Assembly (NCBI GenBank): GCA_944322935.1
Contig: CALUQO010000004.1
Span: forward strand, 1-64,000
Source of the DNA: Candidatus Gastranaerophilales bacterium
GTDB lineage: Bacteria > Cyanobacteriota > Vampirovibrionia > Gastranaerophilales > Gastranaerophilaceae
DNA: 64,000 bases
Direction: 5' to 3'
Part shown: one piece after another, positions 1 to 64,000 of the stretch
Layout: every line of letters begins with the position of its first letter
Numbering within the stretch: position 1 is the stretch's first letter
The notes under the pieces: model-generated
Told to the model about the DNA's origin: nothing
Seen by the model: the letters and a program-made list of their open reading frames with translations, nothing else
Databases searched by the model: none
Made by a program: the position numbers and the translations under genes

Positions 1-66
1 CCTGAAAAATGGCTTCACGAAAAAGCATCAAGTTTCCAAAATAAAAAGATATCTGTAAATAGTTAA
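1..66 (+). CDS. Possible 3' end of a gene entering from the left
   Basis: Frame 1 is open from the first base to a TAA at 64-66 and would encode the last 21 residues of a protein (ends KKISVNS). Only the tail is visible, so no function can be given. Bases 4-19 also share a 16-base string (TGAAAAATGGCTTCAC) with the inverted-repeat element near 41.9 kb, so this may instead be non-coding repeat sequence. Confidence 0.25.
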   Translation, partial: PEKWLHEKASSFQNKKISVNS

Positions 67-735
67 CGAACCCGGAACGTTAACACAAGCGCCACAGATG
101 CGCAAAAATCCCGCTGTCATTCTGAAGCATCAGGCTTTTTGGGTATTTATCAATCGTTTGTGTTCAGAATCTGACCAGTTGGGAAATTTGGCTTAAATGG
201 TTATGTAAAATCTTTTATGCGCTAAAATGAGTGCATTTATTATACGCTTTATTTTCTTTAGATACTTTTCTTTCTTTTTTACGACGAAAAGAAAGAAAAG
301 TATCGCAAAAGAAAGAAAAAGACGCTAATCAAAAAACACTGTAGATTTTTAGAATAAATTTTGCATCCACTCCACTACGTTCCGGTCTGTCAAAATTTAC
401 TCTAAAAACTAACAGTGTTTAGCCGTATTCCTGCGGCAGAGCCGCGCACACCGCTTACGCGGTAAATAATGTTGATTAAAAAACCCGACCTTTGTAAGAA
501 TGGGGTGCAAATAATGCATTAATCGTATTTTTTCATCTTACATTTTTTATAAATTAATTAATTGTCTGCTCATTAATTACGTTTTTATGGGGGACACTTC
601 ATACTTGCCCGCCAGAGGCAATGCAGTAGCGACTAAATTGTTGAATTTTCAGCCCAATCAGCATTAAATATTTTTTTCGTCCAAATCACTCAAAATATAT
701 ACATCTCAGACAGCTGCATAACAACAATTTCACAA
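67..735. other. Gene-free stretch with dispersed-repeat character
   Basis: No ORF with a ribosome binding site is visible on either strand. The stretch contains a perfect 18-bp inverted repeat (261-304), purine-rich low-complexity sequence just after it, and fragments such as 'gctgtcattctgaagcatc' of the kind that recurs between genes in gut bacteria. It lies downstream of the minus-strand acyl-CoA synthetase, so it may also hold that gene's transcription end, but I see no clean terminator hairpin next to the stop. Confidence 0.5.
261..304. repeat. Perfect 18-bp inverted repeat, 8-nt loop
   Basis: Arms 261-278 (GATACTTTTCTTTCTTTT) and 287-304 are exact reverse complements around the loop ttacgacg. 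The right arm is followed by a further purine run (305-330) that partly repeats the arm. There is no T-run placing it as a normal terminator and no gene ends nearby on the plus strand. It is more likely a dispersed intergenic palindromic element. Confidence 0.6.
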
Positions 736-2457
736 CTAAATTGCAAACTCTTTAGCCTCAAGGAGCTCTTTTACTTCTTTGCGTTTAACTTTTCTTGTTG
801 TGGTTTTAGGCAAAGGTTCTTTTTGAACAACAATAGTTACAGGTCTTTTATACGGTGCAAGGCGCGTCGATAAAATTTTAACTTCCTGCCTTACCCTTGT
901 TTGCAGTTCTTCATCAGAATACCGGGCTTTAAACGCTTCTGTCGGAACAATTACAGCAACGATATCTTCAGTTCCCTCTTTTGTACCTGATTTTCTAAAA
1001 GCACCAAACACACACACTTCTGCAAACTTGTCACTTTTTTCAAGAACGGATTCCACCTCTTCGGGAAAAACCTTTTTTCCGCCTGAGAGCACAATCATGT
1101 TTTTTATTCTTCCTGTTATATGTATATGACCGTCTTTGTCTATATTGGCAATATCCCCTGTATGCAGCCACCCGTCGTGTGTAAACACCTCACAGGTCAG
1201 CTCAGGACGGTTGTAATAACCTTTCATTACTGAGCCGCCCTTTAAGAGCAGTTCTCCTGTTTTAGTATCGATTTTTGCCTGCACACTGTTAAGCGGACGT
1301 CCGACCGAGGCTATATCGGAACATTTGTCATAGTTTACGCTGACAACAGGGCTGGTTTCTGTCAACCCGTACCCCTGAAATACTCTTATACCGATTCTTT
1401 CAAAAAACTCGCCTACAGATACATCCAGAGGTGCACCGCCCGATATACAGCCGTAAAATTTTCCGCCGAATTTTTTATGGATTTTATAAAACATAAGCTT
1501 TCTTATTGTGTATGACGGAATAAATTTTGTCGCAGCATACATAATTTTGAATAAAAATTGAGCCGGTTTTGGAGAAGCTTTTATTTCAGACTCTATACCC
1601 GCCTTTAAAAGTTTTAAAAACGCCGGCACAACTATCATAAAATTAATATTTTTCTCCTGCATGATGGAGAGTATATCCTTTGGTTTAAGGCTTTTTGTGT
1701 AATATATCGAAAGTCCCCAGCTCAAAATCATTGAAAATCCGACTGTCAATTCAAAAAGATGGTTCATGGGCAAAATAGACAACAAAGATGTTATTTGTTT
1801 GTTGCCAAAAAATTTCTTGTATAAATATGACAGATCGCTCAGCTGGGTAAGCATATTGTTGAAAGATATTTCCACACCTTTAGGTGCACCTGTTGTCCCC
1901 GAGGTATAAATAATGAGAGCAGTGGATTTTGAGCTGCGGTGGCGCCATTTTGCTTCATAATCCCGAGGCAATGCGTTTATTGATGCAATATCTGCTTCCT
2001 CTGTGTCATCAAGACAAATAATATGCTTTATAGATTCAACCTCTTTTAAAAGTTCTTTTGCCGTTTGTAAAAACTGTCCGGACACAACAATCACAGAAGG
2101 TGTACAATCCTCTAATATTGATTTAAGCTCATATTTCGTAAGTTTTATATCAAGAGGCACAGTAATCATCCCCGCAAGTATTGAAGCAAAAACTCCAGCC
2201 CCGAACTCCGGTCTTGATTCTGACAAAATAGCGAGCCTTTCTCCCTTAGCGACGCCGATATTTTTTATCAAATAACACCCTATCTTACGTGACAGCTCTC
2301 CTATACCTTTGTAAGTAAACTCATTCCATCCGTGCGCATTTCTTATCCCCAGTGCTATACGATTTTCATAATCCTGTGTTTTATTCTGCAAAAAAAGCAA
2401 AATGTTTCTGTAAATTTTATCTGATTTTTCATATGCACAAAAGTTATCTGTTTCCAT
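736..2457 (-). CDS. AMP-forming acyl-CoA synthetase (FadD-like)
   Basis: 573 residues, full length for the ANL superfamily. It should activate a fatty acid with ATP to an acyl-adenylate and then an acyl-CoA. Visible motifs in order: the P-loop-like adenylate motif IIYTSGTTGAPKGVE (about residue 185), GYGLTETSPVVS (about 360), and the hinge region WLHTGDIANIDKDGHIHITG with the following RIKNMI. A C-terminal lysine in the KTTTRKVKRKE stretch fits the catalytic Lys. The N-terminus has no signal peptide. It sits 112 bp downstream of rsmI on the same strand. Whether the substrate is a long-chain fatty acid, or the enzyme feeds an acyl-ACP/polyketide-like pathway, cannot be told from sequence alone. 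Confidence 0.88.
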   Translation of the reverse strand: METDNFCAYEKSDKIYRNILLFLQNKTQDYENRIALGIRNAHGWNEFTYKGIGELSRKIGCYLIKNIGVAKGERLAILSESRPEFGAGVFASILAGMITVPLDIKLTKYELKSILEDCTPSVIVVSGQFLQTAKELLKEVESIKHIICLDDTEEADIASINALPRDYEAKWRHRSSKSTALIIYTSGTTGAPKGVEISFNNMLTQLSDLSYLYKKFFGNKQITSLLSILPMNHLFELTVGFSMILSWGLSIYYTKSLKPKDILSIMQEKNINFMIVVPAFLKLLKAGIESEIKASPKPAQFLFKIMYAATKFIPSYTIRKLMFYKIHKKFGGKFYGCISGGAPLDVSVGEFFERIGIRVFQGYGLTETSPVVSVNYDKCSDIASVGRPLNSVQAKIDTKTGELLLKGGSVMKGYYNRPELTCEVFTHDGWLHTGDIANIDKDGHIHITGRIKNMIVLSGGKKVFPEEVESVLEKSDKFAEVCVFGAFRKSGTKEGTEDIVAVIVPTEAFKARYSDEELQTRVRQEVKILSTRLAPYKRPVTIVVQKEPLPKTTTRKVKRKEVKELLEAKEFAI

Positions 2458-2569
2458 TTAATTTCCCCGATATAAAACTATAAGATGCATTACAATTTAT
2501 TATAAATGATTATATTGTCAGTTTCCAATATTTTTTATAATATCGAACATTCAATTGAATAAATTATAT

Positions 2570-3391
2570 TTATAGCCCCAGCGCCAGTTTATATACATTG
2601 TTTTTGTTAAAACCGTAAAGAGTGCTTAAAATAGAGGCTATATCTTTGTCCGAATATTTTAAAGTCTTTAATTTCTTTATTTTTTCAATGATGTCTGTGT
2701 CCTGCTCATGATTGTTATCATTTGAATACAGCATACAAACAATTTCGCCTTTCAGGGTATTTGTTTTATAGTAGTCTGTTATTTCAGCCACGGTGCCGTA
2801 TTTTACTTCTTCAAACATTTTTGTAAGCTCTCTGCCAACAGCTACTTTTGCTTGTTCTCCGCGGAATTCCTTGATATTTTCAAGAGTTTCAAGCAGTCTG
2901 TTGGGGGATTCGTAAAACACTGTGTCAATATTTATAAATTTTTCAAACAGTTTTGACTGCTGATTTTTTGTACGGGGCAAAAAGCCCGCAAAAGCAAATT
3001 CTTCCGTGTTGCGCGGAATCATTGAAAGAAACGCAATTATTGCACAGGCTCCGGGGATTGATGTTATTTGTATATGCCCGAAAAGCTCATTAACCAGTAT
3101 TCGGCCGGGGTCAGAGATACAAGGTGTTCCGGCATCGGAAATAAGCGCAATGCGTTTGCCTTCTTCTAACAGTTTTAAAAATTCGTTTGTTCTTTGTTTT
3201 TCATTAAATTTGTGATAACTGACAAGTTTAGTTGATATTGCGCAGTTTTCAAGAAGCTTAGCGCTTGTTCTGGAATCCTCACAAGCAATCAGGTCAACAC
3301 TTTTTAGTGTTTCTATTGCACGTGCGCTAAAGTCTGCTCTGTTGCCTATTGGTGTGGCGACTATGTATAGTTGCGGTGTATTATCAGTCAA
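2570..3391 (-). CDS. rsmI: 16S rRNA (cytidine1402-2'-O)-methyltransferase RsmI
   Basis: 273 residues. SAM-dependent tetrapyrrole-methylase fold enzyme that 2'-O-methylates C1402 in the decoding centre of 16S rRNA. The N-terminal glycine-rich signature YIVATPIGN, the ACEDSRTS motif and LISDAGTPCISDPG are all present, as in the RsmI family. The C-terminal third is the usual variable helical domain. It overlaps the upstream STAS gene by 8 bp, which suggests translational coupling. Confidence 0.95.
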   Translation of the reverse strand: MTDNTPQLYIVATPIGNRADFSARAIETLKSVDLIACEDSRTSAKLLENCAISTKLVSYHKFNEKQRTNEFLKLLEEGKRIALISDAGTPCISDPGRILVNELFGHIQITSIPGACAIIAFLSMIPRNTEEFAFAGFLPRTKNQQSKLFEKFINIDTVFYESPNRLLETLENIKEFRGEQAKVAVGRELTKMFEEVKYGTVAEITDYYKTNTLKGEIVCMLYSNDNNHEQDTDIIEKIKKLKTLKYSDKDIASILSTLYGFNKNNVYKLALGL

Positions 3392-3686
3392 AAGCCAGCC
3401 CCTGTCTTTTTCTTATCGAATGTTTTGCTGAATTGCCAAAGGAAAGTAATTTATAGAGTCCTGTTTGTTCAAAAAGTCTTGATACCTGAGGCTGCATGTT
3501 CTCAACACTCAGCTTCAATCCGTTAAATACAGCCATTTTTTGTAAATCCAAAAGACGTTCTATATCGTTAAGCGCTATATTATCAACTTGTGAAAAATCA
3601 AGCTTTATTTCATTGTCCGCAGTTTGAATTACCCCGAAAGCCGAATTTTTCATATTCAGCCAGGAGTTAACATAAATTTTTTGCAT
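3384..3686 (-). CDS. STAS-domain protein (anti-sigma-factor-antagonist-like)
   Basis: 100 residues starting MQKIYVNSW. A longer in-frame start at 3755 is possible but adds a basic, uncharacteristic leader. The pattern of a short strand, IKLDFSQVDNIALNDIERLLDLQKMA, and a final helix (VSRLFEQTGLYKLLSF) matches a minimal STAS domain of the SpoIIAA/RsbV type. The usual phosphorylatable Ser after the D-hydrophobic-S motif is replaced here: the loop reads VDNIAL, so regulation by a SpoIIAB-like kinase is doubtful. It sits upstream of rsmI with an 8-bp overlap. Confidence 0.7.
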   Translation of the reverse strand: MQKIYVNSWLNMKNSAFGVIQTADNEIKLDFSQVDNIALNDIERLLDLQKMAVFNGLKLSVENMQPQVSRLFEQTGLYKLLSFGNSAKHSIRKRQGLAFD

Positions 3687-3828
3687 TATTAACAACCCAA
3701 GATTATATTTTTTCTTAATTAGTATTAGATATTTAAAAAACGATATCCTCAACACAAATAATCATAACAGAGAAATTTGCCATGCCAATTTTTTAATATT
3801 TTTTAATATAATAATTTTTCATATCTGT

Positions 3829-3860
3829 TATAATTGTAGTGCCGTTTATACAAAGAAAGG
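3829..3860 (+). promoter_or_regulatory. -10 box and Shine-Dalgarno deciding a GTG start
   Basis: TATAAT at 3829-3834 predicts transcription from about 3841. That is after the first in-frame GTG (3839) but before the second (3869). AGAAAGG at 3854-3860 lies 8 nt upstream of GTG 3869. Together these favour 3869 as the real start. Confidence 0.6.
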
Positions 3861-3868
3861 TTGCAGCC

Positions 3869-4186
3869 GTGAACATTGGAACAGTTTCGTCCTTTAATTT
3901 TAAGGGGGTTTATTTTTCAAAGAGTGCGCAGGAGTATTGTTCAGCAAAAGCAAAACAAAAAATAAAAAAGCTTGCGCACGACCCGCACTCATCTTATCAA
4001 AAAGATGTATTTGTACAGGCATTTAAACCTGATGACTCTGAAAATGCCGTTATAAAAGTTGATGTGTATAATTTATACAAGCCCGTGTATAAAGAAGGAA
4101 AACTGGAAAGTGTGCAAAGGGTGTATGAGCAAACATATTTTGGTACGGGCAGGGATTTTGATGCAGTGCCGATGACCCGCAAGTAA
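3869..4186 (+). CDS. Small N-terminal-FKG-tagged protein, function unknown
   Basis: 105 residues from a GTG start at 3869, chosen because of the SD AGAAAGG 8 nt upstream and the -10 box at 3829. The protein begins MNIGTVSSFNFKG, so the FKG tripeptide is at residues 11-13 as in many other proteins of this window. The rest is charged, with a likely alpha/beta fold (VIKVDVYNLYKPVY, VQRVYEQTYFGTG). No signal peptide, membrane segment or known motif is visible. Confidence 0.7.
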   Translation: MNIGTVSSFNFKGVYFSKSAQEYCSAKAKQKIKKLAHDPHSSYQKDVFVQAFKPDDSENAVIKVDVYNLYKPVYKEGKLESVQRVYEQTYFGTGRDFDAVPMTRK

Positions 4187-4200
4187 GACATAACAGAGTC

Positions 4201-4229
4201 TTGATAAATGTGTATTGCCCCTATATAAT
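4201..4229 (+). promoter_or_regulatory. Sigma-70-type promoter of the wecG-ftsEX run
   Basis: TTGATA (4201-4206), a 17-nt spacer, and TATAAT (4224-4229). The predicted start point (about 4236) is only about 3 nt before the ATG at 4239, and no SD is visible, so the first mRNA may be leaderless. Confidence 0.65.
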
Positions 4230-4238
4230 TAATACATT

Positions 4239-5000
4239 ATGGAATTAATGCAAAGAATAACAGAACCTATACTTGGGTTTGAGGTAGATTTATTTAATTT
4301 TAATGAGGCGTTGATTTTTGTCCACCAACACCTTAAAGCAAACAGAGGCTTGCATATCGTCACGATAAATCCAGAGATGATATCTATGGGTAACAAAAAC
4401 CAGGAGTTCGGCAGAATTTTAAATGAGGCGGATTTGTCTATTCCTGACGGTGTCGGAATAAAGCTGGCCCTAAAAATAAAGGGAATAAATCAGGAGAATA
4501 TTCCGGGGATTGAGTTTGCTAAAAAATTAATCGGCTTGTGCTCGCTTGAAGGTTATGCGATAGGACTCGTCGGAGCTAAAGAAGAAATTATACAAAAGGC
4601 TGCGGAAAACTTACGCAAAGAGTTTGAGAATCTTAATATCACATATATCCATAACGGATATTTTGATGCAAATCAAGAAGAAATTATAAAAGAAGAAATA
4701 AAAAACATAGAACCCAAAGTCGTTTTTGTTGCGATGGGGGCACCCAAACAGGAGATATTTATTTCTAAACTGAAAGAACAAATGCCGCACACCGTTTTTA
4801 TAGGGGTCGGAGGCAGTTTTGATGTTTGGTCGGGCAAGACAAAACGTGCACCGGAGTTTTACAGAAAAATGGGGCTCGAATGGTTTTATCGCGCAATCAA
4901 AGAACCGTCGCGATTTAGACGCATTTTCCCCGCTTTGCCATTGTTTCTTGTTCGGGTTATAATGGAAACTGTACACGAGAATTGGGTAAAAATAAGATGA
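4239..5000 (+). CDS. WecG/TagA/CpsF-family glycosyltransferase
   Basis: 253 residues. GT26-family enzymes transfer a ManNAc/ManNAcA-type sugar from UDP to a lipid-linked GlcNAc on the cytoplasmic face of the membrane during polysaccharide or teichoic-type glycan synthesis. Family signatures are clear: VTINPEM, the catalytic-region IPDGVGIK, VFVAMGAPKQE, VGGSFDVWSGKTKRAP, and the C-terminal GLEWFYRAIKEPSRFRR. The product sugar cannot be read from sequence. The stop overlaps the ftsE start (ATGA), so it is probably co-expressed with ftsEX, an unusual link between envelope glycan synthesis and the division machinery. Confidence 0.9.
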   Translation: MELMQRITEPILGFEVDLFNFNEALIFVHQHLKANRGLHIVTINPEMISMGNKNQEFGRILNEADLSIPDGVGIKLALKIKGINQENIPGIEFAKKLIGLCSLEGYAIGLVGAKEEIIQKAAENLRKEFENLNITYIHNGYFDANQEEIIKEEIKNIEPKVVFVAMGAPKQEIFISKLKEQMPHTVFIGVGGSFDVWSGKTKRAPEFYRKMGLEWFYRAIKEPSRFRRIFPALPLFLVRVIMETVHENWVKIR

Positions 5001-5671
5001 TTCAGTTACGCGGTGTAACAAAGAAATATAAAAATAATTATGCTTTAAAAAATGTAAATCTTGACATAATGTCGGGAGAATTTGTGTTTATAACCGGTTC
5101 TTCGGGGGCAGGCAAATCGACATTGATGAAACTTCTTTATAAAGAAGAAACCCCGACCTCGGGCAGTGTAATGATAGGCGGTATAAACATAGCCACTTTA
5201 CCGTCGGAAAAAGTTCCAAACCTTAGAAGGTGCATGGGGATAGTGTTTCAGGATTATAAATTATTGATGAACCAGAGTGTTTACGACAATTGCGCTTATG
5301 TAATAAGAACACTTGGTATGAGTTCCAAAGAAATAGAAGCAAGGGTAACAGGTGCACTAAGAGTAGTCGGACTCGTTAATAAAATGAAAGCCAAAGCTTC
5401 TGAACTTTCCGGCGGTGAACAACAGAGAGTTTCCATTGCACGCGCGATTGTTAACGGGCCTCCGCTTTTGATTGCGGATGAACCGACGGGGAACCTTGAC
5501 CCTAAAAACTCTATGGAAATTATGCAGATTCTGGAGCAGATTAACCAAAAAGGCATAACTGTTCTTGTTTCAACACACGACCACGCAATGGTTGATTATT
5601 TCAGAAAAAGAGTACTTACGCTGGAAAACGGCCAGATAATAAGGGATGTTCAGGCAGGTACTTACGAATAG
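4997..5671 (+). CDS. ftsE: Cell division ABC ATPase FtsE
   Basis: 225 residues from the ATG at 4997, which overlaps the previous stop as ATGA. The longer in-frame start at 4982 lies inside the upstream gene and is less likely. ATPase subunit of the FtsEX complex, which controls peptidoglycan hydrolases at the septum. Walker A GSSGAGKST, signature LSGGEQQR, Walker B LLIADEPTGNLD and the H-loop STHDHAMVD are all intact, so it should be catalytically competent. Confidence 0.95.
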   Translation: MIQLRGVTKKYKNNYALKNVNLDIMSGEFVFITGSSGAGKSTLMKLLYKEETPTSGSVMIGGINIATLPSEKVPNLRRCMGIVFQDYKLLMNQSVYDNCAYVIRTLGMSSKEIEARVTGALRVVGLVNKMKAKASELSGGEQQRVSIARAIVNGPPLLIADEPTGNLDPKNSMEIMQILEQINQKGITVLVSTHDHAMVDYFRKRVLTLENGQIIRDVQAGTYE

Positions 5672-5694
5672 TCCATAAATAGAGAGCAAAATAA

Positions 5695-6609
5695 ATGAGT
5701 GATGAGTCAACAAAAGAGATAATAAAAAAGAAAGTTAAACCACATATACCAAAAGACTGGCTTAAAGAATTAAGGATAGTCTACAGGATAGGACTGGAAA
5801 CTATTTACGGTATAAAAAGAACCGGGTGGATTAATATAGCAATTATTACAACAATGGCAGCTATATTAACTATTTTTGGTTCACTTTTTAGAACCACTCT
5901 CTCTATTACATCATTTGTTCAGGAATTGGGTAATGTACTTGAGATTTCAGTATATCTTAAAGAATCTGCCAATACTGATTCTATGGCTAAAGAAATAAGA
6001 GGAATTGAACACGTTGAGCGCGTAAAAATTATTCCGAAAGAAAAATCTTGGGCCGATATGCAAAGAGAAATTGAAGTTCCGGATATGGAAAACCCGCTGC
6101 CTGACACTTTGCATGTAAAAGTTGATACACCTGAACATATTAATGATGTATTTAATAAGATAAAAACTTTTGCCGGAGTAGAAGATTTAAACTACGCGCA
6201 AGACATTGCGAAAAAGATGCAGATGTTTAACAATGTCGTACATTCCATAACCCTTATTGTTGTTGTGCTCGTAGCTATTTTGACAATTACTATAATAAAT
6301 AATACAATACAGTTGGTTATTCAATCACGTAAGGAAGAAATCGAAATTATGCGCCTGATGGGTGTAAGCAACTGGTATATAAAAATTCCGTTAATTTTGC
6401 AGGGAGCTATATATGGTTTTCTGGGCGCTTTAATATCTTTGTTCCCTCTGAATGCTGTTAACAACGGGCTTTTAAAGGTTCATGAATTTTTTGTTGTTGC
6501 ATCTCCTGTACTGGCCAATAATACGGTAATTCTTGTCTTATTTATTATAGCTGTAGGTTTTGGTGCAGGCGGCAGTATGTTGTCTATTAAAAAGCACTTA
6601 CAAGTATAA
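5695..6609 (+). CDS. ftsX: Cell division permease-like protein FtsX
   Basis: 304 residues. It has four membrane segments in the FtsX arrangement: one after a cytoplasmic N-terminus (about residues 43-65), an extracellular domain of about 120 residues, then three more (about 180-205, 226-248, 275-295). The external domain is the part that normally recruits hydrolase regulators. It lies 23 bp after ftsE and is its partner. Confidence 0.93.
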   Translation: MSDESTKEIIKKKVKPHIPKDWLKELRIVYRIGLETIYGIKRTGWINIAIITTMAAILTIFGSLFRTTLSITSFVQELGNVLEISVYLKESANTDSMAKEIRGIEHVERVKIIPKEKSWADMQREIEVPDMENPLPDTLHVKVDTPEHINDVFNKIKTFAGVEDLNYAQDIAKKMQMFNNVVHSITLIVVVLVAILTITIINNTIQLVIQSRKEEIEIMRLMGVSNWYIKIPLILQGAIYGFLGALISLFPLNAVNNGLLKVHEFFVVASPVLANNTVILVLFIIAVGFGAGGSMLSIKKHLQV

Positions 6610-6626
6610 ATAAGGTAATATATGCT

Positions 6627-7427
6627 ATGACAAACCCTCAAGAGTTGATAGATAAAATAAAAGATATTCCGGCAATGCCTAATGTTATTGTTAAGGCTCT
6701 GGGAATTATTAAAGACGATCAGTCCGGCACAAAAGAACTCGGGGAGATTATGGCCTATGATCAGGCTTTAACATCTCAAGTCTTAAAACTTGTTAACTCG
6801 GCTTATTACGGATTTGCTCAAGAAATAACTTCTGTATCTAAGGCACTTGCACTGCTTGGTATGTCTCAAACAAAAAATATTATTATTACTGTCGCAATGA
6901 AACCCATGCTGACTTCACACGGAGGAAAAGAGATGTGGAAGCATTCATTGAGATGCGCAGTAGCCTGTGAGGAGCTTGCCGAAAAAATAGATTTAGCTGA
7001 CACAGGTGACGCTTTTACAATGGGTTTTTTACATGATATCGGCAAAATTTTGCTGAATATTTGCGATGCACGTGCTTATCAGCAAGTAAGAGAAATGGTG
7101 AAATACGGTACGGATATAATAGAAGCCGAAAATGAAATATTTAATACCAACCATTCGGAACTCGGATTTTTGCTTGCAAAAAAATGGAAATTATCCGTGA
7201 TGCTGGCAAATTGTATAAAATATCATCACGATCCGTTATCATCTTCTATGCCTGAAGTCGCAACACTTGTTTATCTGGCAAATGCATTGTCACATGACGA
7301 GCCGGATACATACGATGAAAATTTGGTAAAAGAACAGCTGGGGCTTGACCCTCATGAAATCAGCAGTTATCGTGATAAAATTTTAGCAAAAGCAAATTCT
7401 CTATTTTCAACACTAAATGCAGGTTAA
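6627..7427 (+). CDS. HDOD-domain signalling protein
   Basis: 266 residues consisting almost entirely of one HDOD domain. It starts with LIDKIKDIPAMPNVIVKAL, followed by the typical IMAYDQALTSQVLKLVNSAYYG, LGMSQTKNI and FLHDIGKILL. HDOD proteins are HD-like helical domains, usually without hydrolase activity, that act in stress or c-di-GMP-linked regulation. HD-type residues partly survive (FLHDIGK), so weak metal binding cannot be excluded. It is 17 bp after ftsX and may share its transcript. Confidence 0.88.
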   Translation: MTNPQELIDKIKDIPAMPNVIVKALGIIKDDQSGTKELGEIMAYDQALTSQVLKLVNSAYYGFAQEITSVSKALALLGMSQTKNIIITVAMKPMLTSHGGKEMWKHSLRCAVACEELAEKIDLADTGDAFTMGFLHDIGKILLNICDARAYQQVREMVKYGTDIIEAENEIFNTNHSELGFLLAKKWKLSVMLANCIKYHHDPLSSSMPEVATLVYLANALSHDEPDTYDENLVKEQLGLDPHEISSYRDKILAKANSLFSTLNAG

Positions 7428-7446
7428 TCAATAGATTGGATAGATT

Positions 7447-8100
7447 ATGAAAACAACAACAAAAAAACTAAATGCCTTTACTCTTGCAGAAACACTTATT
7501 ACTCTTATGGTTATAGGTGTAATTGCAGTAATTACTATTCCTACATTAAAGGATCATTCGGATGAAGTAAAATATGTTACGGCTGCCAAAAAGGCATATT
7601 CTTCAGTAAGTAATGCAACTAATGCGGTAGAAGTAAAACATACGGACTCATATTTTTGGGATTTTACCAGCGCCAAGACGCTAAAATGGTATAAAGAAGT
7701 AGTTAATGAAATTCCTAACCCTATCCCGTCGAAATCAACCTGGACTATGTCAGAAATTGGCGGCGGCTCGGCCGGCACATTTACACCGTCTTTTTGGACG
7801 GGCGACGGTATGGCCTGGATGTTTCAATCCGCATCTAACGGATGCACTAAAGGCGGAGATATAATAGTTGATACCAACGGTGCCCAGCAGCCTAATACTG
7901 TCGGCATTGATATCCACGGTTTCGTTGTCGGGCATAAATCCTGCAAAGCTTCTGATTTCGGGGTGTTTGCAATGGGAGACGGCGTAAATGACGAAAACTC
8001 AACTTATGCTTGTACATCATATGCAATTACGCAGGGTAAAATGCCGTGGTTTAGAGAAATCGGCACATATACAAACTGCTCTTCATTTGCCGGGTCATAA
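7447..8100 (+). CDS. Type IV pilin / pseudopilin-like protein
   Basis: 217 residues. The N-terminus has a short basic leader and the class III signal AFTLAETLITLMVIGVIAV, with cleavage expected just before the F of FTLAE and Glu at mature position 5. A long hydrophobic N-terminal helix follows, then a Gly/Ser/Trp-rich globular domain with several Cys (NGCTKGG, HKSCKA, YACTSY, YTNCSS) that could form disulfides. It is likely exported and assembled by a type II/IV pilus system not encoded here. A rho-independent terminator follows. Confidence 0.85.
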   Translation: MKTTTKKLNAFTLAETLITLMVIGVIAVITIPTLKDHSDEVKYVTAAKKAYSSVSNATNAVEVKHTDSYFWDFTSAKTLKWYKEVVNEIPNPIPSKSTWTMSEIGGGSAGTFTPSFWTGDGMAWMFQSASNGCTKGGDIIVDTNGAQQPNTVGIDIHGFVVGHKSCKASDFGVFAMGDGVNDENSTYACTSYAITQGKMPWFREIGTYTNCSSFAGS

Positions 8101-8146
8101 TTCTATATGCACGGTATAATATAATTTATGATAAAAAATTTATGAT

Positions 8147-8184
8147 AAAAAGGCTCCGCAAAACATTGAAATCGGAGCTTTTTT
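8147..8184. terminator. Bidirectional rho-independent terminator
   Basis: A stem of GGCTCCG (8152-8158) with CGGAGCT (8173-8179) is flanked by A-runs on the left and T-runs on the right. It lies between the converging pseudopilin gene and the metallopeptidase gene that ends the minus-strand operon, so it can serve both. Confidence 0.75.
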
Positions 8185-8252
8185 ATTTCTTATTTAATTA
8201 AATATCAACAAAAATATAATGTATAGCAGCGAATAAATACAATTTTTTGTTA

Positions 8253-9146
8253 TTAAATATATTCGCTAACGTTTCCTTTCCAAACATCGTTCATTATTTT
8301 CATTAAATATTTGTCTTCTGTAAAATCTTTAAAGACAAAAGGATTTCTTGAAGGCAGAATAGTTTTTCTGTCAAGATTGTAGGTTATCATTTTGGCGCCT
8401 ATGTCCGCAAACATTTCTGCAGGTTTAACGGTGCCGTATGCCGATACTTTTTGAGAAATATGTCTGCTTGCTGTTTGGTTAACAAGCGGAGAACCTGCCT
8501 GATCTATCATTATGGTTTTAAAATCCATTTTCAAAAAATCTCTCAGCATTTTGCTGTGAAGAGAATCCACAATCTGCTGTTTTTGCGCAGCAAGTTTGTG
8601 AAGATTAAAAAGATGCACACTGTGCATAAATTCATGTATCGGTGTTGCTAAAAAATGACCGGTTGAAGACCAGTTTTCAAGTTTTTCTATAATCATACGA
8701 TATTGTATATCAGACCAGTCATTATTTTCGTTAAAAGTAATATTTCTTTTTAACGTATCACAACTGGCTGCAACCCTCGGCCTTTCAGCCGCAACCATTA
8801 TGCCTGTGGGCAGAGGAAGATGCAGTTTGTGAAAAATATTTAATGTAAGACCTGTCATACTGGCTACAAATTTGTTACCTTTGAAGTCAGCGGGAATATG
8901 AAATTTTTTGTATATTTCATTTTCAACGTTTTTTGTATTTATTGTTCTTGCACCATTATATACGGCATTAAAGGAGTCTATGCTGTTTTGCATCACCATT
9001 ATATCCTCACCTTTAAGATAAGGATTAACTCTTTTGTAATGTTCAACCAATCGTCTGAATTCTTTTCTGGCTGCATCATCAAAATAGCGTTTAAACGAAG
9101 GAGTTTTCTTTGTATAGTTGTTTTTATTTGAGTTGTTTATTTTCAT
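8253..9146 (-). CDS. HExxH zinc metallopeptidase-like protein, FKR-tagged
   Basis: 297 residues, last gene of the minus-strand block. It carries HEFMH (about residues 171-175) inside ATPIHEFMHSVHLF. About 70 residues later comes KPAEMFADIGA, whose Glu (about 243) is placed like the third zinc ligand of gluzincins. There is no signal peptide or membrane segment. The N-terminus reads MKINNSNKN...TPSFKRYF, with the F-K-x motif at residues 18-20 shared with its neighbours. The start lies 2 bp after the stop of the upstream AAA+ gene, so they are co-translated. It may be a cytosolic processing protease for operon products or an exported effector. The peptidase assignment rests on these motifs alone. 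Confidence 0.7.
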   Translation of the reverse strand: MKINNSNKNNYTKKTPSFKRYFDDAARKEFRRLVEHYKRVNPYLKGEDIMVMQNSIDSFNAVYNGARTINTKNVENEIYKKFHIPADFKGNKFVASMTGLTLNIFHKLHLPLPTGIMVAAERPRVAASCDTLKRNITFNENNDWSDIQYRMIIEKLENWSSTGHFLATPIHEFMHSVHLFNLHKLAAQKQQIVDSLHSKMLRDFLKMDFKTIMIDQAGSPLVNQTASRHISQKVSAYGTVKPAEMFADIGAKMITYNLDRKTILPSRNPFVFKDFTEDKYLMKIMNDVWKGNVSEYI

Positions 9147-9148
9147 AG

Positions 9149-10756
9149 TTATTTTCCAGAAGTTTCGTAAGCACTTTTTAACAGTTCAAGTCGAGTCTGT
9201 TGTTTTGGGGTTATCATATCCAGTTCTTTTAAATCTTTTAAGAGTTCATATTCTTCTTTTTCGTCAATATCTTTTAGCAATTTTCCCATAGCTTCCATTT
9301 CTTTTTTGTATTCCTCAAGTTTGTCCATAGGAATCCTGTAAACTCCTGAGGACAGGAGTTTTGCCAGATGAATGTTCATGTACATCTCGGGGTCTGATAT
9401 ATAGTTTACTGCGGCCTGTTTGACAGCAGACTCAATTCCTGCACCGGAGAATGCACCCGTTTCCTGTGTCGGTTGAACAAATTTTAAATAACTATTGTAG
9501 GGTATTTGTTCCGCATCAAGCGGGTTTACGTTTTTACCATGTTCTTTTGCCTCTTGTATAGCCGGGTTAGCGGAATTTACAATATAAAATTTCATAATAT
9601 CTTTGATGTCACTGTCTTCCGGCAGAGCCACCTGAGCTCTTTTGCATTTTCCGTTTCTTAACGAAATTTCCGAATCAACAATAGTGGGATAATTTGTTGT
9701 AAAAATAAAAGTAACACCGGCTGCATCTGCCGAAGTTTTTGCGCCTGGTTGTTCGCTGCAGTAGTCCAAAAGGCCCTTTAAAAGGGTTTTATTCACGTCT
9801 GCAATATCTTCTGAATTTCCGGCTGTATTGGGGTTAAAATACTGATCCACCTCATCAATCACAACAATTGTTCTCGGTGATTTCAGGTTTGCAATATAAG
9901 AGGCTTTTTGGTCAATATTTCCGTTTTTATATCGGGTATCGTTGTATTTGTTGTCAATTAGTTTTTTTTGTGACTCATAATAGCTTTTTGCTTCGTCCAT
10001 AATATCTTTTATTTCGCCGGCAAATTTTCTCGGGTTAAGTTTTGCGGGAAATTCCACAACATTGCAGTTTGCCTCTTGCGCAATCGCTTTTGCAAGTTTG
10101 GATTTTCCACACCCGATTGGGCCGTACAAAAGCAGCGCAGGGGGAAGTTTTTCGTTGGTATCAAGAGCTGTTTCCCTTTGAATAGGGTCAATTATTAATT
10201 TTTTAACAGTATCTTTAAGCTCTGCATATCCGGCAATTTTTTTGTCCAGAGACGCTCTTTCGCTGAGTTTTTGTTTTACTTTTTCATAGACTTCAATGTC
10301 TTCCGTGCTTATAAGCCCTTTGTAATAGCTTTCATTTTCTTTAATTTTTTTATATTCTTCTTTTTCGTGTATGTACTTTTCATACAGCTCTTTTTTTATT
10401 CTTAGTCTTTCAAGCTTTTTGACCTTGCCGATTTTGTATTTTCCAGTAATACTGCCGTAGTGCGAACGTTCTTTTATAAGACCGTTAATTCTTGCATTCA
10501 CAAGCTCGTTGTAGTAGGCGTCACCGCGCTCCAAATCTTTGGCTTTGTCGCGATATTCAAGGTATTTGGCAATCTCTGCTCTTCTTTTTTTATCATTAAT
10601 CTTGTTATTTTCTCCAAAAGAAATGTATGCCCTTGGAACCCCGTTTAAATTTAATGTTTTTGGCACTAAAGCCGCCGGTGTTGATGTTGTTGGCGTGCCG
10701 GAAACATAATTGTTCTTTTGTAAATTAAAGCCGGGTGTTATAGAATAGATTTTCAT
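9149..10756 (-). CDS. AAA+ ATPase 2 of the tagged operon, with arginine finger
   Basis: 535 residues, starting MKIYSITPG with an FGE variant of the tag at about residues 47-49. A charged helical region (about 55-180, probable coiled coil) precedes one AAA module. The module has Walker A GPIGCGKS (about 212-219), Walker B VVIDEVD (about 298-304), sensor 1 FTTNYP (about 352-357) and SLRNGKCKRAQVALPED, which resembles the RPGRFDR region carrying Arg fingers. An insertion of about 40 residues lies between the Walker motifs. A helical C-terminus follows. It resembles classic AAA remodellers (FtsH/proteasome-like core) but has no protease domain of its own. Its paralogue lies immediately upstream and the metallopeptidase follows 2 bp downstream. 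Confidence 0.85.
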   Translation of the reverse strand: MKIYSITPGFNLQKNNYVSGTPTTSTPAALVPKTLNLNGVPRAYISFGENNKINDKKRRAEIAKYLEYRDKAKDLERGDAYYNELVNARINGLIKERSHYGSITGKYKIGKVKKLERLRIKKELYEKYIHEKEEYKKIKENESYYKGLISTEDIEVYEKVKQKLSERASLDKKIAGYAELKDTVKKLIIDPIQRETALDTNEKLPPALLLYGPIGCGKSKLAKAIAQEANCNVVEFPAKLNPRKFAGEIKDIMDEAKSYYESQKKLIDNKYNDTRYKNGNIDQKASYIANLKSPRTIVVIDEVDQYFNPNTAGNSEDIADVNKTLLKGLLDYCSEQPGAKTSADAAGVTFIFTTNYPTIVDSEISLRNGKCKRAQVALPEDSDIKDIMKFYIVNSANPAIQEAKEHGKNVNPLDAEQIPYNSYLKFVQPTQETGAFSGAGIESAVKQAAVNYISDPEMYMNIHLAKLLSSGVYRIPMDKLEEYKKEMEAMGKLLKDIDEKEEYELLKDLKELDMITPKQQTRLELLKSAYETSGK

Positions 10757-10777
10757 ATTATTATAAATCCTTAGTTT

Positions 10778-12427
10778 TTAATTGCTGTTTTCCAATTCAG
10801 CAAGCTGTTCCCTCAACTGGTTCAATTCTTCAAGTTGCTCAGGCATTAAAAATTCTTCACCGAACCTGGTCAGTTTTTCAATTTTTCTTTGAATAACTTC
10901 TTTTTCCGACATTATGGACGGGTCAATTTTTGTTTCCGGTTCTTCTTGTTTAAGGTGAATTTTTTCCATCTGCTCTGTATATTTTTTAAGCTTTTCGGGT
11001 CTGATATCTCTGACAGAATTTTTGAAACCTCTTAAAAGATAGATATTAAAATCAAAATGAGGATTGTCGATATAAGATTCAGCGGCAGAGATGACAATAT
11101 CGCTTATAGCATCGTTGCTGAAGGCCCCGTTTTCAAGCGTGGGTTCAAATTTTTGTACAAACTTTTCGAGGTTGATTTCGTCAGTTTTAATTTCTTCGAG
11201 ATTCGGGTTCAGGTGTTTGTATTCTCTAATCAGTTCATTTGCCTTTTGCATATAAAATCTTATAACATCTTGCATATCCTGACCTTTTGGCGGGAAAATA
11301 CCAAATACGGAAACCTTGTTGGTGTTAAAATCACCAAGAGGTATTCTGGCAGGGTAGTTTGTTGTGCAAAGGAAGGTAACTGCCGCAGCATTTGTATTTT
11401 TGTCAGCCGTCGGGAGTTTTGCGCACCCGTCAAAAAATGCTTTAACAGTATCTCGGTTAGCAATTATTGTATCCTGCTCGACAGTAAGCGGATTAAAATA
11501 TCTGTCAAATTCGTCTATGATAATAACGGTGCGCGGAGAGCCTATTTTGTGTATTGCCTCGTCTTTTTGCTCCTGCGTCATATTCTGATATTCAGCACTG
11601 TTTTTCAATTTTTGGAGCGCTGCCTGTCTGGTGTAGTATCTTGCACGAGCATCACGCTTTATATCTTTAATTAAATCGGCAAATTCTTTTGGATCTGTAT
11701 CTGTAGATATCCTGTCAACATAGCAGTATGTTTCCTCGGCAATAGCATTGGCCGTGGCTGTTTTACCGCAGCCGGTAGGCCCGCACAAAAGTATGGAGTT
11801 TGCAACTTCTTTTTCTCCGCCTTCCAGCATTTCCGCTGTCACAGGTGCAATAAATTTGGCTTTCATATCCCTTTTCAGGTCGCTGTAGCCAGCTATTTTG
11901 GTGTCAAGTTCTCCGCGGGTATTTTTCATAATTTCCGAAAGCGAGCGCGGAAGAAATTTTACATCGTCTTTAAAAAGATTTTGGTAATAAGATATATTTT
12001 TCATTACCTTGTTATACAGATTCAGCTTTTGCTGATATTCCCGCTTATAACTATTTTTTATTTCTTCTTTAGAGCTTTTTTTCAGATAGAAAGTTGCTTC
12101 CTTTTCGCGTACATCAATTTGTTTGCCGGCAAGTTTTTCATATTCTTCTTTTGCGGTTTGCGGGTTCCAGCTTTTTGCCCAGAGATAATCATTTTTATCC
12201 TGCTGCAGCCGGTTTTGTCTGTCAATTTCCCTTTGTTCTTCCACAGATAAAGAATCATATCCGGCATCCCAATAATTGTGCAGTTTTATATATGATTTTG
12301 GAAAATCATTCAGAAAATTTTGTGATTTGAATGCAGTGTTTTTCAAGGAAAAAGCTCTGTTTGTGCCGGTTTTGTTTTTGGCTGTATAAACAGAGGGGCT
12401 GTATGAAGAAATGCTGTATATATTCAT
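10778..12427 (-). CDS. AAA+ ATPase 1 of the tagged operon, Arg-finger region altered
   Basis: 549 residues, starting MNIYSISSYS with FKS at about residues 33-35. Architecture as in its downstream paralogue: helical N-domain, Walker A GPTGCGKT (about 216-223), Walker B IIIDEFD (about 302-308), sensor 1 CTTNYP (about 354-359), and a helical C-terminus ending in an E/Q/L-rich coiled coil. Where the paralogue has LRNGKCKR, this protein has DFNTNKVSVFG with no arginine, so it may depend on a partner subunit for ATP hydrolysis. The two genes are 21 bp apart. Confidence 0.85.
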   Translation of the reverse strand: MNIYSISSYSPSVYTAKNKTGTNRAFSLKNTAFKSQNFLNDFPKSYIKLHNYWDAGYDSLSVEEQREIDRQNRLQQDKNDYLWAKSWNPQTAKEEYEKLAGKQIDVREKEATFYLKKSSKEEIKNSYKREYQQKLNLYNKVMKNISYYQNLFKDDVKFLPRSLSEIMKNTRGELDTKIAGYSDLKRDMKAKFIAPVTAEMLEGGEKEVANSILLCGPTGCGKTATANAIAEETYCYVDRISTDTDPKEFADLIKDIKRDARARYYTRQAALQKLKNSAEYQNMTQEQKDEAIHKIGSPRTVIIIDEFDRYFNPLTVEQDTIIANRDTVKAFFDGCAKLPTADKNTNAAAVTFLCTTNYPARIPLGDFNTNKVSVFGIFPPKGQDMQDVIRFYMQKANELIREYKHLNPNLEEIKTDEINLEKFVQKFEPTLENGAFSNDAISDIVISAAESYIDNPHFDFNIYLLRGFKNSVRDIRPEKLKKYTEQMEKIHLKQEEPETKIDPSIMSEKEVIQRKIEKLTRFGEEFLMPEQLEELNQLREQLAELENSN

Positions 12428-12521
12428 CTGCTCTCTACTTCTTTCTCTTCTCTTACAACATGTTTGTTATGTTAGTTTTAAAACGCGGAAATAAATCTTT
12501 TGCTATTTATTGTTTGATTTG

Positions 12522-12563
12522 TTAAGTATTTTTTACAAATAGTTTAATCGGTAATATTTCCAT
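12522..12563 (-). pseudogene. Remnant 5' end of a fourth paralogue
   Basis: Reading on the minus strand, ATG at 12563 gives MEILPI, nearly the MKILPI start of the gene at 13357, and then runs to a TAA after 13 codons. The 16 bases or so upstream of both ATGs (from the preceding gene's stop codon through the spacer) are also the same. This is what an incomplete tandem duplication or deletion of a family member would leave. Confidence 0.6.
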
Positions 12564-12571
12564 ATTGTTTT

Positions 12572-13357
12572 TTACTCCAAAATCCAGGGGTTATCTTCAA
12601 TTAATCGTTGCGTAATTGCCTTGGCGTTTTCTGCAATATCTTTGTTGGAATTTTTTGTTAATTTTTCAAGTTTTGTATATTTGCTATATTCAAAATTTAT
12701 CCAGTATTTTGGGGCAGATTTATCAACCATTAATATTTTTAATGTTTTAAGCATTTCTGCAAGTGTAGATTCATTATAGGATACGTCCTTTCTGCCAATT
12801 TTTGACAAAATTGGTAAACAATCTATATCTTTCCCTACTTTGCCTACAAGTTTTGCATACTCTTTCATTATGTCGCTGTCCTTGGAAAGTTGGTATTCAT
12901 CATTTAGCTTGAGCATGTCCTCTCTTGTTCCGTAGTTTTGAAGCGCCTTGAGACCAAGAAGATTTTTTTCCTTGTTCATCGGTTTGAACGGTGGGTTAAC
13001 ATCCAAAAATTCATCCCAGATTGATTTTATATATTCGGCTTTTTCTTTTGCTAATTGTTCAGGGTTATTTTCCCCGGCTGTAAATTTAGGTTCAGGCAGT
13101 TTTATTTTAGTTTTTTGTTGTGCCGCAGAAATCTCTCTTGTTTCTTTTGTTAAATTATTTTTAAAGAGTTTTTGAAAAAATTTTGCTATTGTGTTTCTTT
13201 TGGCTATGGCCGCAGCAAGGAGAAGCAAAGATGAACCGCCGACAACGGCAGTTTGTACAGGCTTTTGCAGGATTTTATCTTTTATTGTTTTAGTTGCAGA
13301 ATTGTTTTGTGCGGATACTTTTGTCGGTCTATTTGGGGTAATCGGTAATATTTTCAT
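12572..13357 (-). CDS. Mosaic paralogue A, membrane-anchored, function unknown
   Basis: About 261 residues from the ATG at 13357 (MKILPITPN). An earlier in-frame ATG at 13381 overlaps the upstream gene and is less likely. One hydrophobic segment, AVVGGSSLLLLAAAIA, is followed by a basic stretch KRNTIAKFFQKLFKNN, giving a likely single-pass or signal-anchor topology. The middle contains the shared module running IKSIWDEFLDVNPPFKPMN and onward. The last ~85 residues are homologous to, but clearly diverged from, those of paralogues B and C; both endings finish NPWxLE. 388 bp of its DNA are almost identical to gene B. No catalytic motif seen. Confidence 0.8.
   Translation of the reverse strand: MKILPITPNRPTKVSAQNNSATKTIKDKILQKPVQTAVVGGSSLLLLAAAIAKRNTIAKFFQKLFKNNLTKETREISAAQQKTKIKLPEPKFTAGENNPEQLAKEKAEYIKSIWDEFLDVNPPFKPMNKEKNLLGLKALQNYGTREDMLKLNDEYQLSKDSDIMKEYAKLVGKVGKDIDCLPILSKIGRKDVSYNESTLAEMLKTLKILMVDKSAPKYWINFEYSKYTKLEKLTKNSNKDIAENAKAITQRLIEDNPWILE
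12834..13221. repeat. Direct repeat shared by paralogues A and B (copy in A)
   Basis: 388 bp matching 13631-14018 at a constant offset of 797 bp. I found a single visible substitution (tgtcgc versus tatcgc). It covers the membrane-proximal and central module of both proteins. Confidence 0.85.
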
Positions 13358-13365
13358 ATTGTTTT

Positions 13366-13843
13366 TTACTCCAGCATCCAAGGATTTTCATCCGATAGAC
13401 GTTTCATTATAGCTTTAGCATTTTCTGATATAATTTTGTTTGGATTATTTGATAGTCTTTCATAATCTTTGTATTCATTATAGCTGGCATTAACAAAATA
13501 ACCCTTTTCCGCTTTATCTACCATTAATTTTTTTAGCGTTTTTGTAATTTCTTCTATTGTTGGTTCACTATATAAATTTATTTTATTTTTATTCGTTTTA
13601 GCTCTTAAAGTAAGTGCATCTTTTGTAATACCTACTTTGCCTACAAGTTTTGCATACTCTTTCATTATATCGCTGTCCTTGGAAAGTTGGTATTCATCAT
13701 TTAGCTTGAGCATGTCCTCTCTTGTTCCGTAGTTTTGAAGCGCCTTGAGACCAAGAAGATTTTTTTCCTTGTTCATCGGTTTGAACGGTGGGTTAACATC
13801 CAAAAATTCATCCCAGATTGATTTTATATATTCGGCTTTTTCT
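13366..13843. repeat. Direct repeat shared by paralogues B and C (copy in B)
   Basis: 478 bp matching 14284-14761 (offset 918) with no difference that I can see, from the stop codon to 'ttcggctttttct'. It encodes the common C-terminal module. Confidence 0.88.
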
Positions 13844-14202
13844 TTTGCTAATTGTTCAGGGTTATTTTCCCCGGCTGTAAATTTAGGTTCAGGCAGTTTT
13901 ATTTTAGTTTTTTGTTGTGCCGCAGAAATCTCTCTTGTTTCTTTTGTTAAATTATTTTTAAAGAGTTTTTGAAAAAATTTTGCTATTGTGTTTCTTTTGG
14001 CTATGGCCGCAGCAAGGATAACAAGAGCTGCAGAGCCTGCAATGCCGGCTTTAATATATTTTTTTTGATTTTGTTTTGCTCTTTCTGCAGCTTCGAGCTT
14101 TTGTGCCCCAAGCACTGTATCGGTTGTAGGCCTTACCCATTCAGTTGCAGAAGGCGGTATTATATTAAAAGCTGAGTTTGATGATAGCGGCGATATTGTC
14201 AT
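13366..14202 (-). CDS. Mosaic paralogue B, membrane-anchored, function unknown
   Basis: About 278 residues from ATG 14202 (MTISPLSSN), chosen because GGAGG lies 7 nt upstream. The earlier in-frame start at 14229 has no such site. It has a hydrophobic segment AGIAGSAALVILAAAIA and then the same KRNTIAKFFQKLFKNN basic stretch as A. Its central part matches A almost base for base, while its C-terminal 159 codons match C exactly over 478 bp. It is therefore a hybrid of the two neighbours. No FKG tripeptide is obvious at the N-terminus. It ends 8 bp before the start of gene A. Confidence 0.82.
   Translation of the reverse strand: MTISPLSSNSAFNIIPPSATEWVRPTTDTVLGAQKLEAAERAKQNQKKYIKAGIAGSAALVILAAAIAKRNTIAKFFQKLFKNNLTKETREISAAQQKTKIKLPEPKFTAGENNPEQLAKEKAEYIKSIWDEFLDVNPPFKPMNKEKNLLGLKALQNYGTREDMLKLNDEYQLSKDSDIMKEYAKLVGKVGITKDALTLRAKTNKNKINLYSEPTIEEITKTLKKLMVDKAEKGYFVNASYNEYKDYERLSNNPNKIISENAKAIMKRLSDENPWMLE
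13631..14018. repeat. Direct repeat shared by paralogues A and B (copy in B)
   Basis: Partner of 12834-13221. Sequence on both sides diverges abruptly: the A-specific end region on one side and different N-terminal codons on the other. This fits gene conversion or a recent duplication. Confidence 0.85.
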
Positions 14203-14283
14203 GGAACGTCCTCCGAGTGTACAAAACATATGATAGATTTTTTTTGCATATTTGGGCTGTTTTGTTAAGATTTGTAATTTAAA

Positions 14284-14761
14284 TTACTCCAGCATCCAAG
14301 GATTTTCATCCGATAGACGTTTCATTATAGCTTTAGCATTTTCTGATATAATTTTGTTTGGATTATTTGATAGTCTTTCATAATCTTTGTATTCATTATA
14401 GCTGGCATTAACAAAATAACCCTTTTCCGCTTTATCTACCATTAATTTTTTTAGCGTTTTTGTAATTTCTTCTATTGTTGGTTCACTATATAAATTTATT
14501 TTATTTTTATTCGTTTTAGCTCTTAAAGTAAGTGCATCTTTTGTAATACCTACTTTGCCTACAAGTTTTGCATACTCTTTCATTATATCGCTGTCCTTGG
14601 AAAGTTGGTATTCATCATTTAGCTTGAGCATGTCCTCTCTTGTTCCGTAGTTTTGAAGCGCCTTGAGACCAAGAAGATTTTTTTCCTTGTTCATCGGTTT
14701 GAACGGTGGGTTAACATCCAAAAATTCATCCCAGATTGATTTTATATATTCGGCTTTTTCT
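14284..14761. repeat. Direct repeat shared by paralogues B and C (copy in C)
   Basis: Partner of 13366-13843. Part of it (about 14549-14761) is also shared with paralogue A, so three tandem copies of the core module exist within 2.4 kb. Confidence 0.88.
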
Positions 14762-15309
14762 GCAGCCTGCATATCTTTTACACTCTGTATGCACAAGTTT
14801 CTGTTCCTGTTAATTTCCGCAGCCTGTATTTTAAAGAAATGTTCTTCCATATCCGCGTTTTTGTAGCCAAAAGCTGCCTTTAGCACAGGAGTATTTTCCT
14901 TGACCCATTTTGAGTCAATAGTTTTTATATTCTTTAAATCTGCAAGAACCTTGTCATAATCCATACTGAAGTTAGGCAAAGGAATGATGGAATCCGCAGC
15001 TTTTTTCACCGCCGGTACAATTTCCTTTTGGGCCTTTTGAGGTTTTGTTGATTTTATAGATTTTTTAACAAATTTTTCATAAATAGGCTCTCCTCGTTTT
15101 TCCCAAAATTCTCCAAACTTTTCTTGCATTTTATTCTTGATATTTTGGGAGCCGTTTTTTAAGGAGGTTTTAAAATCCTCAAAACCTTTAAATGAACAGC
15201 TGTAAGCGTTTTGATACGGTTTTGATGCTAAAGTATTCACACTGTTTGAGCGGTGTATATTTTGATGGTGATTGTATGATTTTGCCTGTGTTATTTGATA
15301 AATTTTCAT
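14284..15309 (-). CDS. Mosaic paralogue C, FKG-tagged, function unknown
   Basis: 341 residues, starting MKIYQITQA with SD GAGGT just upstream. FKG is at about residues 40-42 (SCSFKGFEDF). The N-terminal 180 residues are unlike A and B: basic and helical, without the membrane segment (FGEFWEKRGEPIYEKFVKK). From AAEKAEYIKSIWDEF on it is identical to paralogue B. The abrupt junction points to domain swapping onto a common C-terminal module. Confidence 0.82.
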   Translation of the reverse strand: MKIYQITQAKSYNHHQNIHRSNSVNTLASKPYQNAYSCSFKGFEDFKTSLKNGSQNIKNKMQEKFGEFWEKRGEPIYEKFVKKSIKSTKPQKAQKEIVPAVKKAADSIIPLPNFSMDYDKVLADLKNIKTIDSKWVKENTPVLKAAFGYKNADMEEHFFKIQAAEINRNRNLCIQSVKDMQAAEKAEYIKSIWDEFLDVNPPFKPMNKEKNLLGLKALQNYGTREDMLKLNDEYQLSKDSDIMKEYAKLVGKVGITKDALTLRAKTNKNKINLYSEPTIEEITKTLKKLMVDKAEKGYFVNASYNEYKDYERLSNNPNKIISENAKAIMKRLSDENPWMLE

Positions 15310-15330
15310 TTTTACCTCTTTGTCTTGTTA

Positions 15331-17688
15331 TTAAATTTCTACTTCAAAAATAAGGTCACGCTGCGCACGTTCAAGCTTTTTGGCTTTTTGATAAGAAACC
15401 AACGCGCCCCCGCCGGCAACAAGAAGAGTGACCGCGACTACAGCCGCAACAGGATTTGACAGGCTTGCGCCCAATGAAGATAAAACACCGCTTTTGGCCG
15501 CCAGCCCTCCCGCGGCTATGCCAGTACTTGCCATTTGTACCGCATCCAGCGGGTTAACGTCAGGCATTATATCAAAGAAATCACTAAATACTGAATCTTC
15601 CGCCGTGGTGTTCAAACCAAGATTTGCCCAGGACAGATTGTTTGTTACTTTGCCAGCTTTTAATATATCATCAATATTTTTCAGGTAGCCTGCGCCCTTT
15701 GTCATACCGCTGAGTATACAGTGTGAAAGCAGTATGCTTTTTGTTCGTTCCAGCAGATGATTTGCCGGCTGCTTTTCTTTTGCCATTTTTGAAAGCTGTT
15801 GCAAATCTTCTTTTAGATTGTCATTTGTTTGGTTGTTTTCCAATGTTTTTATAATTTTGGGAATGATTTCCGCAAATTTTTCATCAACAATTTTTTTATC
15901 TTCCGCATCCAGCATGTTATATTCCCTTTGTATCCGTGATATTTGAGCGGAAAGTTTTGTTGTTGTATCATCCTGTATTTGTTGTGCTATTACGGTACGA
16001 TTTTCCAGTGCATCTTTTAAGGAGACCGAAATTTCATTTGTTTTTATTTTGATTTCATCAAGATTTATATTTATCTTTTTCAGTTCATTATACATTTCCA
16101 AAAATACACTGGTGTTTCTTGCCTGTTCGTTTACCTGTGCAAGAAGTGAATATTTTTGATCGTTTTTATACCAGTCCCTTTTTATTTCTTTATTCAAAAG
16201 AAGCATTTCTTCTCTTGTAAGATTGGTAAGATAATCGAGTTTTTCTTCTTCCGAATGTCTTTTAAAGTTATTTGTTTTTCCCAATTTTTCAAGATACAAA
16301 TCAGCAAAAGATAGTTTGTCGTTAGGGGTATCTACGTGTCTTTGCGGTATTTTTGTTTCCGGGTTATATTTTCTCTGCTGCAGCAGATCATAAAATGAGT
16401 CCAGTTGTTCAAAGTAAAAGTCCTGTTTGTCTTTTACGGCAAGTGAGAGTTCTTTTATTGCTTGATGTGCGGGTTTTGGATTGTGCCTGTTATTAATTAT
16501 TTGCCATACATAGTCTTTGCTGTCAAAGTTGTATTTGTCATTTTCTTTGCAGCAAGCGTCGTAGTATCTGGAGACAAAGTATTTTCCGTCCGTATCAAAG
16601 TTTCTGTAGTTTTGAAATCTTTTTAGTTCTTCGTTTTTCTTTTCTTCTTTATTATAAAAAATTTCTTTTTGGAGTTTTATATTAAGAGCAGGGACAAGGT
16701 TATCCTTTTCCCATTTTTCAAATGCCATTCCATGCAGCAGGTTTATGGCATAGCGCGCATAAAACAGAGACTCTTTTTCTTTTGCATATTGAAGAATATT
16801 TTTGGCTTTATTGACCGCATCAAAATCTTTATCCAGATCTTTGCCCTTGTCTTCAAGCAGTTTGGATTGTATGTATGATAACATTAGAGCAAATGCGTGC
16901 TGCTTTTTATCAGAATCAGTATTGGACGCAAGAATACGCTCTTTTGTCTTTTGGTTGAATTCACTGCATAACCTTGTTTGTTCATTAAGTACAAATGTCT
17001 TTGCATACTGTTCGTTAACAGTTTGGGACAGTTCCTTAAAATTTTGGGTTATTGTTTGCGGTTTTTGTTGTTTAATTGCTTGATAAGCAGTTTCGAACCA
17101 TTCTGATATCAGCTCTGATTTTATTTTTGCGTAATCTTTATCGTTCGATTTTTTTATTATTTTATTTATGTTGTCATTGTTTTTGTTAACAGCATTTTTT
17201 ATTATATATGAGGTCTTTTTGTTTCCGATTTTACTGTTTTTTTCCCAGTAGGGGGTATAATACTTTTTGTCGTATCTTACTTCATCAAGCGATTTTAGTG
17301 TGGTTGAGTTGAATAAATTAAAACTCGAGGCGATTTTATCGAATATTTCCGGAGTTTCCGTTATTTTTTCATAAAGTTCTTCATTTTGTTTTGTACCCTC
17401 AAGAGCCTGTAAAAAATCATTGTTAATACCGGTTTCATATGTGTTGTACAATATGCTGTTAACATCATCAATTGCATTGTCCAGCATATTTATCGCAGTA
17501 CTTATAAATTCTTTGTCCTCGACGTATCCCTTAAAAGCCGGAATATAATAAACAGGTTTTACACCGGTTTTCTGTTTGTATTGCGACAAAGCCGGAAGCT
17601 GATTTTTGCTGCCGATTTGCGCATTATTTGTTGTGTGTATTGAGTTTTGGGGCTTTATTGTTCGTTGTGATAATTCTGTTATTCGCAT
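15331..17688 (-). CDS. Large FKG-tagged helical protein with C-terminal membrane anchor
   Basis: 785 residues from ATG 17688 (MRITELSQR), overlapping the previous stop by 10 bp. An earlier ATG at 17712 lies deeper inside the upstream gene. FKG is at about residues 52-54 (YIPAFKGYVEDK). The body is long, highly charged and helical, rich in Lys/Glu/Asn, with probable coiled coils and no recognisable enzyme motif. Close to the end an Ala/Gly/Val segment (NPVAAVVAVTLLVAGGGALV) forms a likely membrane helix, followed by a short basic/acidic tail. That tail-anchored layout would place the body on one face of the membrane. Confidence 0.78.
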   Translation of the reverse strand: MRITELSQRTIKPQNSIHTTNNAQIGSKNQLPALSQYKQKTGVKPVYYIPAFKGYVEDKEFISTAINMLDNAIDDVNSILYNTYETGINNDFLQALEGTKQNEELYEKITETPEIFDKIASSFNLFNSTTLKSLDEVRYDKKYYTPYWEKNSKIGNKKTSYIIKNAVNKNNDNINKIIKKSNDKDYAKIKSELISEWFETAYQAIKQQKPQTITQNFKELSQTVNEQYAKTFVLNEQTRLCSEFNQKTKERILASNTDSDKKQHAFALMLSYIQSKLLEDKGKDLDKDFDAVNKAKNILQYAKEKESLFYARYAINLLHGMAFEKWEKDNLVPALNIKLQKEIFYNKEEKKNEELKRFQNYRNFDTDGKYFVSRYYDACCKENDKYNFDSKDYVWQIINNRHNPKPAHQAIKELSLAVKDKQDFYFEQLDSFYDLLQQRKYNPETKIPQRHVDTPNDKLSFADLYLEKLGKTNNFKRHSEEEKLDYLTNLTREEMLLLNKEIKRDWYKNDQKYSLLAQVNEQARNTSVFLEMYNELKKININLDEIKIKTNEISVSLKDALENRTVIAQQIQDDTTTKLSAQISRIQREYNMLDAEDKKIVDEKFAEIIPKIIKTLENNQTNDNLKEDLQQLSKMAKEKQPANHLLERTKSILLSHCILSGMTKGAGYLKNIDDILKAGKVTNNLSWANLGLNTTAEDSVFSDFFDIMPDVNPLDAVQMASTGIAAGGLAAKSGVLSSLGASLSNPVAAVVAVTLLVAGGGALVSYQKAKKLERAQRDLIFEVEI

Positions 17689-19916
17689 ATACTTAACTCT
17701 TTGTTGTAACATTTGAATTTTTCTATGAGGGCTTTATTTCTGTCAGAAAACGGATTTTTAATATATTTTCCCAAAGAAGCAAGTTTTATACCGTAGTATT
17801 TTTTATGGAATATTTCTTCTTCTTTTGTTATTGAGTTATTTGGATATTTATTTTTAAGAATTTCCAAACATTTGTTATGCATTTCTTTTGAGGAATTCGG
17901 CCTTTTGGTATTAAACAAAGAGGCGTTGAGGATAGCCAGTCTTGCCAGTGCGGCATAGGAGTTTGCAAGTTGAAAATCCTTGTCTTTAAGTTTTTCTCTA
18001 ATATTGACTGCGCACATAAAGTATTCCTGAGAATCACTAAAATTGGAATTTTTTAAATTGATTAACCCCAGTGTTTCGTACGCGGCCGCAATTTTTCTTT
18101 TTTCCGTATCATTTTTTTTGATAAGAATTTCATTAACATCCTTTGTTATTTGAGACGGTTTTGTGCTTTCAAATTTTTTATCAAGTAAAAGCTCAAGATA
18201 TCTTAGGGCATGTTGTTCTGCCTTGTAATAATCTTTTGCTTTGTAATTAATCAGAGTTGCTGCTATTTGGTCTTTTATAACGGTTTCTTTTTTATAATTA
18301 TCCTCATTAAGATACAAGTCCGATTCATTTATCGCGTTTGATGCGGCACTGTATGACATAGCATCAAACAGTATCAACGCTTTGCTTTTTTGTGCAAAAT
18401 AAATGCTTTTTTGTAAATCAGGATTGTCGGGTAATTTTCTCAGCGGGGCTTTATATGAATTGTATCCGAGTTGCTTTTTTGAAAACAAAGCGTCTTTGCC
18501 GGATTTTTTTGATGAGTTTTTCGCAGGAATTGTCAACTCTGTTATCGCTTTATCCGCTTGTTTTAGACATTGTTCCATATCTTCTCCAAGGTGGATTTTG
18601 GCAAGACTTGAATACAATTTTGCAAGATTTACATGTGTTTTATCTTCATTTCTTTTTATAATATTATCTGAAATTTTTACAATTTTTTCAAAATTATTTT
18701 TTGTGTATAAAGACATCAAAGCTTTTGACAGGTAATGTGTGTTAAACAATTCTTCCGCATTAAGACTGTCGATTTCTTTGTCTATTTGTGCGGACTCTTG
18801 GGGGTGTACTTTTTTTATTTTTTTGCAGAGTTCAAAGATTTTTGCCTTGTTTGTTTCTTTATCTTCGATAAGAGATTTAGCTGTTTTATAATATTCCGCG
18901 GCGGCATCTGTATCTTTTTGTGCTGAAAAATCGCCGAGCATTTCATTCAGATTTATCAAATACTGTTTGTTTTTTGTTGTGTTTAAAAGAGATTTTGCAT
19001 GTTCTTTAAATTCATCAGAGTTTTGTAAGAAAAGATTTTTGGCAATGTAATAATTTGCAATTTCCTGCGGTTGTGTCAATCCTGTTTTTTGTGCAATCTC
19101 AGCTGCATTCTTAAATATGCCGGCAGACTGATTAAGGGTATTTTCTTCAGATGTATCAAACACATTTATGCCTAAAAGAAGCAAATAATCCGCAAATTCT
19201 TTTGTATAAACCCTATCTTCAGCTTTTAGGCGGTTTAGGTTTTCTATTATAATATCATTGCTTTTTTCATATTCGCCTTCTTCAGCCAAAACAAACGCAG
19301 TTTTTAAAATAACGCTGTCATCCGTGTAGCCGGCATTTTTCATAATTTTATAGGCTGCTTTTATTTCATTTGCAGATTGCACCGGTTTATTTTGAAAATC
19401 ATCCGCTGTCGAGACCAGGCTCAGATAAATTGCATTTATATACGGATTAGAAGTATCATTGAACACTTGCGGATTTATTTGCTCATTTCCTAAAAGTATG
19501 CCGGTTTCAAAATAGTTTTTTATAATCTCAGGCTTTGCTGCATTATCGGCGTTTGATAAATTTTGAATAGCATCCGTATAATGTCTTTGGGCCTGTTTTA
19601 TGTCTCCGTTTATTTTGTTGACATTGCCAATTGTATTGTTTAAATCCGGATCATCAGTCAGGTCTGTATTGTTTAAAAATGCATCGTATAAGATTTTTGC
19701 ATCTTGATAACGGCCTTTTTGCGCCATAAGAAAAATTGAATTGTATAAGACATTATTAAGTTTTTCGTTGTTTATTTCCTGTTCTTTTTCTTCTTTCTGC
19801 CGTAATTGTTCATATTTTTTTACCACATCAAGACCGGAGAGGGCATCTACTGATTTATTCTGTTTAAAAGATAGCGCCGTTGAATTTTTAACAAGGCTTG
19901 CTGCAGAAATCCTCAT
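17679..19916 (-). CDS. TPR-repeat protein with FKQ tag
   Basis: 745 residues from ATG 19916 (MRISAASLVK). GGAGG is 7 nt upstream and overlaps the end of the previous gene; the longer start at 19931 would ignore it. ALSFKQNK places the tag at residues 17-19. The body is an array of helical TPR-like repeats with typical A/Y/L/G/A spacing (for example YQDAKILYDAFLNN, GDIKQAQRHYTDAI, KIAAAYETLGLINL and SQEYFMCAVNIREK). TPR arrays serve as protein-protein scaffolds. In this operon it could organise the AAA+ and membrane-anchored partners. There is no signal peptide. Confidence 0.82.
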   Translation of the reverse strand: MRISAASLVKNSTALSFKQNKSVDALSGLDVVKKYEQLRQKEEKEQEINNEKLNNVLYNSIFLMAQKGRYQDAKILYDAFLNNTDLTDDPDLNNTIGNVNKINGDIKQAQRHYTDAIQNLSNADNAAKPEIIKNYFETGILLGNEQINPQVFNDTSNPYINAIYLSLVSTADDFQNKPVQSANEIKAAYKIMKNAGYTDDSVILKTAFVLAEEGEYEKSNDIIIENLNRLKAEDRVYTKEFADYLLLLGINVFDTSEENTLNQSAGIFKNAAEIAQKTGLTQPQEIANYYIAKNLFLQNSDEFKEHAKSLLNTTKNKQYLINLNEMLGDFSAQKDTDAAAEYYKTAKSLIEDKETNKAKIFELCKKIKKVHPQESAQIDKEIDSLNAEELFNTHYLSKALMSLYTKNNFEKIVKISDNIIKRNEDKTHVNLAKLYSSLAKIHLGEDMEQCLKQADKAITELTIPAKNSSKKSGKDALFSKKQLGYNSYKAPLRKLPDNPDLQKSIYFAQKSKALILFDAMSYSAASNAINESDLYLNEDNYKKETVIKDQIAATLINYKAKDYYKAEQHALRYLELLLDKKFESTKPSQITKDVNEILIKKNDTEKRKIAAAYETLGLINLKNSNFSDSQEYFMCAVNIREKLKDKDFQLANSYAALARLAILNASLFNTKRPNSSKEMHNKCLEILKNKYPNNSITKEEEIFHKKYYGIKLASLGKYIKNPFSDRNKALIEKFKCYNKELSICE

Positions 19917-19918
19917 TG

Positions 19919-20278
19919 TTAGGCCTCCCATTCATTTTTGCGGTATTGTTCAAAATCTTTTCTGATGACTCTTTCAATGTCAAAATCTATATCCTGATGT
20001 TTTTTTGTTTTTTGCTGAGGGATGTTTTGTTTTATTTTTTCGTAAAATTTTCCGGCGTTTTGGAATGCACCCGCGTTTTCAAAAATTTTTCCTATTTTGA
20101 AAAAAATTTTATTTTCATCTGATGCAGAAATGTTTGGCTCCAGTTCTTTAATTACTTTTTGAACTATTTCCACACTGTCAGCAGGTGCAATTTTGTCGGA
20201 GATTCTCTGTTGATAGAAGTTAAAATCATCTTTTGTGTAATTTAAAGAATAATTGTTTTTTAAAAATGAAATTTCCAT
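19919..20278 (-). CDS. Small helical protein of the tagged operon
   Basis: 119 residues from ATG 20278 (MEISFLKNNY); a TTG two codons upstream is an alternative. It starts with an M-x-I-like MEI and has DFNFYQQR near residue 20, a possible degenerate tag. The rest looks like a single TPR-like hairpin (FFKIGKIFENAGAFQNAGKF), which may make it an accessory to the TPR protein 3 bp downstream. Function unknown. Confidence 0.72.
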   Translation of the reverse strand: MEISFLKNNYSLNYTKDDFNFYQQRISDKIAPADSVEIVQKVIKELEPNISASDENKIFFKIGKIFENAGAFQNAGKFYEKIKQNIPQQKTKKHQDIDFDIERVIRKDFEQYRKNEWEA

Positions 20279-20316
20279 AATCAATTTGTTCTTTTTATTA
20301 AATTATTATTTTTATC

Positions 20317-20907
20317 TTATTCATAGTCATAATCCGTGTCTGAATCATCGTAATCATCTGAATCATGATGTGCAATGTCAGCGTTATCATCATCAATATT
20401 GCGGTAATTTGATGTCGAATTTGTTTCTTCGGATTTATTGCCTAATGTATCATAAGGATTGTAGTCCTCGTCCGTGTTTTGATTTTGTTCGGTTTTGCGG
20501 TTTTCTTCTTCTGCTTTTTGCGCTGATTTTTGCGCTGATTTTGGGAAAGTTTCGTTGTATGTTTCTTTTACGGATTTTATTTGCTCCATTGAATTTTTGG
20601 CAACATTCGCGGTTTTGTTGACAAAATTGTTGATTGTATCAGGCACTACCTCAGCGGCTGTAATAAGTCCGCCTCCTGTTGTCAATATGGCCCTACCGAT
20701 TTTTTTAGGTGTGTATTTGCCGCTGCCGCCATTACTGTCATTATTGCAACCATTTTGCGGTTCAGTGCTTGATGAAGATTGAAATGAATCATCTTCATCG
20801 AAAAGAATAGGGATATAGACAAGTTCATTGTCTTTTGCTCCATAATCAACAGTACGTTTAAAATTGTAATTATTAGGTTTAAAATAGAATGCATTTGAAA
20901 TTTTCAT
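20317..20907 (-). CDS. First gene of the tagged operon: acidic-tailed FKR protein
   Basis: 196 residues from ATG 20907 (MKISNAFYFK), with a GAGAG SD about 8 nt upstream. The ATG at 20940 would overlap the predicted -10 box. FKR is at residues 16-18 (YNFKRTVDYG). A Gly/Ser/Asn-rich linker is followed by a moderately hydrophobic stretch (IGRAILTTGGGLITAAEVV), a Lys/Gln/Glu helix, and a C-terminal tail made mostly of Asp, Ser and Tyr (DDSDTDYDYE). It is unordered and low complexity at both ends. No known family. Confidence 0.72.
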   Translation of the reverse strand: MKISNAFYFKPNNYNFKRTVDYGAKDNELVYIPILFDEDDSFQSSSSTEPQNGCNNDSNGGSGKYTPKKIGRAILTTGGGLITAAEVVPDTINNFVNKTANVAKNSMEQIKSVKETYNETFPKSAQKSAQKAEEENRKTEQNQNTDEDYNPYDTLGNKSEETNSTSNYRNIDDDNADIAHHDSDDYDDSDTDYDYE

Positions 20908-20938
20908 GTTTTTTACTCTCTCTTTTGGGCCATTGTTC

Positions 20939-20944
20939 ATTATA
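20939..20944 (-). promoter_or_regulatory. Probable -10 box of the ten-gene minus-strand operon
   Basis: TATAAT on the minus strand, about 25 nt of leader ahead of the first start codon at 20907. I see no convincing -35 box at the usual distance, in a very AT-rich stretch, so either an activator or a different sigma factor may be involved. Confidence 0.4.
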
Positions 20945-21136
20945 ATAATTGTGAATTAAATTTTTTGTTATTTTTTTACCCAAAATTTAATAAAAATTAA
21001 TAATATTATAAATTTGAGAGATGAGCTAAGTAAAAATAAAAATTTTTAGTTATATGCCGCGGCTGTTTGTCCGCTGCAGTTTACAAAAAATAGCTAAGCC
21101 TGTGTTTGCTGCATAAAATTATTGATGTTTCAGCTG

Positions 21137-21694
21137 TTAATTTACATTGTTCACGTTTATATTGTTATCAAGTTGAGGTTGTTCAATATCCGTTTGAATA
21201 TTATTATCTGTTTGTATTATATCTGCAGCCTGTCCTGTAGCTGTACCGTCTTGTTCTGTCTCTTCGTTTACGGGTGTAACAATTTCAACACCGAGCTTTT
21301 TTAAAGCTTGTGTTGCTTTTGGTGCAAGCGCTGTATCGGGGAAGTTTTCCAAAATGGTCTGGTAACATTCAATCGCTTCCTTTTTGTATTCGCGTGCAAG
21401 ATATAAATTTCCGGCCTTGTAATACAAAGGCGCAAGTGATAAGTCAGGAGAAACAAGCATTTGATTATCAAGCTTTATTTTAACTTCAATCATTTTAGAA
21501 TTGTCTTCCGGTGAGAAAAGAGAGTTTGAATAAACCTTACGTGTAAGATTGTCTATAGTTTCGGTCATTGCATTCAAGTCATCCCGCGTAACAACAGCAG
21601 CAGACTTTTTCGACTTTTTAGCAGCCTGAGAATCCTTTGCCGCCATTGAAAAAACAATCATTCCTATTAACAAAAGTATTAAAGTCTTTTTCAT
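21137..21694 (-). CDS. Exported TPR-like protein (CpoB/BamD-like)
   Basis: 185 residues. N-terminal signal peptide (KTLILLLIGMIVFSMAA, no lipobox Cys) with a basic KKSKKS stretch after the likely cleavage site. One clear TPR pair follows: LYYKAGNLYLAREYKKEAIE and CYQTILENFPDTALAPKATQ. The C-terminus is Gln/Asn/Asp-rich and probably disordered. It acts outside the cytoplasmic membrane, probably as an envelope scaffold. It is not part of the tagged operon: it has its own gap of about 230 bp and a different N-terminus. Confidence 0.75.
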   Translation of the reverse strand: MKKTLILLLIGMIVFSMAAKDSQAAKKSKKSAAVVTRDDLNAMTETIDNLTRKVYSNSLFSPEDNSKMIEVKIKLDNQMLVSPDLSLAPLYYKAGNLYLAREYKKEAIECYQTILENFPDTALAPKATQALKKLGVEIVTPVNEETEQDGTATGQAADIIQTDNNIQTDIEQPQLDNNINVNNVN

Positions 21695-21888
21695 ATTTGA
21701 TATACTCCCCTGATTATATTGTATTATAAATATTTTTTTTGGGGCTCATCCATATGGTTAATTTGTATTCATATGCAACTACTCTTTAAAACGGCAAATA
21801 ATGGGAAGGAATACTGGTATTTTGTGAGGAATTGTAAACTTTAAAATTATTTATAACAAAAAAATTTTTTCAGCTGTATTAATCGTGT

Positions 21889-22716
21889 ATGAGTATAAAA
21901 TTCAATTCACAATACGGCAGCAATACATATTTCTCGCATAAATACGGCAACCCGCCGGCTTTTAAAGGGGCAAGAGATGTAAACCTTAAATATATTTATG
22001 AAAATCGTCTCAGGCTTTTGCCGCAGCGGATACGCCGGAAAGTAACGAACATAGTGGAAAACAACGGCAATATATACGAGCCGTTGAGAGACATACATCT
22101 TAAGACCTATGCACCGCTGTTGGAATGCAAGACACTGGGCAAAGCTCAAAATATGTTTTACGAGTTTAAAGATGTGCTGCCCGCACAATTTGCAATACAA
22201 AATAAATCCCCTAACGTGAAAAAAATAATGCAAACTACGCAGCTTGAGGATTTATCGCTTGTGCTGCTGAAAGAACGCTGGGGAAAACTTAAAACACTGG
22301 ATGAAATAGCAAAAGATTTCGGCTTAAAAGGAAGAAACGCGCTTGCCTGGATTATGGACAAAATAAAAATTCCTGATTTCGGAACAAATTATCACAGACT
22401 ATTGAGCGCAACGGATGAAAAACTAAACAGAGAAATTGCTCAAAAAACAAAAGCCTATAACGCAGCACACCGAGGAGCCGTGCTTGCCAAAAACAGAGAG
22501 TTGAGTGAAAAGTATAAAGAATTGAACAGACAAATATCACAAACTGCGTGGGACAGGCTTCCGCATATAAAAGAAGCTTTTTCTGAAGTTTCATCACGCA
22601 CAAACGGGTCAGAACGTTTTGCTGTTTTTTGGAGTGAATATCCGGAATTTGCAAAGGAATTTGCTCAAATGAAAAAGACTGTCGCAGCAGAGCTCAGAGC
22701 GCAGCGTAAGTCCTAA
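21889..22716 (+). CDS. FKG-tagged protein with possible helix-turn-helix
   Basis: 275 residues starting MSIKFNSQY, FKG at residues 25-27 (PPAFKGARD). The middle contains KTLDEIAKDFGLKGRNALAW, which has the spacing of a helix-turn-helix. The C-terminal half is helical and basic. Function unknown; a DNA-binding role is plausible but rests on one predicted HTH. It is on the plus strand, so it belongs to a different transcript from the 8-21 kb block while sharing its N-terminal motif. Confidence 0.72.
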   Translation: MSIKFNSQYGSNTYFSHKYGNPPAFKGARDVNLKYIYENRLRLLPQRIRRKVTNIVENNGNIYEPLRDIHLKTYAPLLECKTLGKAQNMFYEFKDVLPAQFAIQNKSPNVKKIMQTTQLEDLSLVLLKERWGKLKTLDEIAKDFGLKGRNALAWIMDKIKIPDFGTNYHRLLSATDEKLNREIAQKTKAYNAAHRGAVLAKNRELSEKYKELNRQISQTAWDRLPHIKEAFSEVSSRTNGSERFAVFWSEYPEFAKEFAQMKKTVAAELRAQRKS

Positions 22717-22730
22717 CTTTAAGATTATTC

Positions 22731-24341
22731 CTAATCATCATTTTTAGGCAAGAGAATGCACCCTGTATTAGGGTTGTATTCACAAACGCAGTTTTTGCCG
22801 TTGTTTTTTGCGTTGTATAAAGCAACATCGGCAAGCTCTATGAGTGTTTGTTCATCCAACGCGCAGGACGGGTATTCACTCATTCCTATACTTACGGTAG
22901 GGCAGATGTAAATATCCTCTTTTACATTGATTTTAATTTTGCTTATATTTTTTCTGATTCTCTCGGCAATAATCTTTGCATCTTTGATATTTGTCTCAGG
23001 CAGAATAACGGTAAACTCTTCACCCCCGTATCTTGAGGCTATATCAATTTTTCTTATAGTTTGCTGTATACAGTTTGCAATTTCTCTCAGCACCTGATCG
23101 CCGACAGGGTGACCGTATGTATCGTTAACCTGTTTAAAATTATCTATATCCATCATTAACAGGGTCATTTCGTGATTATATCTTGATGAACGTTTGATTT
23201 CGTTTTCAAGCAGAGTGTAGAAATGCCTGTAAATATACAGCTTTGTTAAACCGTCTTTTGTTGCAAGCTCGTATAACTTTGCATTGTCAATTGCAATAGC
23301 CGCCTGATTTGCAAGGGCCTCAATAAACTCCAAATCCTGTTTATTGAACAGCTTGCCGTTGAGTTTGTTTGTAATATTTATAACCCCGATAGGTTCGCCT
23401 TTGGCAATCAAAGGTACGCACAACAAAGAATTAACGTTCAATTCCTGTCCGTTGTCAATAAATCGCGGGTCATTTTGACCGAGGTTTGATATTATTGATT
23501 TTTTTTCTACAAAAACAGTACCGGCTATGCCTTCGCCTACTTTAATTTTTGAACACTCAATCAGGCCGTTGTTTATTTCTGTTTCAAGGTTTTTGTCCGC
23601 AAGTCCGTAAACAACCTTTGTCTGCAGGACATTTTCCGTGAAATTGTAAAGCATCAAAGAGCCTTTTTCCGCGTCAATTGTTTCAAGTGCTTTATTCAAA
23701 ATAACACGCAAAAGACGTTTTAAGTCATCGATAAAGTTAACTGCCTGAGAAATATTGTACAAAATAGAAATGTTATGCAGTGATTTTTGCAAACGTTTAA
23801 GGTCGTTTTCCTGTTCTCTGCGTTTAATATATTTTATAAGAATAGGGCCTATATAGTTGAAAATTTTAGTTAAATACCTTAAATCCTCTTCAGAATATTC
23901 GTTTTTGTTGTCTTTTGTTCCCAGAGAACAAATAAAATACGGCATGTTATCTTTTTGAAATAATTTAAAATAACAGCTTTTTAAATTTTCCAAATCGTAT
24001 TTTTCCCAGAATGAGCGATAGATAGGTTTACCAGCCGCATCCGAAACTTTTATAAATTCATTTTTATTTAATACTTCCCAAAAACCTTCGTCGTCATTTT
24101 CAAATTGAAAATATTCCTGCGTGTCATTGCTGCTGGTTGCGACCATGTAATAAACTCTGTCATGGTTAATGAAAAATCTTACATCAGCAATGTTCAACCC
24201 CTGAGTAATAAATTCCGTAACTTTTTCTATCAAATCCTCTATTGAATCGGCCTGTGTAGCGATAATGCTGAGTTCAAACAAACTGTTCAGGTCGTAAAAG
24301 TTTTTTTGCAGTGTCGTAATTTTTTCAGAAAGATTTTCCAT
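22731..24341 (-). CDS. Diguanylate cyclase, GAF-GAF-GGDEF
   Basis: 536 residues. Two GAF-type sensory domains (about 15-170 and 195-355; the second has LLCVPLIAKGEPIGVINITN) and a GGDEF domain (about 370-525). The active site GGEEF is intact, and RKID sits five residues before it as a canonical RxxD inhibitory site, so it should make c-di-GMP from two GTP and be product-inhibited. There are no membrane segments: a cytosolic sensor whose ligand is unknown. It converges on the plus-strand gene ending 14 bp away. Confidence 0.93.
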   Translation of the reverse strand: MENLSEKITTLQKNFYDLNSLFELSIIATQADSIEDLIEKVTEFITQGLNIADVRFFINHDRVYYMVATSSNDTQEYFQFENDDEGFWEVLNKNEFIKVSDAAGKPIYRSFWEKYDLENLKSCYFKLFQKDNMPYFICSLGTKDNKNEYSEEDLRYLTKIFNYIGPILIKYIKRREQENDLKRLQKSLHNISILYNISQAVNFIDDLKRLLRVILNKALETIDAEKGSLMLYNFTENVLQTKVVYGLADKNLETEINNGLIECSKIKVGEGIAGTVFVEKKSIISNLGQNDPRFIDNGQELNVNSLLCVPLIAKGEPIGVINITNKLNGKLFNKQDLEFIEALANQAAIAIDNAKLYELATKDGLTKLYIYRHFYTLLENEIKRSSRYNHEMTLLMMDIDNFKQVNDTYGHPVGDQVLREIANCIQQTIRKIDIASRYGGEEFTVILPETNIKDAKIIAERIRKNISKIKINVKEDIYICPTVSIGMSEYPSCALDEQTLIELADVALYNAKNNGKNCVCEYNPNTGCILLPKNDD

Positions 24342-24509
24342 AATAATTATTCTATTCGAATTTTAACAATAATTCAATTATTTTATAGGGCATAAAAATA
24401 AGATTGTCCGACATAAACCTCCTTTGCGTCCGAAGCGGGTTTTCGATGGTATAGATTGGCTAAATATATAGTTTTGACGTATTGTGAGACGACGTCAGAG
24501 CAAATGGTT

Positions 24510-24528
24510 AAACCGGGTTAACCGGTTT
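24510..24528. promoter_or_regulatory. Palindromic site ahead of a secreted-protein gene
   Basis: AAACCGG (24510-24516), five bases, CCGGTTT (24522-24528). It lies in the 273-bp divergent region between the diguanylate cyclase and the exported protein, about 90 bp before the latter's start. The symmetry suits an operator, but a short RNA hairpin is equally possible. Confidence 0.4.
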
Positions 24529-24614
24529 GGCGTATGGTTTGTTTTTTAGTTTTAAATAAAAATAGAATCTGACAAATCCGCACAGTAAAGTCGGATATGG
24601 AGGATTTATGATTT

Positions 24615-25421
24615 ATGAATAATTTAAAAAAAACAGCAATAACGTCCCTGATGTTTGCCTTAAGTGCAACAATCTGTTTTGCAGCAATAAACGGCAATGT
24701 TGAAAAAAGCGGCATTTCAGGTGACTACAATCAGGTGATAGACTCACAAACACAAGCCCCTATAAGCCGGGCGGATGTTACACTGCCATCAAGAGGCTAT
24801 AAAACACAAACAGACTCTCAAGGAAGGTTTTCGCTAGGCGCAAAAATTAATGCTCCCACAATTATGTCAGTTGAAAAAGAAGGGTACAAACCTTTTTCTC
24901 TCACAATTGACGAGCAATCCGCAGGCAAACCCCTTGTCATCGGTATAGAAAAGACAAATCCGCATGACATTATTATTGACAAAGAGCTTTATCACATCGG
25001 GGATGACAACTATTCGGAACGCTCGGCCAACGCTGCCGACTTCAGAATAAAAGCAATCGGCCCGTTTTATACAAAAATTTTTAATATAAAAAAATTACCG
25101 CCTGACGGGGATATGTATCTTATAATAGGCTCCGTTATAGGCATTGATACAAAAATGGCCAGAGATATGGGGCAATCTAAAGTGACAACTTCGTTTGCCG
25201 CTCCGCCTCAAATTTATTTTAACGGCAATATGATTGCGGAATTGAACCTTAACGGGGATAACCAGCAAATAAAAATTCCTCACAGTCTTATCAGAATCGG
25301 CGAAAACCAGCTTACCATAAAAGCCGGGAAAAACCTGTTTCAAACGGCTTATGTGGATTATGACGATATAGAAATTATGAACCTTTTTATTGAATCAAAG
25401 TCTAAAATTGCCGCCGAATAA
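24615..25421 (+). CDS. Secreted protein with carboxypeptidase-regulatory-like domain
   Basis: 268 residues with a signal peptide (TAITSLMFALSATICFAA). Residues about 38-100 form a CarboxypepD_reg/transthyretin-like beta-sandwich: VIDSQTQAPISRADVTL, GYKTQTDSQGRFSL, VEKEGYKPFS. The remainder is beta-rich and unassigned. The SD TGGAGG (24598-24603) lies 4 nt before a tiny ATG-ATT-TAT-GAA-TAA reading frame (24608-24622) that overlaps this start; from the real ATG the spacing is 11 nt. That arrangement could lower or couple translation. Confidence 0.75.
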   Translation: MNNLKKTAITSLMFALSATICFAAINGNVEKSGISGDYNQVIDSQTQAPISRADVTLPSRGYKTQTDSQGRFSLGAKINAPTIMSVEKEGYKPFSLTIDEQSAGKPLVIGIEKTNPHDIIIDKELYHIGDDNYSERSANAADFRIKAIGPFYTKIFNIKKLPPDGDMYLIIGSVIGIDTKMARDMGQSKVTTSFAAPPQIYFNGNMIAELNLNGDNQQIKIPHSLIRIGENQLTIKAGKNLFQTAYVDYDDIEIMNLFIESKSKIAAE

Positions 25422-25559
25422 CAATTGTACGTGCTTTTACAAATAAAAATTATTAAAATAAAATTAAACCCTTTGCAAAACTCTTAAATTGTGAAAGAAT
25501 AATATAAAGTAATTACAAGAAATTGTTTTTCGCATCATTTATTATGAAAGGGTAAAATT

Positions 25560-26954
25560 TTGTTCGAACGGTTTACAGAAAAGGCAATAAACATTATTGC
25601 AACGGCACAAAAAGAAGCGGCAGATTCACAAACGTATAAAATTTACCCCGAACATATACTGTTAGGTATACTTGAAACTAAAAATAATATATGCTCCAGA
25701 CTTCTTGCTTACGGCGGTATGAAAGCTGATACTTTCCGGGAGTATGTGTATTCAAAATACAAAAACATTTCTCATGAATTTAAGCACACTAATATTGCTT
25801 TTAGTATTGAATCCCAAAAGATTATAAAACTGGCCTCGGAACTCGCCACAAAACGTACAAAGTCCTATATAAGACCGGAACATATACTCTTAGCTTTGAT
25901 AATGACCGGAGAAAAGGCTGACCCGTCAATTGCGGAAGATTTTAAAGACTATATCTCTGATATACAAAAACTCAAACAAACGCTTTTGACGCTTATTGCC
26001 AAAAACGATAAAAGAAATCTGCTTCATCCTGAGCTTGAAAGAAAAGAGCCAAAGAGCGAATATTCTACAGTTCAGTCAATTTTTAAAGAGGGCGAGGCGC
26101 AGGATATACTTGAGCGCGCGGTGGCAAAACTGACAGCGTCGCATTATGAAATTCTCGGAACGGAACAAATTGTTCAATCTATACTCGAGGATTCTAATTC
26201 AGATATAACAAAGCTTTTAAACGAATCGGGAATAAATCTTGACAGTTACTGTTCGAAACTAAAAGAGGTATCATCGCGTCAGGCCGAGTTTGAAGAAAAG
26301 CAGATTATTTTTACACCAAATGCTTTTAAAACCATGCTGCTTGCCTTCGAAACGGCAAAAGAGCTCGGCTCTGCAAGTGTAAAGCCCGAACATATTATAC
26401 TCGGAGTGTTGAAAGCTAAAAGCGGCATTGCGTACAATATTTTTAAAGAATTAAATATTGTTGATGATGACCTTGCGCATAAGATTATTAAACCGATTGA
26501 AAAACAAATGCCCGAAACTCTCACTATATTAAGACTGGCTAAGCGTGAGGCGCAGTCAATGAACCGTAATATTGTCGGCAGCGAGTTTATACTCCTCGGT
26601 ATACTCGGAGAGGGTGCGGGTATTGGCGCAAGAGTGCTGACTCAGCTGGGTGTTACAATAAAAGATGCACGTATCGAGGTTGACAGGGTGCTTGGGTATG
26701 GCAATTCTTATACATTTGGCGAGATAGTATTCTCTGACCGTGCTAAAAAGATTCTTGAGATTGCATGGGAGAAGGCTAAAAAGCATAAAAATTCCAAAAT
26801 CGAATCCGAAAACCTTCTCTGGGCAATTACACAGACGCCAGATTCCGTGGCAATGCAGGTTCTCGCTAACCTCGGGGTTGATGTTCTTGAGATTAATCAG
26901 GGGATTTTGAAGGAGCTTGAAGCGCTCAAGAATTCGGATAAAGCTGATAACTAA
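25560..26954 (+). CDS. ATPase-less Clp-R repeat protein (three ClpC-type N-domains)
   Basis: 464 residues from a TTG start with GAAAGGG 7 nt upstream. The protein opens MFERFTEKAI like ClpC and contains six Clp-R repeats (about 1-50, 80-130, 178-228, 250-300, 316-366, 390-440), typified by IYPEHILLGIL, IRPEHILLALI, VKPEHIILGVL and GSEFILLGILG. Two repeats make one Clp N-domain, so it has three N-domains and no Walker A/B or ClpP-binding loop. ClpC N-domains bind substrates and adaptors, so a decoy, adaptor or sensor role in regulated proteolysis is likely. It is well beyond the size of known stand-alone Clp-N proteins such as plant ClpT. Confidence 0.85.
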   Translation: MFERFTEKAINIIATAQKEAADSQTYKIYPEHILLGILETKNNICSRLLAYGGMKADTFREYVYSKYKNISHEFKHTNIAFSIESQKIIKLASELATKRTKSYIRPEHILLALIMTGEKADPSIAEDFKDYISDIQKLKQTLLTLIAKNDKRNLLHPELERKEPKSEYSTVQSIFKEGEAQDILERAVAKLTASHYEILGTEQIVQSILEDSNSDITKLLNESGINLDSYCSKLKEVSSRQAEFEEKQIIFTPNAFKTMLLAFETAKELGSASVKPEHIILGVLKAKSGIAYNIFKELNIVDDDLAHKIIKPIEKQMPETLTILRLAKREAQSMNRNIVGSEFILLGILGEGAGIGARVLTQLGVTIKDARIEVDRVLGYGNSYTFGEIVFSDRAKKILEIAWEKAKKHKNSKIESENLLWAITQTPDSVAMQVLANLGVDVLEINQGILKELEALKNSDKADN

Positions 26955-27733
26955 AATATTCTTGCATAAGACATAAAATAATCATTGATTACATTTACGA
27001 TAACAGGCATAATCCATAACAGAATTGCTGCGCCAAGAACCGGTTTAAACAGGAAGCTCAGCTGAAATACGTTAACCTGAGGCGCTGTTTTAGAAATTAT
27101 ACCTAAGATTAAATCCTGACCTAATGTTGCGAGCAACACGGGAGATGCTATTTGCAAACCTATATACAAAACATTCGAGGTTAGAGTCACAAGATATTCT
27201 TTGTTGATAAGTCTGTCCATCGGTATAGCCGAGGCATAAACGGGAAATATTTCCAAGCTCCTGTGCAGTGCGTTAATCAGCCAGTATAACCCGCCAACGT
27301 CAATAAATAAAATTACGGCAAGCAGCCCGAAAAAGTTCCCGAGAATAGATACCTGTGTTCCGACAGTCGGGTCTAAAACCATTGCAGAAGATAGCCCCAT
27401 CTGCATGTTTATCATATCGCCCGCTGCTGAAATAGCCAGAACTATGCAGTTTGCAATAAACCCTACAAGCATTCCTCCCACGACATTGAGTATAAGTCCG
27501 AGAATAAGAGAGGTTCCCGACGGTATCGGCCCTGTTTTTACTGTCATCATCAGTATTATGGTCAGTATAAGGGCAAATGCAAGCTTAATCATTCCGGGGA
27601 TTTCTTTTCTGTTCAAGACCGGCGCAAACCTTATAAACCCCATAAGACGCGCAAAAATCAACAGCCCTGCACCCAGTGCAGCGTTAACTTCCGGAAAATA
27701 TTTAGGAAATGCCTGTAATACCGCATCTATCAT
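26951..27733 (-). CDS. fliR: Flagellar/type III export protein FliR
   Basis: 260 residues, full FliR/SctT length, with six or more hydrophobic segments. Together with FliP and FliQ it forms the export gate of the flagellar or injectisome secretion apparatus. The hydrophobic pattern, the conserved ARLMGFIRFAPVL near the N-terminus and the gene order identify it. It ends by overlapping the convergent Clp-R gene by 4 bp, and its start overlaps the upstream gene as ATGA. Confidence 0.88.
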   Translation of the reverse strand: MIDAVLQAFPKYFPEVNAALGAGLLIFARLMGFIRFAPVLNRKEIPGMIKLAFALILTIILMMTVKTGPIPSGTSLILGLILNVVGGMLVGFIANCIVLAISAAGDMINMQMGLSSAMVLDPTVGTQVSILGNFFGLLAVILFIDVGGLYWLINALHRSLEIFPVYASAIPMDRLINKEYLVTLTSNVLYIGLQIASPVLLATLGQDLILGIISKTAPQVNVFQLSFLFKPVLGAAILLWIMPVIVNVINDYFMSYARIF

Positions 27734-28098
27734 TTATTCTTTTTCATATCCTTTATTGTGTCCAGTTCTATGACTGACGGGTCAACCGACTGGTTGTTGT
27801 CTATTAATACTTTTATTGTGTATTCGGAATTTGTTTTGCCGTATTTGTAGGTTATATAGGAAATTCCTTCCTGACGTGTTGACAAAACAAGCTGGCCTGT
27901 AGGTGTAAAACTGTCGCTTGTTGATGTAACATCAAGTATATTAGAGTTTGTAACCTGTATATCCTTCGGGCGCGCATCCACATTCAGGATATACACGCTT
28001 CCCGAATGCAGGTTAACGGTTTTATGAGGGGTAAGCGCAAAAACCTGACAGGTGTTTTGCAGTGCTATTATACATAATAAAGTTAATATCTTTTTCAT
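27730..28098 (-). CDS. Secretin N-terminal-like (T2SS/T3SS pil_N) exported protein
   Basis: 122 residues with a signal peptide (KILTLLCIIALQNTCQVFA). The mature part (TVNLHSGSVYILNV...PKDIQVTNSNILDV...ISYITYKYG) matches the small domain normally found at the N-terminus of CpaC/secretin pilotins, here standing alone. Its place between fliQ and fliR, with a 4-bp overlap into fliR, is not standard for flagellar operons. Confidence 0.72.
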   Translation of the reverse strand: MKKILTLLCIIALQNTCQVFALTPHKTVNLHSGSVYILNVDARPKDIQVTNSNILDVTSTSDSFTPTGQLVLSTRQEGISYITYKYGKTNSEYTIKVLIDNNQSVDPSVIELDTIKDMKKNK

Positions 28099-28110
28099 TC
28101 TTACCTCTGC

Positions 28111-28608
28111 TTATCTATTCATGATTGCGTTGCGTTCAATAAGGTTCGGTGTCGGGTTAGGCATTCTGTCCGACGGATAGTGTTTTGTTTTGGAGTTGTA
28201 ATCTATAAACGGAATCTTGCCGGGATTTCTCATAATATCTCCGATTTCCTGCTTGTCGAATCTTGTTGCGCCCTGTTTAAATTCTTCGTTAAACGGTTTT
28301 GTATATTTGTGGTAGTTTGCGGAAAGTACATAATTTTCAGACGCTGGAATGCTGTTAAACGCCATTTGATAACCTTCTAAAAGCAGGTTTGTTAACAGTT
28401 TTACGTATCCCATCCCCATAATCATCAATACAAGGAATACAGCAAGAATCTTAGGAGCGGCAGCGATTGTTTGTTCCTGAACCTGTGTTACGGCCTGCAA
28501 AATACCCACAACAAGACCGACCCCTGCCGCAACAAGTACGCACGGCATTGATATCATAAGCATTGTTATAAGGCCTTTGCCCATATATTCAAGTAATATT
28601 TCTATCAT
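28111..28608 (-). CDS. fliQ: FliQ with a long C-terminal extension
   Basis: 165 residues. The first ~90 are a normal FliQ (two membrane helices, GVGLVVGILQAVTQVQEQT), a gate subunit of the export apparatus. The remaining ~75 are hydrophilic and unlike other FliQ proteins (PFNEEFKQGATRF, MPNPTPNLIER), nearly doubling the usual length. No frameshift is needed to explain it. Confidence 0.88.
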   Translation of the reverse strand: MIEILLEYMGKGLITMLMISMPCVLVAAGVGLVVGILQAVTQVQEQTIAAAPKILAVFLVLMIMGMGYVKLLTNLLLEGYQMAFNSIPASENYVLSANYHKYTKPFNEEFKQGATRFDKQEIGDIMRNPGKIPFIDYNSKTKHYPSDRMPNPTPNLIERNAIMNR

Positions 28609-28625
28609 AATTTTACCCTGTTTTA

Positions 28626-29267
28626 CTAATTAAAGCTTGCGGCAAGCCCGTGCACAATCATGCTCCAGCCGTCCACCGCAATAAATATCAAAAGCTTAAA
28701 CGGCAATGATATGATTGTAGGAGACAGCATAAACATACCTAATGCCAAAAGTACGTTCGCCACTATCAAATCCAGTACAATGAACGGTACATAAATAACA
28801 AAACCTATTTCGAAGGCTGTTTTAAGCTCGCTTACGATATATGCCGGAGCCACCTGCCATATAGTGATATCATCGGGGCTTTTGGGTTTCGGTGCGCCGG
28901 AAAGTTGTATAAAAAACGTCATATCCGACTGTCGTGTCTGTTTCATCATAAACTCTTTCAAAGGTTTTGACCCTTCTGAGATAGCAGCAACAATATCACC
29001 ATTTTTCTGGTAAGGAACAGAGCCCATTTCCCACATTTTGCTAAAGACGGGATTCATCGTATAAATCGTCAAAATCATTGATAACCCGACAAGCACAATC
29101 CCCGGCGGAACCTGCTGTGTACCCAGAGCCTGTTTTAACATTGAAAATACAATAGTGTATCTTAAAAAGCTCGTCATACAGGTAAATATCAACGGCAAAA
29201 GTGAAAATACCGTCATTACCAGCAGCATTTGTAAAACCGGATTTAAATCTTTTAATACGCTTTCCAT
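28626..29267 (-). CDS. fliP: Flagellar/type III export protein FliP
   Basis: 213 residues. Core of the export gate, pentameric in known systems. Diagnostic stretches: LRYTIVFSMLKQALGTQQVPP, here present as FLRYTIVFSMLKQALG followed by TQQVPPGIVLVGL, and the C-terminal FVIYVPFIVLDLIVANVLLA with LPFKLLIF. It lacks the cleavable signal peptide of many FliP proteins, as in SctR homologues, so the system could be flagellar or injectisome-like. It is 17 bp upstream of fliQ. Confidence 0.92.
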   Translation of the reverse strand: MESVLKDLNPVLQMLLVMTVFSLLPLIFTCMTSFLRYTIVFSMLKQALGTQQVPPGIVLVGLSMILTIYTMNPVFSKMWEMGSVPYQKNGDIVAAISEGSKPLKEFMMKQTRQSDMTFFIQLSGAPKPKSPDDITIWQVAPAYIVSELKTAFEIGFVIYVPFIVLDLIVANVLLALGMFMLSPTIISLPFKLLIFIAVDGWSMIVHGLAASFN

Positions 29268-29299
29268 TATTTTATATCCCTTGTTTTTATAATTTACAA

Positions 29300-29830
29300 T
29301 CAGTCCTGAGCAGTTACGTTTTCATTGAGTTTTCGCAACAGCTCCCGCATAACAGGACGTTTTATATTTGTGGAATCCCCTTCCAAAACGTGCATTACCT
29401 CCGTGTAATCAACACCTTTTTCCGTCTTTTTTACGGCCGGTTCATTGCCTGATGCAATGTAAGAACGTTCCAGAGGGCTTTCTTTTTTAGCCGGCTGAAC
29501 TAAAATCGATTTGATATTTTCCGTAAAGCTGCCGGCCGGTTTTTCCACATCTATTGTTGCAATGTTGTCGAGCTGAACATTACCGTTAAGTTTTGCCAGA
29601 AACGTTGTTCTGTCTAAATCAGCGGCAATGAGAAATCTTTCATCGCCTGCATTAACAACATAAAGTGTTTTGCGCGGTGAAAGCCTCAGAGCGTTATCTA
29701 TTTTTAAACCTTTTGTGTTTTGCGCGGAATTGTTTCCGACCATGGTTTTTTTGTACACCATAACCCCGAGAAACAGCAGTCCCACCATCGCCATTGTATA
29801 AACTATAAAGTTAATTAAATATGTTCCCAT
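29300..29830 (-). CDS. fliO: FliO-like membrane protein
   Basis: 176 residues: one N-terminal membrane helix (YTMAMVGLLFLGVMVY), then a compact domain with LRLSPRKTLYVVNAGDERFL, the characteristic FliO pattern. FliO assists FliP complex assembly in flagellar systems and is absent from injectisomes, which argues for a flagellar origin of this operon. The C-terminal ~80 residues are low complexity. Confidence 0.75.
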   Translation of the reverse strand: MGTYLINFIVYTMAMVGLLFLGVMVYKKTMVGNNSAQNTKGLKIDNALRLSPRKTLYVVNAGDERFLIAADLDRTTFLAKLNGNVQLDNIATIDVEKPAGSFTENIKSILVQPAKKESPLERSYIASGNEPAVKKTEKGVDYTEVMHVLEGDSTNIKRPVMRELLRKLNENVTAQD

Positions 29831-29849
29831 TATTTTTTCCCTATGTTAA

Positions 29850-31112
29850 TTACAAATCATCTTCATCTACATCAAAGTCGCTGTAGTCAAAATCTTCTTC
29901 GTTTACTTCGGAATTTTCGTTTTGCATAAGCGGTTGTTCTTCGTAACTTTGTTGTGCTTCTGGCTGAGGCATTGCCTGTGTTTGTGTATTTTGTACAGAT
30001 TCTTCAATGTCTTGCTGCCCGGAATGCTGAGCATTTTGCGAAGCCTGATTTTTTTCTTCTGTAAATATTTGATTAATTTTGACCCCGTACCTGTCATTTA
30101 TAATGATTAATTCACCGGAGGCAACAATTTTGTCTTCCACTTTTAAATCGACCTTGTTGTCATAAACAGAGCCTATGTCGATTACAAGTCCTTCTGAGAT
30201 TTGTTTAAGCTCTCCGAGGGTGAGTTTTACTTCTTCAAATTCTGCATTTATTTCCACCTGAATGGTATCCCACATGTTATACATATCAGAACCGGGCATT
30301 GTTTTTTCTCCTTTCGCTCCGTTAGGGCTTTCTTCAAAATTGTTTTCGTAATCCGCCATGATATCAGGGTTAGGTACGACCCTAAACTTAACGGAATGAT
30401 TCTCATATTTTATTGTCATCAGCGATGACTTGCTGTTTTCAAGAACTACTATATCGTCTTTTTCAAGATTTTTTAGGTCATTTAGTCTGATTTTTGTTGT
30501 GCCGACGCTGACTCTTACTTTTGCGCTGCAGCTTTCAAAATCTGAAATCGTAAAGCTTTCTTCTTCTGCTTTTTCAAGCTCCTGCGGCTCAATTGCAATA
30601 ACAGGAATTTTTATAACGATTCTGCCGAGTGTAACTTTGTTTACTCGAACGAAAAAGGTGAGGTTGCATTCGTTGTAGTTGTTGTTCATATCGGGCAAGT
30701 CGTCACCGGATTTCACCATCTCGCAAAAATTTTGATAAAGAAAATCGTCAAACCCAGTAAGTATTTTTGCTTCCAGGTCAGTCAGTTTGTCTATATTAAA
30801 GGTTTTTCCGTTTGTGCCGAGAATATTTTCCAGCAGCGCTTTAACCAGTTTTTTGGAAAGCCGTATAAATACTGATAACTCACGATTGAGTCTTATTTGT
30901 GTAACGAAGAATTCATCGCGTTCTGCGAGGATATTTGTGTTTTCGCTGACACTCATCAGCTTAATCTCAGGCTGTGCACCCCAGTATTCCGCAAACGAGG
31001 CAGCAACAATGTTTGTAAAACGGCTGTCAAACCATTCGTATGTCCGGTTCAAATTGTTAGAAAATTCTGATGTTATGTATTCTTCTTCCTGCCCGTATTG
31101 CATATTTTGCAA
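29850..31112 (-). CDS. FliM/FliN-type switch protein with two SpoA domains
   Basis: 420 residues. Residues ~1-195 resemble the FliM middle domain (GKTFNIDKLTDLEAKILTGF). Two SpoA/FliN-type domains follow (about 205-260 and 280-355, the second with EINAEFEEVKLTLGELKQI and GVKINQIF). The tail is a Gln/Glu/Asp-rich disordered segment ending EDFDYSDFDVDEDDL. It should form part of the cytoplasmic switch/C-ring or a sorting platform. Two SpoA domains plus an acidic tail in one chain is unusual; classic FliM has one and FliN one. First gene of the export operon. Confidence 0.82.
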   Translation of the reverse strand: MQNMQYGQEEEYITSEFSNNLNRTYEWFDSRFTNIVAASFAEYWGAQPEIKLMSVSENTNILAERDEFFVTQIRLNRELSVFIRLSKKLVKALLENILGTNGKTFNIDKLTDLEAKILTGFDDFLYQNFCEMVKSGDDLPDMNNNYNECNLTFFVRVNKVTLGRIVIKIPVIAIEPQELEKAEEESFTISDFESCSAKVRVSVGTTKIRLNDLKNLEKDDIVVLENSKSSLMTIKYENHSVKFRVVPNPDIMADYENNFEESPNGAKGEKTMPGSDMYNMWDTIQVEINAEFEEVKLTLGELKQISEGLVIDIGSVYDNKVDLKVEDKIVASGELIIINDRYGVKINQIFTEEKNQASQNAQHSGQQDIEESVQNTQTQAMPQPEAQQSYEEQPLMQNENSEVNEEDFDYSDFDVDEDDL

Positions 31113-31507
31113 AGTTTATCCCTTAATCTTTACAACTTCCCCTATAGTAATCTTAGAAACACCCGGCAGTTTTAACATCATTTATACGGTGTATTTAGTT
31201 AAAAAAATTTGAAATCCTGCTGTGTGTTGATGTTATGGGCAGCGGTATTTTCCCGATTTTGTAACAGATTGTTAACAAAAAATTAATGCAGAGGTTAATA
31301 AATGCCATAAAGAACCAAAAATAATTACAGGAACGCTTAAATAAAAACAAAGTAAAAGTTGTATACGGAAAAAACATATACGACCCCTTGCGGCATAATA
31401 AAGCGCTGACACGGATAATTATAAATTTTATAAACGGAAGAATATTTTCGATACAGACTGTATTATGCTATAATGCGGAAGAAACAGTATAAGAAGTAAG
31501 GAAAACG
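31113..31507. promoter_or_regulatory. Divergent promoter region
   Basis: 395 bp without a gene, between the export operon (leftward) and the cation antiporter (rightward). For the latter, an extended -10 TGCTATAAT ends at 31474, and an AAGGA SD lies just before ATG 31508. I see no clear promoter for the export operon and no structured RNA. Confidence 0.5.
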
Positions 31508-32536
31508 ATGGAAGCAGTAATTCACGGAATTTTAACGTTATTAAATTTATGTCTTATAGTCGGCTGCTGTGTAGTTTTTACAAATGCAGTTGAACATATG
31601 GGAAAATTATATAAACTAAACGAAGGTGCAGTAGGGAGTATACTGGCTGCAGTGGGAACCGCCTTGCCGGAAACAATTGTTCCGCTTGTTGCAATTCTTG
31701 GAGCTTACCTTGCGCATACGGATGTTAACGTAGGGAAAGAAATTGGTATAGGTGCAATACTTGGTGCTCCGTTTCTGTTATCAACATTGGCAATGTTTGT
31801 AACAGGTGTTGCCGTACTTGCTTTTTGGAAGCTCGGCAAAAGAGAACACGCGATGAATGCTCATTACGAAGTAATGTTCAGGGATTTAAAGTTTTTCTTT
31901 ATAAGTTATACCATTGCCATTGCTGCAGGTTTTGTGCACTATAAGTGGGGCAAGATTTTGTGTGCCGTTGCATTATTTGCATATTACATACTTTATGTTT
32001 TCAGAACTTTAAACTGTGCGCACTGTGAAGGAATGGAAGGTGAAGAGCTCGACGAACTGTTGTTCACAAGAATATTAAAAAAATACAACAAAATTGTTGT
32101 TTGGCTGCAGATAATTGTTTCCATCTCGCTGTTGATTGTATTTGCACATATGTTTGTCGGTCAAATACAATTCTTTGCACAACTGTTCAGCATAAATCCG
32201 CTGGTGCTCAGTCTTATCTTGGCACCGATAGCTACGGAATTACCGGAAAAGTTCAACAGCGTATTATGGGTAAGTCAGAGCAAAGATACACTTGCGCTGG
32301 GTAATATTACTGGTGCAATGGTTTTTCAAAGCTGTATACCGACTGCTATCGGGATTCTTTTAACACCATGGGTATTTGGTATGGAATCACTAATAAACAT
32401 AGTGCTAGTATACCTTTCCACCGTTATATTATTCATCAATCTGTATAGAGATAAAGCATTCAGCCCTCATATACTAATTACTTGCGGAGCATTTTATCTG
32501 ATTTATATTGTGTATATTTTCTGGAAAGTGATTTAA
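31508..32536 (+). CDS. Sodium/calcium exchanger-family cation antiporter
   Basis: 342 residues, about ten membrane segments. Two inverted alpha-repeats carry the ion-binding signatures VGTALPETIVPLVAI (about residue 53) and APIATELPEKFNSVLWVSQ (about 240), as in CaCA/YrbG-type exchangers. The acidic Glu of each repeat is kept, so transport should be intact. Expected to exchange Na+ or H+ for Ca2+. A short Cys/His patch (CAHCEGMEGEELDE) in the central loop is non-standard and could bind metal. Confidence 0.87.
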   Translation: MEAVIHGILTLLNLCLIVGCCVVFTNAVEHMGKLYKLNEGAVGSILAAVGTALPETIVPLVAILGAYLAHTDVNVGKEIGIGAILGAPFLLSTLAMFVTGVAVLAFWKLGKREHAMNAHYEVMFRDLKFFFISYTIAIAAGFVHYKWGKILCAVALFAYYILYVFRTLNCAHCEGMEGEELDELLFTRILKKYNKIVVWLQIIVSISLLIVFAHMFVGQIQFFAQLFSINPLVLSLILAPIATELPEKFNSVLWVSQSKDTLALGNITGAMVFQSCIPTAIGILLTPWVFGMESLINIVLVYLSTVILFINLYRDKAFSPHILITCGAFYLIYIVYIFWKVI

Positions 32537-33261
32537 TTGCTATATGAAAAAGCCTCTAAAGGAATATTTGAAGTAAAATCCAGATTAAATTTTTCTTCGA
32601 ACCCCTGTTGTAAAGCATCACAAAGGCTTTCTACCGTAAGAGAGGGATTGATTTCTTTTAATATTGCTATTTTGTTTTCCTGCGGCTTTTCGCCAAAGAT
32701 TGCTTCTATACAGGCTTTGTCATAATCAAACATAATTGAGCCGTGCTGAAGAATATAGCCCTGTTTTCTAAATTGAGCGGAGCCTGTAATTTTTTTACCG
32801 CAATAGCTTAAATCCGCACCTGTACACAACGACATGCAGTATTCATATTTTGTTTTAGCTCTTACATTTTGCGGAAAATCAACAGGTATACCAAGCTTTT
32901 GAAATCCCAGAGCAAGAGCCTCTGAAATCTCTTTGTAAGACGCTATAACACTCTCCCCGTTTTTTAAAAAGCCAACAGGGCAAACAAAGGAGTATGTGAG
33001 TTCTTTATCATGCAAAAGAGCACGTCCTCCGGTGAGCCTTCTTACTATATCAATGTTATTTTTGCTGCAAAATCCCTTGTTTATATTTTCATCACTTTGA
33101 TTTCTGCCAAGAGAAACACATGCCGGGCTCCATCCGTAAAAACGCAGTACCGGTGCTTTCATTTGTTTTTTTATTGACTGCTCAAGTAATTGCTCATCAA
33201 GAGCCATGTTTGTTTTGCCGTTGTTTAAACTATAGGGAAAAAAACAGCCTTTTTGTTGCAT
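32533..33261 (-). CDS. Lipoate-protein ligase / octanoyltransferase family protein
   Basis: 242 residues of the biotin/lipoyl ligase fold. RRLTGGRALLHDKELTYSF is the glycine-rich nucleotide/lipoyl site. YCGKKITGSAQFRKQGYILQ carries the conserved Lys that binds the lipoyl-AMP or octanoyl chain. It attaches lipoate or octanoate to carrier lysines such as GcvH. With gcvPB 2 kb upstream on the same strand, the glycine cleavage system is the likely client. It lacks the C-terminal accessory domain of E. coli LplA. LipM-type octanoyltransfer is the alternative reading. It converges with the antiporter, overlapping by 4 bp. Confidence 0.85.
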   Translation of the reverse strand: MQQKGCFFPYSLNNGKTNMALDEQLLEQSIKKQMKAPVLRFYGWSPACVSLGRNQSDENINKGFCSKNNIDIVRRLTGGRALLHDKELTYSFVCPVGFLKNGESVIASYKEISEALALGFQKLGIPVDFPQNVRAKTKYEYCMSLCTGADLSYCGKKITGSAQFRKQGYILQHGSIMFDYDKACIEAIFGEKPQENKIAILKEINPSLTVESLCDALQQGFEEKFNLDFTSNIPLEAFSYSN

Positions 33262-33268
33262 AATTTAC

Positions 33269-34147
33269 CTATCTTATTTGTTTTATAGCATCAGGTATGC
33301 AATCAATCTGGTCTGTGGCCAGCACACTGTATTGAGTAAGGGTTTTAGATGCAATTTCTCCGCACAGGCCGTGCAGGTATACACCGAGAATAGCCGCGTG
33401 CTTAACCTGTCCGCCCTGTGCAATAAGCCCCGATATTATACCTGTTAAAACATCTCCGCTTCCCGCCTTGGCAAGGGCGCTGTTACCTCTTGTGTTGATA
33501 TAAACATTTCCGTCCGTTGTACAGATAACTGTTTTGTTGCCTTTTAAAACAACATTACACCCGAACTTTTGCACTGCCTGAAGAGCATAATTAACCCTGT
33601 CCTTTTGAATTTGCTCTACGGGTACATTGATTAATCTGGATAATTCCATCGGGTGCGGTGTTATAACAGCATTTGTATAAAGATGCTCAATATCGCTTGC
33701 CGCTATGATATTTAATGCATCAGCGTCAATTACGGCTCTTTTGTTTGTTTGGGTAAGATATTTTATTACTTCTTTTGTAAATCCGCTGACTTCATCGGCT
33801 GTTGAAAGCCCCGGCCCTAAGGATACAACACTGTATGTATCAATATAATCTTTCACTTGAGAAAAAGCATTTTGTGCTATGCATTCATCATTCGCCGTTT
33901 CGAGAGGTAAAAAAGTAACCCACGGACAAGCCGCAGCAAGATTGTTGACAACCTGCTTCATTGTAGCGAGGGTAACAAGTCCGGCTCCTGTTTTAAGCGG
34001 TGCAAGTGAAGACAAATAAGCCGCTCCCTGATAATATACGGAACCCGCTATATTTAAAACCTTTCCGTATGTCCCTTTATTTGAGTCTTCTCTTCGTTGA
34101 GGAAGAAGAGCGCTGACAAAATCTCTGGTTAGTTCAATGACAGGCAT
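33269..34147 (-). CDS. nnrD: ADP/ATP-dependent NAD(P)H-hydrate dehydratase
   Basis: 292 residues from ATG 34147 (MPVIELTRD) with GGAG 9 nt upstream; the earlier ATG at 34180 lies inside the previous gene. Repairs damaged NAD(P)H by dehydrating the S-hydrate. Ribokinase-like signatures: GKVLNIAGSVYYQGAAYLSS near the N-terminus and LAKAGSGDVLTGIISGLIAQ near the C-terminus with the catalytic Asp. The epimerase domain (NnrE), often fused at the N-terminus, is absent here. Confidence 0.92.
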   Translation of the reverse strand: MPVIELTRDFVSALLPQRREDSNKGTYGKVLNIAGSVYYQGAAYLSSLAPLKTGAGLVTLATMKQVVNNLAAACPWVTFLPLETANDECIAQNAFSQVKDYIDTYSVVSLGPGLSTADEVSGFTKEVIKYLTQTNKRAVIDADALNIIAASDIEHLYTNAVITPHPMELSRLINVPVEQIQKDRVNYALQAVQKFGCNVVLKGNKTVICTTDGNVYINTRGNSALAKAGSGDVLTGIISGLIAQGGQVKHAAILGVYLHGLCGEIASKTLTQYSVLATDQIDCIPDAIKQIR

Positions 34148-34151
34148 GATT

Positions 34152-34616
34152 TTACACTCCAATCTGTCGTAATGCTTCATAAATCACTATAGCCACAGAA
34201 TTAGATAAGTTAAGACTTCTTTGACCATTTTGCATAGGTATAGTGAGTGCGTATTGAGATTTATCTTCCAATAGCTGTTCGGGCAATCCTCTTGTTTCAG
34301 GGCCAAAAACAAGAAAATCTCCATCTTTGAACTTTGCGTCGGTATAAAGGTTTTTAGTTTTTGTTGTAAGGTAATAAAAAGTATTGTCCGGAAATTTTTC
34401 CCACAATTTTTCTATGTTTTCTATTCTTGTAATATTTACGGAATCCCAGTAATCAAGCCCCGCTCTTTTCAGATGTCTGCTATCAATTGAAAAGCCCAAC
34501 TTTCCGACAAGATAAACATCACTGTTTGTGCAGGCCGCAAGCCTCACTATGTTACCTGTGTTCTGGGGAATTTCAGGTTCGTAAAGTACTATATTTAATT
34601 TTGCTTTTATTTCCAT
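34152..34616 (-). CDS. trmL: tRNA (cytidine34-2'-O)-methyltransferase TrmL
   Basis: 154 residues, a compact SPOUT methyltransferase. The family motifs are complete: VLYEPEIPQNTGNIVRLAA, FGPETRGLP and IPMQNGQRSLNLSNSVAIV forming the SAM-binding trefoil knot. Methylates the wobble base of tRNA-Leu species. It lies 4 bp before nnrD. Confidence 0.94.
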   Translation of the reverse strand: MEIKAKLNIVLYEPEIPQNTGNIVRLAACTNSDVYLVGKLGFSIDSRHLKRAGLDYWDSVNITRIENIEKLWEKFPDNTFYYLTTKTKNLYTDAKFKDGDFLVFGPETRGLPEQLLEDKSQYALTIPMQNGQRSLNLSNSVAIVIYEALRQIGV

Positions 34617-34665
34617 TCTTTACAATCTTATGATTTTATTTAATAAGAACATTTGACCTGTTTTA

Positions 34666-35295
34666 TTATACAATAAAATAATTTTCGCCCTCATCCGTAA
34701 GAGTGTATTGAGTATATTCGCTTGTCTGCGTTAAATCGGGAACAACCCTCACAAGGTTTTGTTTTATTGCTTCGTCTATTGTTGCATGATCGACTGCGCT
34801 GCCTGTAGCGGGCACCAGCTTTGCGTTAAGCTCTTTTATCGTAAACATTTCTTTGTTTTCAATATTTAAAATATACATGCCTGCTACTATCAGTCTGTCT
34901 ATGTCATTTTGCGGATTGTAGGTGCTTAAATACTGCTCAAAATCAGCGCCTGTGTCGACTTTTTCAACAACTTCAGTTTTCGGATTCTGTATAGATTCTT
35001 CAAGCGCCCTCTCAAAATCCACTTCTGCCACCAGATTTTCTTTTGTGTCGCTGAAGTCAAATGTCGGAGCTGACATGTCGTTTATTGAGGCAAGCGCCTT
35101 AACATTTATAAAACCTCTTCTTTGCGCCTGAGGCTCCGGCTCGGCTTGAGGAGTTTCTTTGGGCTGCTTAAGCGGCGTTCCGTTCACAAGCCCGTTTATC
35201 CAATCTCCGAGCTGCTGCTCAAACGTAAATTTGTCAGTCGTAGAAAATTCAAACTCGATGTCGCCTTTTCTGATTTTAAAATAGTATTCGTGCAT
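34666..35295 (-). CDS. Conserved-looking protein of unknown function
   Basis: 209 residues. The N-terminus (YYFKIRKGDIEFEFSTTDKF) looks like a small beta domain, followed by a Pro/Gln/Glu linker. The C-terminal ~80 residues are predicted helical with a winged-helix-like end (TIKELNAKLVPATG...TQYTLTDEGENYFIV). No signal peptide or membrane segment. It is 10 bp downstream of gcvPB and probably in the same transcript. I do not recognise the family. Confidence 0.72.
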   Translation of the reverse strand: MHEYYFKIRKGDIEFEFSTTDKFTFEQQLGDWINGLVNGTPLKQPKETPQAEPEPQAQRRGFINVKALASINDMSAPTFDFSDTKENLVAEVDFERALEESIQNPKTEVVEKVDTGADFEQYLSTYNPQNDIDRLIVAGMYILNIENKEMFTIKELNAKLVPATGSAVDHATIDEAIKQNLVRVVPDLTQTSEYTQYTLTDEGENYFIV

Positions 35296-35305
35296 AAGTT
35301 GTTCC

Positions 35306-36760
35306 CTAATCTAATTTTTGTTGAGGCTTCCACCTTAAATCAAGGTGTCTTGCCGCATTTGTTTCATCCACTCTTTTAACCGGTGCATTGTGCGGAGCGC
35401 AAAGCACATTTTGTGGAGCTTCGTCAACCTCTTTTGCTATTTTTATCATAACATCAGCAAACTCGTCGAGGCGTGCTTTGTTTTCCGTTTCCGTCGGCTC
35501 AATCATCATTGCCTCTGATACAATGAGCGGGAAATATACTGTCGGCGGGTGGAATTTGTAATCCATAAGCCTTTTAGCTATTTCAAGAGTGTGTACCCCT
35601 TTTGCCTTTTGTCTGTCGCCCGAGAGCACAAATTCGTGCATGCAGGTACAGTCATAAGGGAGGTCATAGTAAGATTTCAGCTTTTCTTTGAGATAATTTG
35701 CATTTAAAACAGCATCCTGCGAGGCCTGTTTAAGTCTGTCACCCTTCATCAGTATATAAGCGTAAGCCTTTACAAGCACCCCGAAGTTGCCCTGAAACTC
35801 TTTTATCTTGCCGATTGTGTTTTTCAAATCGTAATTTCTGACGTATTTTTCGCCGTTATAATCAATAACAGGCACAGGCAAAAATTCTTTTAAACTTTCT
35901 ACAACCCCGACCGGCCCTGCTCCGGGGCCTCCGCCGCCGTGAGGTGTGGAAAATGTCTTGTGCAGGTTCAAATGCACTATGTCAAAGCCCATTTTTTTCG
36001 GTGTTGTTATCCCCATAATCGCGTTGAGGTTTGCCCCGTCATAGTATAACAGTGCTCCGTTTTCGTGTGCGATTTTTGCAATTTCCGATATGTTTTCTTC
36101 AAACAGCCCGAGAGTGTTGGGATTCGTCATCATAATGGCTGCGATTGTGTCTTTGTGCTCATCAAAAAGTGTTTGCAAATGTTCAACATCCACCTGACCT
36201 TTTGAGTTGCTGTTTACTTTTACAACCTCAAACCCGCACATGCCTGCTGAGGCCGGGTTTGTGCCGTGGGCTGAATCGGGGATAATGACTTTTTTACGCT
36301 GCGGCTGATTGTTCACTTTAAAATAGTGTTTTACTATCATCATTCCGCAAAGCTCGCCGTGAGCGCCGGCCGAACCGTGAAGAGTCATTGCGTCCATACC
36401 GGTAATCTTTTTTAATGCCTCCTGCAGCTTGTGCATAAGCTCAAGCGCACCCTGTGCATCGTCGTCGGATTGCAGCGGGTGAAGATTCGTAAAACCTTCA
36501 AGCGATGCAAGATACTCGTTAACCTTCGGGTTGTATTTCATAGTGCAGGAGCCGAGCGGATAAAAGCCTGATTCCACACAAAAGTTTTTATCCGAAAGCT
36601 CTTTAAAGTGTCTCATTGCCTCTAGTTCGCTTACCTCGGGCAATACAGGTGTGTCTTTTCTTAAAAACTGCTGCGGCAAAAAGTCTGCGGAGATTTCTTC
36701 TTCGCACAACGTTACGCCCGTCATTCCCTTTATTGATTTTTCAAAGATTGTTTTAGTCAT
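35306..36760 (-). CDS. gcvPB: Glycine dehydrogenase (decarboxylating) subunit 2
   Basis: 484 residues, the PLP-binding half of the split P-protein. Together with GcvPA it decarboxylates glycine and passes the aminomethyl group to lipoyl-GcvH. PLP lysine in HLNLHKTFSTPHGGGG (Lys about 268), plus SAHGTNPASAGMCGFEV and YYDGANLNAI. GcvPA, GcvH and GcvT are not in this window. No glycine riboswitch is visible in the upstream 267 bp. Confidence 0.94.
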   Translation of the reverse strand: MTKTIFEKSIKGMTGVTLCEEEISADFLPQQFLRKDTPVLPEVSELEAMRHFKELSDKNFCVESGFYPLGSCTMKYNPKVNEYLASLEGFTNLHPLQSDDDAQGALELMHKLQEALKKITGMDAMTLHGSAGAHGELCGMMIVKHYFKVNNQPQRKKVIIPDSAHGTNPASAGMCGFEVVKVNSNSKGQVDVEHLQTLFDEHKDTIAAIMMTNPNTLGLFEENISEIAKIAHENGALLYYDGANLNAIMGITTPKKMGFDIVHLNLHKTFSTPHGGGGPGAGPVGVVESLKEFLPVPVIDYNGEKYVRNYDLKNTIGKIKEFQGNFGVLVKAYAYILMKGDRLKQASQDAVLNANYLKEKLKSYYDLPYDCTCMHEFVLSGDRQKAKGVHTLEIAKRLMDYKFHPPTVYFPLIVSEAMMIEPTETENKARLDEFADVMIKIAKEVDEAPQNVLCAPHNAPVKRVDETNAARHLDLRWKPQQKLD

Positions 36761-37027
36761 TTACTGCTGCCGCCCCTGTGTATTTTCTTTATTTAATGGT
36801 TTATATTTAGTTTACCGTTTTAAAATCTATTACCATGTTAAGAATTTGCTACGGTTCTGTCAATCATAATATTATTTTATATGGTTTGATTTTGCGCGTA
36901 TGCTCGTGATTTTACACATCCGTTGTTGAATCTGTTCCGGCCGGTAATGTATACAAAACAGCTGTATCCTTTCGGCATAGCAGCGTTTCAACAACCCGTC
37001 GGGGCCGCCGTCAAATATCTAAAAAAT

Positions 37028-39352
37028 TTATTTTTTTATTTTATAAATTTTAAACTCGGAGGGCTTTAGTTCTCCAAAGTGCAAGCTTGTTTCAGGTTTG
37101 GAAAACTTAACTTCTTCAAACTCGCCGCCGCCTGTTGTTTCCGTATCTTTGTAAACGTATTCCGAAACTATTGAATAGTCACAGGGAATTTGCACAGTTT
37201 TGTCATAGACGGTTTGTCCTTCTTTTATATAGGAATTAGAAAATCCGTCATCATGATTTTCGCTCACTTTTTCGGTCGGTGCATTGTAATTTGCAACAAT
37301 CAATAAAGATTCTTTGAGAGGGTCTTTTGATATAAGCCAGCATACAAAACCGTCATCATCCTGATTAACAATTTCCGCTTCGCCTTCTCTTGTCAAAACA
37401 TTTTTTAGTGCAAAATCATTGATTGCATTGAATTTGTTAAAGAATTTGTAGTTTTTGGCTCTCGGCATCGAAATTTCCGAACCGATAACACTTTCAATAC
37501 CTGTTTTTGTAAAGGATTCGTCGCCGTCAATAAACATAACAGGTCTTTGTGCATTTCTTCCGCCCGGTAAAAATTTATACTTAAACCATTTAAACAAAGC
37601 CCCGTCCTCACCGAGCTGCCCCGGATACTGGTCGATTGCTCTGAACTCGCCGTCTTGATTGTTATAGCTTTTTAATATGGACAAATTTCCGTAAGTTGTA
37701 TCGGGGTTTGCTATGTTAAATTGTTCAAGCTCCTGATTGTCACAAACAATGGCCTGCGGATTTTTTGAGAATTGTGAAATTATATCGTTGCCCCACAAAA
37801 CGTCAAATGCCATGTCTTCGTGGTATTCTTTGTAATATTTATCCCACAGCATATACTCTGCCAGCGTTGCAAAGTGCGGTATTTTTTCTTTAAGTTCTCT
37901 GTTTGCACGCCCCAAAACCTCACGTGGTGCACGGTAGCTTATGGGAACTCCGTCTTTTTCCGAAACTTCGTCCACTATGTGGTCAATATGGTCAACTCGG
38001 AACCCGTCAAAGTTATAGTCATTTTGCAGTTTTTTAAGGTATTCAATATATAAATCAATAACAGGTTTGTTGTATTCACCGGATTCCAGATATACAAAGT
38101 AATACGGAGTCTGACAGTCAAGGTTTGCAAAATGAGTAACATCATCACCTTTAAAATCAAAATGTTTAAAAACTGGATAATCTCCGGTTTCCGACATTTT
38201 ATCAAATACGGGGGTGCCTGCCGAGCACCATGCACCGCCGGGTGCGGGCCACAGATTTTCTTTTATGAGTGTTTGAATTGTTTCGCCCTGTTTTGTTATA
38301 TCATCTTCCGTCAATTTTTCGGAGGGTTTAAAACCGTTAAGCTCGGCTGTTATATCTTTCACCCTTGTATGAATTTCTATCTGGGAGTTTCTTTTTGTCA
38401 TTTCATCGGAAAATTCTTTTTTCTTTGGCGCAATAAGCTCATCAAACCTGTTGTATATTGCCTGATAGTGTTCGGATAGGTCATTTGAGCCTTTTTTTAG
38501 GGTGGATTTGTATATATCCCTTACAATTTCCGCATCTTCTCGGTCAAATTCTTCTTTTACAACATCAAATGCTTTGTCAACTTCTTTTTCTATTTTGGAA
38601 ACAAGCGCGTTTATATCATACCAGCGTGCAATGGAGGGGTTTGCCAGAACCATTTTGGAAAATCTGCCCGTTTGCGGCAGAACATCATAAATCACACAGT
38701 GGCCTGCGAGTTGTGCAAGTTTTATAAATAATTGCACCTGCTGTTTTGTGTTAAGTCCGAGGTTTTTCGTTATCTTTTTGTCTTCAAGAAGCGGACTTAC
38801 TTCGCTGCTCACCGGCAGATATGCACAACCGAATTCTCTGGGATGAAAAGGAATAAGGTAAATTGTTGTACCGAGCACGCCCTTTTCCGGCATGCCGGCG
38901 GGCAAAATAAGAACCTGCCTGAGCCAGTCTATAAGTTTGCCTGTTTCCTGAGTGTTGTTTCCGTTGCCAAGCCCGGCAAGGTTAATTAATTTTATATTAT
39001 GCTGTTCTTTTTTCAGCCAGTTGCCGTTTCGATAGTCAGCTCTTTGAGCGGGAGATATTTTATTGTTTTCAAAGCTAAAAATATTATCCTCTTTGGAAAA
39101 AACACCGTTCTTTTTCCATTTTATTTCAAGGCCGTAAAGCACTTCAGCGGGAGAGAGTGTTTCCAGTGCTTTTATATAAGGATATGGAAGATAACCGTTT
39201 TGTTCTATTAAAGATTCAAGCTTTAATTTTTTTTCTTCATCAAGCGCATCAACTTCATACAGTTCCTTTAATTTTTCATAGATTGCATTGATTTGCTTAT
39301 CTGTTCTTTCCTCTTGTCCGGTACCTTTTAGCTTTTTCAAAAACGAAAACAT
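37028..39352 (-). CDS. Glycoside hydrolase family 13-like enzyme
   Basis: 774 residues. The catalytic barrel is recognised by DGFRVDHIDHI (nucleophile Asp about residue 453) and ATLAEYMLWDKYY (acid/base Glu, about 45 residues later). A probable third carboxylate is in the DDGF region near the C-terminus. The N-terminal ~280 residues are unusual, helical and of unknown function. There is no signal peptide, so it acts on cytoplasmic alpha-glucans such as glycogen or maltodextrin. The exact specificity (amylase, transferase or phosphorylase-type) cannot be set from sequence. Confidence 0.8.
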   Translation of the reverse strand: MFSFLKKLKGTGQEERTDKQINAIYEKLKELYEVDALDEEKKLKLESLIEQNGYLPYPYIKALETLSPAEVLYGLEIKWKKNGVFSKEDNIFSFENNKISPAQRADYRNGNWLKKEQHNIKLINLAGLGNGNNTQETGKLIDWLRQVLILPAGMPEKGVLGTTIYLIPFHPREFGCAYLPVSSEVSPLLEDKKITKNLGLNTKQQVQLFIKLAQLAGHCVIYDVLPQTGRFSKMVLANPSIARWYDINALVSKIEKEVDKAFDVVKEEFDREDAEIVRDIYKSTLKKGSNDLSEHYQAIYNRFDELIAPKKKEFSDEMTKRNSQIEIHTRVKDITAELNGFKPSEKLTEDDITKQGETIQTLIKENLWPAPGGAWCSAGTPVFDKMSETGDYPVFKHFDFKGDDVTHFANLDCQTPYYFVYLESGEYNKPVIDLYIEYLKKLQNDYNFDGFRVDHIDHIVDEVSEKDGVPISYRAPREVLGRANRELKEKIPHFATLAEYMLWDKYYKEYHEDMAFDVLWGNDIISQFSKNPQAIVCDNQELEQFNIANPDTTYGNLSILKSYNNQDGEFRAIDQYPGQLGEDGALFKWFKYKFLPGGRNAQRPVMFIDGDESFTKTGIESVIGSEISMPRAKNYKFFNKFNAINDFALKNVLTREGEAEIVNQDDDGFVCWLISKDPLKESLLIVANYNAPTEKVSENHDDGFSNSYIKEGQTVYDKTVQIPCDYSIVSEYVYKDTETTGGGEFEEVKFSKPETSLHFGELKPSEFKIYKIKK

Positions 39353-39426
39353 AAAAAACCTCGTATAAATAATTCTATAGCGCTATCATAGCATAAGCAA
39401 AATTCATAATAAATAAACACAAACGA

Positions 39427-40329
39427 CTAAATATTGTTTTGGGTTTGTTTTAGATAATTAGTAACCGTTCTTTTGCTTATACCCAAATTTTTTGCTATTT
39501 GTTTCAGTGTAATCCCGTTTTGCCGCTGTTGTGTAACCTGACGTATAATATCCTGTCTGTATTTGTCAAATGCTTGCTGCATATTGAGCTTTTTTAGCAG
39601 TCTGTTCAGGGTTGGTTCCGCAATATCCATTTCTTTTGCCAGCGAATATTTTCCCGTTCCGCATGCTATCTTTTGTTGGATAAACACTTTTAAGTTGTTG
39701 TTAAGGGTTTCTTGCAGTCCGTATTTTTTTATGTACTTAGAACAAACCTGCGGAGGAAGATTGGTTTCTTTTGCAATTTGATTAAAACTTATTGCGTGGT
39801 TCAGAGCATTTTTTATTAAATCGAGTTTTTTTTGTTCCTGCATTTTCGTATATGAAACACCGTATTTTGTCCGTAATTTAGAAACACTTCCCGCGCTGAC
39901 ACCCTTTTGTTGTGCAATTGCTTTGTTGGAAAGTTCTGACATCAATAATTCTTTTGTTAATTTTTCTTTTATCGGCCTAAGTCCGTTTTCCAGATTCATT
40001 TTTATCCATTTTTCCACATAAAATTTTGCAACCCCCAATTCTTTTGTAATTTGTACAATGGTTTTTCCCTGCTGTATTAATCGGGGCATATTCCGGTTAA
40101 GTTTATCTATTCTTTCTGAAGTTTTTATTTTTGTCGGCACTTTTAGTTCAAAAAATCTGATAAGCGCATATACTTTTGGGGGGCTGATTTTATATTTAAG
40201 CGCAATATCTTGTACAGACATCCCCAGGATAAGACATTTTTCCAGTTGGTTTTTTGTTAATTTCGGCGCACCCGTAAAATTTAACGGTTGGGTTTGTTGT
40301 GTTTTATTGATAAAAAAATGTATGTTCAT
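39427..40329 (-). CDS. FTG-tagged protein made of six tandem helix-turn-helix motifs
   Basis: 300 residues. It opens MNIHFFINK...PLNFTGAPKL (FTG at residues 18-20), then has six repeats of about 40 residues, each with HTH spacing: DIALKYKISPPKVYALI, QITKELGVAKFYVEKWI, AIAQQKGVSAGSVSKL, QIAKETNLPPQVCSKYI, SLAKEMDIAEPTLNRLL and QIAKNLGISKRTVTNYL. No dimerisation, effector or catalytic domain is visible. It could bind a long or repeated DNA site in the manner of a modular array, or derive from transposase/resolvase HTHs. Preceded by an AT-rich gap of about 130 bp. Confidence 0.8.
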   Translation of the reverse strand: MNIHFFINKTQQTQPLNFTGAPKLTKNQLEKCLILGMSVQDIALKYKISPPKVYALIRFFELKVPTKIKTSERIDKLNRNMPRLIQQGKTIVQITKELGVAKFYVEKWIKMNLENGLRPIKEKLTKELLMSELSNKAIAQQKGVSAGSVSKLRTKYGVSYTKMQEQKKLDLIKNALNHAISFNQIAKETNLPPQVCSKYIKKYGLQETLNNNLKVFIQQKIACGTGKYSLAKEMDIAEPTLNRLLKKLNMQQAFDKYRQDIIRQVTQQRQNGITLKQIAKNLGISKRTVTNYLKQTQNNI

Positions 40330-40415
40330 GATTGTATTAATATTCCGGCTACATTGCTATAAAAAATATAAAAATAAAAGTTGCTATTTTATTAAAAATT
40401 TTTACAAAAAAAATA

Positions 40416-40446
40416 AAAATACCTCTCTGTCTAAGAGAGGTATTTT
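40416..40446 (-). terminator. Strong rho-independent terminator
   Basis: A perfect 13-bp stem (AAAATACCTCTCT with its complement at 40434-40446), a 5-nt loop, and a T-run on the minus strand. It ends transcription of the DegT-family aminotransferase gene. Confidence 0.88.
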
Positions 40447-40462
40447 ATGGTGGCAATATATT

Positions 40463-41587
40463 TTAGCAGCAGGCTGCTGATTTGCATTTTGCGATTGCAT
40501 CTTTAACCTTTTCAACAATTTCTTTTTGTTCTTCCAATGTTAATTCAGCAAACATAGGCAAGCTCATAACATGCTGTGTATCATATTCGGTATGAGGCAA
40601 ATCACCCATTTTGTAACCGAGATGAGCGTGTACTTTTTGCATATGCAACGGTATCGGGTAATACAACATTGCACCTACACCGTTTTCCTGAAGCATTTTT
40701 TGAACTTCGTCTCTGTGCGGGACTTTAATTGTGTACTGGTGGTAAACGCAATATGTGTCCGGTAATTCTTTTGGAGTTTGAACATCAGGACAATCTTTAA
40801 ATAGTTCCGTATATCTGTGAGAAACTTCACGACGCATTTTGTTCCATTCGTCTATATAGTTCATTTTTACTCTTAAAATTGCAGATTGAATTTCATCAAG
40901 ACGGCTGTTTACACCGATTTCATCGTGATGGTATCTGATTGCACCGCCATGGTTTCTTAATGCAACCATTCTGTCCTTGAGGTAATCGCTGTTTGTTACG
41001 GCCATACCGCCATCGCCCATACCGCCTAAGTTTTTGGTAGGGAAGAAGCTGTAGCAGCCGATATCACCGAACGAACCAACTTTTTTACCTTTGTATTCCG
41101 CACCGATAGCCTGGCAGCAGTCTTCTATTACGTATAAATTGTGGCGTTTAGCGATATCCATTATTGCATCCATATCAGCAGGCTGGCCGTATAGGTGTAC
41201 AGGCATAATTGCTTTAGTACGCGGAGTAATTTTAGATTCAATTTGTGTTACGTCCATGTTGAATGTATCAGGGTCAATATCAACAAACACAGGTGTTGCG
41301 CCGACAATTTCAACTGATTCCGTTGTTGCAACAAAAGTAAACGCAACTGTTATAACCTCATCACCAGCACCTATATCAAGAGCTCTTAATGCAAGATGCA
41401 GTGCATCTGTACCGGAGTTAAGCCCGATAGCGTGTTTTGTGCCAAGATATTGCGCAAATTCCTGTTCAAAAGCTTTTGTATTCGGCCCCAAAATATAAGC
41501 ACCGGAGCGTAATACTTCCACAACAGCTTTTTCTATCTCAGCTCCCGTTTGTTTGTATTGTCTTTTTAAATCAACTATAGGAATCAT
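40463..41587 (-). CDS. DegT/DnrJ/EryC1/StrS-family sugar aminotransferase
   Basis: 374 residues from ATG 41587 (MIPIVDLKRQY) with AGGAGAG upstream; the longer start at 41608 lacks support. PLP enzyme that transaminates nucleotide-linked keto-sugars for surface polysaccharides. GLNSGTDALHLALRAL binds PLP phosphate, and Lys about 185 in FFPTKNLGGMGDGG forms the Schiff base. It ends in the Cys-rich KSAACC. No sugar-biosynthesis neighbours are nearby; the WecG-like transferase at 4.2 kb may use related substrates. Confidence 0.92.
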   Translation of the reverse strand: MIPIVDLKRQYKQTGAEIEKAVVEVLRSGAYILGPNTKAFEQEFAQYLGTKHAIGLNSGTDALHLALRALDIGAGDEVITVAFTFVATTESVEIVGATPVFVDIDPDTFNMDVTQIESKITPRTKAIMPVHLYGQPADMDAIMDIAKRHNLYVIEDCCQAIGAEYKGKKVGSFGDIGCYSFFPTKNLGGMGDGGMAVTNSDYLKDRMVALRNHGGAIRYHHDEIGVNSRLDEIQSAILRVKMNYIDEWNKMRREVSHRYTELFKDCPDVQTPKELPDTYCVYHQYTIKVPHRDEVQKMLQENGVGAMLYYPIPLHMQKVHAHLGYKMGDLPHTEYDTQHVMSLPMFAELTLEEQKEIVEKVKDAIAKCKSAACC

Positions 41588-41639
41588 AAAACTCTCCTTT
41601 TTCCACATACGTATTCCTAACTATTCTATAATTTTACCA

Positions 41640-42111
41640 CTGTCGTAAAACGCCTTTATAAAATCTTTACACACGCCGGCGACTAAAAGAGCCATGACAA
41701 ACAACGGCAGGCATTATTTTAAGCTGCACTTTTTTTTGTCTTGGATTTTTGAAAACAAACAATGCTGTTTAAATACAAACTATCTAATCTAGTGTCGCAG
41801 TTGCTGTCGGCTGACCGCAGCCAGCACCTGCTCACCTTTGCCTTATTTTTCCACTCTGCCGAATAAAAGCTGACTAAATGTCAGGTTTTATGAGAGGCTT
41901 TGATTTTGTGAAAAATGGCTTCACTATGTGAACAATGTGTCACTCGCCTACACTTAACTTCGTTAAGTTTCGGTGACAGGCTCACAAGTATCGCTTACGC
42001 TCTACTGTTCGCTTTGTCAAAAAATTCGTTCACGTCGCTTACCTCTCACAAAACCAGCCACTGGCTGCTTTTGTTCGGCAGAGCCTTATCACGAATTTTT
42101 CTCGAACAAAA
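41640..42111. other. Gene-free stretch holding an inverted-repeat element
   Basis: About 470 bp between the aminotransferase and apt. Apart from the structured element at 41854-42083 it shows locally higher G+C than its surroundings, and no start codon with an SD on either strand. Confidence 0.6.
41854..42083. repeat. 230-bp element bounded by ~43-bp imperfect inverted repeats
   Basis: The left arm (41854-41897, starting CTCTGCCGAATAAAAGC) matches the reverse complement of the right arm (42042-42083), with several substitutions and a 2-base length difference. Inside lies a nested hairpin: TGTCAC and GTGACA around CTTAAC-ttc-GTTAAG near 41940-41980. This structure resembles a MITE or a large REP-type element. 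No transposase is encoded. Confidence 0.65.
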
Positions 42112-42639
42112 TTATTCACCCTCAAATTGAACCATAGAAAATACATCTATGTCCTTCAGTTTTTCTCTGCCCTTAAGGTCAGTTAATTCTATGATAAAAG
42201 CGGCACCAACAACTTTAGCACCGGCTTTTTTAAGAAGCTTGGCAGCTGCATCAACAGTACCGCCCGTTGCAAGCAGGTCATCTATTATAAGCACCTTTTT
42301 GCCGGGTTCTACCGCATCTGCGTGCATTTCTATCTTGTCCGTGCCGTATTCAAGCTCATATTCCTGAGAGATTGTTTCTGCGGGAAGTTTGCCGGGTTTT
42401 CTTATTACAATGAAACCTGCGCCGAGTTTGTATGCAAGAGCGGCACCAAATATAAAACCGCGTGACTCAATACCGGCTACATAGTCGATTCTTTCATCTT
42501 TATATCTGTCAGTGAGGTAATCTATCATATACCGCATTGCCTGCGGGTCTTTTACTGCTGTTGTAATATCGCGAAAAATTATCCCCTTCTTTGGGAAATC
42601 AACTATAGCTCTAATCTTTGATTGAACGTATTCTTGCAT
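42112..42639 (-). CDS. apt: Adenine phosphoribosyltransferase
   Basis: 175 residues. Salvages adenine to AMP using PRPP. The PRPP site VLIIDDLLATGGTVDAA is intact, as is the N-terminal FPKKGIIFRDITT typical of Apt. It follows metY by 36 bp, linking purine and methionine-cycle salvage. Confidence 0.95.
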   Translation of the reverse strand: MQEYVQSKIRAIVDFPKKGIIFRDITTAVKDPQAMRYMIDYLTDRYKDERIDYVAGIESRGFIFGAALAYKLGAGFIVIRKPGKLPAETISQEYELEYGTDKIEMHADAVEPGKKVLIIDDLLATGGTVDAAAKLLKKAGAKVVGAAFIIELTDLKGREKLKDIDVFSMVQFEGE

Positions 42640-42675
42640 TTTTTCTAACTTCCTTTTCTTACTTAATTAAAAAAT

Positions 42676-43950
42676 TCAGGGCAAAGCCTGTTCGATATCT
42701 TCAATTATATCATCAACATCCTCAAGGCCAACAGACAATCGCATAAAATCATCAGAAATACCACAAGCCTTTAACTGTTCATCGTTTAGCTGTCTGTGTG
42801 TGGTCAAACAAGGATATGTTATGATTGAACGAGAATCACCGATATTTGTTGCGTGAATTAAAAGTTTTACATTTTCTATAAAGTATCTGCCGGCTTCACG
42901 TCCGCTCATTCCGTCCCCCTTAATGCCAAAGCTTATTATGGAAGAGGCACCGCGGGGCATATATTTCTGTACAAGAGGATAATATTCGTTGCTCTCAAGC
43001 CCCGGATAATTTACCCACGCAATTTTAGGGTGATTTTCAAGATATTTCGCAACCTTAAGAGCTGTATCGCTTACCCTTTGCATTCTTAAAGGCAGTGTTT
43101 CCAGCCCGAGAAGTGTAAGATACGAATTAAACGGGCTTATGCAGGTACCTAAGTCTCTCAGCAGCTGCCCTCTGGCTTTAACAATATAAGCACTTTCTCC
43201 AAAATCTTTTGTATAACTCAATCCGTGATAACTTTCATCAGGCTCAACAAGTTCATCGAACTTACCCGAAGCTGCCCAGTCAAATTTACCGGAATCTACT
43301 ATTATCCCCCCCATAGAGTTCCCGTGACCCGATATGTATTTTGTCAGGGAATGAACAACAATATCAGCCCCCCATTTTACAGGGCTGCAAAGATACGGAG
43401 AAGGCACCGTATTATCAACAATAAGCGGTATTTTATGCGCGCGGGCAACCTGTGCAACGGGTTCTATATCAGCAACATTTAATTTTGGGTTACCTATCAT
43501 TTCAATAAAAATACATTTTGTTTTATCTGTGATTAATTTTTCGTAATCCCCAGCTTTTTCGCCATTTGCAAAAATTGTATTTATCCCGAGTTTTCTTAAT
43601 GTTGTATTCAAAAGGTTAAAAGTACCGCCGTACAAAGTTGATGAAGCAACCACCTCATCACCTGCTTTTGCAATATTTAATACGGCAAGCGCAGATGCAG
43701 ACTGTCCCGAAGAAACCGCCAAAGCCCCTACTCCGCCTTCTAACGCAGCTATTCTCTCTTCCAAAACCTGTGTTGTCGGGTTAGATATCCTTGTATAAAT
43801 ATCCCCCTGAGCTTTTAGGTCAAACAAATCCGCAGCATATTGCACACTGTCAAAGTCAAAAGCAGTGGTTTGATATATGGGAACAGGTATGCAATGTCTG
43901 TTGTCAGCGGCTTTGTGTGCATATTGAACTGCAATTGTATCAAATTTCAT
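42676..43950 (-). CDS. metY: O-acetylhomoserine sulfhydrylase-type PLP enzyme
   Basis: 424 residues from the second ATG (43950), which is 9 nt from GGAG; the first ATG (43956) would be only 3 nt away. Makes homocysteine from O-acetylhomoserine and sulfide. PLP lysine in VVHSLTKYISGHGNSMGG, plus the Cys/Met-metabolism signatures YTRISNPTTQVLEERIAALEG (as YTRISNPTTQ and onward) and VSSGQSASALAVL. The length (over 420) with the family insertion favours MetY over cystathionine gamma-synthase. Confidence 0.9.
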   Translation of the reverse strand: MKFDTIAVQYAHKAADNRHCIPVPIYQTTAFDFDSVQYAADLFDLKAQGDIYTRISNPTTQVLEERIAALEGGVGALAVSSGQSASALAVLNIAKAGDEVVASSTLYGGTFNLLNTTLRKLGINTIFANGEKAGDYEKLITDKTKCIFIEMIGNPKLNVADIEPVAQVARAHKIPLIVDNTVPSPYLCSPVKWGADIVVHSLTKYISGHGNSMGGIIVDSGKFDWAASGKFDELVEPDESYHGLSYTKDFGESAYIVKARGQLLRDLGTCISPFNSYLTLLGLETLPLRMQRVSDTALKVAKYLENHPKIAWVNYPGLESNEYYPLVQKYMPRGASSIISFGIKGDGMSGREAGRYFIENVKLLIHATNIGDSRSIITYPCLTTHRQLNDEQLKACGISDDFMRLSVGLEDVDDIIEDIEQALP

Positions 43951-43991
43951 CTTCATCTTCTCCGCTACATTTTTATCAGGTTAACTTAAAA

Positions 43992-44405
43992 CTATCCTCT
44001 CAGGTTTTCTTTTATAATATCCGAAACCCAGGGTACATAGCTGTCTTTTCCGCAAATTGCGCTTATAACAAGATACAAAACAAAAACTGTATAAAAAAGC
44101 GTTACAATTGAAAATCCCAATAAAATAGGCGTGTTAAGAAAGAAGGTTATCATACCCAAAATATTTTTCAATATCGGGATATAGCTTAACAGATTCAGTG
44201 CATAACCCAAACCTGTCAGTATGAGCCAAAGAGCAAACGCAATAAAAATGGATTGAAAAATATGATATTTTAAAAACGGGCGTAAATCTTTTTTCATCAA
44301 ATATGCAATTATATAAAAAGCAAGCCCGATAAGCGGCATTATGTATGATGCTGCAGATACAATCCTTTCAAGTACAGAAGGTGATGCGTTTCTTACGTAT
44401 GACAA
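43992..44405 (-). CDS. Tic20/Ycf60-like or DUF4870-like membrane protein
   Basis: 137 residues with four membrane segments (about 17-35, 48-67, 78-98, 104-122) and the cytosolic motif PFLKYHIFQSIFIAFALWL, seen in cyanobacterial Tic20/Ycf60 and DUF4870 proteins. In plastids Tic20 takes part in protein import; the bacterial role is unknown. It lies between the TPR gene and metY on one probable transcript. It is one of the cyanobacterial hints in this window. Confidence 0.7.
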   Translation of the reverse strand: MSYVRNASPSVLERIVSAASYIMPLIGLAFYIIAYLMKKDLRPFLKYHIFQSIFIAFALWLILTGLGYALNLLSYIPILKNILGMITFFLNTPILLGFSIVTLFYTVFVLYLVISAICGKDSYVPWVSDIIKENLRG

Positions 44406-44455
44406 TTTTAATCCCCCCGTGTTTTTATGTTTTTATGTTTTAGTGTTTTAGTAGT

Positions 44456-45532
44456 TTAGGCTGTTGCGCCTTCTTTATTTCTTTCTTTTTTATTGATGTA
44501 TTCCTGCAAAATTTCAATATAAACCAGTTTGTTTTCTATTGATTTATCGTCGCAGCGCAATGCTTTACGGTAGGTATATATCGCGTTAGGCAAATCCTCG
44601 AGCATAAAGTATGTATTGCCGATAAACGAATAAATCTTAGCATCATCAGGACATATTGCAGAGGCCTTTTGATAACATTCAATAGCTTCTTTATACATTT
44701 TTCTGTCAACATAAATATTGCCCAGCAATATATAAGCATTCGGCCTGCTTGGGTCAACAGCAATGGCTTCTTTATACTTGCTTATTGCCATATCGATTCT
44801 GTTTGCATCGGAATATGCAATGGCGTGGCATACATACACCTGATAGGCCTTGTCGTCTATTGCATAGCATTTTTCAAAATATTTGTCCGCATTAGCAAAA
44901 TCTTTTAATGACGCATAACAATTTGCGATACATATCGTTGCTTTAAGGTTAGCCGGCTCCAGCTCGAGCGCATGTTTTAAAGATTTTATTGCCTCTTTAT
45001 ACATATGCATTGACATCTGCGCGCTTGCTTTATTTATATATGTTTCAGGGTCACGAGAATCTGCATTTATAGCTTTGTCGTAATATACAATTGCCGTCAG
45101 ATAATCTTTTTTGTCCTGAAATAAAAGACCTATAGCGTTATATAATGCTGAACTGTCCGGCTCAAGCTCCAGAGCCTTTTCATAATTTTTCATTGCAGGT
45201 TCGAACTCGCCGAGTTCAGCGTATGCATTACCAAGATTCATATAAATAGAAAAACTTTTTGATTCAATTTCCGCAGCTCTTGAGTAGTAATCAATAGATT
45301 TATTAATATCTCTGTAATAAAAATGCAAGCTGCCGGCATTGATAAGAGCCTGAAAATTAAGCGGGTTAACCTTCAGCAGAGATTCATAAACGCCGAGAGC
45401 ATTTTCATAATCAGTTTCTGCAATGTAAATTTTGCCAAGTTCTATATAATTGCTTTCATCAGAAGGGTTTTTAGAAATTTTTTCTATTAACTCATCTTTT
45501 ATATCTTTATCTCTTTTATTTTGAATATCCAT
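44456..45532 (-). CDS. Tetratricopeptide repeat protein
   Basis: 358 residues, almost wholly canonical TPRs, nine or more of about 34 residues (for example YMNLGNAYAELGEFEPAMKN, YEKALELEPDSSALYNAIGL and YRKALRCDDKSIENKLVYIE). No signal peptide, so cytoplasmic. A protein-interaction scaffold whose partner is not evident. First gene of the TPR-Tic20-metY-apt run. Confidence 0.9.
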   Translation of the reverse strand: MDIQNKRDKDIKDELIEKISKNPSDESNYIELGKIYIAETDYENALGVYESLLKVNPLNFQALINAGSLHFYYRDINKSIDYYSRAAEIESKSFSIYMNLGNAYAELGEFEPAMKNYEKALELEPDSSALYNAIGLLFQDKKDYLTAIVYYDKAINADSRDPETYINKASAQMSMHMYKEAIKSLKHALELEPANLKATICIANCYASLKDFANADKYFEKCYAIDDKAYQVYVCHAIAYSDANRIDMAISKYKEAIAVDPSRPNAYILLGNIYVDRKMYKEAIECYQKASAICPDDAKIYSFIGNTYFMLEDLPNAIYTYRKALRCDDKSIENKLVYIEILQEYINKKERNKEGATA

Positions 45533-45637
45533 AACACCTTCTGTTCGTTTACAAATACATTATACGGAAATATTTTACTACAATATTTAAAAAAGTGGAA
45601 TTATTTAATCCGGTGTCGTCTTCCCGTCCATTAAGAC

Positions 45638-45666
45638 TTGACAAACAGACAATTGGGGTAAATAAT
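45638..45666 (+). promoter_or_regulatory. Promoter of antisense RNA 1
   Basis: TTGACA (45638-45643), a 17-nt spacer, AATAAT (45661-45666). The same two boxes and spacing recur at 46070-46098. Confidence 0.65.
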
Positions 45667-45672
45667 ATTCAT

Positions 45673-45782
45673 GTAGGGGGAAGCCCTAAAGAAATCTGAC
45701 TTCCTTAGAGCTTCACTTAGTACCCTATGATTTTAGGATTTTAGAAAAAGCTCCAAGAGTTCCAGCTCTGGGGCTTTTTCTT
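45673..45782 (+). ncRNA. Putative antisense RNA 1
   Basis: Predicted transcript of about 110 nt from the TTGACA promoter to a terminator (arms 45745-45759 and 45766-45779, then CTTTTTCTTT). It can fold by pairing TAGGG (45674-45678) with CCCTA (45723-45727) and GGAAG (45679-45683) with CTTCC (45700-45704). Its 3' half is antisense to the last ~50 nt of the small ORF at 45733-45831. Confidence 0.55.
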
Positions 45783-45831
45783 TATATTGTTCAATTAAAA
45801 AATCAAACAATAAGAAAACGCCTAAACTCAT
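45733..45831 (-). CDS. Small toxin-like ORF 1 (32 residues)
   Basis: ATG 45831 is preceded by AAAGGAGGTGATTAAT, a near-perfect anti-16S match with good spacing. The peptide begins MSLGVFLLFDFLIEQY, a short hydrophobic helix interrupted by Asp, followed by an acidic/Leu-rich tail ending FLKS. It has its own TAGACA/TAGAAT promoter and a ~70-nt leader that can hide the SD, and is opposed by antisense RNA 1. These are the organisational marks of type I toxin-antitoxin pairs. The peptide is less clearly membrane-active than its neighbour and could be degenerate. Confidence 0.55.
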   Translation of the reverse strand: MSLGVFLLFDFLIEQYKEKAPELELLELFLKS

Positions 45832-45838
45832 ATTAATC

Positions 45839-45885
45839 ACCTCCTTTCGACCGCTTTCTTAGTAAAATGCGTGTGTCGCGGAGGT
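45839..45885 (-). promoter_or_regulatory. SD-sequestering leader hairpin, module 1
   Basis: In the leftward mRNA, ACCTCC (45885-45880) can pair with the SD GGAGGT (45844-45839), extended by CGAC with GTCG (45878-45875 with 45851-45848). The full RNA would therefore be translationally silent until processed. Confidence 0.55.
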
Positions 45886-45907
45886 TTGTGGTACTTACCC
45901 TGAGATT

Positions 45908-45936
45908 ATTCTATTACACCGTCTTTTGATTGTCTA
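45908..45936 (-). promoter_or_regulatory. Promoter of small ORF 1
   Basis: Minus-strand TAGACA (45936-45931), a 17-nt spacer, TAGAAT (45913-45908). Predicted start about 45901. The same design (TAGACA-17-TAAAAT) drives small ORF 2. Confidence 0.6.
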
Positions 45937-46069
45937 CAAAACCTTTTTCTATCATTTAAATTTCTTATATTAAATATTCACAAAAATATAACCCGAAATT
46001 ATAAACTTAGGGTACGTTATTAATGATTGTATTTTCATTCATTCCTCACAAAATTTAGACGTCTTAGAC

Positions 46070-46098
46070 TTGACAAGCGTGAGGTTATAATAAATAAT
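46070..46098 (+). promoter_or_regulatory. Promoter of antisense RNA 2
   Basis: TTGACA (46070-46075), a 17-nt spacer, AATAAT (46093-46098), preceded like copy 1 by 'gact'. Confidence 0.62.
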
Positions 46099-46103
46099 GT
46101 ATT

Positions 46104-46186
46104 TACAGGGTGGCAGTTGTCCAAGCTGCCGAATGCCTTGTACGAGGTTAACGGTTCTTATCTTTTCGGGTAAGAGCCGTTTTTCA
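46104..46186 (+). ncRNA. Putative antisense RNA 2
   Basis: About 80 nt. It starts near ACAGGGTGGCAG, with a GGCAG...CTGCC hairpin (around 46113-46135). It ends at a terminator with arms 46150-46160 and 46171-46181 (one G-U pair) plus a U-run. The terminator and following bases are antisense to the 3' end of the small ORF at 46158-46238. Confidence 0.55.
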
Positions 46187-46238
46187 ATATGAATAGAATC
46201 AATAACACTAATATTAGAGTTAAATTGATATTTTCCAT
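46158..46238 (-). CDS. Small toxin-like membrane peptide 2 (26 residues)
   Basis: ATG 46238 with the SD AAAGGGGG upstream. The peptide is one hydrophobic helix, NLTLILVLLILFIL, between a short polar N-terminus and a basic end (KNGSYPKR). That is the classic form of type I toxins, which damage or depolarise the membrane. Its promoter (TAGACA/TAAAAT), ~87-nt leader with SD masking, and opposed antisense RNA repeat the pattern of module 1. Confidence 0.6.
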   Translation of the reverse strand: MENINLTLILVLLILFILKNGSYPKR

Positions 46239-46242
46239 ATCA

Positions 46243-46311
46243 GCCCCCTTTCTAGCGGGAACCAACCCGAGGTTAACAATATAATTGTCGGCGGTTCTTT
46301 GTAGAAAAGGC
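46243..46311 (-). promoter_or_regulatory. SD-sequestering leader pairing, module 2
   Basis: In the leftward mRNA, GCCTTTTCTA (46311-46302) can pair with TAGAAAGGGGGC (46254-46243): six bp TTTCTA/TAGAAA plus GCC/GGC around a small internal loop. This covers the SD. Confidence 0.5.
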
Positions 46312-46331
46312 ATCGTTTACCCTGCAGGCTT

Positions 46332-46360
46332 ATTTTACTATAACCCGCACGGAGTGTCTA
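46332..46360 (-). promoter_or_regulatory. Promoter of small ORF 2
   Basis: Minus-strand TAGACA (46360-46355), a 17-nt spacer, TAAAAT (46337-46332). CAGGGTAA follows near the predicted start in both modules. Confidence 0.6.
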
Positions 46361-46453
46361 TTATTCAATGTCTAACGATGATATATCAATAACTTTATCG
46401 CTATAGCTGTAATCAATTTCAATCAAATTTTAACACTTCAATATACAGCATTA

Positions 46454-46819
46454 ATGAAAACCAACCATGAATTAACCAGACGAATCGATAAGCTTCTCGA
46501 ACTCTGCGAAAGCTTGTCAGAACGCTATTTAGAGCTACCCGATGAAAAAAAGAGACAACTGCTAAAAATCATCTGCTCGAACTTTTTTTATAGTGACTCA
46601 AAGCTAAGCATAGACGTAAAAAGCGCCTTTGCGGCGCTCTTCAAATTCGTCATTTTTGAAAATGGCTCCTCGGGTGGGACTGTCTTGCTCGGCGGCGTTA
46701 AACGGCAATTCCGTGTTTTTGTTTCTGTGTTTTCAACACAAAACAAAAACACTCCAGCCTCTGCCGCCTCGCGCTCGAACCTCAAGCAGGTTCTCGTCCT
46801 CACCCTCGATAAAGCATAA
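46454..46819 (+). pseudogene. C-terminal remnant of a large serine recombinase
   Basis: The first ~65 codons read like the end of a large serine recombinase: coiled-coil LCESLSERYLELPDEKKRQL, LKIICSNFFYSDSKLSIDVK, SAFAALFKF. The catalytic and zinc domains are missing, and no SD precedes the ATG. After about 46660 the frame runs on through repeat-like sequence. This indicates an integrated element that has largely been lost. Confidence 0.6.
46666..46681. repeat. att-like duplicate of the tRNA-Asn 3' end
   Basis: CTCCTCGGGTGGGACT here equals 46854-46869, which is the 3' end of the tRNA-Asn gene plus one base. The copies are 188 bp apart and in the same orientation. Duplicated tRNA ends are a usual mark of site-specific integration. 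Confidence 0.55.
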
Positions 46820-46847
46820 AAAAAGATGACCTGCGTCATCTTTTTTT
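46818..46847. terminator. Bidirectional terminator between recombinase remnant and tRNA
   Basis: Perfect 13-bp stem AAAAAAAGATGAC/GTCATCTTTTTTT with loop CTGC. Usable by the rightward remnant and by the leftward tRNA gene. Confidence 0.85.
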
Positions 46848-46854
46848 TAAATTC

Positions 46855-46925
<71 letters not shown>

Positions 46926-46960
46926 ATAACTCAGAGGTCTTTTAAAAACCTTGTAGAATT

Positions 46961-46988
46961 ATTATAACAAAACAATTTTTCTTGTAAA
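46961..46988 (-). promoter_or_regulatory. Promoter of tRNA-Asn
   Basis: Minus-strand TTTACA (46988-46983), a 16-nt spacer, TATAAT (46966-46961), about 35 nt before the mature tRNA. Confidence 0.65.
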
Positions 46989-47146
46989 CACCTTTTTAAG
47001 AAAAAGTTTTTTTCTGCCTGAAAGTCCCGGTATCATGGTTTTTTGGATTATTGTAAACAAATCTTAAACACATGCTCTAATTTCGGGCAATTTTTACGTC
47101 AATATATACTTTATATATATGTAAGAGAAAATAAGAGAGAATAAAC

Positions 47147-47212
47147 ATGAAAGCATTGTTGGTAAGATTTTTAAACAGAAACAAAAGATTCAGCCCCGCC
47201 GATTTAATTTAA
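47147..47212 (+). CDS. Possible 21-residue basic leader-like peptide
   Basis: ATG AAA GCA onwards, ending PADLI, with AGAGAGAA about 6 nt upstream. The peptide is basic (VRFLNRNKRF). It lies about 65 bp before the DUF3137 gene on the same strand and could be a leader or a short independent ORF. Weak evidence. Confidence 0.3.
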   Translation: MKALLVRFLNRNKRFSPADLI

Positions 47213-47278
47213 ACTGATTTTGATTTTACTGTAAACCGAGGATTTTATAAATAACAGAAACCGCTATAATTTTGTATT

Positions 47279-48442
47279 ATGAGCGGTTTAAATTGTTTAA
47301 AAAAGACAAAAACAGAATTAATACAAGAATTTAAGCAGTTTTATTACCAAAAGGCTGCACCGCTGCTTCCAGATTACGAAGCCAAAAGAGGCAAAGAAAA
47401 ATATAATTTATATCTGTTTAATGCTATTGTTCTTGGATTTATTATTCTTGCATTATTTCACTTTTCACAAATCATGGTTTGTATAGGGGGCGCTCTTATA
47501 TTTATAAGCTTTTTTGCGTTAATTCTGCTCAATCCCCAAAATAAAGCTTTTGTAATCAACTCTGATTATGAAATGGTGATAAAAGAAAAGTTGATGCCTG
47601 AGTTTTTGTCTTTATTCGGAAATTTCAGCTGGAGCAAATATGTAGTAAAAGATATAAGAGGTATCTTTAAAAAGTTTAAAACCCTAAAGATATTTCCGAT
47701 TACTCATCTTTTTGCATTTGATGACTTAATCCTTGGCGAATACGGCGGCATCAATTTAAAACTGTACGAAATAAGAACCGGTTTCAGGGCAATTAATCTC
47801 CCGATTGTTCTTATGTTTGTTATTATTCTTTGTATTGTTGCTCCGATTTATTTTACAATTTTATTTTCTATCAATAGTTTTATAATGAATTTGGTGTCAA
47901 TCTTTAATAAGAATCTGGGCGATGCATTGTTTCTTATATTTCAGGCATTGATTTTTGTTTTTCCGCCTATATTGGCAATAATTTATGCAATACGTACGGC
48001 TGCTATCAGGTGCCTTATGGCAGAATTTGAAATACCTAAAAATTTCAGCGGCAATACCTGCATATACGAAAAGGCAGCTACTGCTAAAAAATTAATTTTT
48101 AAAAGCAAAAATGGTATGGAGCCTGTACACCTTGAAGATATCAAATTTTCCGAATTATACAATGTATTTTCAACAGATCAGATAGAAGCCCGTTATCTTT
48201 TAACAACCGCTTTTATTGAACGATTTTTGAATATAAAAACAGCTTTTAAGGCTGACTATATAAGAGCAGAGTTTTCGAATAACAAGCTTATCCTTGTCAT
48301 AGGAGTAAGCAAAGACCTTTTTGCAATGGGAAATGTATCTAAAAAAACGACCGGCAAAACTTTTGTCGAGCTTTTTGAAGAACTTTATTCAGTTCTGGAA
48401 CTTATTGACACATTAAAATTAAACCAAAAAACAGGTCTTTAG
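47279..48442 (+). CDS. DUF3137 family membrane protein
   Basis: 387 residues. Membrane pair near the N-terminus (about 45-85) and another near 180-240. The C-terminal portion has the DUF3137 hallmark FSTDQIEARYLLTTAFIERF and a terminal KDLFAMG stretch; EDIKFSELYNVF precedes it. Members are widespread but uncharacterised integral membrane proteins. The stop converges with mutS2 by 4 bp. Confidence 0.82.
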   Translation: MSGLNCLKKTKTELIQEFKQFYYQKAAPLLPDYEAKRGKEKYNLYLFNAIVLGFIILALFHFSQIMVCIGGALIFISFFALILLNPQNKAFVINSDYEMVIKEKLMPEFLSLFGNFSWSKYVVKDIRGIFKKFKTLKIFPITHLFAFDDLILGEYGGINLKLYEIRTGFRAINLPIVLMFVIILCIVAPIYFTILFSINSFIMNLVSIFNKNLGDALFLIFQALIFVFPPILAIIYAIRTAAIRCLMAEFEIPKNFSGNTCIYEKAATAKKLIFKSKNGMEPVHLEDIKFSELYNVFSTDQIEARYLLTTAFIERFLNIKTAFKADYIRAEFSNNKLILVIGVSKDLFAMGNVSKKTTGKTFVELFEELYSVLELIDTLKLNQKTGL

Positions 48443-50808
48443 TTTAAATCCACAATCGTTACCCCGTTGCCGCCCTCGGTGTCATCACCCTGACGGAACT
48501 TTGCCACATAGGGCGAGTCGTTTAAATAATCCCTTATTGCCGTTCTAAGCTGACCGGTACCGTGCCCGTGCACAATTTCCACATAAGGAAGATTGACCAT
48601 AGATGCTTTGTCCAAGAACAAATCCAGCTCCGTTAAAGCATCATCCACCCTGTAGCCTCTAAGGTCAATTTTTGGCGACATGTTTGTGCGCTGCACGGAA
48701 ACCCTTGAGGAACTTATAATTATCTTCTTTTTGATAATATCCTTCTGACGTTTTAAGTTTTTTGCAAGCTTTTTAACGTTAATGGTAGACTTGAGCTGCC
48801 CGACAAGCACCTGCAGGTTACCGTTTTTGTCGGGAAGTGATTCTATTACAACATCCTGATCAAGCCCTCTTATTATTGCTTTGGCGCCTATTTGTATATC
48901 CTCGGGTTTAAGTTCCTCGTATTTCACATCCACCTGCTCAAACTCTTTTGCCAGCGCTTTCGCTGCTTTTGAACCTTTTTGCGAAAGCTTTTTGTAAGAG
49001 TTTATGGCGTTTTCTTTTGTCTTGTGGTGGTTGAGGTTTTCAAGCACCTTTTTAATCTGGCCTTTTGCCTCCTGCAAATTGTCCTCGTAACGGCGTTTGT
49101 AGTCTTTAAGGGTTTTCCTTTTTTGCGAATTTAAGTTTTCCAAAAGCTCGGAATACTCTTTATACTTGGCTTCCGATTTCGTTTTGAGCTTTTGTGCTTC
49201 CTCTGTCAAAGAGTTAAGCTCCGAGTATTTTGCCTGCAAGTCCTCAAGAATTTTAGATTCTTCCGTTCTTTCCGACTCGTAATTTTGTTTTGCTTTTTCG
49301 ATAATATCGGCGCTGATACCGAAGTTTTGTGCTATTGCAAAAGCGTTTGAGGCACCGGGGACACCTATTCTGAGTTTATAAGTCGGCTTAAGCGACTGCG
49401 CATCAAAGTCTACGGAAGCGTTTTGAAACAGCGGATTGTTAAACGGCAGCGATTTTAACTCGTTAAAGTGCGTGGTAATCAATGACAGAGCGCCCTTTTC
49501 AATAAAAGCTTCCATAACGGCTTTTGCAAGGCTTGCACCTTCTTTGGGGTCAGTACCGGCTGCAATTTCGTCTATCAAAATAAATGTGTCGCTGTCAGCG
49601 TTTTCCAAAATTTCTTTTATATTTTTTACGTGCGAAGAAAATGTGGACAAGCTCTGTACAATGCTCTGGTCGTCGCCGATTTCTGCAAACAGTTTTTTAA
49701 ACGGGTAAACCCTTGCGCTGAAACAAGGTATATGAAGCCCTGCACGTGTCATTGCTATTGCAAGCGCCACTGTTTTTAATACAACTGTCTTTCCGCCTGC
49801 GTTGGAACCCGTGATAATAATAGATTTGTAAGGCTTGCCTATGGAAAAATCGTTTTCCACCACCTTATCAAGTATCGAAAGCAGCACGGGGTTTTTCATT
49901 GATTTAAGCTCAATCAGCGGCTCCGACACAACCTGCGGCTCGCAAGCATCTATGCTCGTTGAATATTGAGCTTTTGCAAAGATAAAATCAAGTTCAATAA
50001 GACTGTGATAAGAGGTCTCTATTTCACCGCAGTGCCCCGCCATTATTGCTGAAAGCTCTTTTAAAATGCGCTGTATTTCCGCTTCAATTGAAATTTCAAT
50101 TTCTCTTAACCTGTTGTTTATGCCTACGACCTGTTTCGGCTCAATAAAGTATGTCTGCCCCGATTGTGAAATATCGTGCACAATCCCCGGAACTTTGTTT
50201 TTGGATTCCGCTTTAACCTGAAAAACTATTCTTCCGTCACGCAGGGTATACACTGTATCTTGCAGACATGCGGTAAACGTTGAACTTTTCATCAAATCCG
50301 CTACCGTCATTTTTAAGTTTTCAGAGGTATCACGTTTTGAACAAAACAGGGCTTTTAACTCGGGGGATGCGGACTCCTTTATGTTAAAAGAGGAATCAAA
50401 AATTTCTTCAACCATTGCCTCAATTTCAGGCAAAGGGAAAAGCCTGTGTACAAAATTGAACAGCTCCGGCTCGTCTTGAGCGTATTTGTGCAAGAATGAA
50501 GAAAATTTTCTTGCCGACACAATCACGTCAAATACGGATTGGATATCTTCAACACCGAGCGTAATCTTTTTTTTCAAAATGCCGATTATATCTGTTATGT
50601 CGCACAAATTTCCGACCGGCACCGTGCTGTCGCTTAGCCTGTATGCATTTTGCGCCTGAGTAGTCAGCTTTTGATTCAGGATAATCTCATTTATATCCGT
50701 ACTCAAGGCCGTTTCCAGACAGCGTTTTTTGCCCGGATTGCTCTGGGCAAACGTGCTTAAAATTTCAAGCACCTTATCAAATTCTATTGTAGTTAACGCT
50801 TTATCCAC
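48439..50808 (-). CDS. mutS2: Endonuclease MutS2
   Basis: 789 residues, full length. MutS-like ATPase core with Walker A TGSNAGGKT (about residue 335), Walker B TFILIDEIAAGTDPKEG, a long coiled coil (about 515-620), and a C-terminal Smr nuclease domain (IDLRGYRVDDAL and EIVHGHGTGQLR). MutS2 acts on branched DNA to restrain recombination or on collided ribosomes. The mismatch-recognition domain of MutS is absent, as expected. Confidence 0.95.
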   Translation of the reverse strand: MDKALTTIEFDKVLEILSTFAQSNPGKKRCLETALSTDINEIILNQKLTTQAQNAYRLSDSTVPVGNLCDITDIIGILKKKITLGVEDIQSVFDVIVSARKFSSFLHKYAQDEPELFNFVHRLFPLPEIEAMVEEIFDSSFNIKESASPELKALFCSKRDTSENLKMTVADLMKSSTFTACLQDTVYTLRDGRIVFQVKAESKNKVPGIVHDISQSGQTYFIEPKQVVGINNRLREIEISIEAEIQRILKELSAIMAGHCGEIETSYHSLIELDFIFAKAQYSTSIDACEPQVVSEPLIELKSMKNPVLLSILDKVVENDFSIGKPYKSIIITGSNAGGKTVVLKTVALAIAMTRAGLHIPCFSARVYPFKKLFAEIGDDQSIVQSLSTFSSHVKNIKEILENADSDTFILIDEIAAGTDPKEGASLAKAVMEAFIEKGALSLITTHFNELKSLPFNNPLFQNASVDFDAQSLKPTYKLRIGVPGASNAFAIAQNFGISADIIEKAKQNYESERTEESKILEDLQAKYSELNSLTEEAQKLKTKSEAKYKEYSELLENLNSQKRKTLKDYKRRYEDNLQEAKGQIKKVLENLNHHKTKENAINSYKKLSQKGSKAAKALAKEFEQVDVKYEELKPEDIQIGAKAIIRGLDQDVVIESLPDKNGNLQVLVGQLKSTINVKKLAKNLKRQKDIIKKKIIISSSRVSVQRTNMSPKIDLRGYRVDDALTELDLFLDKASMVNLPYVEIVHGHGTGQLRTAIRDYLNDSPYVAKFRQGDDTEGGNGVTIVDLN

Positions 50809-51151
50809 AAGATTGATTTTAGCACAAAAGAATATTTCATATAGTTGACCTGCCGTGCGTAATGATTAGACAACAAGCAAATATGAACCTGTCTTTGCAA
50901 ATATGTTTTGCATCTTTTATAAAGATAAAACAGATAACTTCATGTTCAGAGCCGCAGGGTAGACTTTAGTCTACCTTTAACACAATCGTTAACATGTGAG
51001 CAAAAAACATGCTGCCATTGCGCAGCGTCAGGCTTTTGCAGGCATGTGACAATATTATTAAAGACAAACTAAAATCTGCCGCAGCGCCGGTCAAATGGAT
51101 TATAAATTTAAGAAAGTTTTTTTGTTATAATTTTTTTAAAGAGGAGAAACT
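50809..51151. other. Divergent intergenic region with an 18-bp palindrome
   Basis: About 340 bp between mutS2 and the polyprenyl synthase. GGTAGACT (50958-50965), TT, AGTCTACC (50968-50975) is a perfect inverted repeat. TATAAT at 51126-51131 probably serves the synthase gene. No ORF with an SD is seen. Confidence 0.5.
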
Positions 51152-52108
51152 TTGTCAGATTCTGTTTTCAACACAAAATACAATGAAATTTTAAAGATAA
51201 TAAGTCCGGATTTTGACACGCTGGAGAGCAGCTTAACCGCTCATCTGGACAGCGAAAAAACCTCACGAATAATCCCGATTATAAAAGATTTTTTAGGCAA
51301 TAAAGGCAAAAGAATACGTCCTGCGCTGATTTTTCTTTTTGCACACGCACTGGGCAAAAGCTGCAGCGAATTCGTCACAAAAATAGCGCTGGCCAACGAG
51401 CTTTTGCACAACGCGACACTGATTCACGACGACATAATCGACTGCTCGCTTTTAAGACGGGGAAAAACAACGCTTAACTTTGATTATGACAACAAACTCG
51501 CCGTGTTAGCAGGAGATTTTTTAATAGCCAGAGTGCTGGAGCTGCTTTTTGATATAGAAGACACAAATATACGCAAACTTCACGCCGACGCTGTTTCAAA
51601 ACTTATAAACGGTGAATTAAACCAGTATTTCAGCCGCTACAAGCTTTTGAGCATGGACAAATACATAGAAAAATCAAAAGATAAAACAGCACGGCTCTTC
51701 GAGGCCGGTATAAGCTCTGTGTATCTTTACCAAAACAATGAGCCCTCACATCTTGAAAACATAAAGAATTTTGCGCTCAATTTCGGTACAGCGTTTCAAA
51801 TATTAAATGATATAGACAACTTTAAAAATTCTCAAAGCATTGAAGAAGATTTGAAAAACGGGGACTACAGCGCTCCTCTAATCTTTTATGTGCATGAAAA
51901 ATACCACGGTGATATGTCAAAAGTTCAAAACACAGGTTTGCTCTTTAAACAGATACAAAATTCAGAAGCAATAACACGCACAAAAGAGCTCGCAAAACAT
52001 TACATTAACAGGGCTATTGAAAATATATCATTTATTGAGGATAATCAATATAAAAGAGCGATAATCAACCTTTGCAATCTAATCGCAGGTACGGAAAATA
52101 ATGGATAG
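51152..52108 (+). CDS. Polyprenyl diphosphate synthase, second Asp motif altered
   Basis: 318 residues from a TTG start with GAGGAG 5 nt upstream. Elongates allylic diphosphates with IPP to make the side chain of quinones or the undecaprenyl-type carrier. NKGKRIRPALIF, the first Asp-rich motif HDDIIDCSLLRRGK and KDKTARLFEAG are all conserved. The second Asp-rich motif, normally DDxxD, reads NDIDN (AFQILNDIDNF), so two of its metal-binding Asp are Asn. That may lower activity or make it a regulatory subunit of a heteromeric synthase. Its end overlaps lepB by 8 bp. Confidence 0.85.
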   Translation: MSDSVFNTKYNEILKIISPDFDTLESSLTAHLDSEKTSRIIPIIKDFLGNKGKRIRPALIFLFAHALGKSCSEFVTKIALANELLHNATLIHDDIIDCSLLRRGKTTLNFDYDNKLAVLAGDFLIARVLELLFDIEDTNIRKLHADAVSKLINGELNQYFSRYKLLSMDKYIEKSKDKTARLFEAGISSVYLYQNNEPSHLENIKNFALNFGTAFQILNDIDNFKNSQSIEEDLKNGDYSAPLIFYVHEKYHGDMSKVQNTGLLFKQIQNSEAITRTKELAKHYINRAIENISFIEDNQYKRAIINLCNLIAGTENNG

Positions 52109-52787
52109 AGAAGAGATTAACGAAATTCAAACAGAAGAAAAAAAGCAAACACCGAAAGAAAAATTTATCTCGGGACTGCAAGAAACAATAGAAACTGTTG
52201 TTTTCGTTCTTGTAATGGTTATAATAATCAGATTTTTTATAGGTGAAATCCGCTGGATTCCGTCCGCATCTATGCGGCCTACGCTGATAGAAGGCGACAG
52301 AATCTTTGTCGAAAGATTTTCACGTTTTTATGCAGAACCTAAAAGAGGGGATATAATGGTATTTTATCCACCCGAAGAAGAAATAAAAACCGACCCTGTG
52401 TCTATCATGGCGCGTTTAACAGGATTTTTCTGCAAAGATATCGCTTACATAAAAAGAGTCGTGGGGGTTCCGGGGGACAAACTCGAGGTTAAAGAGTTTT
52501 CTAACGGCACATTTAAAGTTTATATAAATGACAAACCGCTCAACGAGCCTTATATAATGAGCCCCGATGACTATATCCCGTGTTCAAACGAAATGTTTTG
52601 CGGGCCGATGCAGATTCCCGACGGAAATTATTTTATGATGGGGGACAACAGAGGCAACTCTCAGGATTCAAGATTCTGGGGATTTTTACCCAAAGAAAGA
52701 TTTATAGGAAAGGCTATATTCATTTTCTGGCCGCTTCACAGATTGAAAACATTCCACAGGCCGGACTACGGCAATATAAATAATTAG
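52101..52787 (+). CDS. lepB: Signal peptidase I
   Basis: 228 residues. One N-terminal membrane anchor (TVVFVLVMVIIIRFFIG), then the catalytic Ser57 in SASMRPTLIEGD and Lys118 in AYIKRVVGVPGD, and MMGDNRGNSQDSRFWG. Cleaves Sec/Tat signal peptides outside the membrane. Translationally coupled to the preceding synthase. Confidence 0.95.
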   Translation: MDREEINEIQTEEKKQTPKEKFISGLQETIETVVFVLVMVIIIRFFIGEIRWIPSASMRPTLIEGDRIFVERFSRFYAEPKRGDIMVFYPPEEEIKTDPVSIMARLTGFFCKDIAYIKRVVGVPGDKLEVKEFSNGTFKVYINDKPLNEPYIMSPDDYIPCSNEMFCGPMQIPDGNYFMMGDNRGNSQDSRFWGFLPKERFIGKAIFIFWPLHRLKTFHRPDYGNINN

Positions 52788-52828
52788 ATTTATATTACCA
52801 GTATTGAAGTTATTTAATTTAAACAATT

Positions 52829-52859
52829 AAAAGCCGCAGCATATTTTGCAGCGGCTTTT
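52829..52859 (+). terminator. Rho-independent terminator after lepB
   Basis: AAAAGCCGC (52829-52837) pairs with GCGGCTTTT (52851-52859), followed by further T. It also lies just past the converging minus-strand gene. Confidence 0.82.
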
Positions 52860-52882
52860 TTGTACAAAAATATTTTTTTCAA

Positions 52883-53290
52883 TTAATTTCCCTGGGCGTT
52901 TTCACCCTTTTTAAATAATTTTGAAAAGAAATTTTTTGTTGCATCATAAGCTTTACCAACATTTGTATTAACAAATTCACCTGTTTTGGCAACACCCAGT
53001 TTTACATAATGCAAACCTTTTTGGAAAATGTTTTCCGTACCTGCCAATTTTGCTGCAGGGTCAAATGTTTTAGGCAAATATTTTCTGCCCAAACCTGTTG
53101 CGGCCGCTAATACAACAACAGTTGCGAGAGTTTTTAAGAACCAATGACTTTTCTTTTTAGCGGGTTGCTGCCCGTAAGGAGCGTCCATTGGCGTGCTGGC
53201 TGCCGGCTGCTGGTTATTTATGGAATAAGTCGGTTTTTGTGAAACCGTTGCCTGTGTCATCGGCGTAATAGTTGAGAAACTTGTTGACAT
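52883..53290 (-). CDS. Small single-pass membrane protein with Q/P-rich N-terminus
   Basis: 135 residues. A low-complexity Thr/Gln/Pro N-terminal 50 residues, then a KKK-flanked membrane helix (WFLKTLATVVVLAAATGLG), then a basic helical C-terminus (NVGKAYDATKNFFSKLFKKG). The layout resembles the membrane-anchored paralogues at 13-14 kb (hydrophobic helix followed by a FFxKLFK motif), although overall similarity is low. No FKG tag. Function unknown. Confidence 0.7.
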   Translation of the reverse strand: MSTSFSTITPMTQATVSQKPTYSINNQQPAASTPMDAPYGQQPAKKKSHWFLKTLATVVVLAAATGLGRKYLPKTFDPAAKLAGTENIFQKGLHYVKLGVAKTGEFVNTNVGKAYDATKNFFSKLFKKGENAQGN

Positions 53291-53477
53291 TCTTACACTC
53301 CTTTTTTACACACTGTGTTTATATAAAACTGCAGAAAACTTTTTATTGCTACCTGTATCGGTCATGTTAAAAATTATGAAACATTTTGTTACATTATAAC
53401 ATTTTTTATATAGTTTTGGAATATTTTTTTAAGAACTGTAATCTATATTATTAGAGAACGGAATATGAGGAATTTTT

Positions 53478-56400
53478 ATGAGTATAAAAATAAATATTGG
53501 CGAAGACGTATTGGATAATGCAAAATTTGTTGCCTGCAAAGTCGATGATACTTATATGAGAAAAAGAGTATATGCCCTTGGTATTGCCGCAAATGCAACG
53601 GCCAAATACCTTACGGAAAACGGATTAAAAACTCTGTCCAATCACAGTTTGTACAAGTCCGCGGTATTTGCAAAAGAAATTGAAATTGCCGATATTTATG
53701 CAAACAATGCAAGATTTGATGTAAGGGTTACGTTTAACGATACCTCATTTACGGTTCCAAAGCTGCATGTAAAATATGATATTAAGCCCGAAGCTTATAT
53801 TGTTGTAAGATTCGATAATTCGTTAAAAGATATTGAATTTTTAGGATTTATTCCCGAAAAAGAATTGACCTACGACAAAAACGGAGAAGAATACTATACC
53901 TATCCTTTAGATATCCTCAAACCTTTTGAAGACTTTATTCCTTATGCGGAAAACCTTAAGGTCACTAATAAAACGTATTCCGAACAAGAACACGATAATA
54001 TTCTGTCTTTATGTGTGGGCATAATTGACGAACAGGCGAGCGAAGCTGATAAAATTTACTTTATAAAACACGTTGCAGAATGTACTGTTTGCCGCGACAC
54101 ATTCTGTGATATCAATGATTTTGATGATATACTTTCGCAATTAAAAAATTATCGTGAACTTTTAAACGACAGTACATTGAGTGTTTTATCCGGAAACAAA
54201 AAGGAGGTGGATCAAGCAGCTATCGCTCATATGGCATTGGTTGAAAACGCGAGCGAAGATTTTTTAATAAATGAACAACCGGACTCAGACGAGGACACTT
54301 TGCAGCCGCAAAACGAGACCTTAGCTGCCGGTGCCGCAGCAGGGGCTGCCGCCGTTGCAGGAGCCGCAATCGCAGCCGGTGGAGCGAAAGAAGCTGCAGA
54401 CGCCGCATTAGAGCCTTTGGTTTTAGATCTTTACGATAATGAACAGCAAACTTTACGGGAAGAAAAAAACAGTGAAAACACAGCCTCAACAACTTTAAAA
54501 GAAGATGATGAACCGGAACTTTTACTTGAAACACCGGACTATTCTGACGGCGAGGATAAAATCAACACCACATTAACCGGAAACAACACTTCACTGTTAA
54601 TAAATGAAGATGAAGACGGTTTTACATTGGAAATAAAAGATGATGATACGGAAGCGGATTCTGCCGGGGCATCAGCCGCTCAAGATATTTTAACTGCGGA
54701 TAATACGAAATCCGACGAAGATGATACGCCTTTTATTGTTGAAGATCCATCCAATGAATCATTTGACGATTTGAATGCGTCTATTGACGCTTTTGCCAGT
54801 GAACCGGTTGATGAGCCGTTCTTGCTTGAAGAAGATGAGGAGACATTGCCGGAAACTGATACGCAAATGCCCGAAGAAAATACATATACGGCAGATGACT
54901 TATCGTCTGAACAGCTGCAGCCTCTTGAATTAAAAGAAGATAACGAGCCGACAACATCGTCAGATGAAAACACATCTATTGATTTTGATTTGGATGCTAT
55001 TACAAATTTAGAAAACCTTGATGACGAAATCACGCTTAATCTTGATGAAATTTCAGACAATGCCAAAGAACAAATTACCTCACAGGCTGATGCACCAGCA
55101 CCAACACCGGAACCGGTACTCGATGAGCCGGCAGAACAACCGAATGATATAACGCTTACCGAAGAGGACTTAATAAATATTGATGCTGATCCTATTGCTC
55201 TGAACGAAGATATTGAAGAGTTGTCTGCACCGGATGAAACGGCAACATTGACAGATGAGCCCGTATACCAAGAAGAAGTGCCGCAACTTGAAAGTGCAGA
55301 TTTCGAAACTGACATACTCTCGGGTGACCTTGATGAAATAGATGCATTAGCAGATGAGCACTTAACAGAAGAAGATGATGCAATGCTTGAAAGTGTCGGG
55401 CCGGAAACTGACTTACTCTCCGGTGAACTTGACGAAACAGACGCATTGGCAGGTGAAGCCATAATTAAAGAAGATGAACAGATACTTGAAAACGTCCCCC
55501 CCGAAACAGACATGCTCTCGGGAGACCTTGATGAAATCGACGCATTGACAGATGAACACATAATCGAAGAAGACGATGCAATGCTTGAAAGTGTCGGGAC
55601 GGAAACTGACATACTCTCCGGTGAACTTGATGAAAATGAAGAACACATCGAGCAACTGAACTCCGTAAACGATAATTTATCAGATAATTTATCAGCATTA
55701 AAGGAGGCAGATTCTCTGGATTTGGAAGATTTAGAAACCCTTGACTCAATAGAGCCGGCAGAAGAACTTCAACAGGAAAATCACATTGAATCAAATATTG
55801 ATTCCGATGACATGTTGATAGCAGATGATGATATATTGACAGAAGAAAATGTTGAAGACGAGTGGCCTGCTTCTTCTCACCCGCAGGAGCCTGTCGAATT
55901 AAAATATGACGATTTAAATGATGATGAAACATTTAAAATTCAAAACGACAACAAAAATGATGATATAAATTCGGATGTTTTTGATTTGAACAAACAAGAA
56001 CCGGTAATGGAATCATTAGATGATGATTCCGAACAACACGTTGCCGACTTTGATTTTCCTGATTACAACTATGAAAACATAACGCTTGAAGAACAGCCGG
56101 AAAACTCAGTAAACGAAACTGCAGAATTAAACCAACAGGAAGAGCAAAACGATACAAAACAGGAACATAATATGCAAGAAGAACAACCTCAACAACAGGA
56201 TACAGACACTGATGATGAAGAACTCCATGGGCTTTTGGACGACGATTTGTTAGCGTTGCTTTCTGATGAAGATCAGGCTAATACTTCTGACAACGAAGAA
56301 AACTCTAGCACACAACAACAGGTAAATGAAGAGAATTCTGTTGAGCAGCAAACCCCTGATGCAACAATCAGTGATGATACTATTGATGCTCAGGAAGAAA

Positions 56401-57098
56401 ACGGGGAAATTGAAAATCTTTTTGATGAACAGGAAGCACCGCAAGACGGCGAACAGGTAGAACTGGATATATCTCAAGAACCGATGAGCGCCGAAGCGGT
56501 AAAGAAGACTAAAAAACTTGCTATTGCCGGTGCACTTATTGCATTACTGGCTATAGGCGGCGTTGCCGGCGGTTATTATATGTATCAAAAAAATATTGCA
56601 GCAGCAAACAATGATTCAGCAGACACCGCGCAGGATAATCAGGTCTTTGATTTCAAAAATAATGCAGTTCAGGGAGAAGAAGAAGACACTTCTTCGGCTG
56701 CCGTATCACAAGATATCAATAAATCCATGACCAATTCTTTTTCGGACAAACCGGCCGCTATTTCCATAACAAAATTGTCATGGCAGGTAAGTGAAAAACT
56801 TGCAGTCGAACCTTCTGTTAAAGAATATTTACAAACTGCAGGAAAAAATATTCAACTAAATTTACAAAATGATTTAGCAAATTCTGCTGATGTTGCATTT
56901 AATAACAGTGTAAAAGTTTCATTTGAAATTGCACCCGACAATACGATGAAAGGCATACAGGTACTGGAATCCAGCGGTTCCGACAAAATAGATGCAACTA
57001 TAACAAAAAGCATAAAAAATACTCTTAAGTATATAAGCGTTCCAAAATTGCAAAATTATAAGTCGGATTATTTCTTAACTTTAATAATTAATTTCTAA
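53478..57098 (+). CDS. 1206-residue acidic repeat protein with TM helix and TonB-like end
   Basis: Residues ~1-230 form a folded N-terminal domain resembling the cyanobacterial DUF1822 group, ending with a Cys-rich patch HVAECTVCRDTFC (about 198-212) suited to metal binding. Residues ~260-1000 are extremely acidic and disordered, with a 33-residue repeat (about 605-720). A single membrane helix (LAIAGALIALLAIGGVAGGY, about 1014-1035) follows a basic KKTKK stop. The last ~110 residues, outside the membrane, look like a TonB C-terminal domain (KVSFEIAPDNTMKGIQVLES...YFLTLIINF). It may be an anti-sigma-like or energy-coupling sensor: acidic cytosolic part, Zn-patch, periplasmic TonB fold. A sigma-region-4-like gene follows 59 bp later. 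Confidence 0.75.
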   Translation: MSIKINIGEDVLDNAKFVACKVDDTYMRKRVYALGIAANATAKYLTENGLKTLSNHSLYKSAVFAKEIEIADIYANNARFDVRVTFNDTSFTVPKLHVKYDIKPEAYIVVRFDNSLKDIEFLGFIPEKELTYDKNGEEYYTYPLDILKPFEDFIPYAENLKVTNKTYSEQEHDNILSLCVGIIDEQASEADKIYFIKHVAECTVCRDTFCDINDFDDILSQLKNYRELLNDSTLSVLSGNKKEVDQAAIAHMALVENASEDFLINEQPDSDEDTLQPQNETLAAGAAAGAAAVAGAAIAAGGAKEAADAALEPLVLDLYDNEQQTLREEKNSENTASTTLKEDDEPELLLETPDYSDGEDKINTTLTGNNTSLLINEDEDGFTLEIKDDDTEADSAGASAAQDILTADNTKSDEDDTPFIVEDPSNESFDDLNASIDAFASEPVDEPFLLEEDEETLPETDTQMPEENTYTADDLSSEQLQPLELKEDNEPTTSSDENTSIDFDLDAITNLENLDDEITLNLDEISDNAKEQITSQADAPAPTPEPVLDEPAEQPNDITLTEEDLINIDADPIALNEDIEELSAPDETATLTDEPVYQEEVPQLESADFETDILSGDLDEIDALADEHLTEEDDAMLESVGPETDLLSGELDETDALAGEAIIKEDEQILENVPPETDMLSGDLDEIDALTDEHIIEEDDAMLESVGTETDILSGELDENEEHIEQLNSVNDNLSDNLSALKEADSLDLEDLETLDSIEPAEELQQENHIESNIDSDDMLIADDDILTEENVEDEWPASSHPQEPVELKYDDLNDDETFKIQNDNKNDDINSDVFDLNKQEPVMESLDDDSEQHVADFDFPDYNYENITLEEQPENSVNETAELNQQEEQNDTKQEHNMQEEQPQQQDTDTDDEELHGLLDDDLLALLSDEDQANTSDNEENSSTQQQVNEENSVEQQTPDATISDDTIDAQEENGEIENLFDEQEAPQDGEQVELDISQEPMSAEAVKKTKKLAIAGALIALLAIGGVAGGYYMYQKNIAAANNDSADTAQDNQVFDFKNNAVQGEEEDTSSAAVSQDINKSMTNSFSDKPAAISITKLSWQVSEKLAVEPSVKEYLQTAGKNIQLNLQNDLANSADVAFNNSVKVSFEIAPDNTMKGIQVLESSGSDKIDATITKSIKNTLKYISVPKLQNYKSDYFLTLIINF
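55290..55640 (+). repeat. In-frame 99-bp tandem repeat (3.5 units)
   Basis: Units start at 55290, 55389, 55488 and 55587 with exact 99-bp spacing. Each encodes 33 residues around ETDxLSGxLDExDALxxE. Copies differ at scattered bases, so it is old enough to have diverged but still in register. Confidence 0.9.
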
Positions 57099-57157
57099 TT
57101 CTATGATATGATATAATCAAATAAGTTAATTTATATTTATAGAATTGGGTTGTAAAA

Positions 57158-57751
57158 TTGGATACTATAAACGAACAAAGAGAGCTTATAGAGAAGTTAG
57201 TTAAATCAAATAACAAATTCAAAGGCAATGAAGATTTAATAGAGGATTTTTGTTCAGAAACGTATAAAAGATCCTATTCGTTATTTGATAATGTAAACAT
57301 CAAAGATATAGAAAACTATATAGCAAAAGTTGCAAATACAGCGATTTTGACTGTGTTAAAACAAAACGGCAGAGTAAGACGCCGGGATAACAAATACGTA
57401 AGCACTCATGAAGTGCTTATAAATCCGGTGCCGGCAAAAATACAGGAACCTGAAATTGTCGTCAAAGCACCTGAACCTGCTGTTGTATATGAACCTTTTG
57501 TTTATGATATAGCTGACCCGCGTGATTCTTTTGAAGAAAAAGTTGTAAGAAAAGATCTTCTTCAAAAAATTGTGGATATAGTTTTGATTGCTCAAAAGGA
57601 AAATCCTTCAAAAGAATTTTTGAAGATATTTTATCTCAGATACATAAAAGAATTAAAGCAAAAAGATATAGCCAAAGAGGTAAATATCTCACAAGCTGAA
57701 GTAAGTAAACGGTTGATAGAAATATTAAAAATAGTTAAATCTCATTTTTAA
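57158..57751 (+). CDS. Sigma-70 region-4-like transcription factor
   Basis: 197 residues from a TTG start; the SD is weak. The C-terminus has a sigma region 4 helix-turn-helix: FYLRYIKELKQKDIAKEVNI then SQAEVSKRLIEILKIVKSHF. The N-terminal half (LIEDFCSETYKRSYSLF, NYIAKVANTAILTVLKQN) has sigma-like helices but no clear region 2 for -10 recognition, so it may be a divergent ECF sigma factor or a paralogue that binds DNA only. It lies between the big acidic membrane protein and the STAND protein on one strand. Confidence 0.7.
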   Translation: MDTINEQRELIEKLVKSNNKFKGNEDLIEDFCSETYKRSYSLFDNVNIKDIENYIAKVANTAILTVLKQNGRVRRRDNKYVSTHEVLINPVPAKIQEPEIVVKAPEPAVVYEPFVYDIADPRDSFEEKVVRKDLLQKIVDIVLIAQKENPSKEFLKIFYLRYIKELKQKDIAKEVNISQAEVSKRLIEILKIVKSHF

Positions 57752-57828
57752 TGCTGTTAAATGTTTACATATGTAATTTAATTAATCTTTATAATATAAT
57801 AAGCTTAAAACAATAAGCGGTTTTTGTA

Positions 57829-60800
57829 ATGCTCTGTATAAAATGTAAAAAAATTATACCTGATAATCAGCTAAGATGCAGTTATTGCCACACTAAAGTA
57901 CAATCAGTCTGTCCGGTATGCGGACAGGTGAATCCTATAACGTCTGAATATTGCAAAAGATGCGGTTTGCAGCTTTTAAAACACTGCCAAAAATGTAACA
58001 GCATAAATCTTCCGAGCGCAAAAATTTGCCGCAAATGTTCTTATCCGTTCGTAAAAGATAAAGCGGAAATAGCCATAACTGATTTATCCAAAATGCAAAA
58101 AAATCCGGAAACTCCTGTCTCGCTTGATATACCCAATACAAAAATTTACACGGGAATATCAAAAGAACTGATGGCTTTGCAGGTTGGTGATGATAAAATA
58201 TCAGAAGGCCTTAAAAAAGAAAAATTGGCTGCTGCCAAAAAGCCGCTAATTAATTCAAAAATAGTTGTATCGGAAGAAAAAGTTGTTAAAAATATTGAAA
58301 AATTCACCCAAAAATCACCTATACAAAATGTGCAACCGCCTAAAAAAAACACAAACAATAAATCGGAAGATGTTTTAAAACCGGAATTTTCGGCAGATAT
58401 GCAGGCTCCCAAAATTTTGCCGGAAGAAACTGACACTAATTCTTATGAACCTAAAGAATATGATCAGATAAAAGCTAAAAATCATATTATCAATACTCTT
58501 AAGCAGCCTGAAAAGCTGATAATCGGCCTTAGTGCACCAGAAGGATACGGCAAATCAACTGTTTTAAGGTATCTTTTTAATGATTTGCTAAAACAAAATT
58601 ATATCTGGCTCTGGGGGGAATGCAGCGCTAATTCGCAAATCAGCCCTTTTGGAATATTTCAGGAAATTGTGCTGACTTTCTTTAACATGCCGAATTTTTC
58701 CAATATGTCAAACGATTTTATTCGTCAGGCAAGACGCATGCTTTCTGAAAGTTTGCCGTTTTTTAATGCTGATGAAATATCCAACCTTTTTAATTTCTTG
58801 TACCCGAGTATGACGGCAAAATATGAAGATATTTTAACAAACAAAGATGTCACCTTTGAATTGCTGGAAAAACTCATTTGCGAGTTATCAAAAAAATCAA
58901 AACTTATAATTATTATTGATGATTTTGATATGATAGACGGTGCATCATATGAGTTTTTGTCATATTTTGTTGATAACGGGCATCTCGGCGACAATATAAA
59001 GCTTATTATTTCTTATAAAGACAGCCGTATTACTCAGGGATATTTTTACTCGGAAAAACTTTTACAAAATCAGTACGAGGATGTAAAGTTGTCAAAACTG
59101 TCACCGAGAGATGCTGATAACCTGATAAAAATGTTTTTAAAAGGTTCAAATCCGTTGCCAAAACCGGTTTTTGAAAAAATTTATTATCTTTCACAGGGTA
59201 ACAGCGCTTATATAGAACAAATGATTGTTCTTTTAAATGAAAACAGGGCTTTTTATAAAGAAAGCGGCAAAATAAGATACAATCAAAACCCTATTGCACT
59301 AAACCTTCCCAAAAATCTATATGAAATTCTCGTACTCAGATTAAATCATTTGCAAAGGAAATATCCGCTTGCTTTTAAAACACTGTGTACGGCTGCAATT
59401 ATGGGCAACAAGTTTAATGTAAAATTGCTCGGGATAATTATGAAAACAGACCCGCAGCAATTCCAGAATACGATTAAAATGTTAAGCACATTTGCTTATA
59501 TATCCCAGTTTAATAACAATATCTACGAATTCAAAAACACGCTGCTGTGGCGTTTTGTATACGAAAAAGCAAAACAGAGCAAGGATTTTGTTTTATTAAA
59601 TGAAAAAATATTTGATATAATTAATTCTTTTACACTTTCAAGTAATGCTCTAAAAGCTCTTATTGCCCAAAGTTTAAATCAAAAACTTTTGGCCTTGAAT
59701 ATCTGGACTGATAATATAAAACTCTGTGCATACTTGGGCGATGAACATTTGTGGACACTTTCCCAAAAGCAGTGTTTAAAAATAGCGCAGGAAGAAAAGC
59801 CGGAAAATGAAGCTTTGATAATAAATAACATACAGGAACGCATGGGCAAATTGATTTATCAAAGCAGACCATCCGAGGCTATAGGATATTTATCTGCTTC
59901 GATTAACAATGCAATGAAAGTCGATAACAAGCCCAAAATAATAGAACTCACGGGATATCTCAGCAAGAGCTGTTCTTTGACAGGTAATTACTACGGCGTT
60001 ATTGAATCCGTTGATACGGCGTTAAAACTCATTGAAAGCCCGGACAAAAAGCTGGAATGTGCCTTAATCAAACAGAAAAAATTAAACGCAATGTTCTGCC
60101 TCGGCAATTCCGAAGAAATTTACAACATGGCAAGCAATGACATTATACCTGTTGTAGAAAAAGCGTTGTCTCATGAAATACCTTCTAACGGAATTTCTAT
60201 GGACATAATTTATGAGGCCTGGCTGGAAGGAAACCTGACCGTGGCTATGGCGTTGATTTCGCAGGGTAACAATAAAAGTTTTGAAATATTAAAACTAATC
60301 GACGAAATTGTTGCAAAAAACCACGTTGAAAACAAAAATTATCTGCAGCGGGTTAAACTTGCCAAAGCTCTTGCATATTCAATGCAGGGTAATTTGAAAA
60401 AGTCGGACGATATATTAATTTCACTGACTCAAGAAACAGCCAAAGAAGTTGTTGAGCCTGAAGTTATTTCTCTGTGGAATTTTATAAATATATTAAACAA
60501 ACTGCACAGACATGATTGGCAGAACATTAAGGCAGATTTATTCTCCGTTGTAACTTTTGCAAACAATTACAACGATGTACTGGTCAAAAATCTGCTTAAA
60601 GTATTCTTAGGCAAAATTTTGCAGGAAGAAGGCAATCTGTCTAAGGCTTTGAATATTTTCAATGAGCAAATTACGGTATTTGCAAAAGAAAAAATAGCTG
60701 CCGGTGCTTTTCTTTGCTGGTATTACATAGCAAAATTAACGCTTGTGACAGACGGAAGCGAAAAATCTTTGCATATCGCTCAAAAAGCGCTTGAAGTGGC

Positions 60801-61167
60801 CAAAAACCCAAAAATTTCAAATTACTATTTCATGGTATTGTTCAAAAAACTTATTGCAGAAATATACATAATTAAAGGTGATATGGAATCAGCCAAAATG
60901 TATATAGAAAAAGCTTTAAGAATAACAAAAAAATACAATATGAAACTGCTGAAAGTTTCTGTTTATCAGCTTTATGCAAAATATCTTGAAGAAATGGTTT
61001 CCAAAAGGCCTAAAAATGCCTCTACCTATGCACAAAATGCCGTTGCTGCTTATAAAAAAGCATTGTCATTGGCCGAAACATTGGAAATAGATGTCATTAC
61101 GGATGATGTCCAAAAGAATTTCAACTCATTTAAAACATTTTGTCAGTTAAATAAAATAAAAATTTAA
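57829..61167 (+). CDS. Zinc-ribbon + STAND/AAA ATPase + helical-repeat protein
   Basis: 1112 residues. Three CxxC-CxxC zinc ribbons at the N-terminus (Cys 3/6/17/20, 28/31/42/45, 53/56/67/70), then a linker to ~210. A STAND-type NTPase (~215-520) has Walker A APEGYGKST (about 236-244) and Walker B LIIIIDDFDMID. A long TPR-like helical C-terminus (~600-1110) ends in repeats such as MESAKMYIEKALRITKKYNM. Zinc ribbons fused to STAND ATPase and repeats suit a signal-activated switch that multimerises on ligand binding. The nearby sigma-like gene could be a downstream target. It converges with the next gene, sharing stop-codon bases. Confidence 0.8.
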   Translation: MLCIKCKKIIPDNQLRCSYCHTKVQSVCPVCGQVNPITSEYCKRCGLQLLKHCQKCNSINLPSAKICRKCSYPFVKDKAEIAITDLSKMQKNPETPVSLDIPNTKIYTGISKELMALQVGDDKISEGLKKEKLAAAKKPLINSKIVVSEEKVVKNIEKFTQKSPIQNVQPPKKNTNNKSEDVLKPEFSADMQAPKILPEETDTNSYEPKEYDQIKAKNHIINTLKQPEKLIIGLSAPEGYGKSTVLRYLFNDLLKQNYIWLWGECSANSQISPFGIFQEIVLTFFNMPNFSNMSNDFIRQARRMLSESLPFFNADEISNLFNFLYPSMTAKYEDILTNKDVTFELLEKLICELSKKSKLIIIIDDFDMIDGASYEFLSYFVDNGHLGDNIKLIISYKDSRITQGYFYSEKLLQNQYEDVKLSKLSPRDADNLIKMFLKGSNPLPKPVFEKIYYLSQGNSAYIEQMIVLLNENRAFYKESGKIRYNQNPIALNLPKNLYEILVLRLNHLQRKYPLAFKTLCTAAIMGNKFNVKLLGIIMKTDPQQFQNTIKMLSTFAYISQFNNNIYEFKNTLLWRFVYEKAKQSKDFVLLNEKIFDIINSFTLSSNALKALIAQSLNQKLLALNIWTDNIKLCAYLGDEHLWTLSQKQCLKIAQEEKPENEALIINNIQERMGKLIYQSRPSEAIGYLSASINNAMKVDNKPKIIELTGYLSKSCSLTGNYYGVIESVDTALKLIESPDKKLECALIKQKKLNAMFCLGNSEEIYNMASNDIIPVVEKALSHEIPSNGISMDIIYEAWLEGNLTVAMALISQGNNKSFEILKLIDEIVAKNHVENKNYLQRVKLAKALAYSMQGNLKKSDDILISLTQETAKEVVEPEVISLWNFINILNKLHRHDWQNIKADLFSVVTFANNYNDVLVKNLLKVFLGKILQEEGNLSKALNIFNEQITVFAKEKIAAGAFLCWYYIAKLTLVTDGSEKSLHIAQKALEVAKNPKISNYYFMVLFKKLIAEIYIIKGDMESAKMYIEKALRITKKYNMKLLKVSVYQLYAKYLEEMVSKRPKNASTYAQNAVAAYKKALSLAETLEIDVITDDVQKNFNSFKTFCQLNKIKI

Positions 61168-61820
61168 TTAACTAATTTTGGGAAAAGTATAATGGAACCG
61201 TCATCCTCCCGCCATTGGATGTATCCTATTTTCATCTGCCCGCCCATATCCAGAATAGTTACAAGCGCCCAGTTGCCGCTGATTTTGTTCAGTTTTATGG
61301 AACGAATATAAGTAAAACCGCCCAATTTTTGCGACAATTTATCAGCCCCGCTGTAGTAACCTCTTTTACGGTAATCCACATTTTTCATATAATAAAGGCC
61401 GTATTTTCGTCCGTAATACGCGTAAAAATCTTTTAAACTCCAAAAATCATCCGCTTTAGAAATTTTTATCCAGCCTGTTTTGTTACTCGTTTTGTCATAA
61501 ATGATTTTGTACCAGTCGTCTTGCATATCAACAACCATACAAAACGCCAAATTTTGAGAGTCTACCTGCGCAACAAAAAGTGCTGACGGTTCAATAGTTG
61601 ATTTGTTGAGTTTTACTGCATTGTTTGTCCAGCTTATGTTCTCAATGTTTTGAGAATCCTCTCTCGGATAAAGATAAAGTTTAAAACTCTGAGGCACCTG
61701 CAAAAAACCGATAGTTTCGTTACTTATAGAACCCGTATAATACGGCATTACATCGGCCATTACCGGTAAACTCAAAAAACAGGATAAAATAACCGTAATA
61801 AAAAAACTAAATCTTTTCAT
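61164..61820 (-). CDS. Exported SH3-like protein
   Basis: 218 residues with a signal peptide (FSFFITVILSCFLSLPVMADV). The mature part is beta-rich with a bacterial SH3-like stretch (FCMVVDMQDDWYKIIYD...KTGWIKISKADDF), then a Tyr-rich middle and a final WALVTILDMGGQMKIGYIQW. Bacterial SH3 domains often bind cell-wall peptides. It ends overlapping the STAND gene by 4 bp. Confidence 0.72.
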   Translation of the reverse strand: MKRFSFFITVILSCFLSLPVMADVMPYYTGSISNETIGFLQVPQSFKLYLYPREDSQNIENISWTNNAVKLNKSTIEPSALFVAQVDSQNLAFCMVVDMQDDWYKIIYDKTSNKTGWIKISKADDFWSLKDFYAYYGRKYGLYYMKNVDYRKRGYYSGADKLSQKLGGFTYIRSIKLNKISGNWALVTILDMGGQMKIGYIQWREDDGSIILFPKLVN

Positions 61821-61972
61821 AATAAATGTTTAGCACAAATTTTGCTTTTTTTCAAAGCATTTATCGTGTTTTTTAACAGCAAAATTATAATCGGCCGTTA
61901 ATTTTTCAAAATAAAAATACACAAAAAAATAAAGCTGTTTGCATAAGATAATTTATCAGGCATAATTTATCT

Positions 61973-63118
61973 ATGAAGATTGCTGCATTTAAAGTTGAAG
62001 ATTGGATGAACGAATACGAAAAGTATTCAAAATACGACCTTGGCAACACTACGGTACAAACGTTGTCTTTGGATGAATTGTTTGTGCTTTCTGGGGAAAA
62101 CAAAGAGGACTTTTTTAACAATCTGTGTGAACAAAAACTTGGCTACGGTTATATTACAGGCATGCCAGCTTTTAAAGAAGGAGTGACAAAACTTTATACA
62201 ACAATTACCCCTGAGGATATTATCCCGACAATAGGCGCTGCAGGGGCAAATCATCTTTTGTTTTATTCTCTTGTCGAACCTTGTGACAGAGTGATTTCCG
62301 TAATACCTACTTATCAGCAGCTTTATTCCATACCTCAATCCTTCGGGGCGGATGTGCAATATTTGCATCTTACGCCTGAAAATAACTTTTTGCCGGATTT
62401 AAATGAATTAAAAAGTCTTGTCAATGAAAATACAAAACTTATTTGCATCAATAACCCCAACAACCCGTCGGGTTCTCTAATCGGGGAAGAACTGCTTTTA
62501 AAGATAATTGATATAGCAAAAAGTGTCGGGGCTTATATCCTTTGTGATGAAGTTTACAGGGGATTAAATCAGTCCGATAAATACACTCCATCCGTTGCTG
62601 ACCTGTATGACAGAGGCATAAGCGTATGTTCCATGTCAAAAATATTTTCACTTGCCGGCTTACGGCTGGGATGGATTGCAACAAAAGATAAACAAGTTAT
62701 TAATAGCTGCATTCACCACAGGGAGTACAACATGATATCGTGCTCGTTGTTAGATGAGAATATTGCTGCACTTGCTTTAACACACTATGATAAAATAATT
62801 GAGCGCAACAAAATTGCAATCAGAAAATGTCTTGCCATACTCGATGAATGGGTCAATAACGAAAACCATATATCGTACATTAAACCGAAAGCAGGCACCA
62901 CGGCTATGTTATATTATGATTTTGATATGACTTCACAAGAACTGTGCGACAGACTTGCAAAAGAAAAAGGCGTGTTTTTGACTCCAGGTTTTTGTTTTGA
63001 AACCGAATACTGTTTCAGGGCAGGATATTGCAAAAATCCTGAGGTTTTAGCGCAGGGGCTTGATAAAATAAGTGAATTTATAAAAGAAATAATTAACGGG
63101 GGAATTAATCTTAGATGA
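61973..63118 (+). CDS. Class I/II PLP-dependent aminotransferase
   Basis: 381 residues. INNPNNPSGSLIG, LCDEVYRGL and the Schiff-base Lys in SMSKIFSLAGLRLGW, with the C-terminal FCFETEYCFRAGYCKNP carrying the carboxylate-binding Arg. A TTGCAT/CATAAT promoter lies so close (ATG about 5 nt after the -10) that translation may be leaderless, as for the wecG-like gene. The substrate is unknown. Confidence 0.85.
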   Translation: MKIAAFKVEDWMNEYEKYSKYDLGNTTVQTLSLDELFVLSGENKEDFFNNLCEQKLGYGYITGMPAFKEGVTKLYTTITPEDIIPTIGAAGANHLLFYSLVEPCDRVISVIPTYQQLYSIPQSFGADVQYLHLTPENNFLPDLNELKSLVNENTKLICINNPNNPSGSLIGEELLLKIIDIAKSVGAYILCDEVYRGLNQSDKYTPSVADLYDRGISVCSMSKIFSLAGLRLGWIATKDKQVINSCIHHREYNMISCSLLDENIAALALTHYDKIIERNKIAIRKCLAILDEWVNNENHISYIKPKAGTTAMLYYDFDMTSQELCDRLAKEKGVFLTPGFCFETEYCFRAGYCKNPEVLAQGLDKISEFIKEIINGGINLR

Positions 63119-64000
63119 TAAACACCGCAATAAATGACATACAACAGCAGAAAACAAATGAAAAACCTACTCAAGAGGATTTTTCAACAAAAGTAAATAT
63201 TTTAAAGGCTCTTGCCATAACACTTGTTGTGTCGGGGCATTTGGAGTTTTCGCTTTTGGGAATGTTTACTCCGTATTCGTTTCAGCTTGCGTTGTTTTTC
63301 TTTATATCGGGTTATTTGTTCAAGGACAAGTATATTGATGATGTTTATACTTTCGTAAAAAGAAGGATACAAACTCTTCTTGTTCCGTATTTTTTGTATA
63401 ACGTGTTTTACCTCGGAGTTACCGTGTTAATAGCAAAACTTACCGGACATTTTTGGGGCGAAAAAATTACTCTCAAAAACTTTTTTATAACCCCTTTTTT
63501 AAACGGGCACCAGTTTGATTTATCGTGTCCGTTGTGGTTCGTTACACAGCTGTTTATGACAATGATTGTGTTTTTATTTTTATTCAGAACTTTGAAAAAA
63601 ACAAAGGATAACAAATATTTTCATCTGGCTGTTTTTGCAATACTCGGAGTTCTTGCAATACCTGTATCAAAAGTTTTTAAGGTTGACCCGTTAATGCTCG
63701 TTGTTATAAGAACGATGTTTTCGCTGTTTTTTGTTTATTTGGGATATTATTACAGACATTACATTGAAGAACATATAAATATATTTACGGTCAAATGGCT
63801 TGGGTGGGTAATTGTTATACAATCGATATTGTGGCTGTTTAACAGAGATTTTGACCCGGAACACGGCATAGGATTAAGTTATGTACTTGTGTGGGCAAGG
63901 TTTGACGATCAGCTTATTGTTCCGATAATCACTGCATTGACCGGAATATGGGCGTCTTTGTTTACGGTGAAAATTTTGTATCCGTACTTAAAAGATGTAA
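63115..64000 (+). CDS. Acyltransferase-3-family membrane protein (5' part)
   Basis: Runs off the window after 295 codons. It starts by ATGA overlap with the aminotransferase. The N-terminal ILKALAITLVVSGHLEF has the catalytic-type His of the acyltransferase-3 family, and at least eight hydrophobic segments follow (for example LALFFFISGYLFKDKY and FFVYLGYYYRHYI). These enzymes O-acetylate sugars or lipids at the membrane. Co-translation with an aminotransferase suggests a joint role in modifying an amino-sugar or amino-acid-derived product. Confidence 0.85.
   Translation, partial: MINTAINDIQQQKTNEKPTQEDFSTKVNILKALAITLVVSGHLEFSLLGMFTPYSFQLALFFFISGYLFKDKYIDDVYTFVKRRIQTLLVPYFLYNVFYLGVTVLIAKLTGHFWGEKITLKNFFITPFLNGHQFDLSCPLWFVTQLFMTMIVFLFLFRTLKKTKDNKYFHLAVFAILGVLAIPVSKVFKVDPLMLVVIRTMFSLFFVYLGYYYRHYIEEHINIFTVKWLGWVIVIQSILWLFNRDFDPEHGIGLSYVLVWARFDDQLIVPIITALTGIWASLFTVKILYPYLKDV

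Follow-up and report, generated by a model that had tools for sequence, protein, structure and literature searches.

A 464-residue protein of Candidatus Gastranaerophilales, encoded within the window (the whole 64,000-nucleotide stretch of DNA that we analyzed, from contig CALUQO010000004.1 of assembly GCA_944322935.1), consists of three ClpC-type N-domains in tandem and has no ATPase attached, and its gene is carried by nearly every genome of the order. Our best explanation, to which we assign a probability of roughly 55%, is that this protein serves the ClpC system as an accessory subunit without an ATPase, a paralogue specific to the order that is made of three ClpC N-domains and would act in trans as extra ClpC heads. 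The gene, its domains and its sequence signals are laid out as follows:

25436..25464, + strand: sigma-70-like promoter match (TTTACA-17-TAAAAT, 10/12) in the 138-bp upstream gap, by consensus match only
25546..25552, + strand: likely ribosome binding site (GAAAGGG) upstream of the TTG start, read from the sequence
25560..26954, + strand: whole gene with three ClpC-type N-domains; 464 aa, six Clp_N repeats, AAA+ module absent
25560..25994, + strand: domain 1 (aa 1-145), which begins MFERFTEKA as ClpC does and retains the T7, K/R9, E32, F80 and E106 equivalents
26025..26033, + strand: linker tripeptide His-Pro-Glu (aa 156-158), located between domains 1 and 2 and unchanged in 57/57 orthologues
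26067..26498, + strand: domain 2 (aa 170-313), with Phe (F256) in place of the K85 equivalent in 47/47 of the A1 set, glutamates retained
26511..26924, + strand: domain 3 (aa 318-455), the nearest to ClpC; E342 (E32), R394 (R83) and K396 (K85) invariant in 57/57

The preliminary description of this DNA had proposed a stand-alone triple ClpC N-domain, with six Clp repeats in 464 residues and no ATPase, and the proposal held. A Pfam scan matched Clp_N (PF02861) in six stretches (E 2.6e-46; 156 bits against a curated cut-off of 20.7) as the sole family over its cut-off, with no ClpS or MecA domain in the protein and no AAA+ family above cut-off either in it or in the five neighbours scanned. The two AAA+ modules that are the hallmark of the Hsp100 chaperones ClpC and ClpB are therefore absent. 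We also looked for an AAA+ part in a neighbouring frame and rejected a split gene: the neighbours had no AAA+ match, the Walker A pattern G-x4-G-K-[ST] occurred zero times in the six frames of 20001-32000 (about 5 kb to either side), and the genome has an intact clpC on another contig. NCBIfam has no model for the triple Clp_N protein, and the N-terminal parts of its ClpB, ClpA, ClpK and ClpV models matched far below their cut-offs. The AlphaFold2 prediction, made from an alignment of 47 orthologues, comprised three helical domains (mean pLDDT 81.6) joined by weakly predicted linkers, with a pTM of only 0.57, such that the relative placement of the three domains is not fixed by the model. Crystal structures of ClpC N-domains were the best Foldseek matches (target-normalised TM about 0.9), and VIA-align, applied mostly to domain 3, gave a Z of 23 for the ClpC N-domain, 19-20 for ClpT1/ClpT2 and 15-16 for ClpC2. 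The N-domains of ClpT, ClpB, ClpD, ClpC2 and ClpA followed those of ClpC in these searches, and domain 1 was matched by ClpB, ClpD, ClpC2 and Hsp104.

Every genome of the genus (23/23) has an orthologue, as do 186/192 across the order Gastranaerophilales (178/182 among those at least 90% complete), the near-complete copies being mostly 436-467 aa long; the named relatives carrying the gene are all Candidatus Gastranaerophilales or Melainabacteria. The six genomes with no match include one with a contig break (G232), one with a 143-aa version comprising domain 1 only (G269), and two (G349 and G394) that look like true losses, because their only Clp_N frames are of the ClpC/ClpB type. The shortened orthologue of G269 (L193:2113-2544, in a 1.5-Mb genome) groups inside the domain 1 clade. 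Frames of 909 and 911 aa in G207 and G183 do not represent a gene fusion, as they run through a stop into tilS, which lies downstream in the same frame. In a phylum-wide sample, genomes outside the order gave weak ClpC-like matches only, full-length orthologues were not found in photosynthetic cyanobacteria, and plasmids yielded no close relative, only ClpC/ClpC2-type matches of <35% identity. Among ten genomes of sister families in the class, Clp_N occurred only in ClpC/ClpB-sized frames, apart from two short frames (G363:C18:95055-95180 and G336:C5:173967-174377; 181 and 187 aa) that are possible two-repeat stand-alone Clp_N proteins.

In comparisons inside the genus and with the next genus, dN was 0.03-0.28 with dS at or near saturation (dN 0.03 and dS >2 for the nearest pair tested), indicating strong purifying selection, and the rate for domain 1 was about double that for domains 2 and 3. 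Because near-complete orthologues occur throughout the order and are under purifying selection, this is a genuine gene, neither a fragment nor an oddity. That it might be an annotation artefact, or a clpC copy that has decayed or been split, a reading that could appeal to the 36% identity between domain 3 and the host ClpC N-domain, is scarcely conceivable given the purifying selection, the full length kept in those 186 genomes, the intact clpC elsewhere, and the lack of AAA+ remnants.

The gene begins with TTG and runs for 464 codons, and the same start codon in 58/66 orthologues examined suggests modest translation. No exact match to the CIRCE heat-shock operator occurred within the window. 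Next to the triple Clp_N gene lie genes for a GGDEF protein and for a secreted protein of carboxypeptidase-regulatory-like type, together with a convergent flagellar export cluster that begins with fliR. Elsewhere in the window, three adjacent genes at 12572-15309 (-) have ~130-180 near-identical residues in common behind differing N-termini, resembling recent partial duplications, and two adjoining AAA+-like genes at 9149-12427 (-) (535 and 549 aa, with Walker A sequences GPIGCGKSK and GPTGCGKTA) stand among several neighbours with a short N-terminal FK-containing motif (e.g., PAFKG, TAFKS).

In ClpC, T7, R9 and E32/E106 belong to phosphoarginine (pArg) pockets and M-domain contacts, with E32 and E106 forming the pArg/MecA pockets; the N-domain is held on AAA1 by K85, which also touches cyclic peptides and MdfA (PMC12583610). 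We mapped residues to S. aureus ClpC numbering using an S. aureus sequence that served only as a ruler, on which the twelve residues named in PMC12583610 landed on the correct letters. Domain 2 had lost the T7, R9 and K85 equivalents. Domain 3 had lost those of T7 and R9 and, throughout the closer set (47/47), retained those of F80 and E89, with incomplete retention of the latter two in the deepest branches. By residue correspondence, the residues that make up the surface of a single ClpC N-domain are therefore divided between domains 1 and 3. The protein thus has the fold of the ClpC N-terminal domain and, in domain 3, its K85, R83 and E32 equivalents, but differs from ClpC in lacking AAA+ modules and M-domain and in having three tandem domains, each with a different subset of surface residues. 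The linker between domains 1 and 2 is variable in length and sequence and modelled with low confidence, yet its HPE is invariant, making this tripeptide a candidate docking motif. We did not count the TEH/PEH glutamates alone as evidence for a conserved pArg function: because ClpA- and ClpB-type repeats also carry them, E32/E106-type glutamates would be no proof of pArg or adaptor binding, and McsB gave no match in a search whose positive control did not work.

Domain 3, and partly domain 1, retain the surface with which the ClpC N-domain grips its ligands and packs on the ClpC motor, so the three linked heads should bind the same ligands as ClpC, whether substrates, adaptors or peptides, and possibly ClpC itself. 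By doing so, the protein would alter how much ligand ClpC engages. We infer this sharing of ligands from residue retention, and the partnership with ClpC and the direction of the effect are likewise predictions. Consistent with such a partnership, the gene is near-universal in the order alongside an intact ClpC that carries the M-domain Glu and Phe. In the host ClpC the E359, E435 and F436 equivalents are present (E435/F436 belonging to the M-domain), but docking of the triple Clp_N protein on the motor appears possible rather than secure, because D356 of the S. aureus ClpC anchor is Ser in the host ClpC, and E426 is Gln there.

Published stand-alone relatives offer two other readings. Mycobacterial ClpC2 (Rv2667 type) likewise has a ClpC N-domain and no ATPase, with an intact ClpC1 alongside; it binds a ClpC1 ligand, thereby titrating it, and acts as a repressor of its own gene (PMC10030653). 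This direct precedent raises the prospect that our protein is a sponge for toxic peptides aimed at the ClpC N-domain, as proposed for ClpC2 and cyclomarin, and the F80 and E89 equivalents of domain 3 fit such a role. However, the cyclomarin trio F2/F80/E89 is complete in no single domain: domain 3 has Ile at F2, domain 1 has F2 and F80 with Lys or another residue at E89, and domain 2 has Asn or Ser at E89. Moreover, ClpC2 carries its one ClpC-type N-domain behind an N-terminal four-helix dimerisation domain (PMC10030653), whereas the triple Clp_N protein is N-domain from residue 1 to about 455 and has no such dimerisation domain, and the weak TTG start of most orthologues argues against the high abundance expected of a sponge. 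We therefore regard a peptide sponge as quite unlikely.

The plant and algal proteins ClpT1 and ClpT2 also have a stand-alone Clp_N fold, and ClpT1 has ClpC2 and ClpD as binding partners and raises the ATPase activity of ClpD (PMC4243950). A ClpT-like role, in which the heads bind the ClpP ring and govern core assembly or chaperone docking, would draw on this fold match and on the presence of clpP within a few kb downstream in 8/67 related loci. Nevertheless, the protein resembles ClpC more than ClpT, the clpP linkage is the exception, and a published account confines ClpT to algae and plants (PMC7966870), where it has two repeats and sits on the plastid ClpP core, as against six repeats in a bacterial protein. 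We consider this role very unlikely. A search on the ClpT 'MYFF motif' gave nothing. A third kind of relative, the tandem Clp_N fusions such as the vWA proteins of conflict systems (PMC7159879), resembles our protein in repeating Clp_N outside AAA+ proteins, but those are fusions in conflict systems, and ours stands alone as a core gene of a single order. We found no literature description of a triple ClpC N-domain protein, in a search that covered few subscription journals.

In related genomes the triple Clp_N gene lies directly 5' of tilS in 53/67 loci and directly 3' of a DUF1292 gene in 51/67, with gaps of a few bases, the typical order being a ClpX-zinc-domain gene, a HEAT-like protein gene, ruvX, DUF1292, the triple Clp_N gene, tilS and hpt. 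This linkage is strong in most of the main family and not universal, because deep-branching families and the window's genus have the gene at other places; we therefore ruled out a constant operon partner. In the source genome, which is 99.8% complete, the operon block lies on contig C1 without the triple Clp_N gene, the typical setting having been lost in the window's genus, and an intact 822-aa ClpC, ClpB, ClpX and two ClpP are all encoded on contigs other than that of the window. The earlier statement that no clpC or clpP lies nearby is accordingly correct for the window (clpC is on C7 and the two clpP on C9 and C66), because of a gene order peculiar to its genus; across the loci examined, clpC adjoins the triple Clp_N gene in none.

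The tight spacing to DUF1292 and tilS in most relatives, together with the divergence of domain 2, could instead point to a holdase or scaffold that is independent of ClpC and serves operon neighbours such as RuvX, DUF1292, TilS and Hpt. But the protein remains conserved in other contexts (the window's genus and the deep-branching families), and those neighbours are housekeeping genes with no common pathway, such that we think this reading unlikely.

Often upstream of the triple Clp_N gene is a gene for a stand-alone ClpX C4 zinc-binding-domain protein of about 90 aa (80-110) that has no ATPase (L146:7074-7340, on G000:C1, +; also L042-L095). It matches PF06689 (E 6e-14), the same genomes also encode a full ClpX, and a literature text search on PF06689 returned nothing related. 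Adjoining it is an order-wide protein of 500-570 aa (L146:7353-8984 and alignment A2), for which AlphaFold2 (pLDDT 88) predicts HEAT-like helices, a small beta domain and a helical tail, with no significant PDB fold match. We tentatively entertain a broader scheme, with odds clearly against it, in which the triple ClpC N-domain protein and the stand-alone ClpX zinc-domain protein, whose genes share a block in most of the main family, form a trans-acting recognition layer for both Clp proteases of Gastranaerophilales, regulating ClpCP and ClpXP either as competitors of the motors' own heads or as their suppliers.

We then considered adaptors. ClpS and NblA have been described as ClpC adaptors of cyanobacteria (PMC7966870). 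ClpS was not detected in 28 genomes of the class, sister families included, and was found in cyanobacteria and other controls; MecA was not detected in 9 relatives in a search whose controls worked. The preliminary description had suggested that the protein titrates adaptors or tethers substrates to ClpCP, which remains plausible in general terms given the precedents of ClpC2 and ClpT1, but titration of known adaptors is weakened as an idea because neither ClpS nor MecA was detected. A related proposal is a delivery platform, on which the three heads catch clients and pass them to ClpCP in place of the missing ClpS and MecA. With ClpC, ClpX and two ClpP present, the avidity of three linked heads and the invariant HPE of the linker would suit this function. 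However, ClpS is absent also from sister families that do not have the gene, so the gain of the gene does not coincide with the loss of ClpS, which rules out a simple exchange of one for the other, and none of the known adaptors is itself a ClpC N-domain. Active delivery is thus a doubtful reading, albeit one to be taken seriously. For an accessory subunit of the ClpC system, holding or sequestering ligands seems slightly ahead of delivering them, because this is how all those stand-alone ClpC N-domains act for which we found a published test of the cellular effect (ClpC2).

Finally, we traced the three domains in a single-domain tree, in which deep placement is tentative owing to the shortness of the domains. 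Domains 2 and 3 each formed one clade across the order (support 100), domain 3 grouped with ClpC (support 91), and domain 1 was not a resolved clade when the tree was rooted on ClpB. Because domains 2 and 3 are each a single order-wide clade, the three-domain protein was, judging from this tree, built once, before the radiation of the order, by which time its domains had already diverged. Two other rearrangements of Clp_N came to light in the course of this work: a 913-aa ClpC (L097:1712-4453) with an apparent duplication inside its N-domain that yields an extra Clp_N repeat, for which an assembly error is possible, and, in a Trichodesmium MAG (L098:2410-3985), a tandem pair of ClpC-type N-domains followed by TPR-like repeats, with no AAA+ in the available part.

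The targets of Clp proteases are decided by adaptors and N-domains, and the stand-alone ClpC heads known so far are small one-domain proteins of mycobacteria and plastids. An order-wide core gene for three differentiated heads, in bacteria in which no ClpS or MecA was detected, suggests another mode of ClpC regulation. Its heads also form a naturally occurring panel of N-domains that keep ligand-binding residues apart from motor-anchoring ones, through which the roles of these residues become testable.
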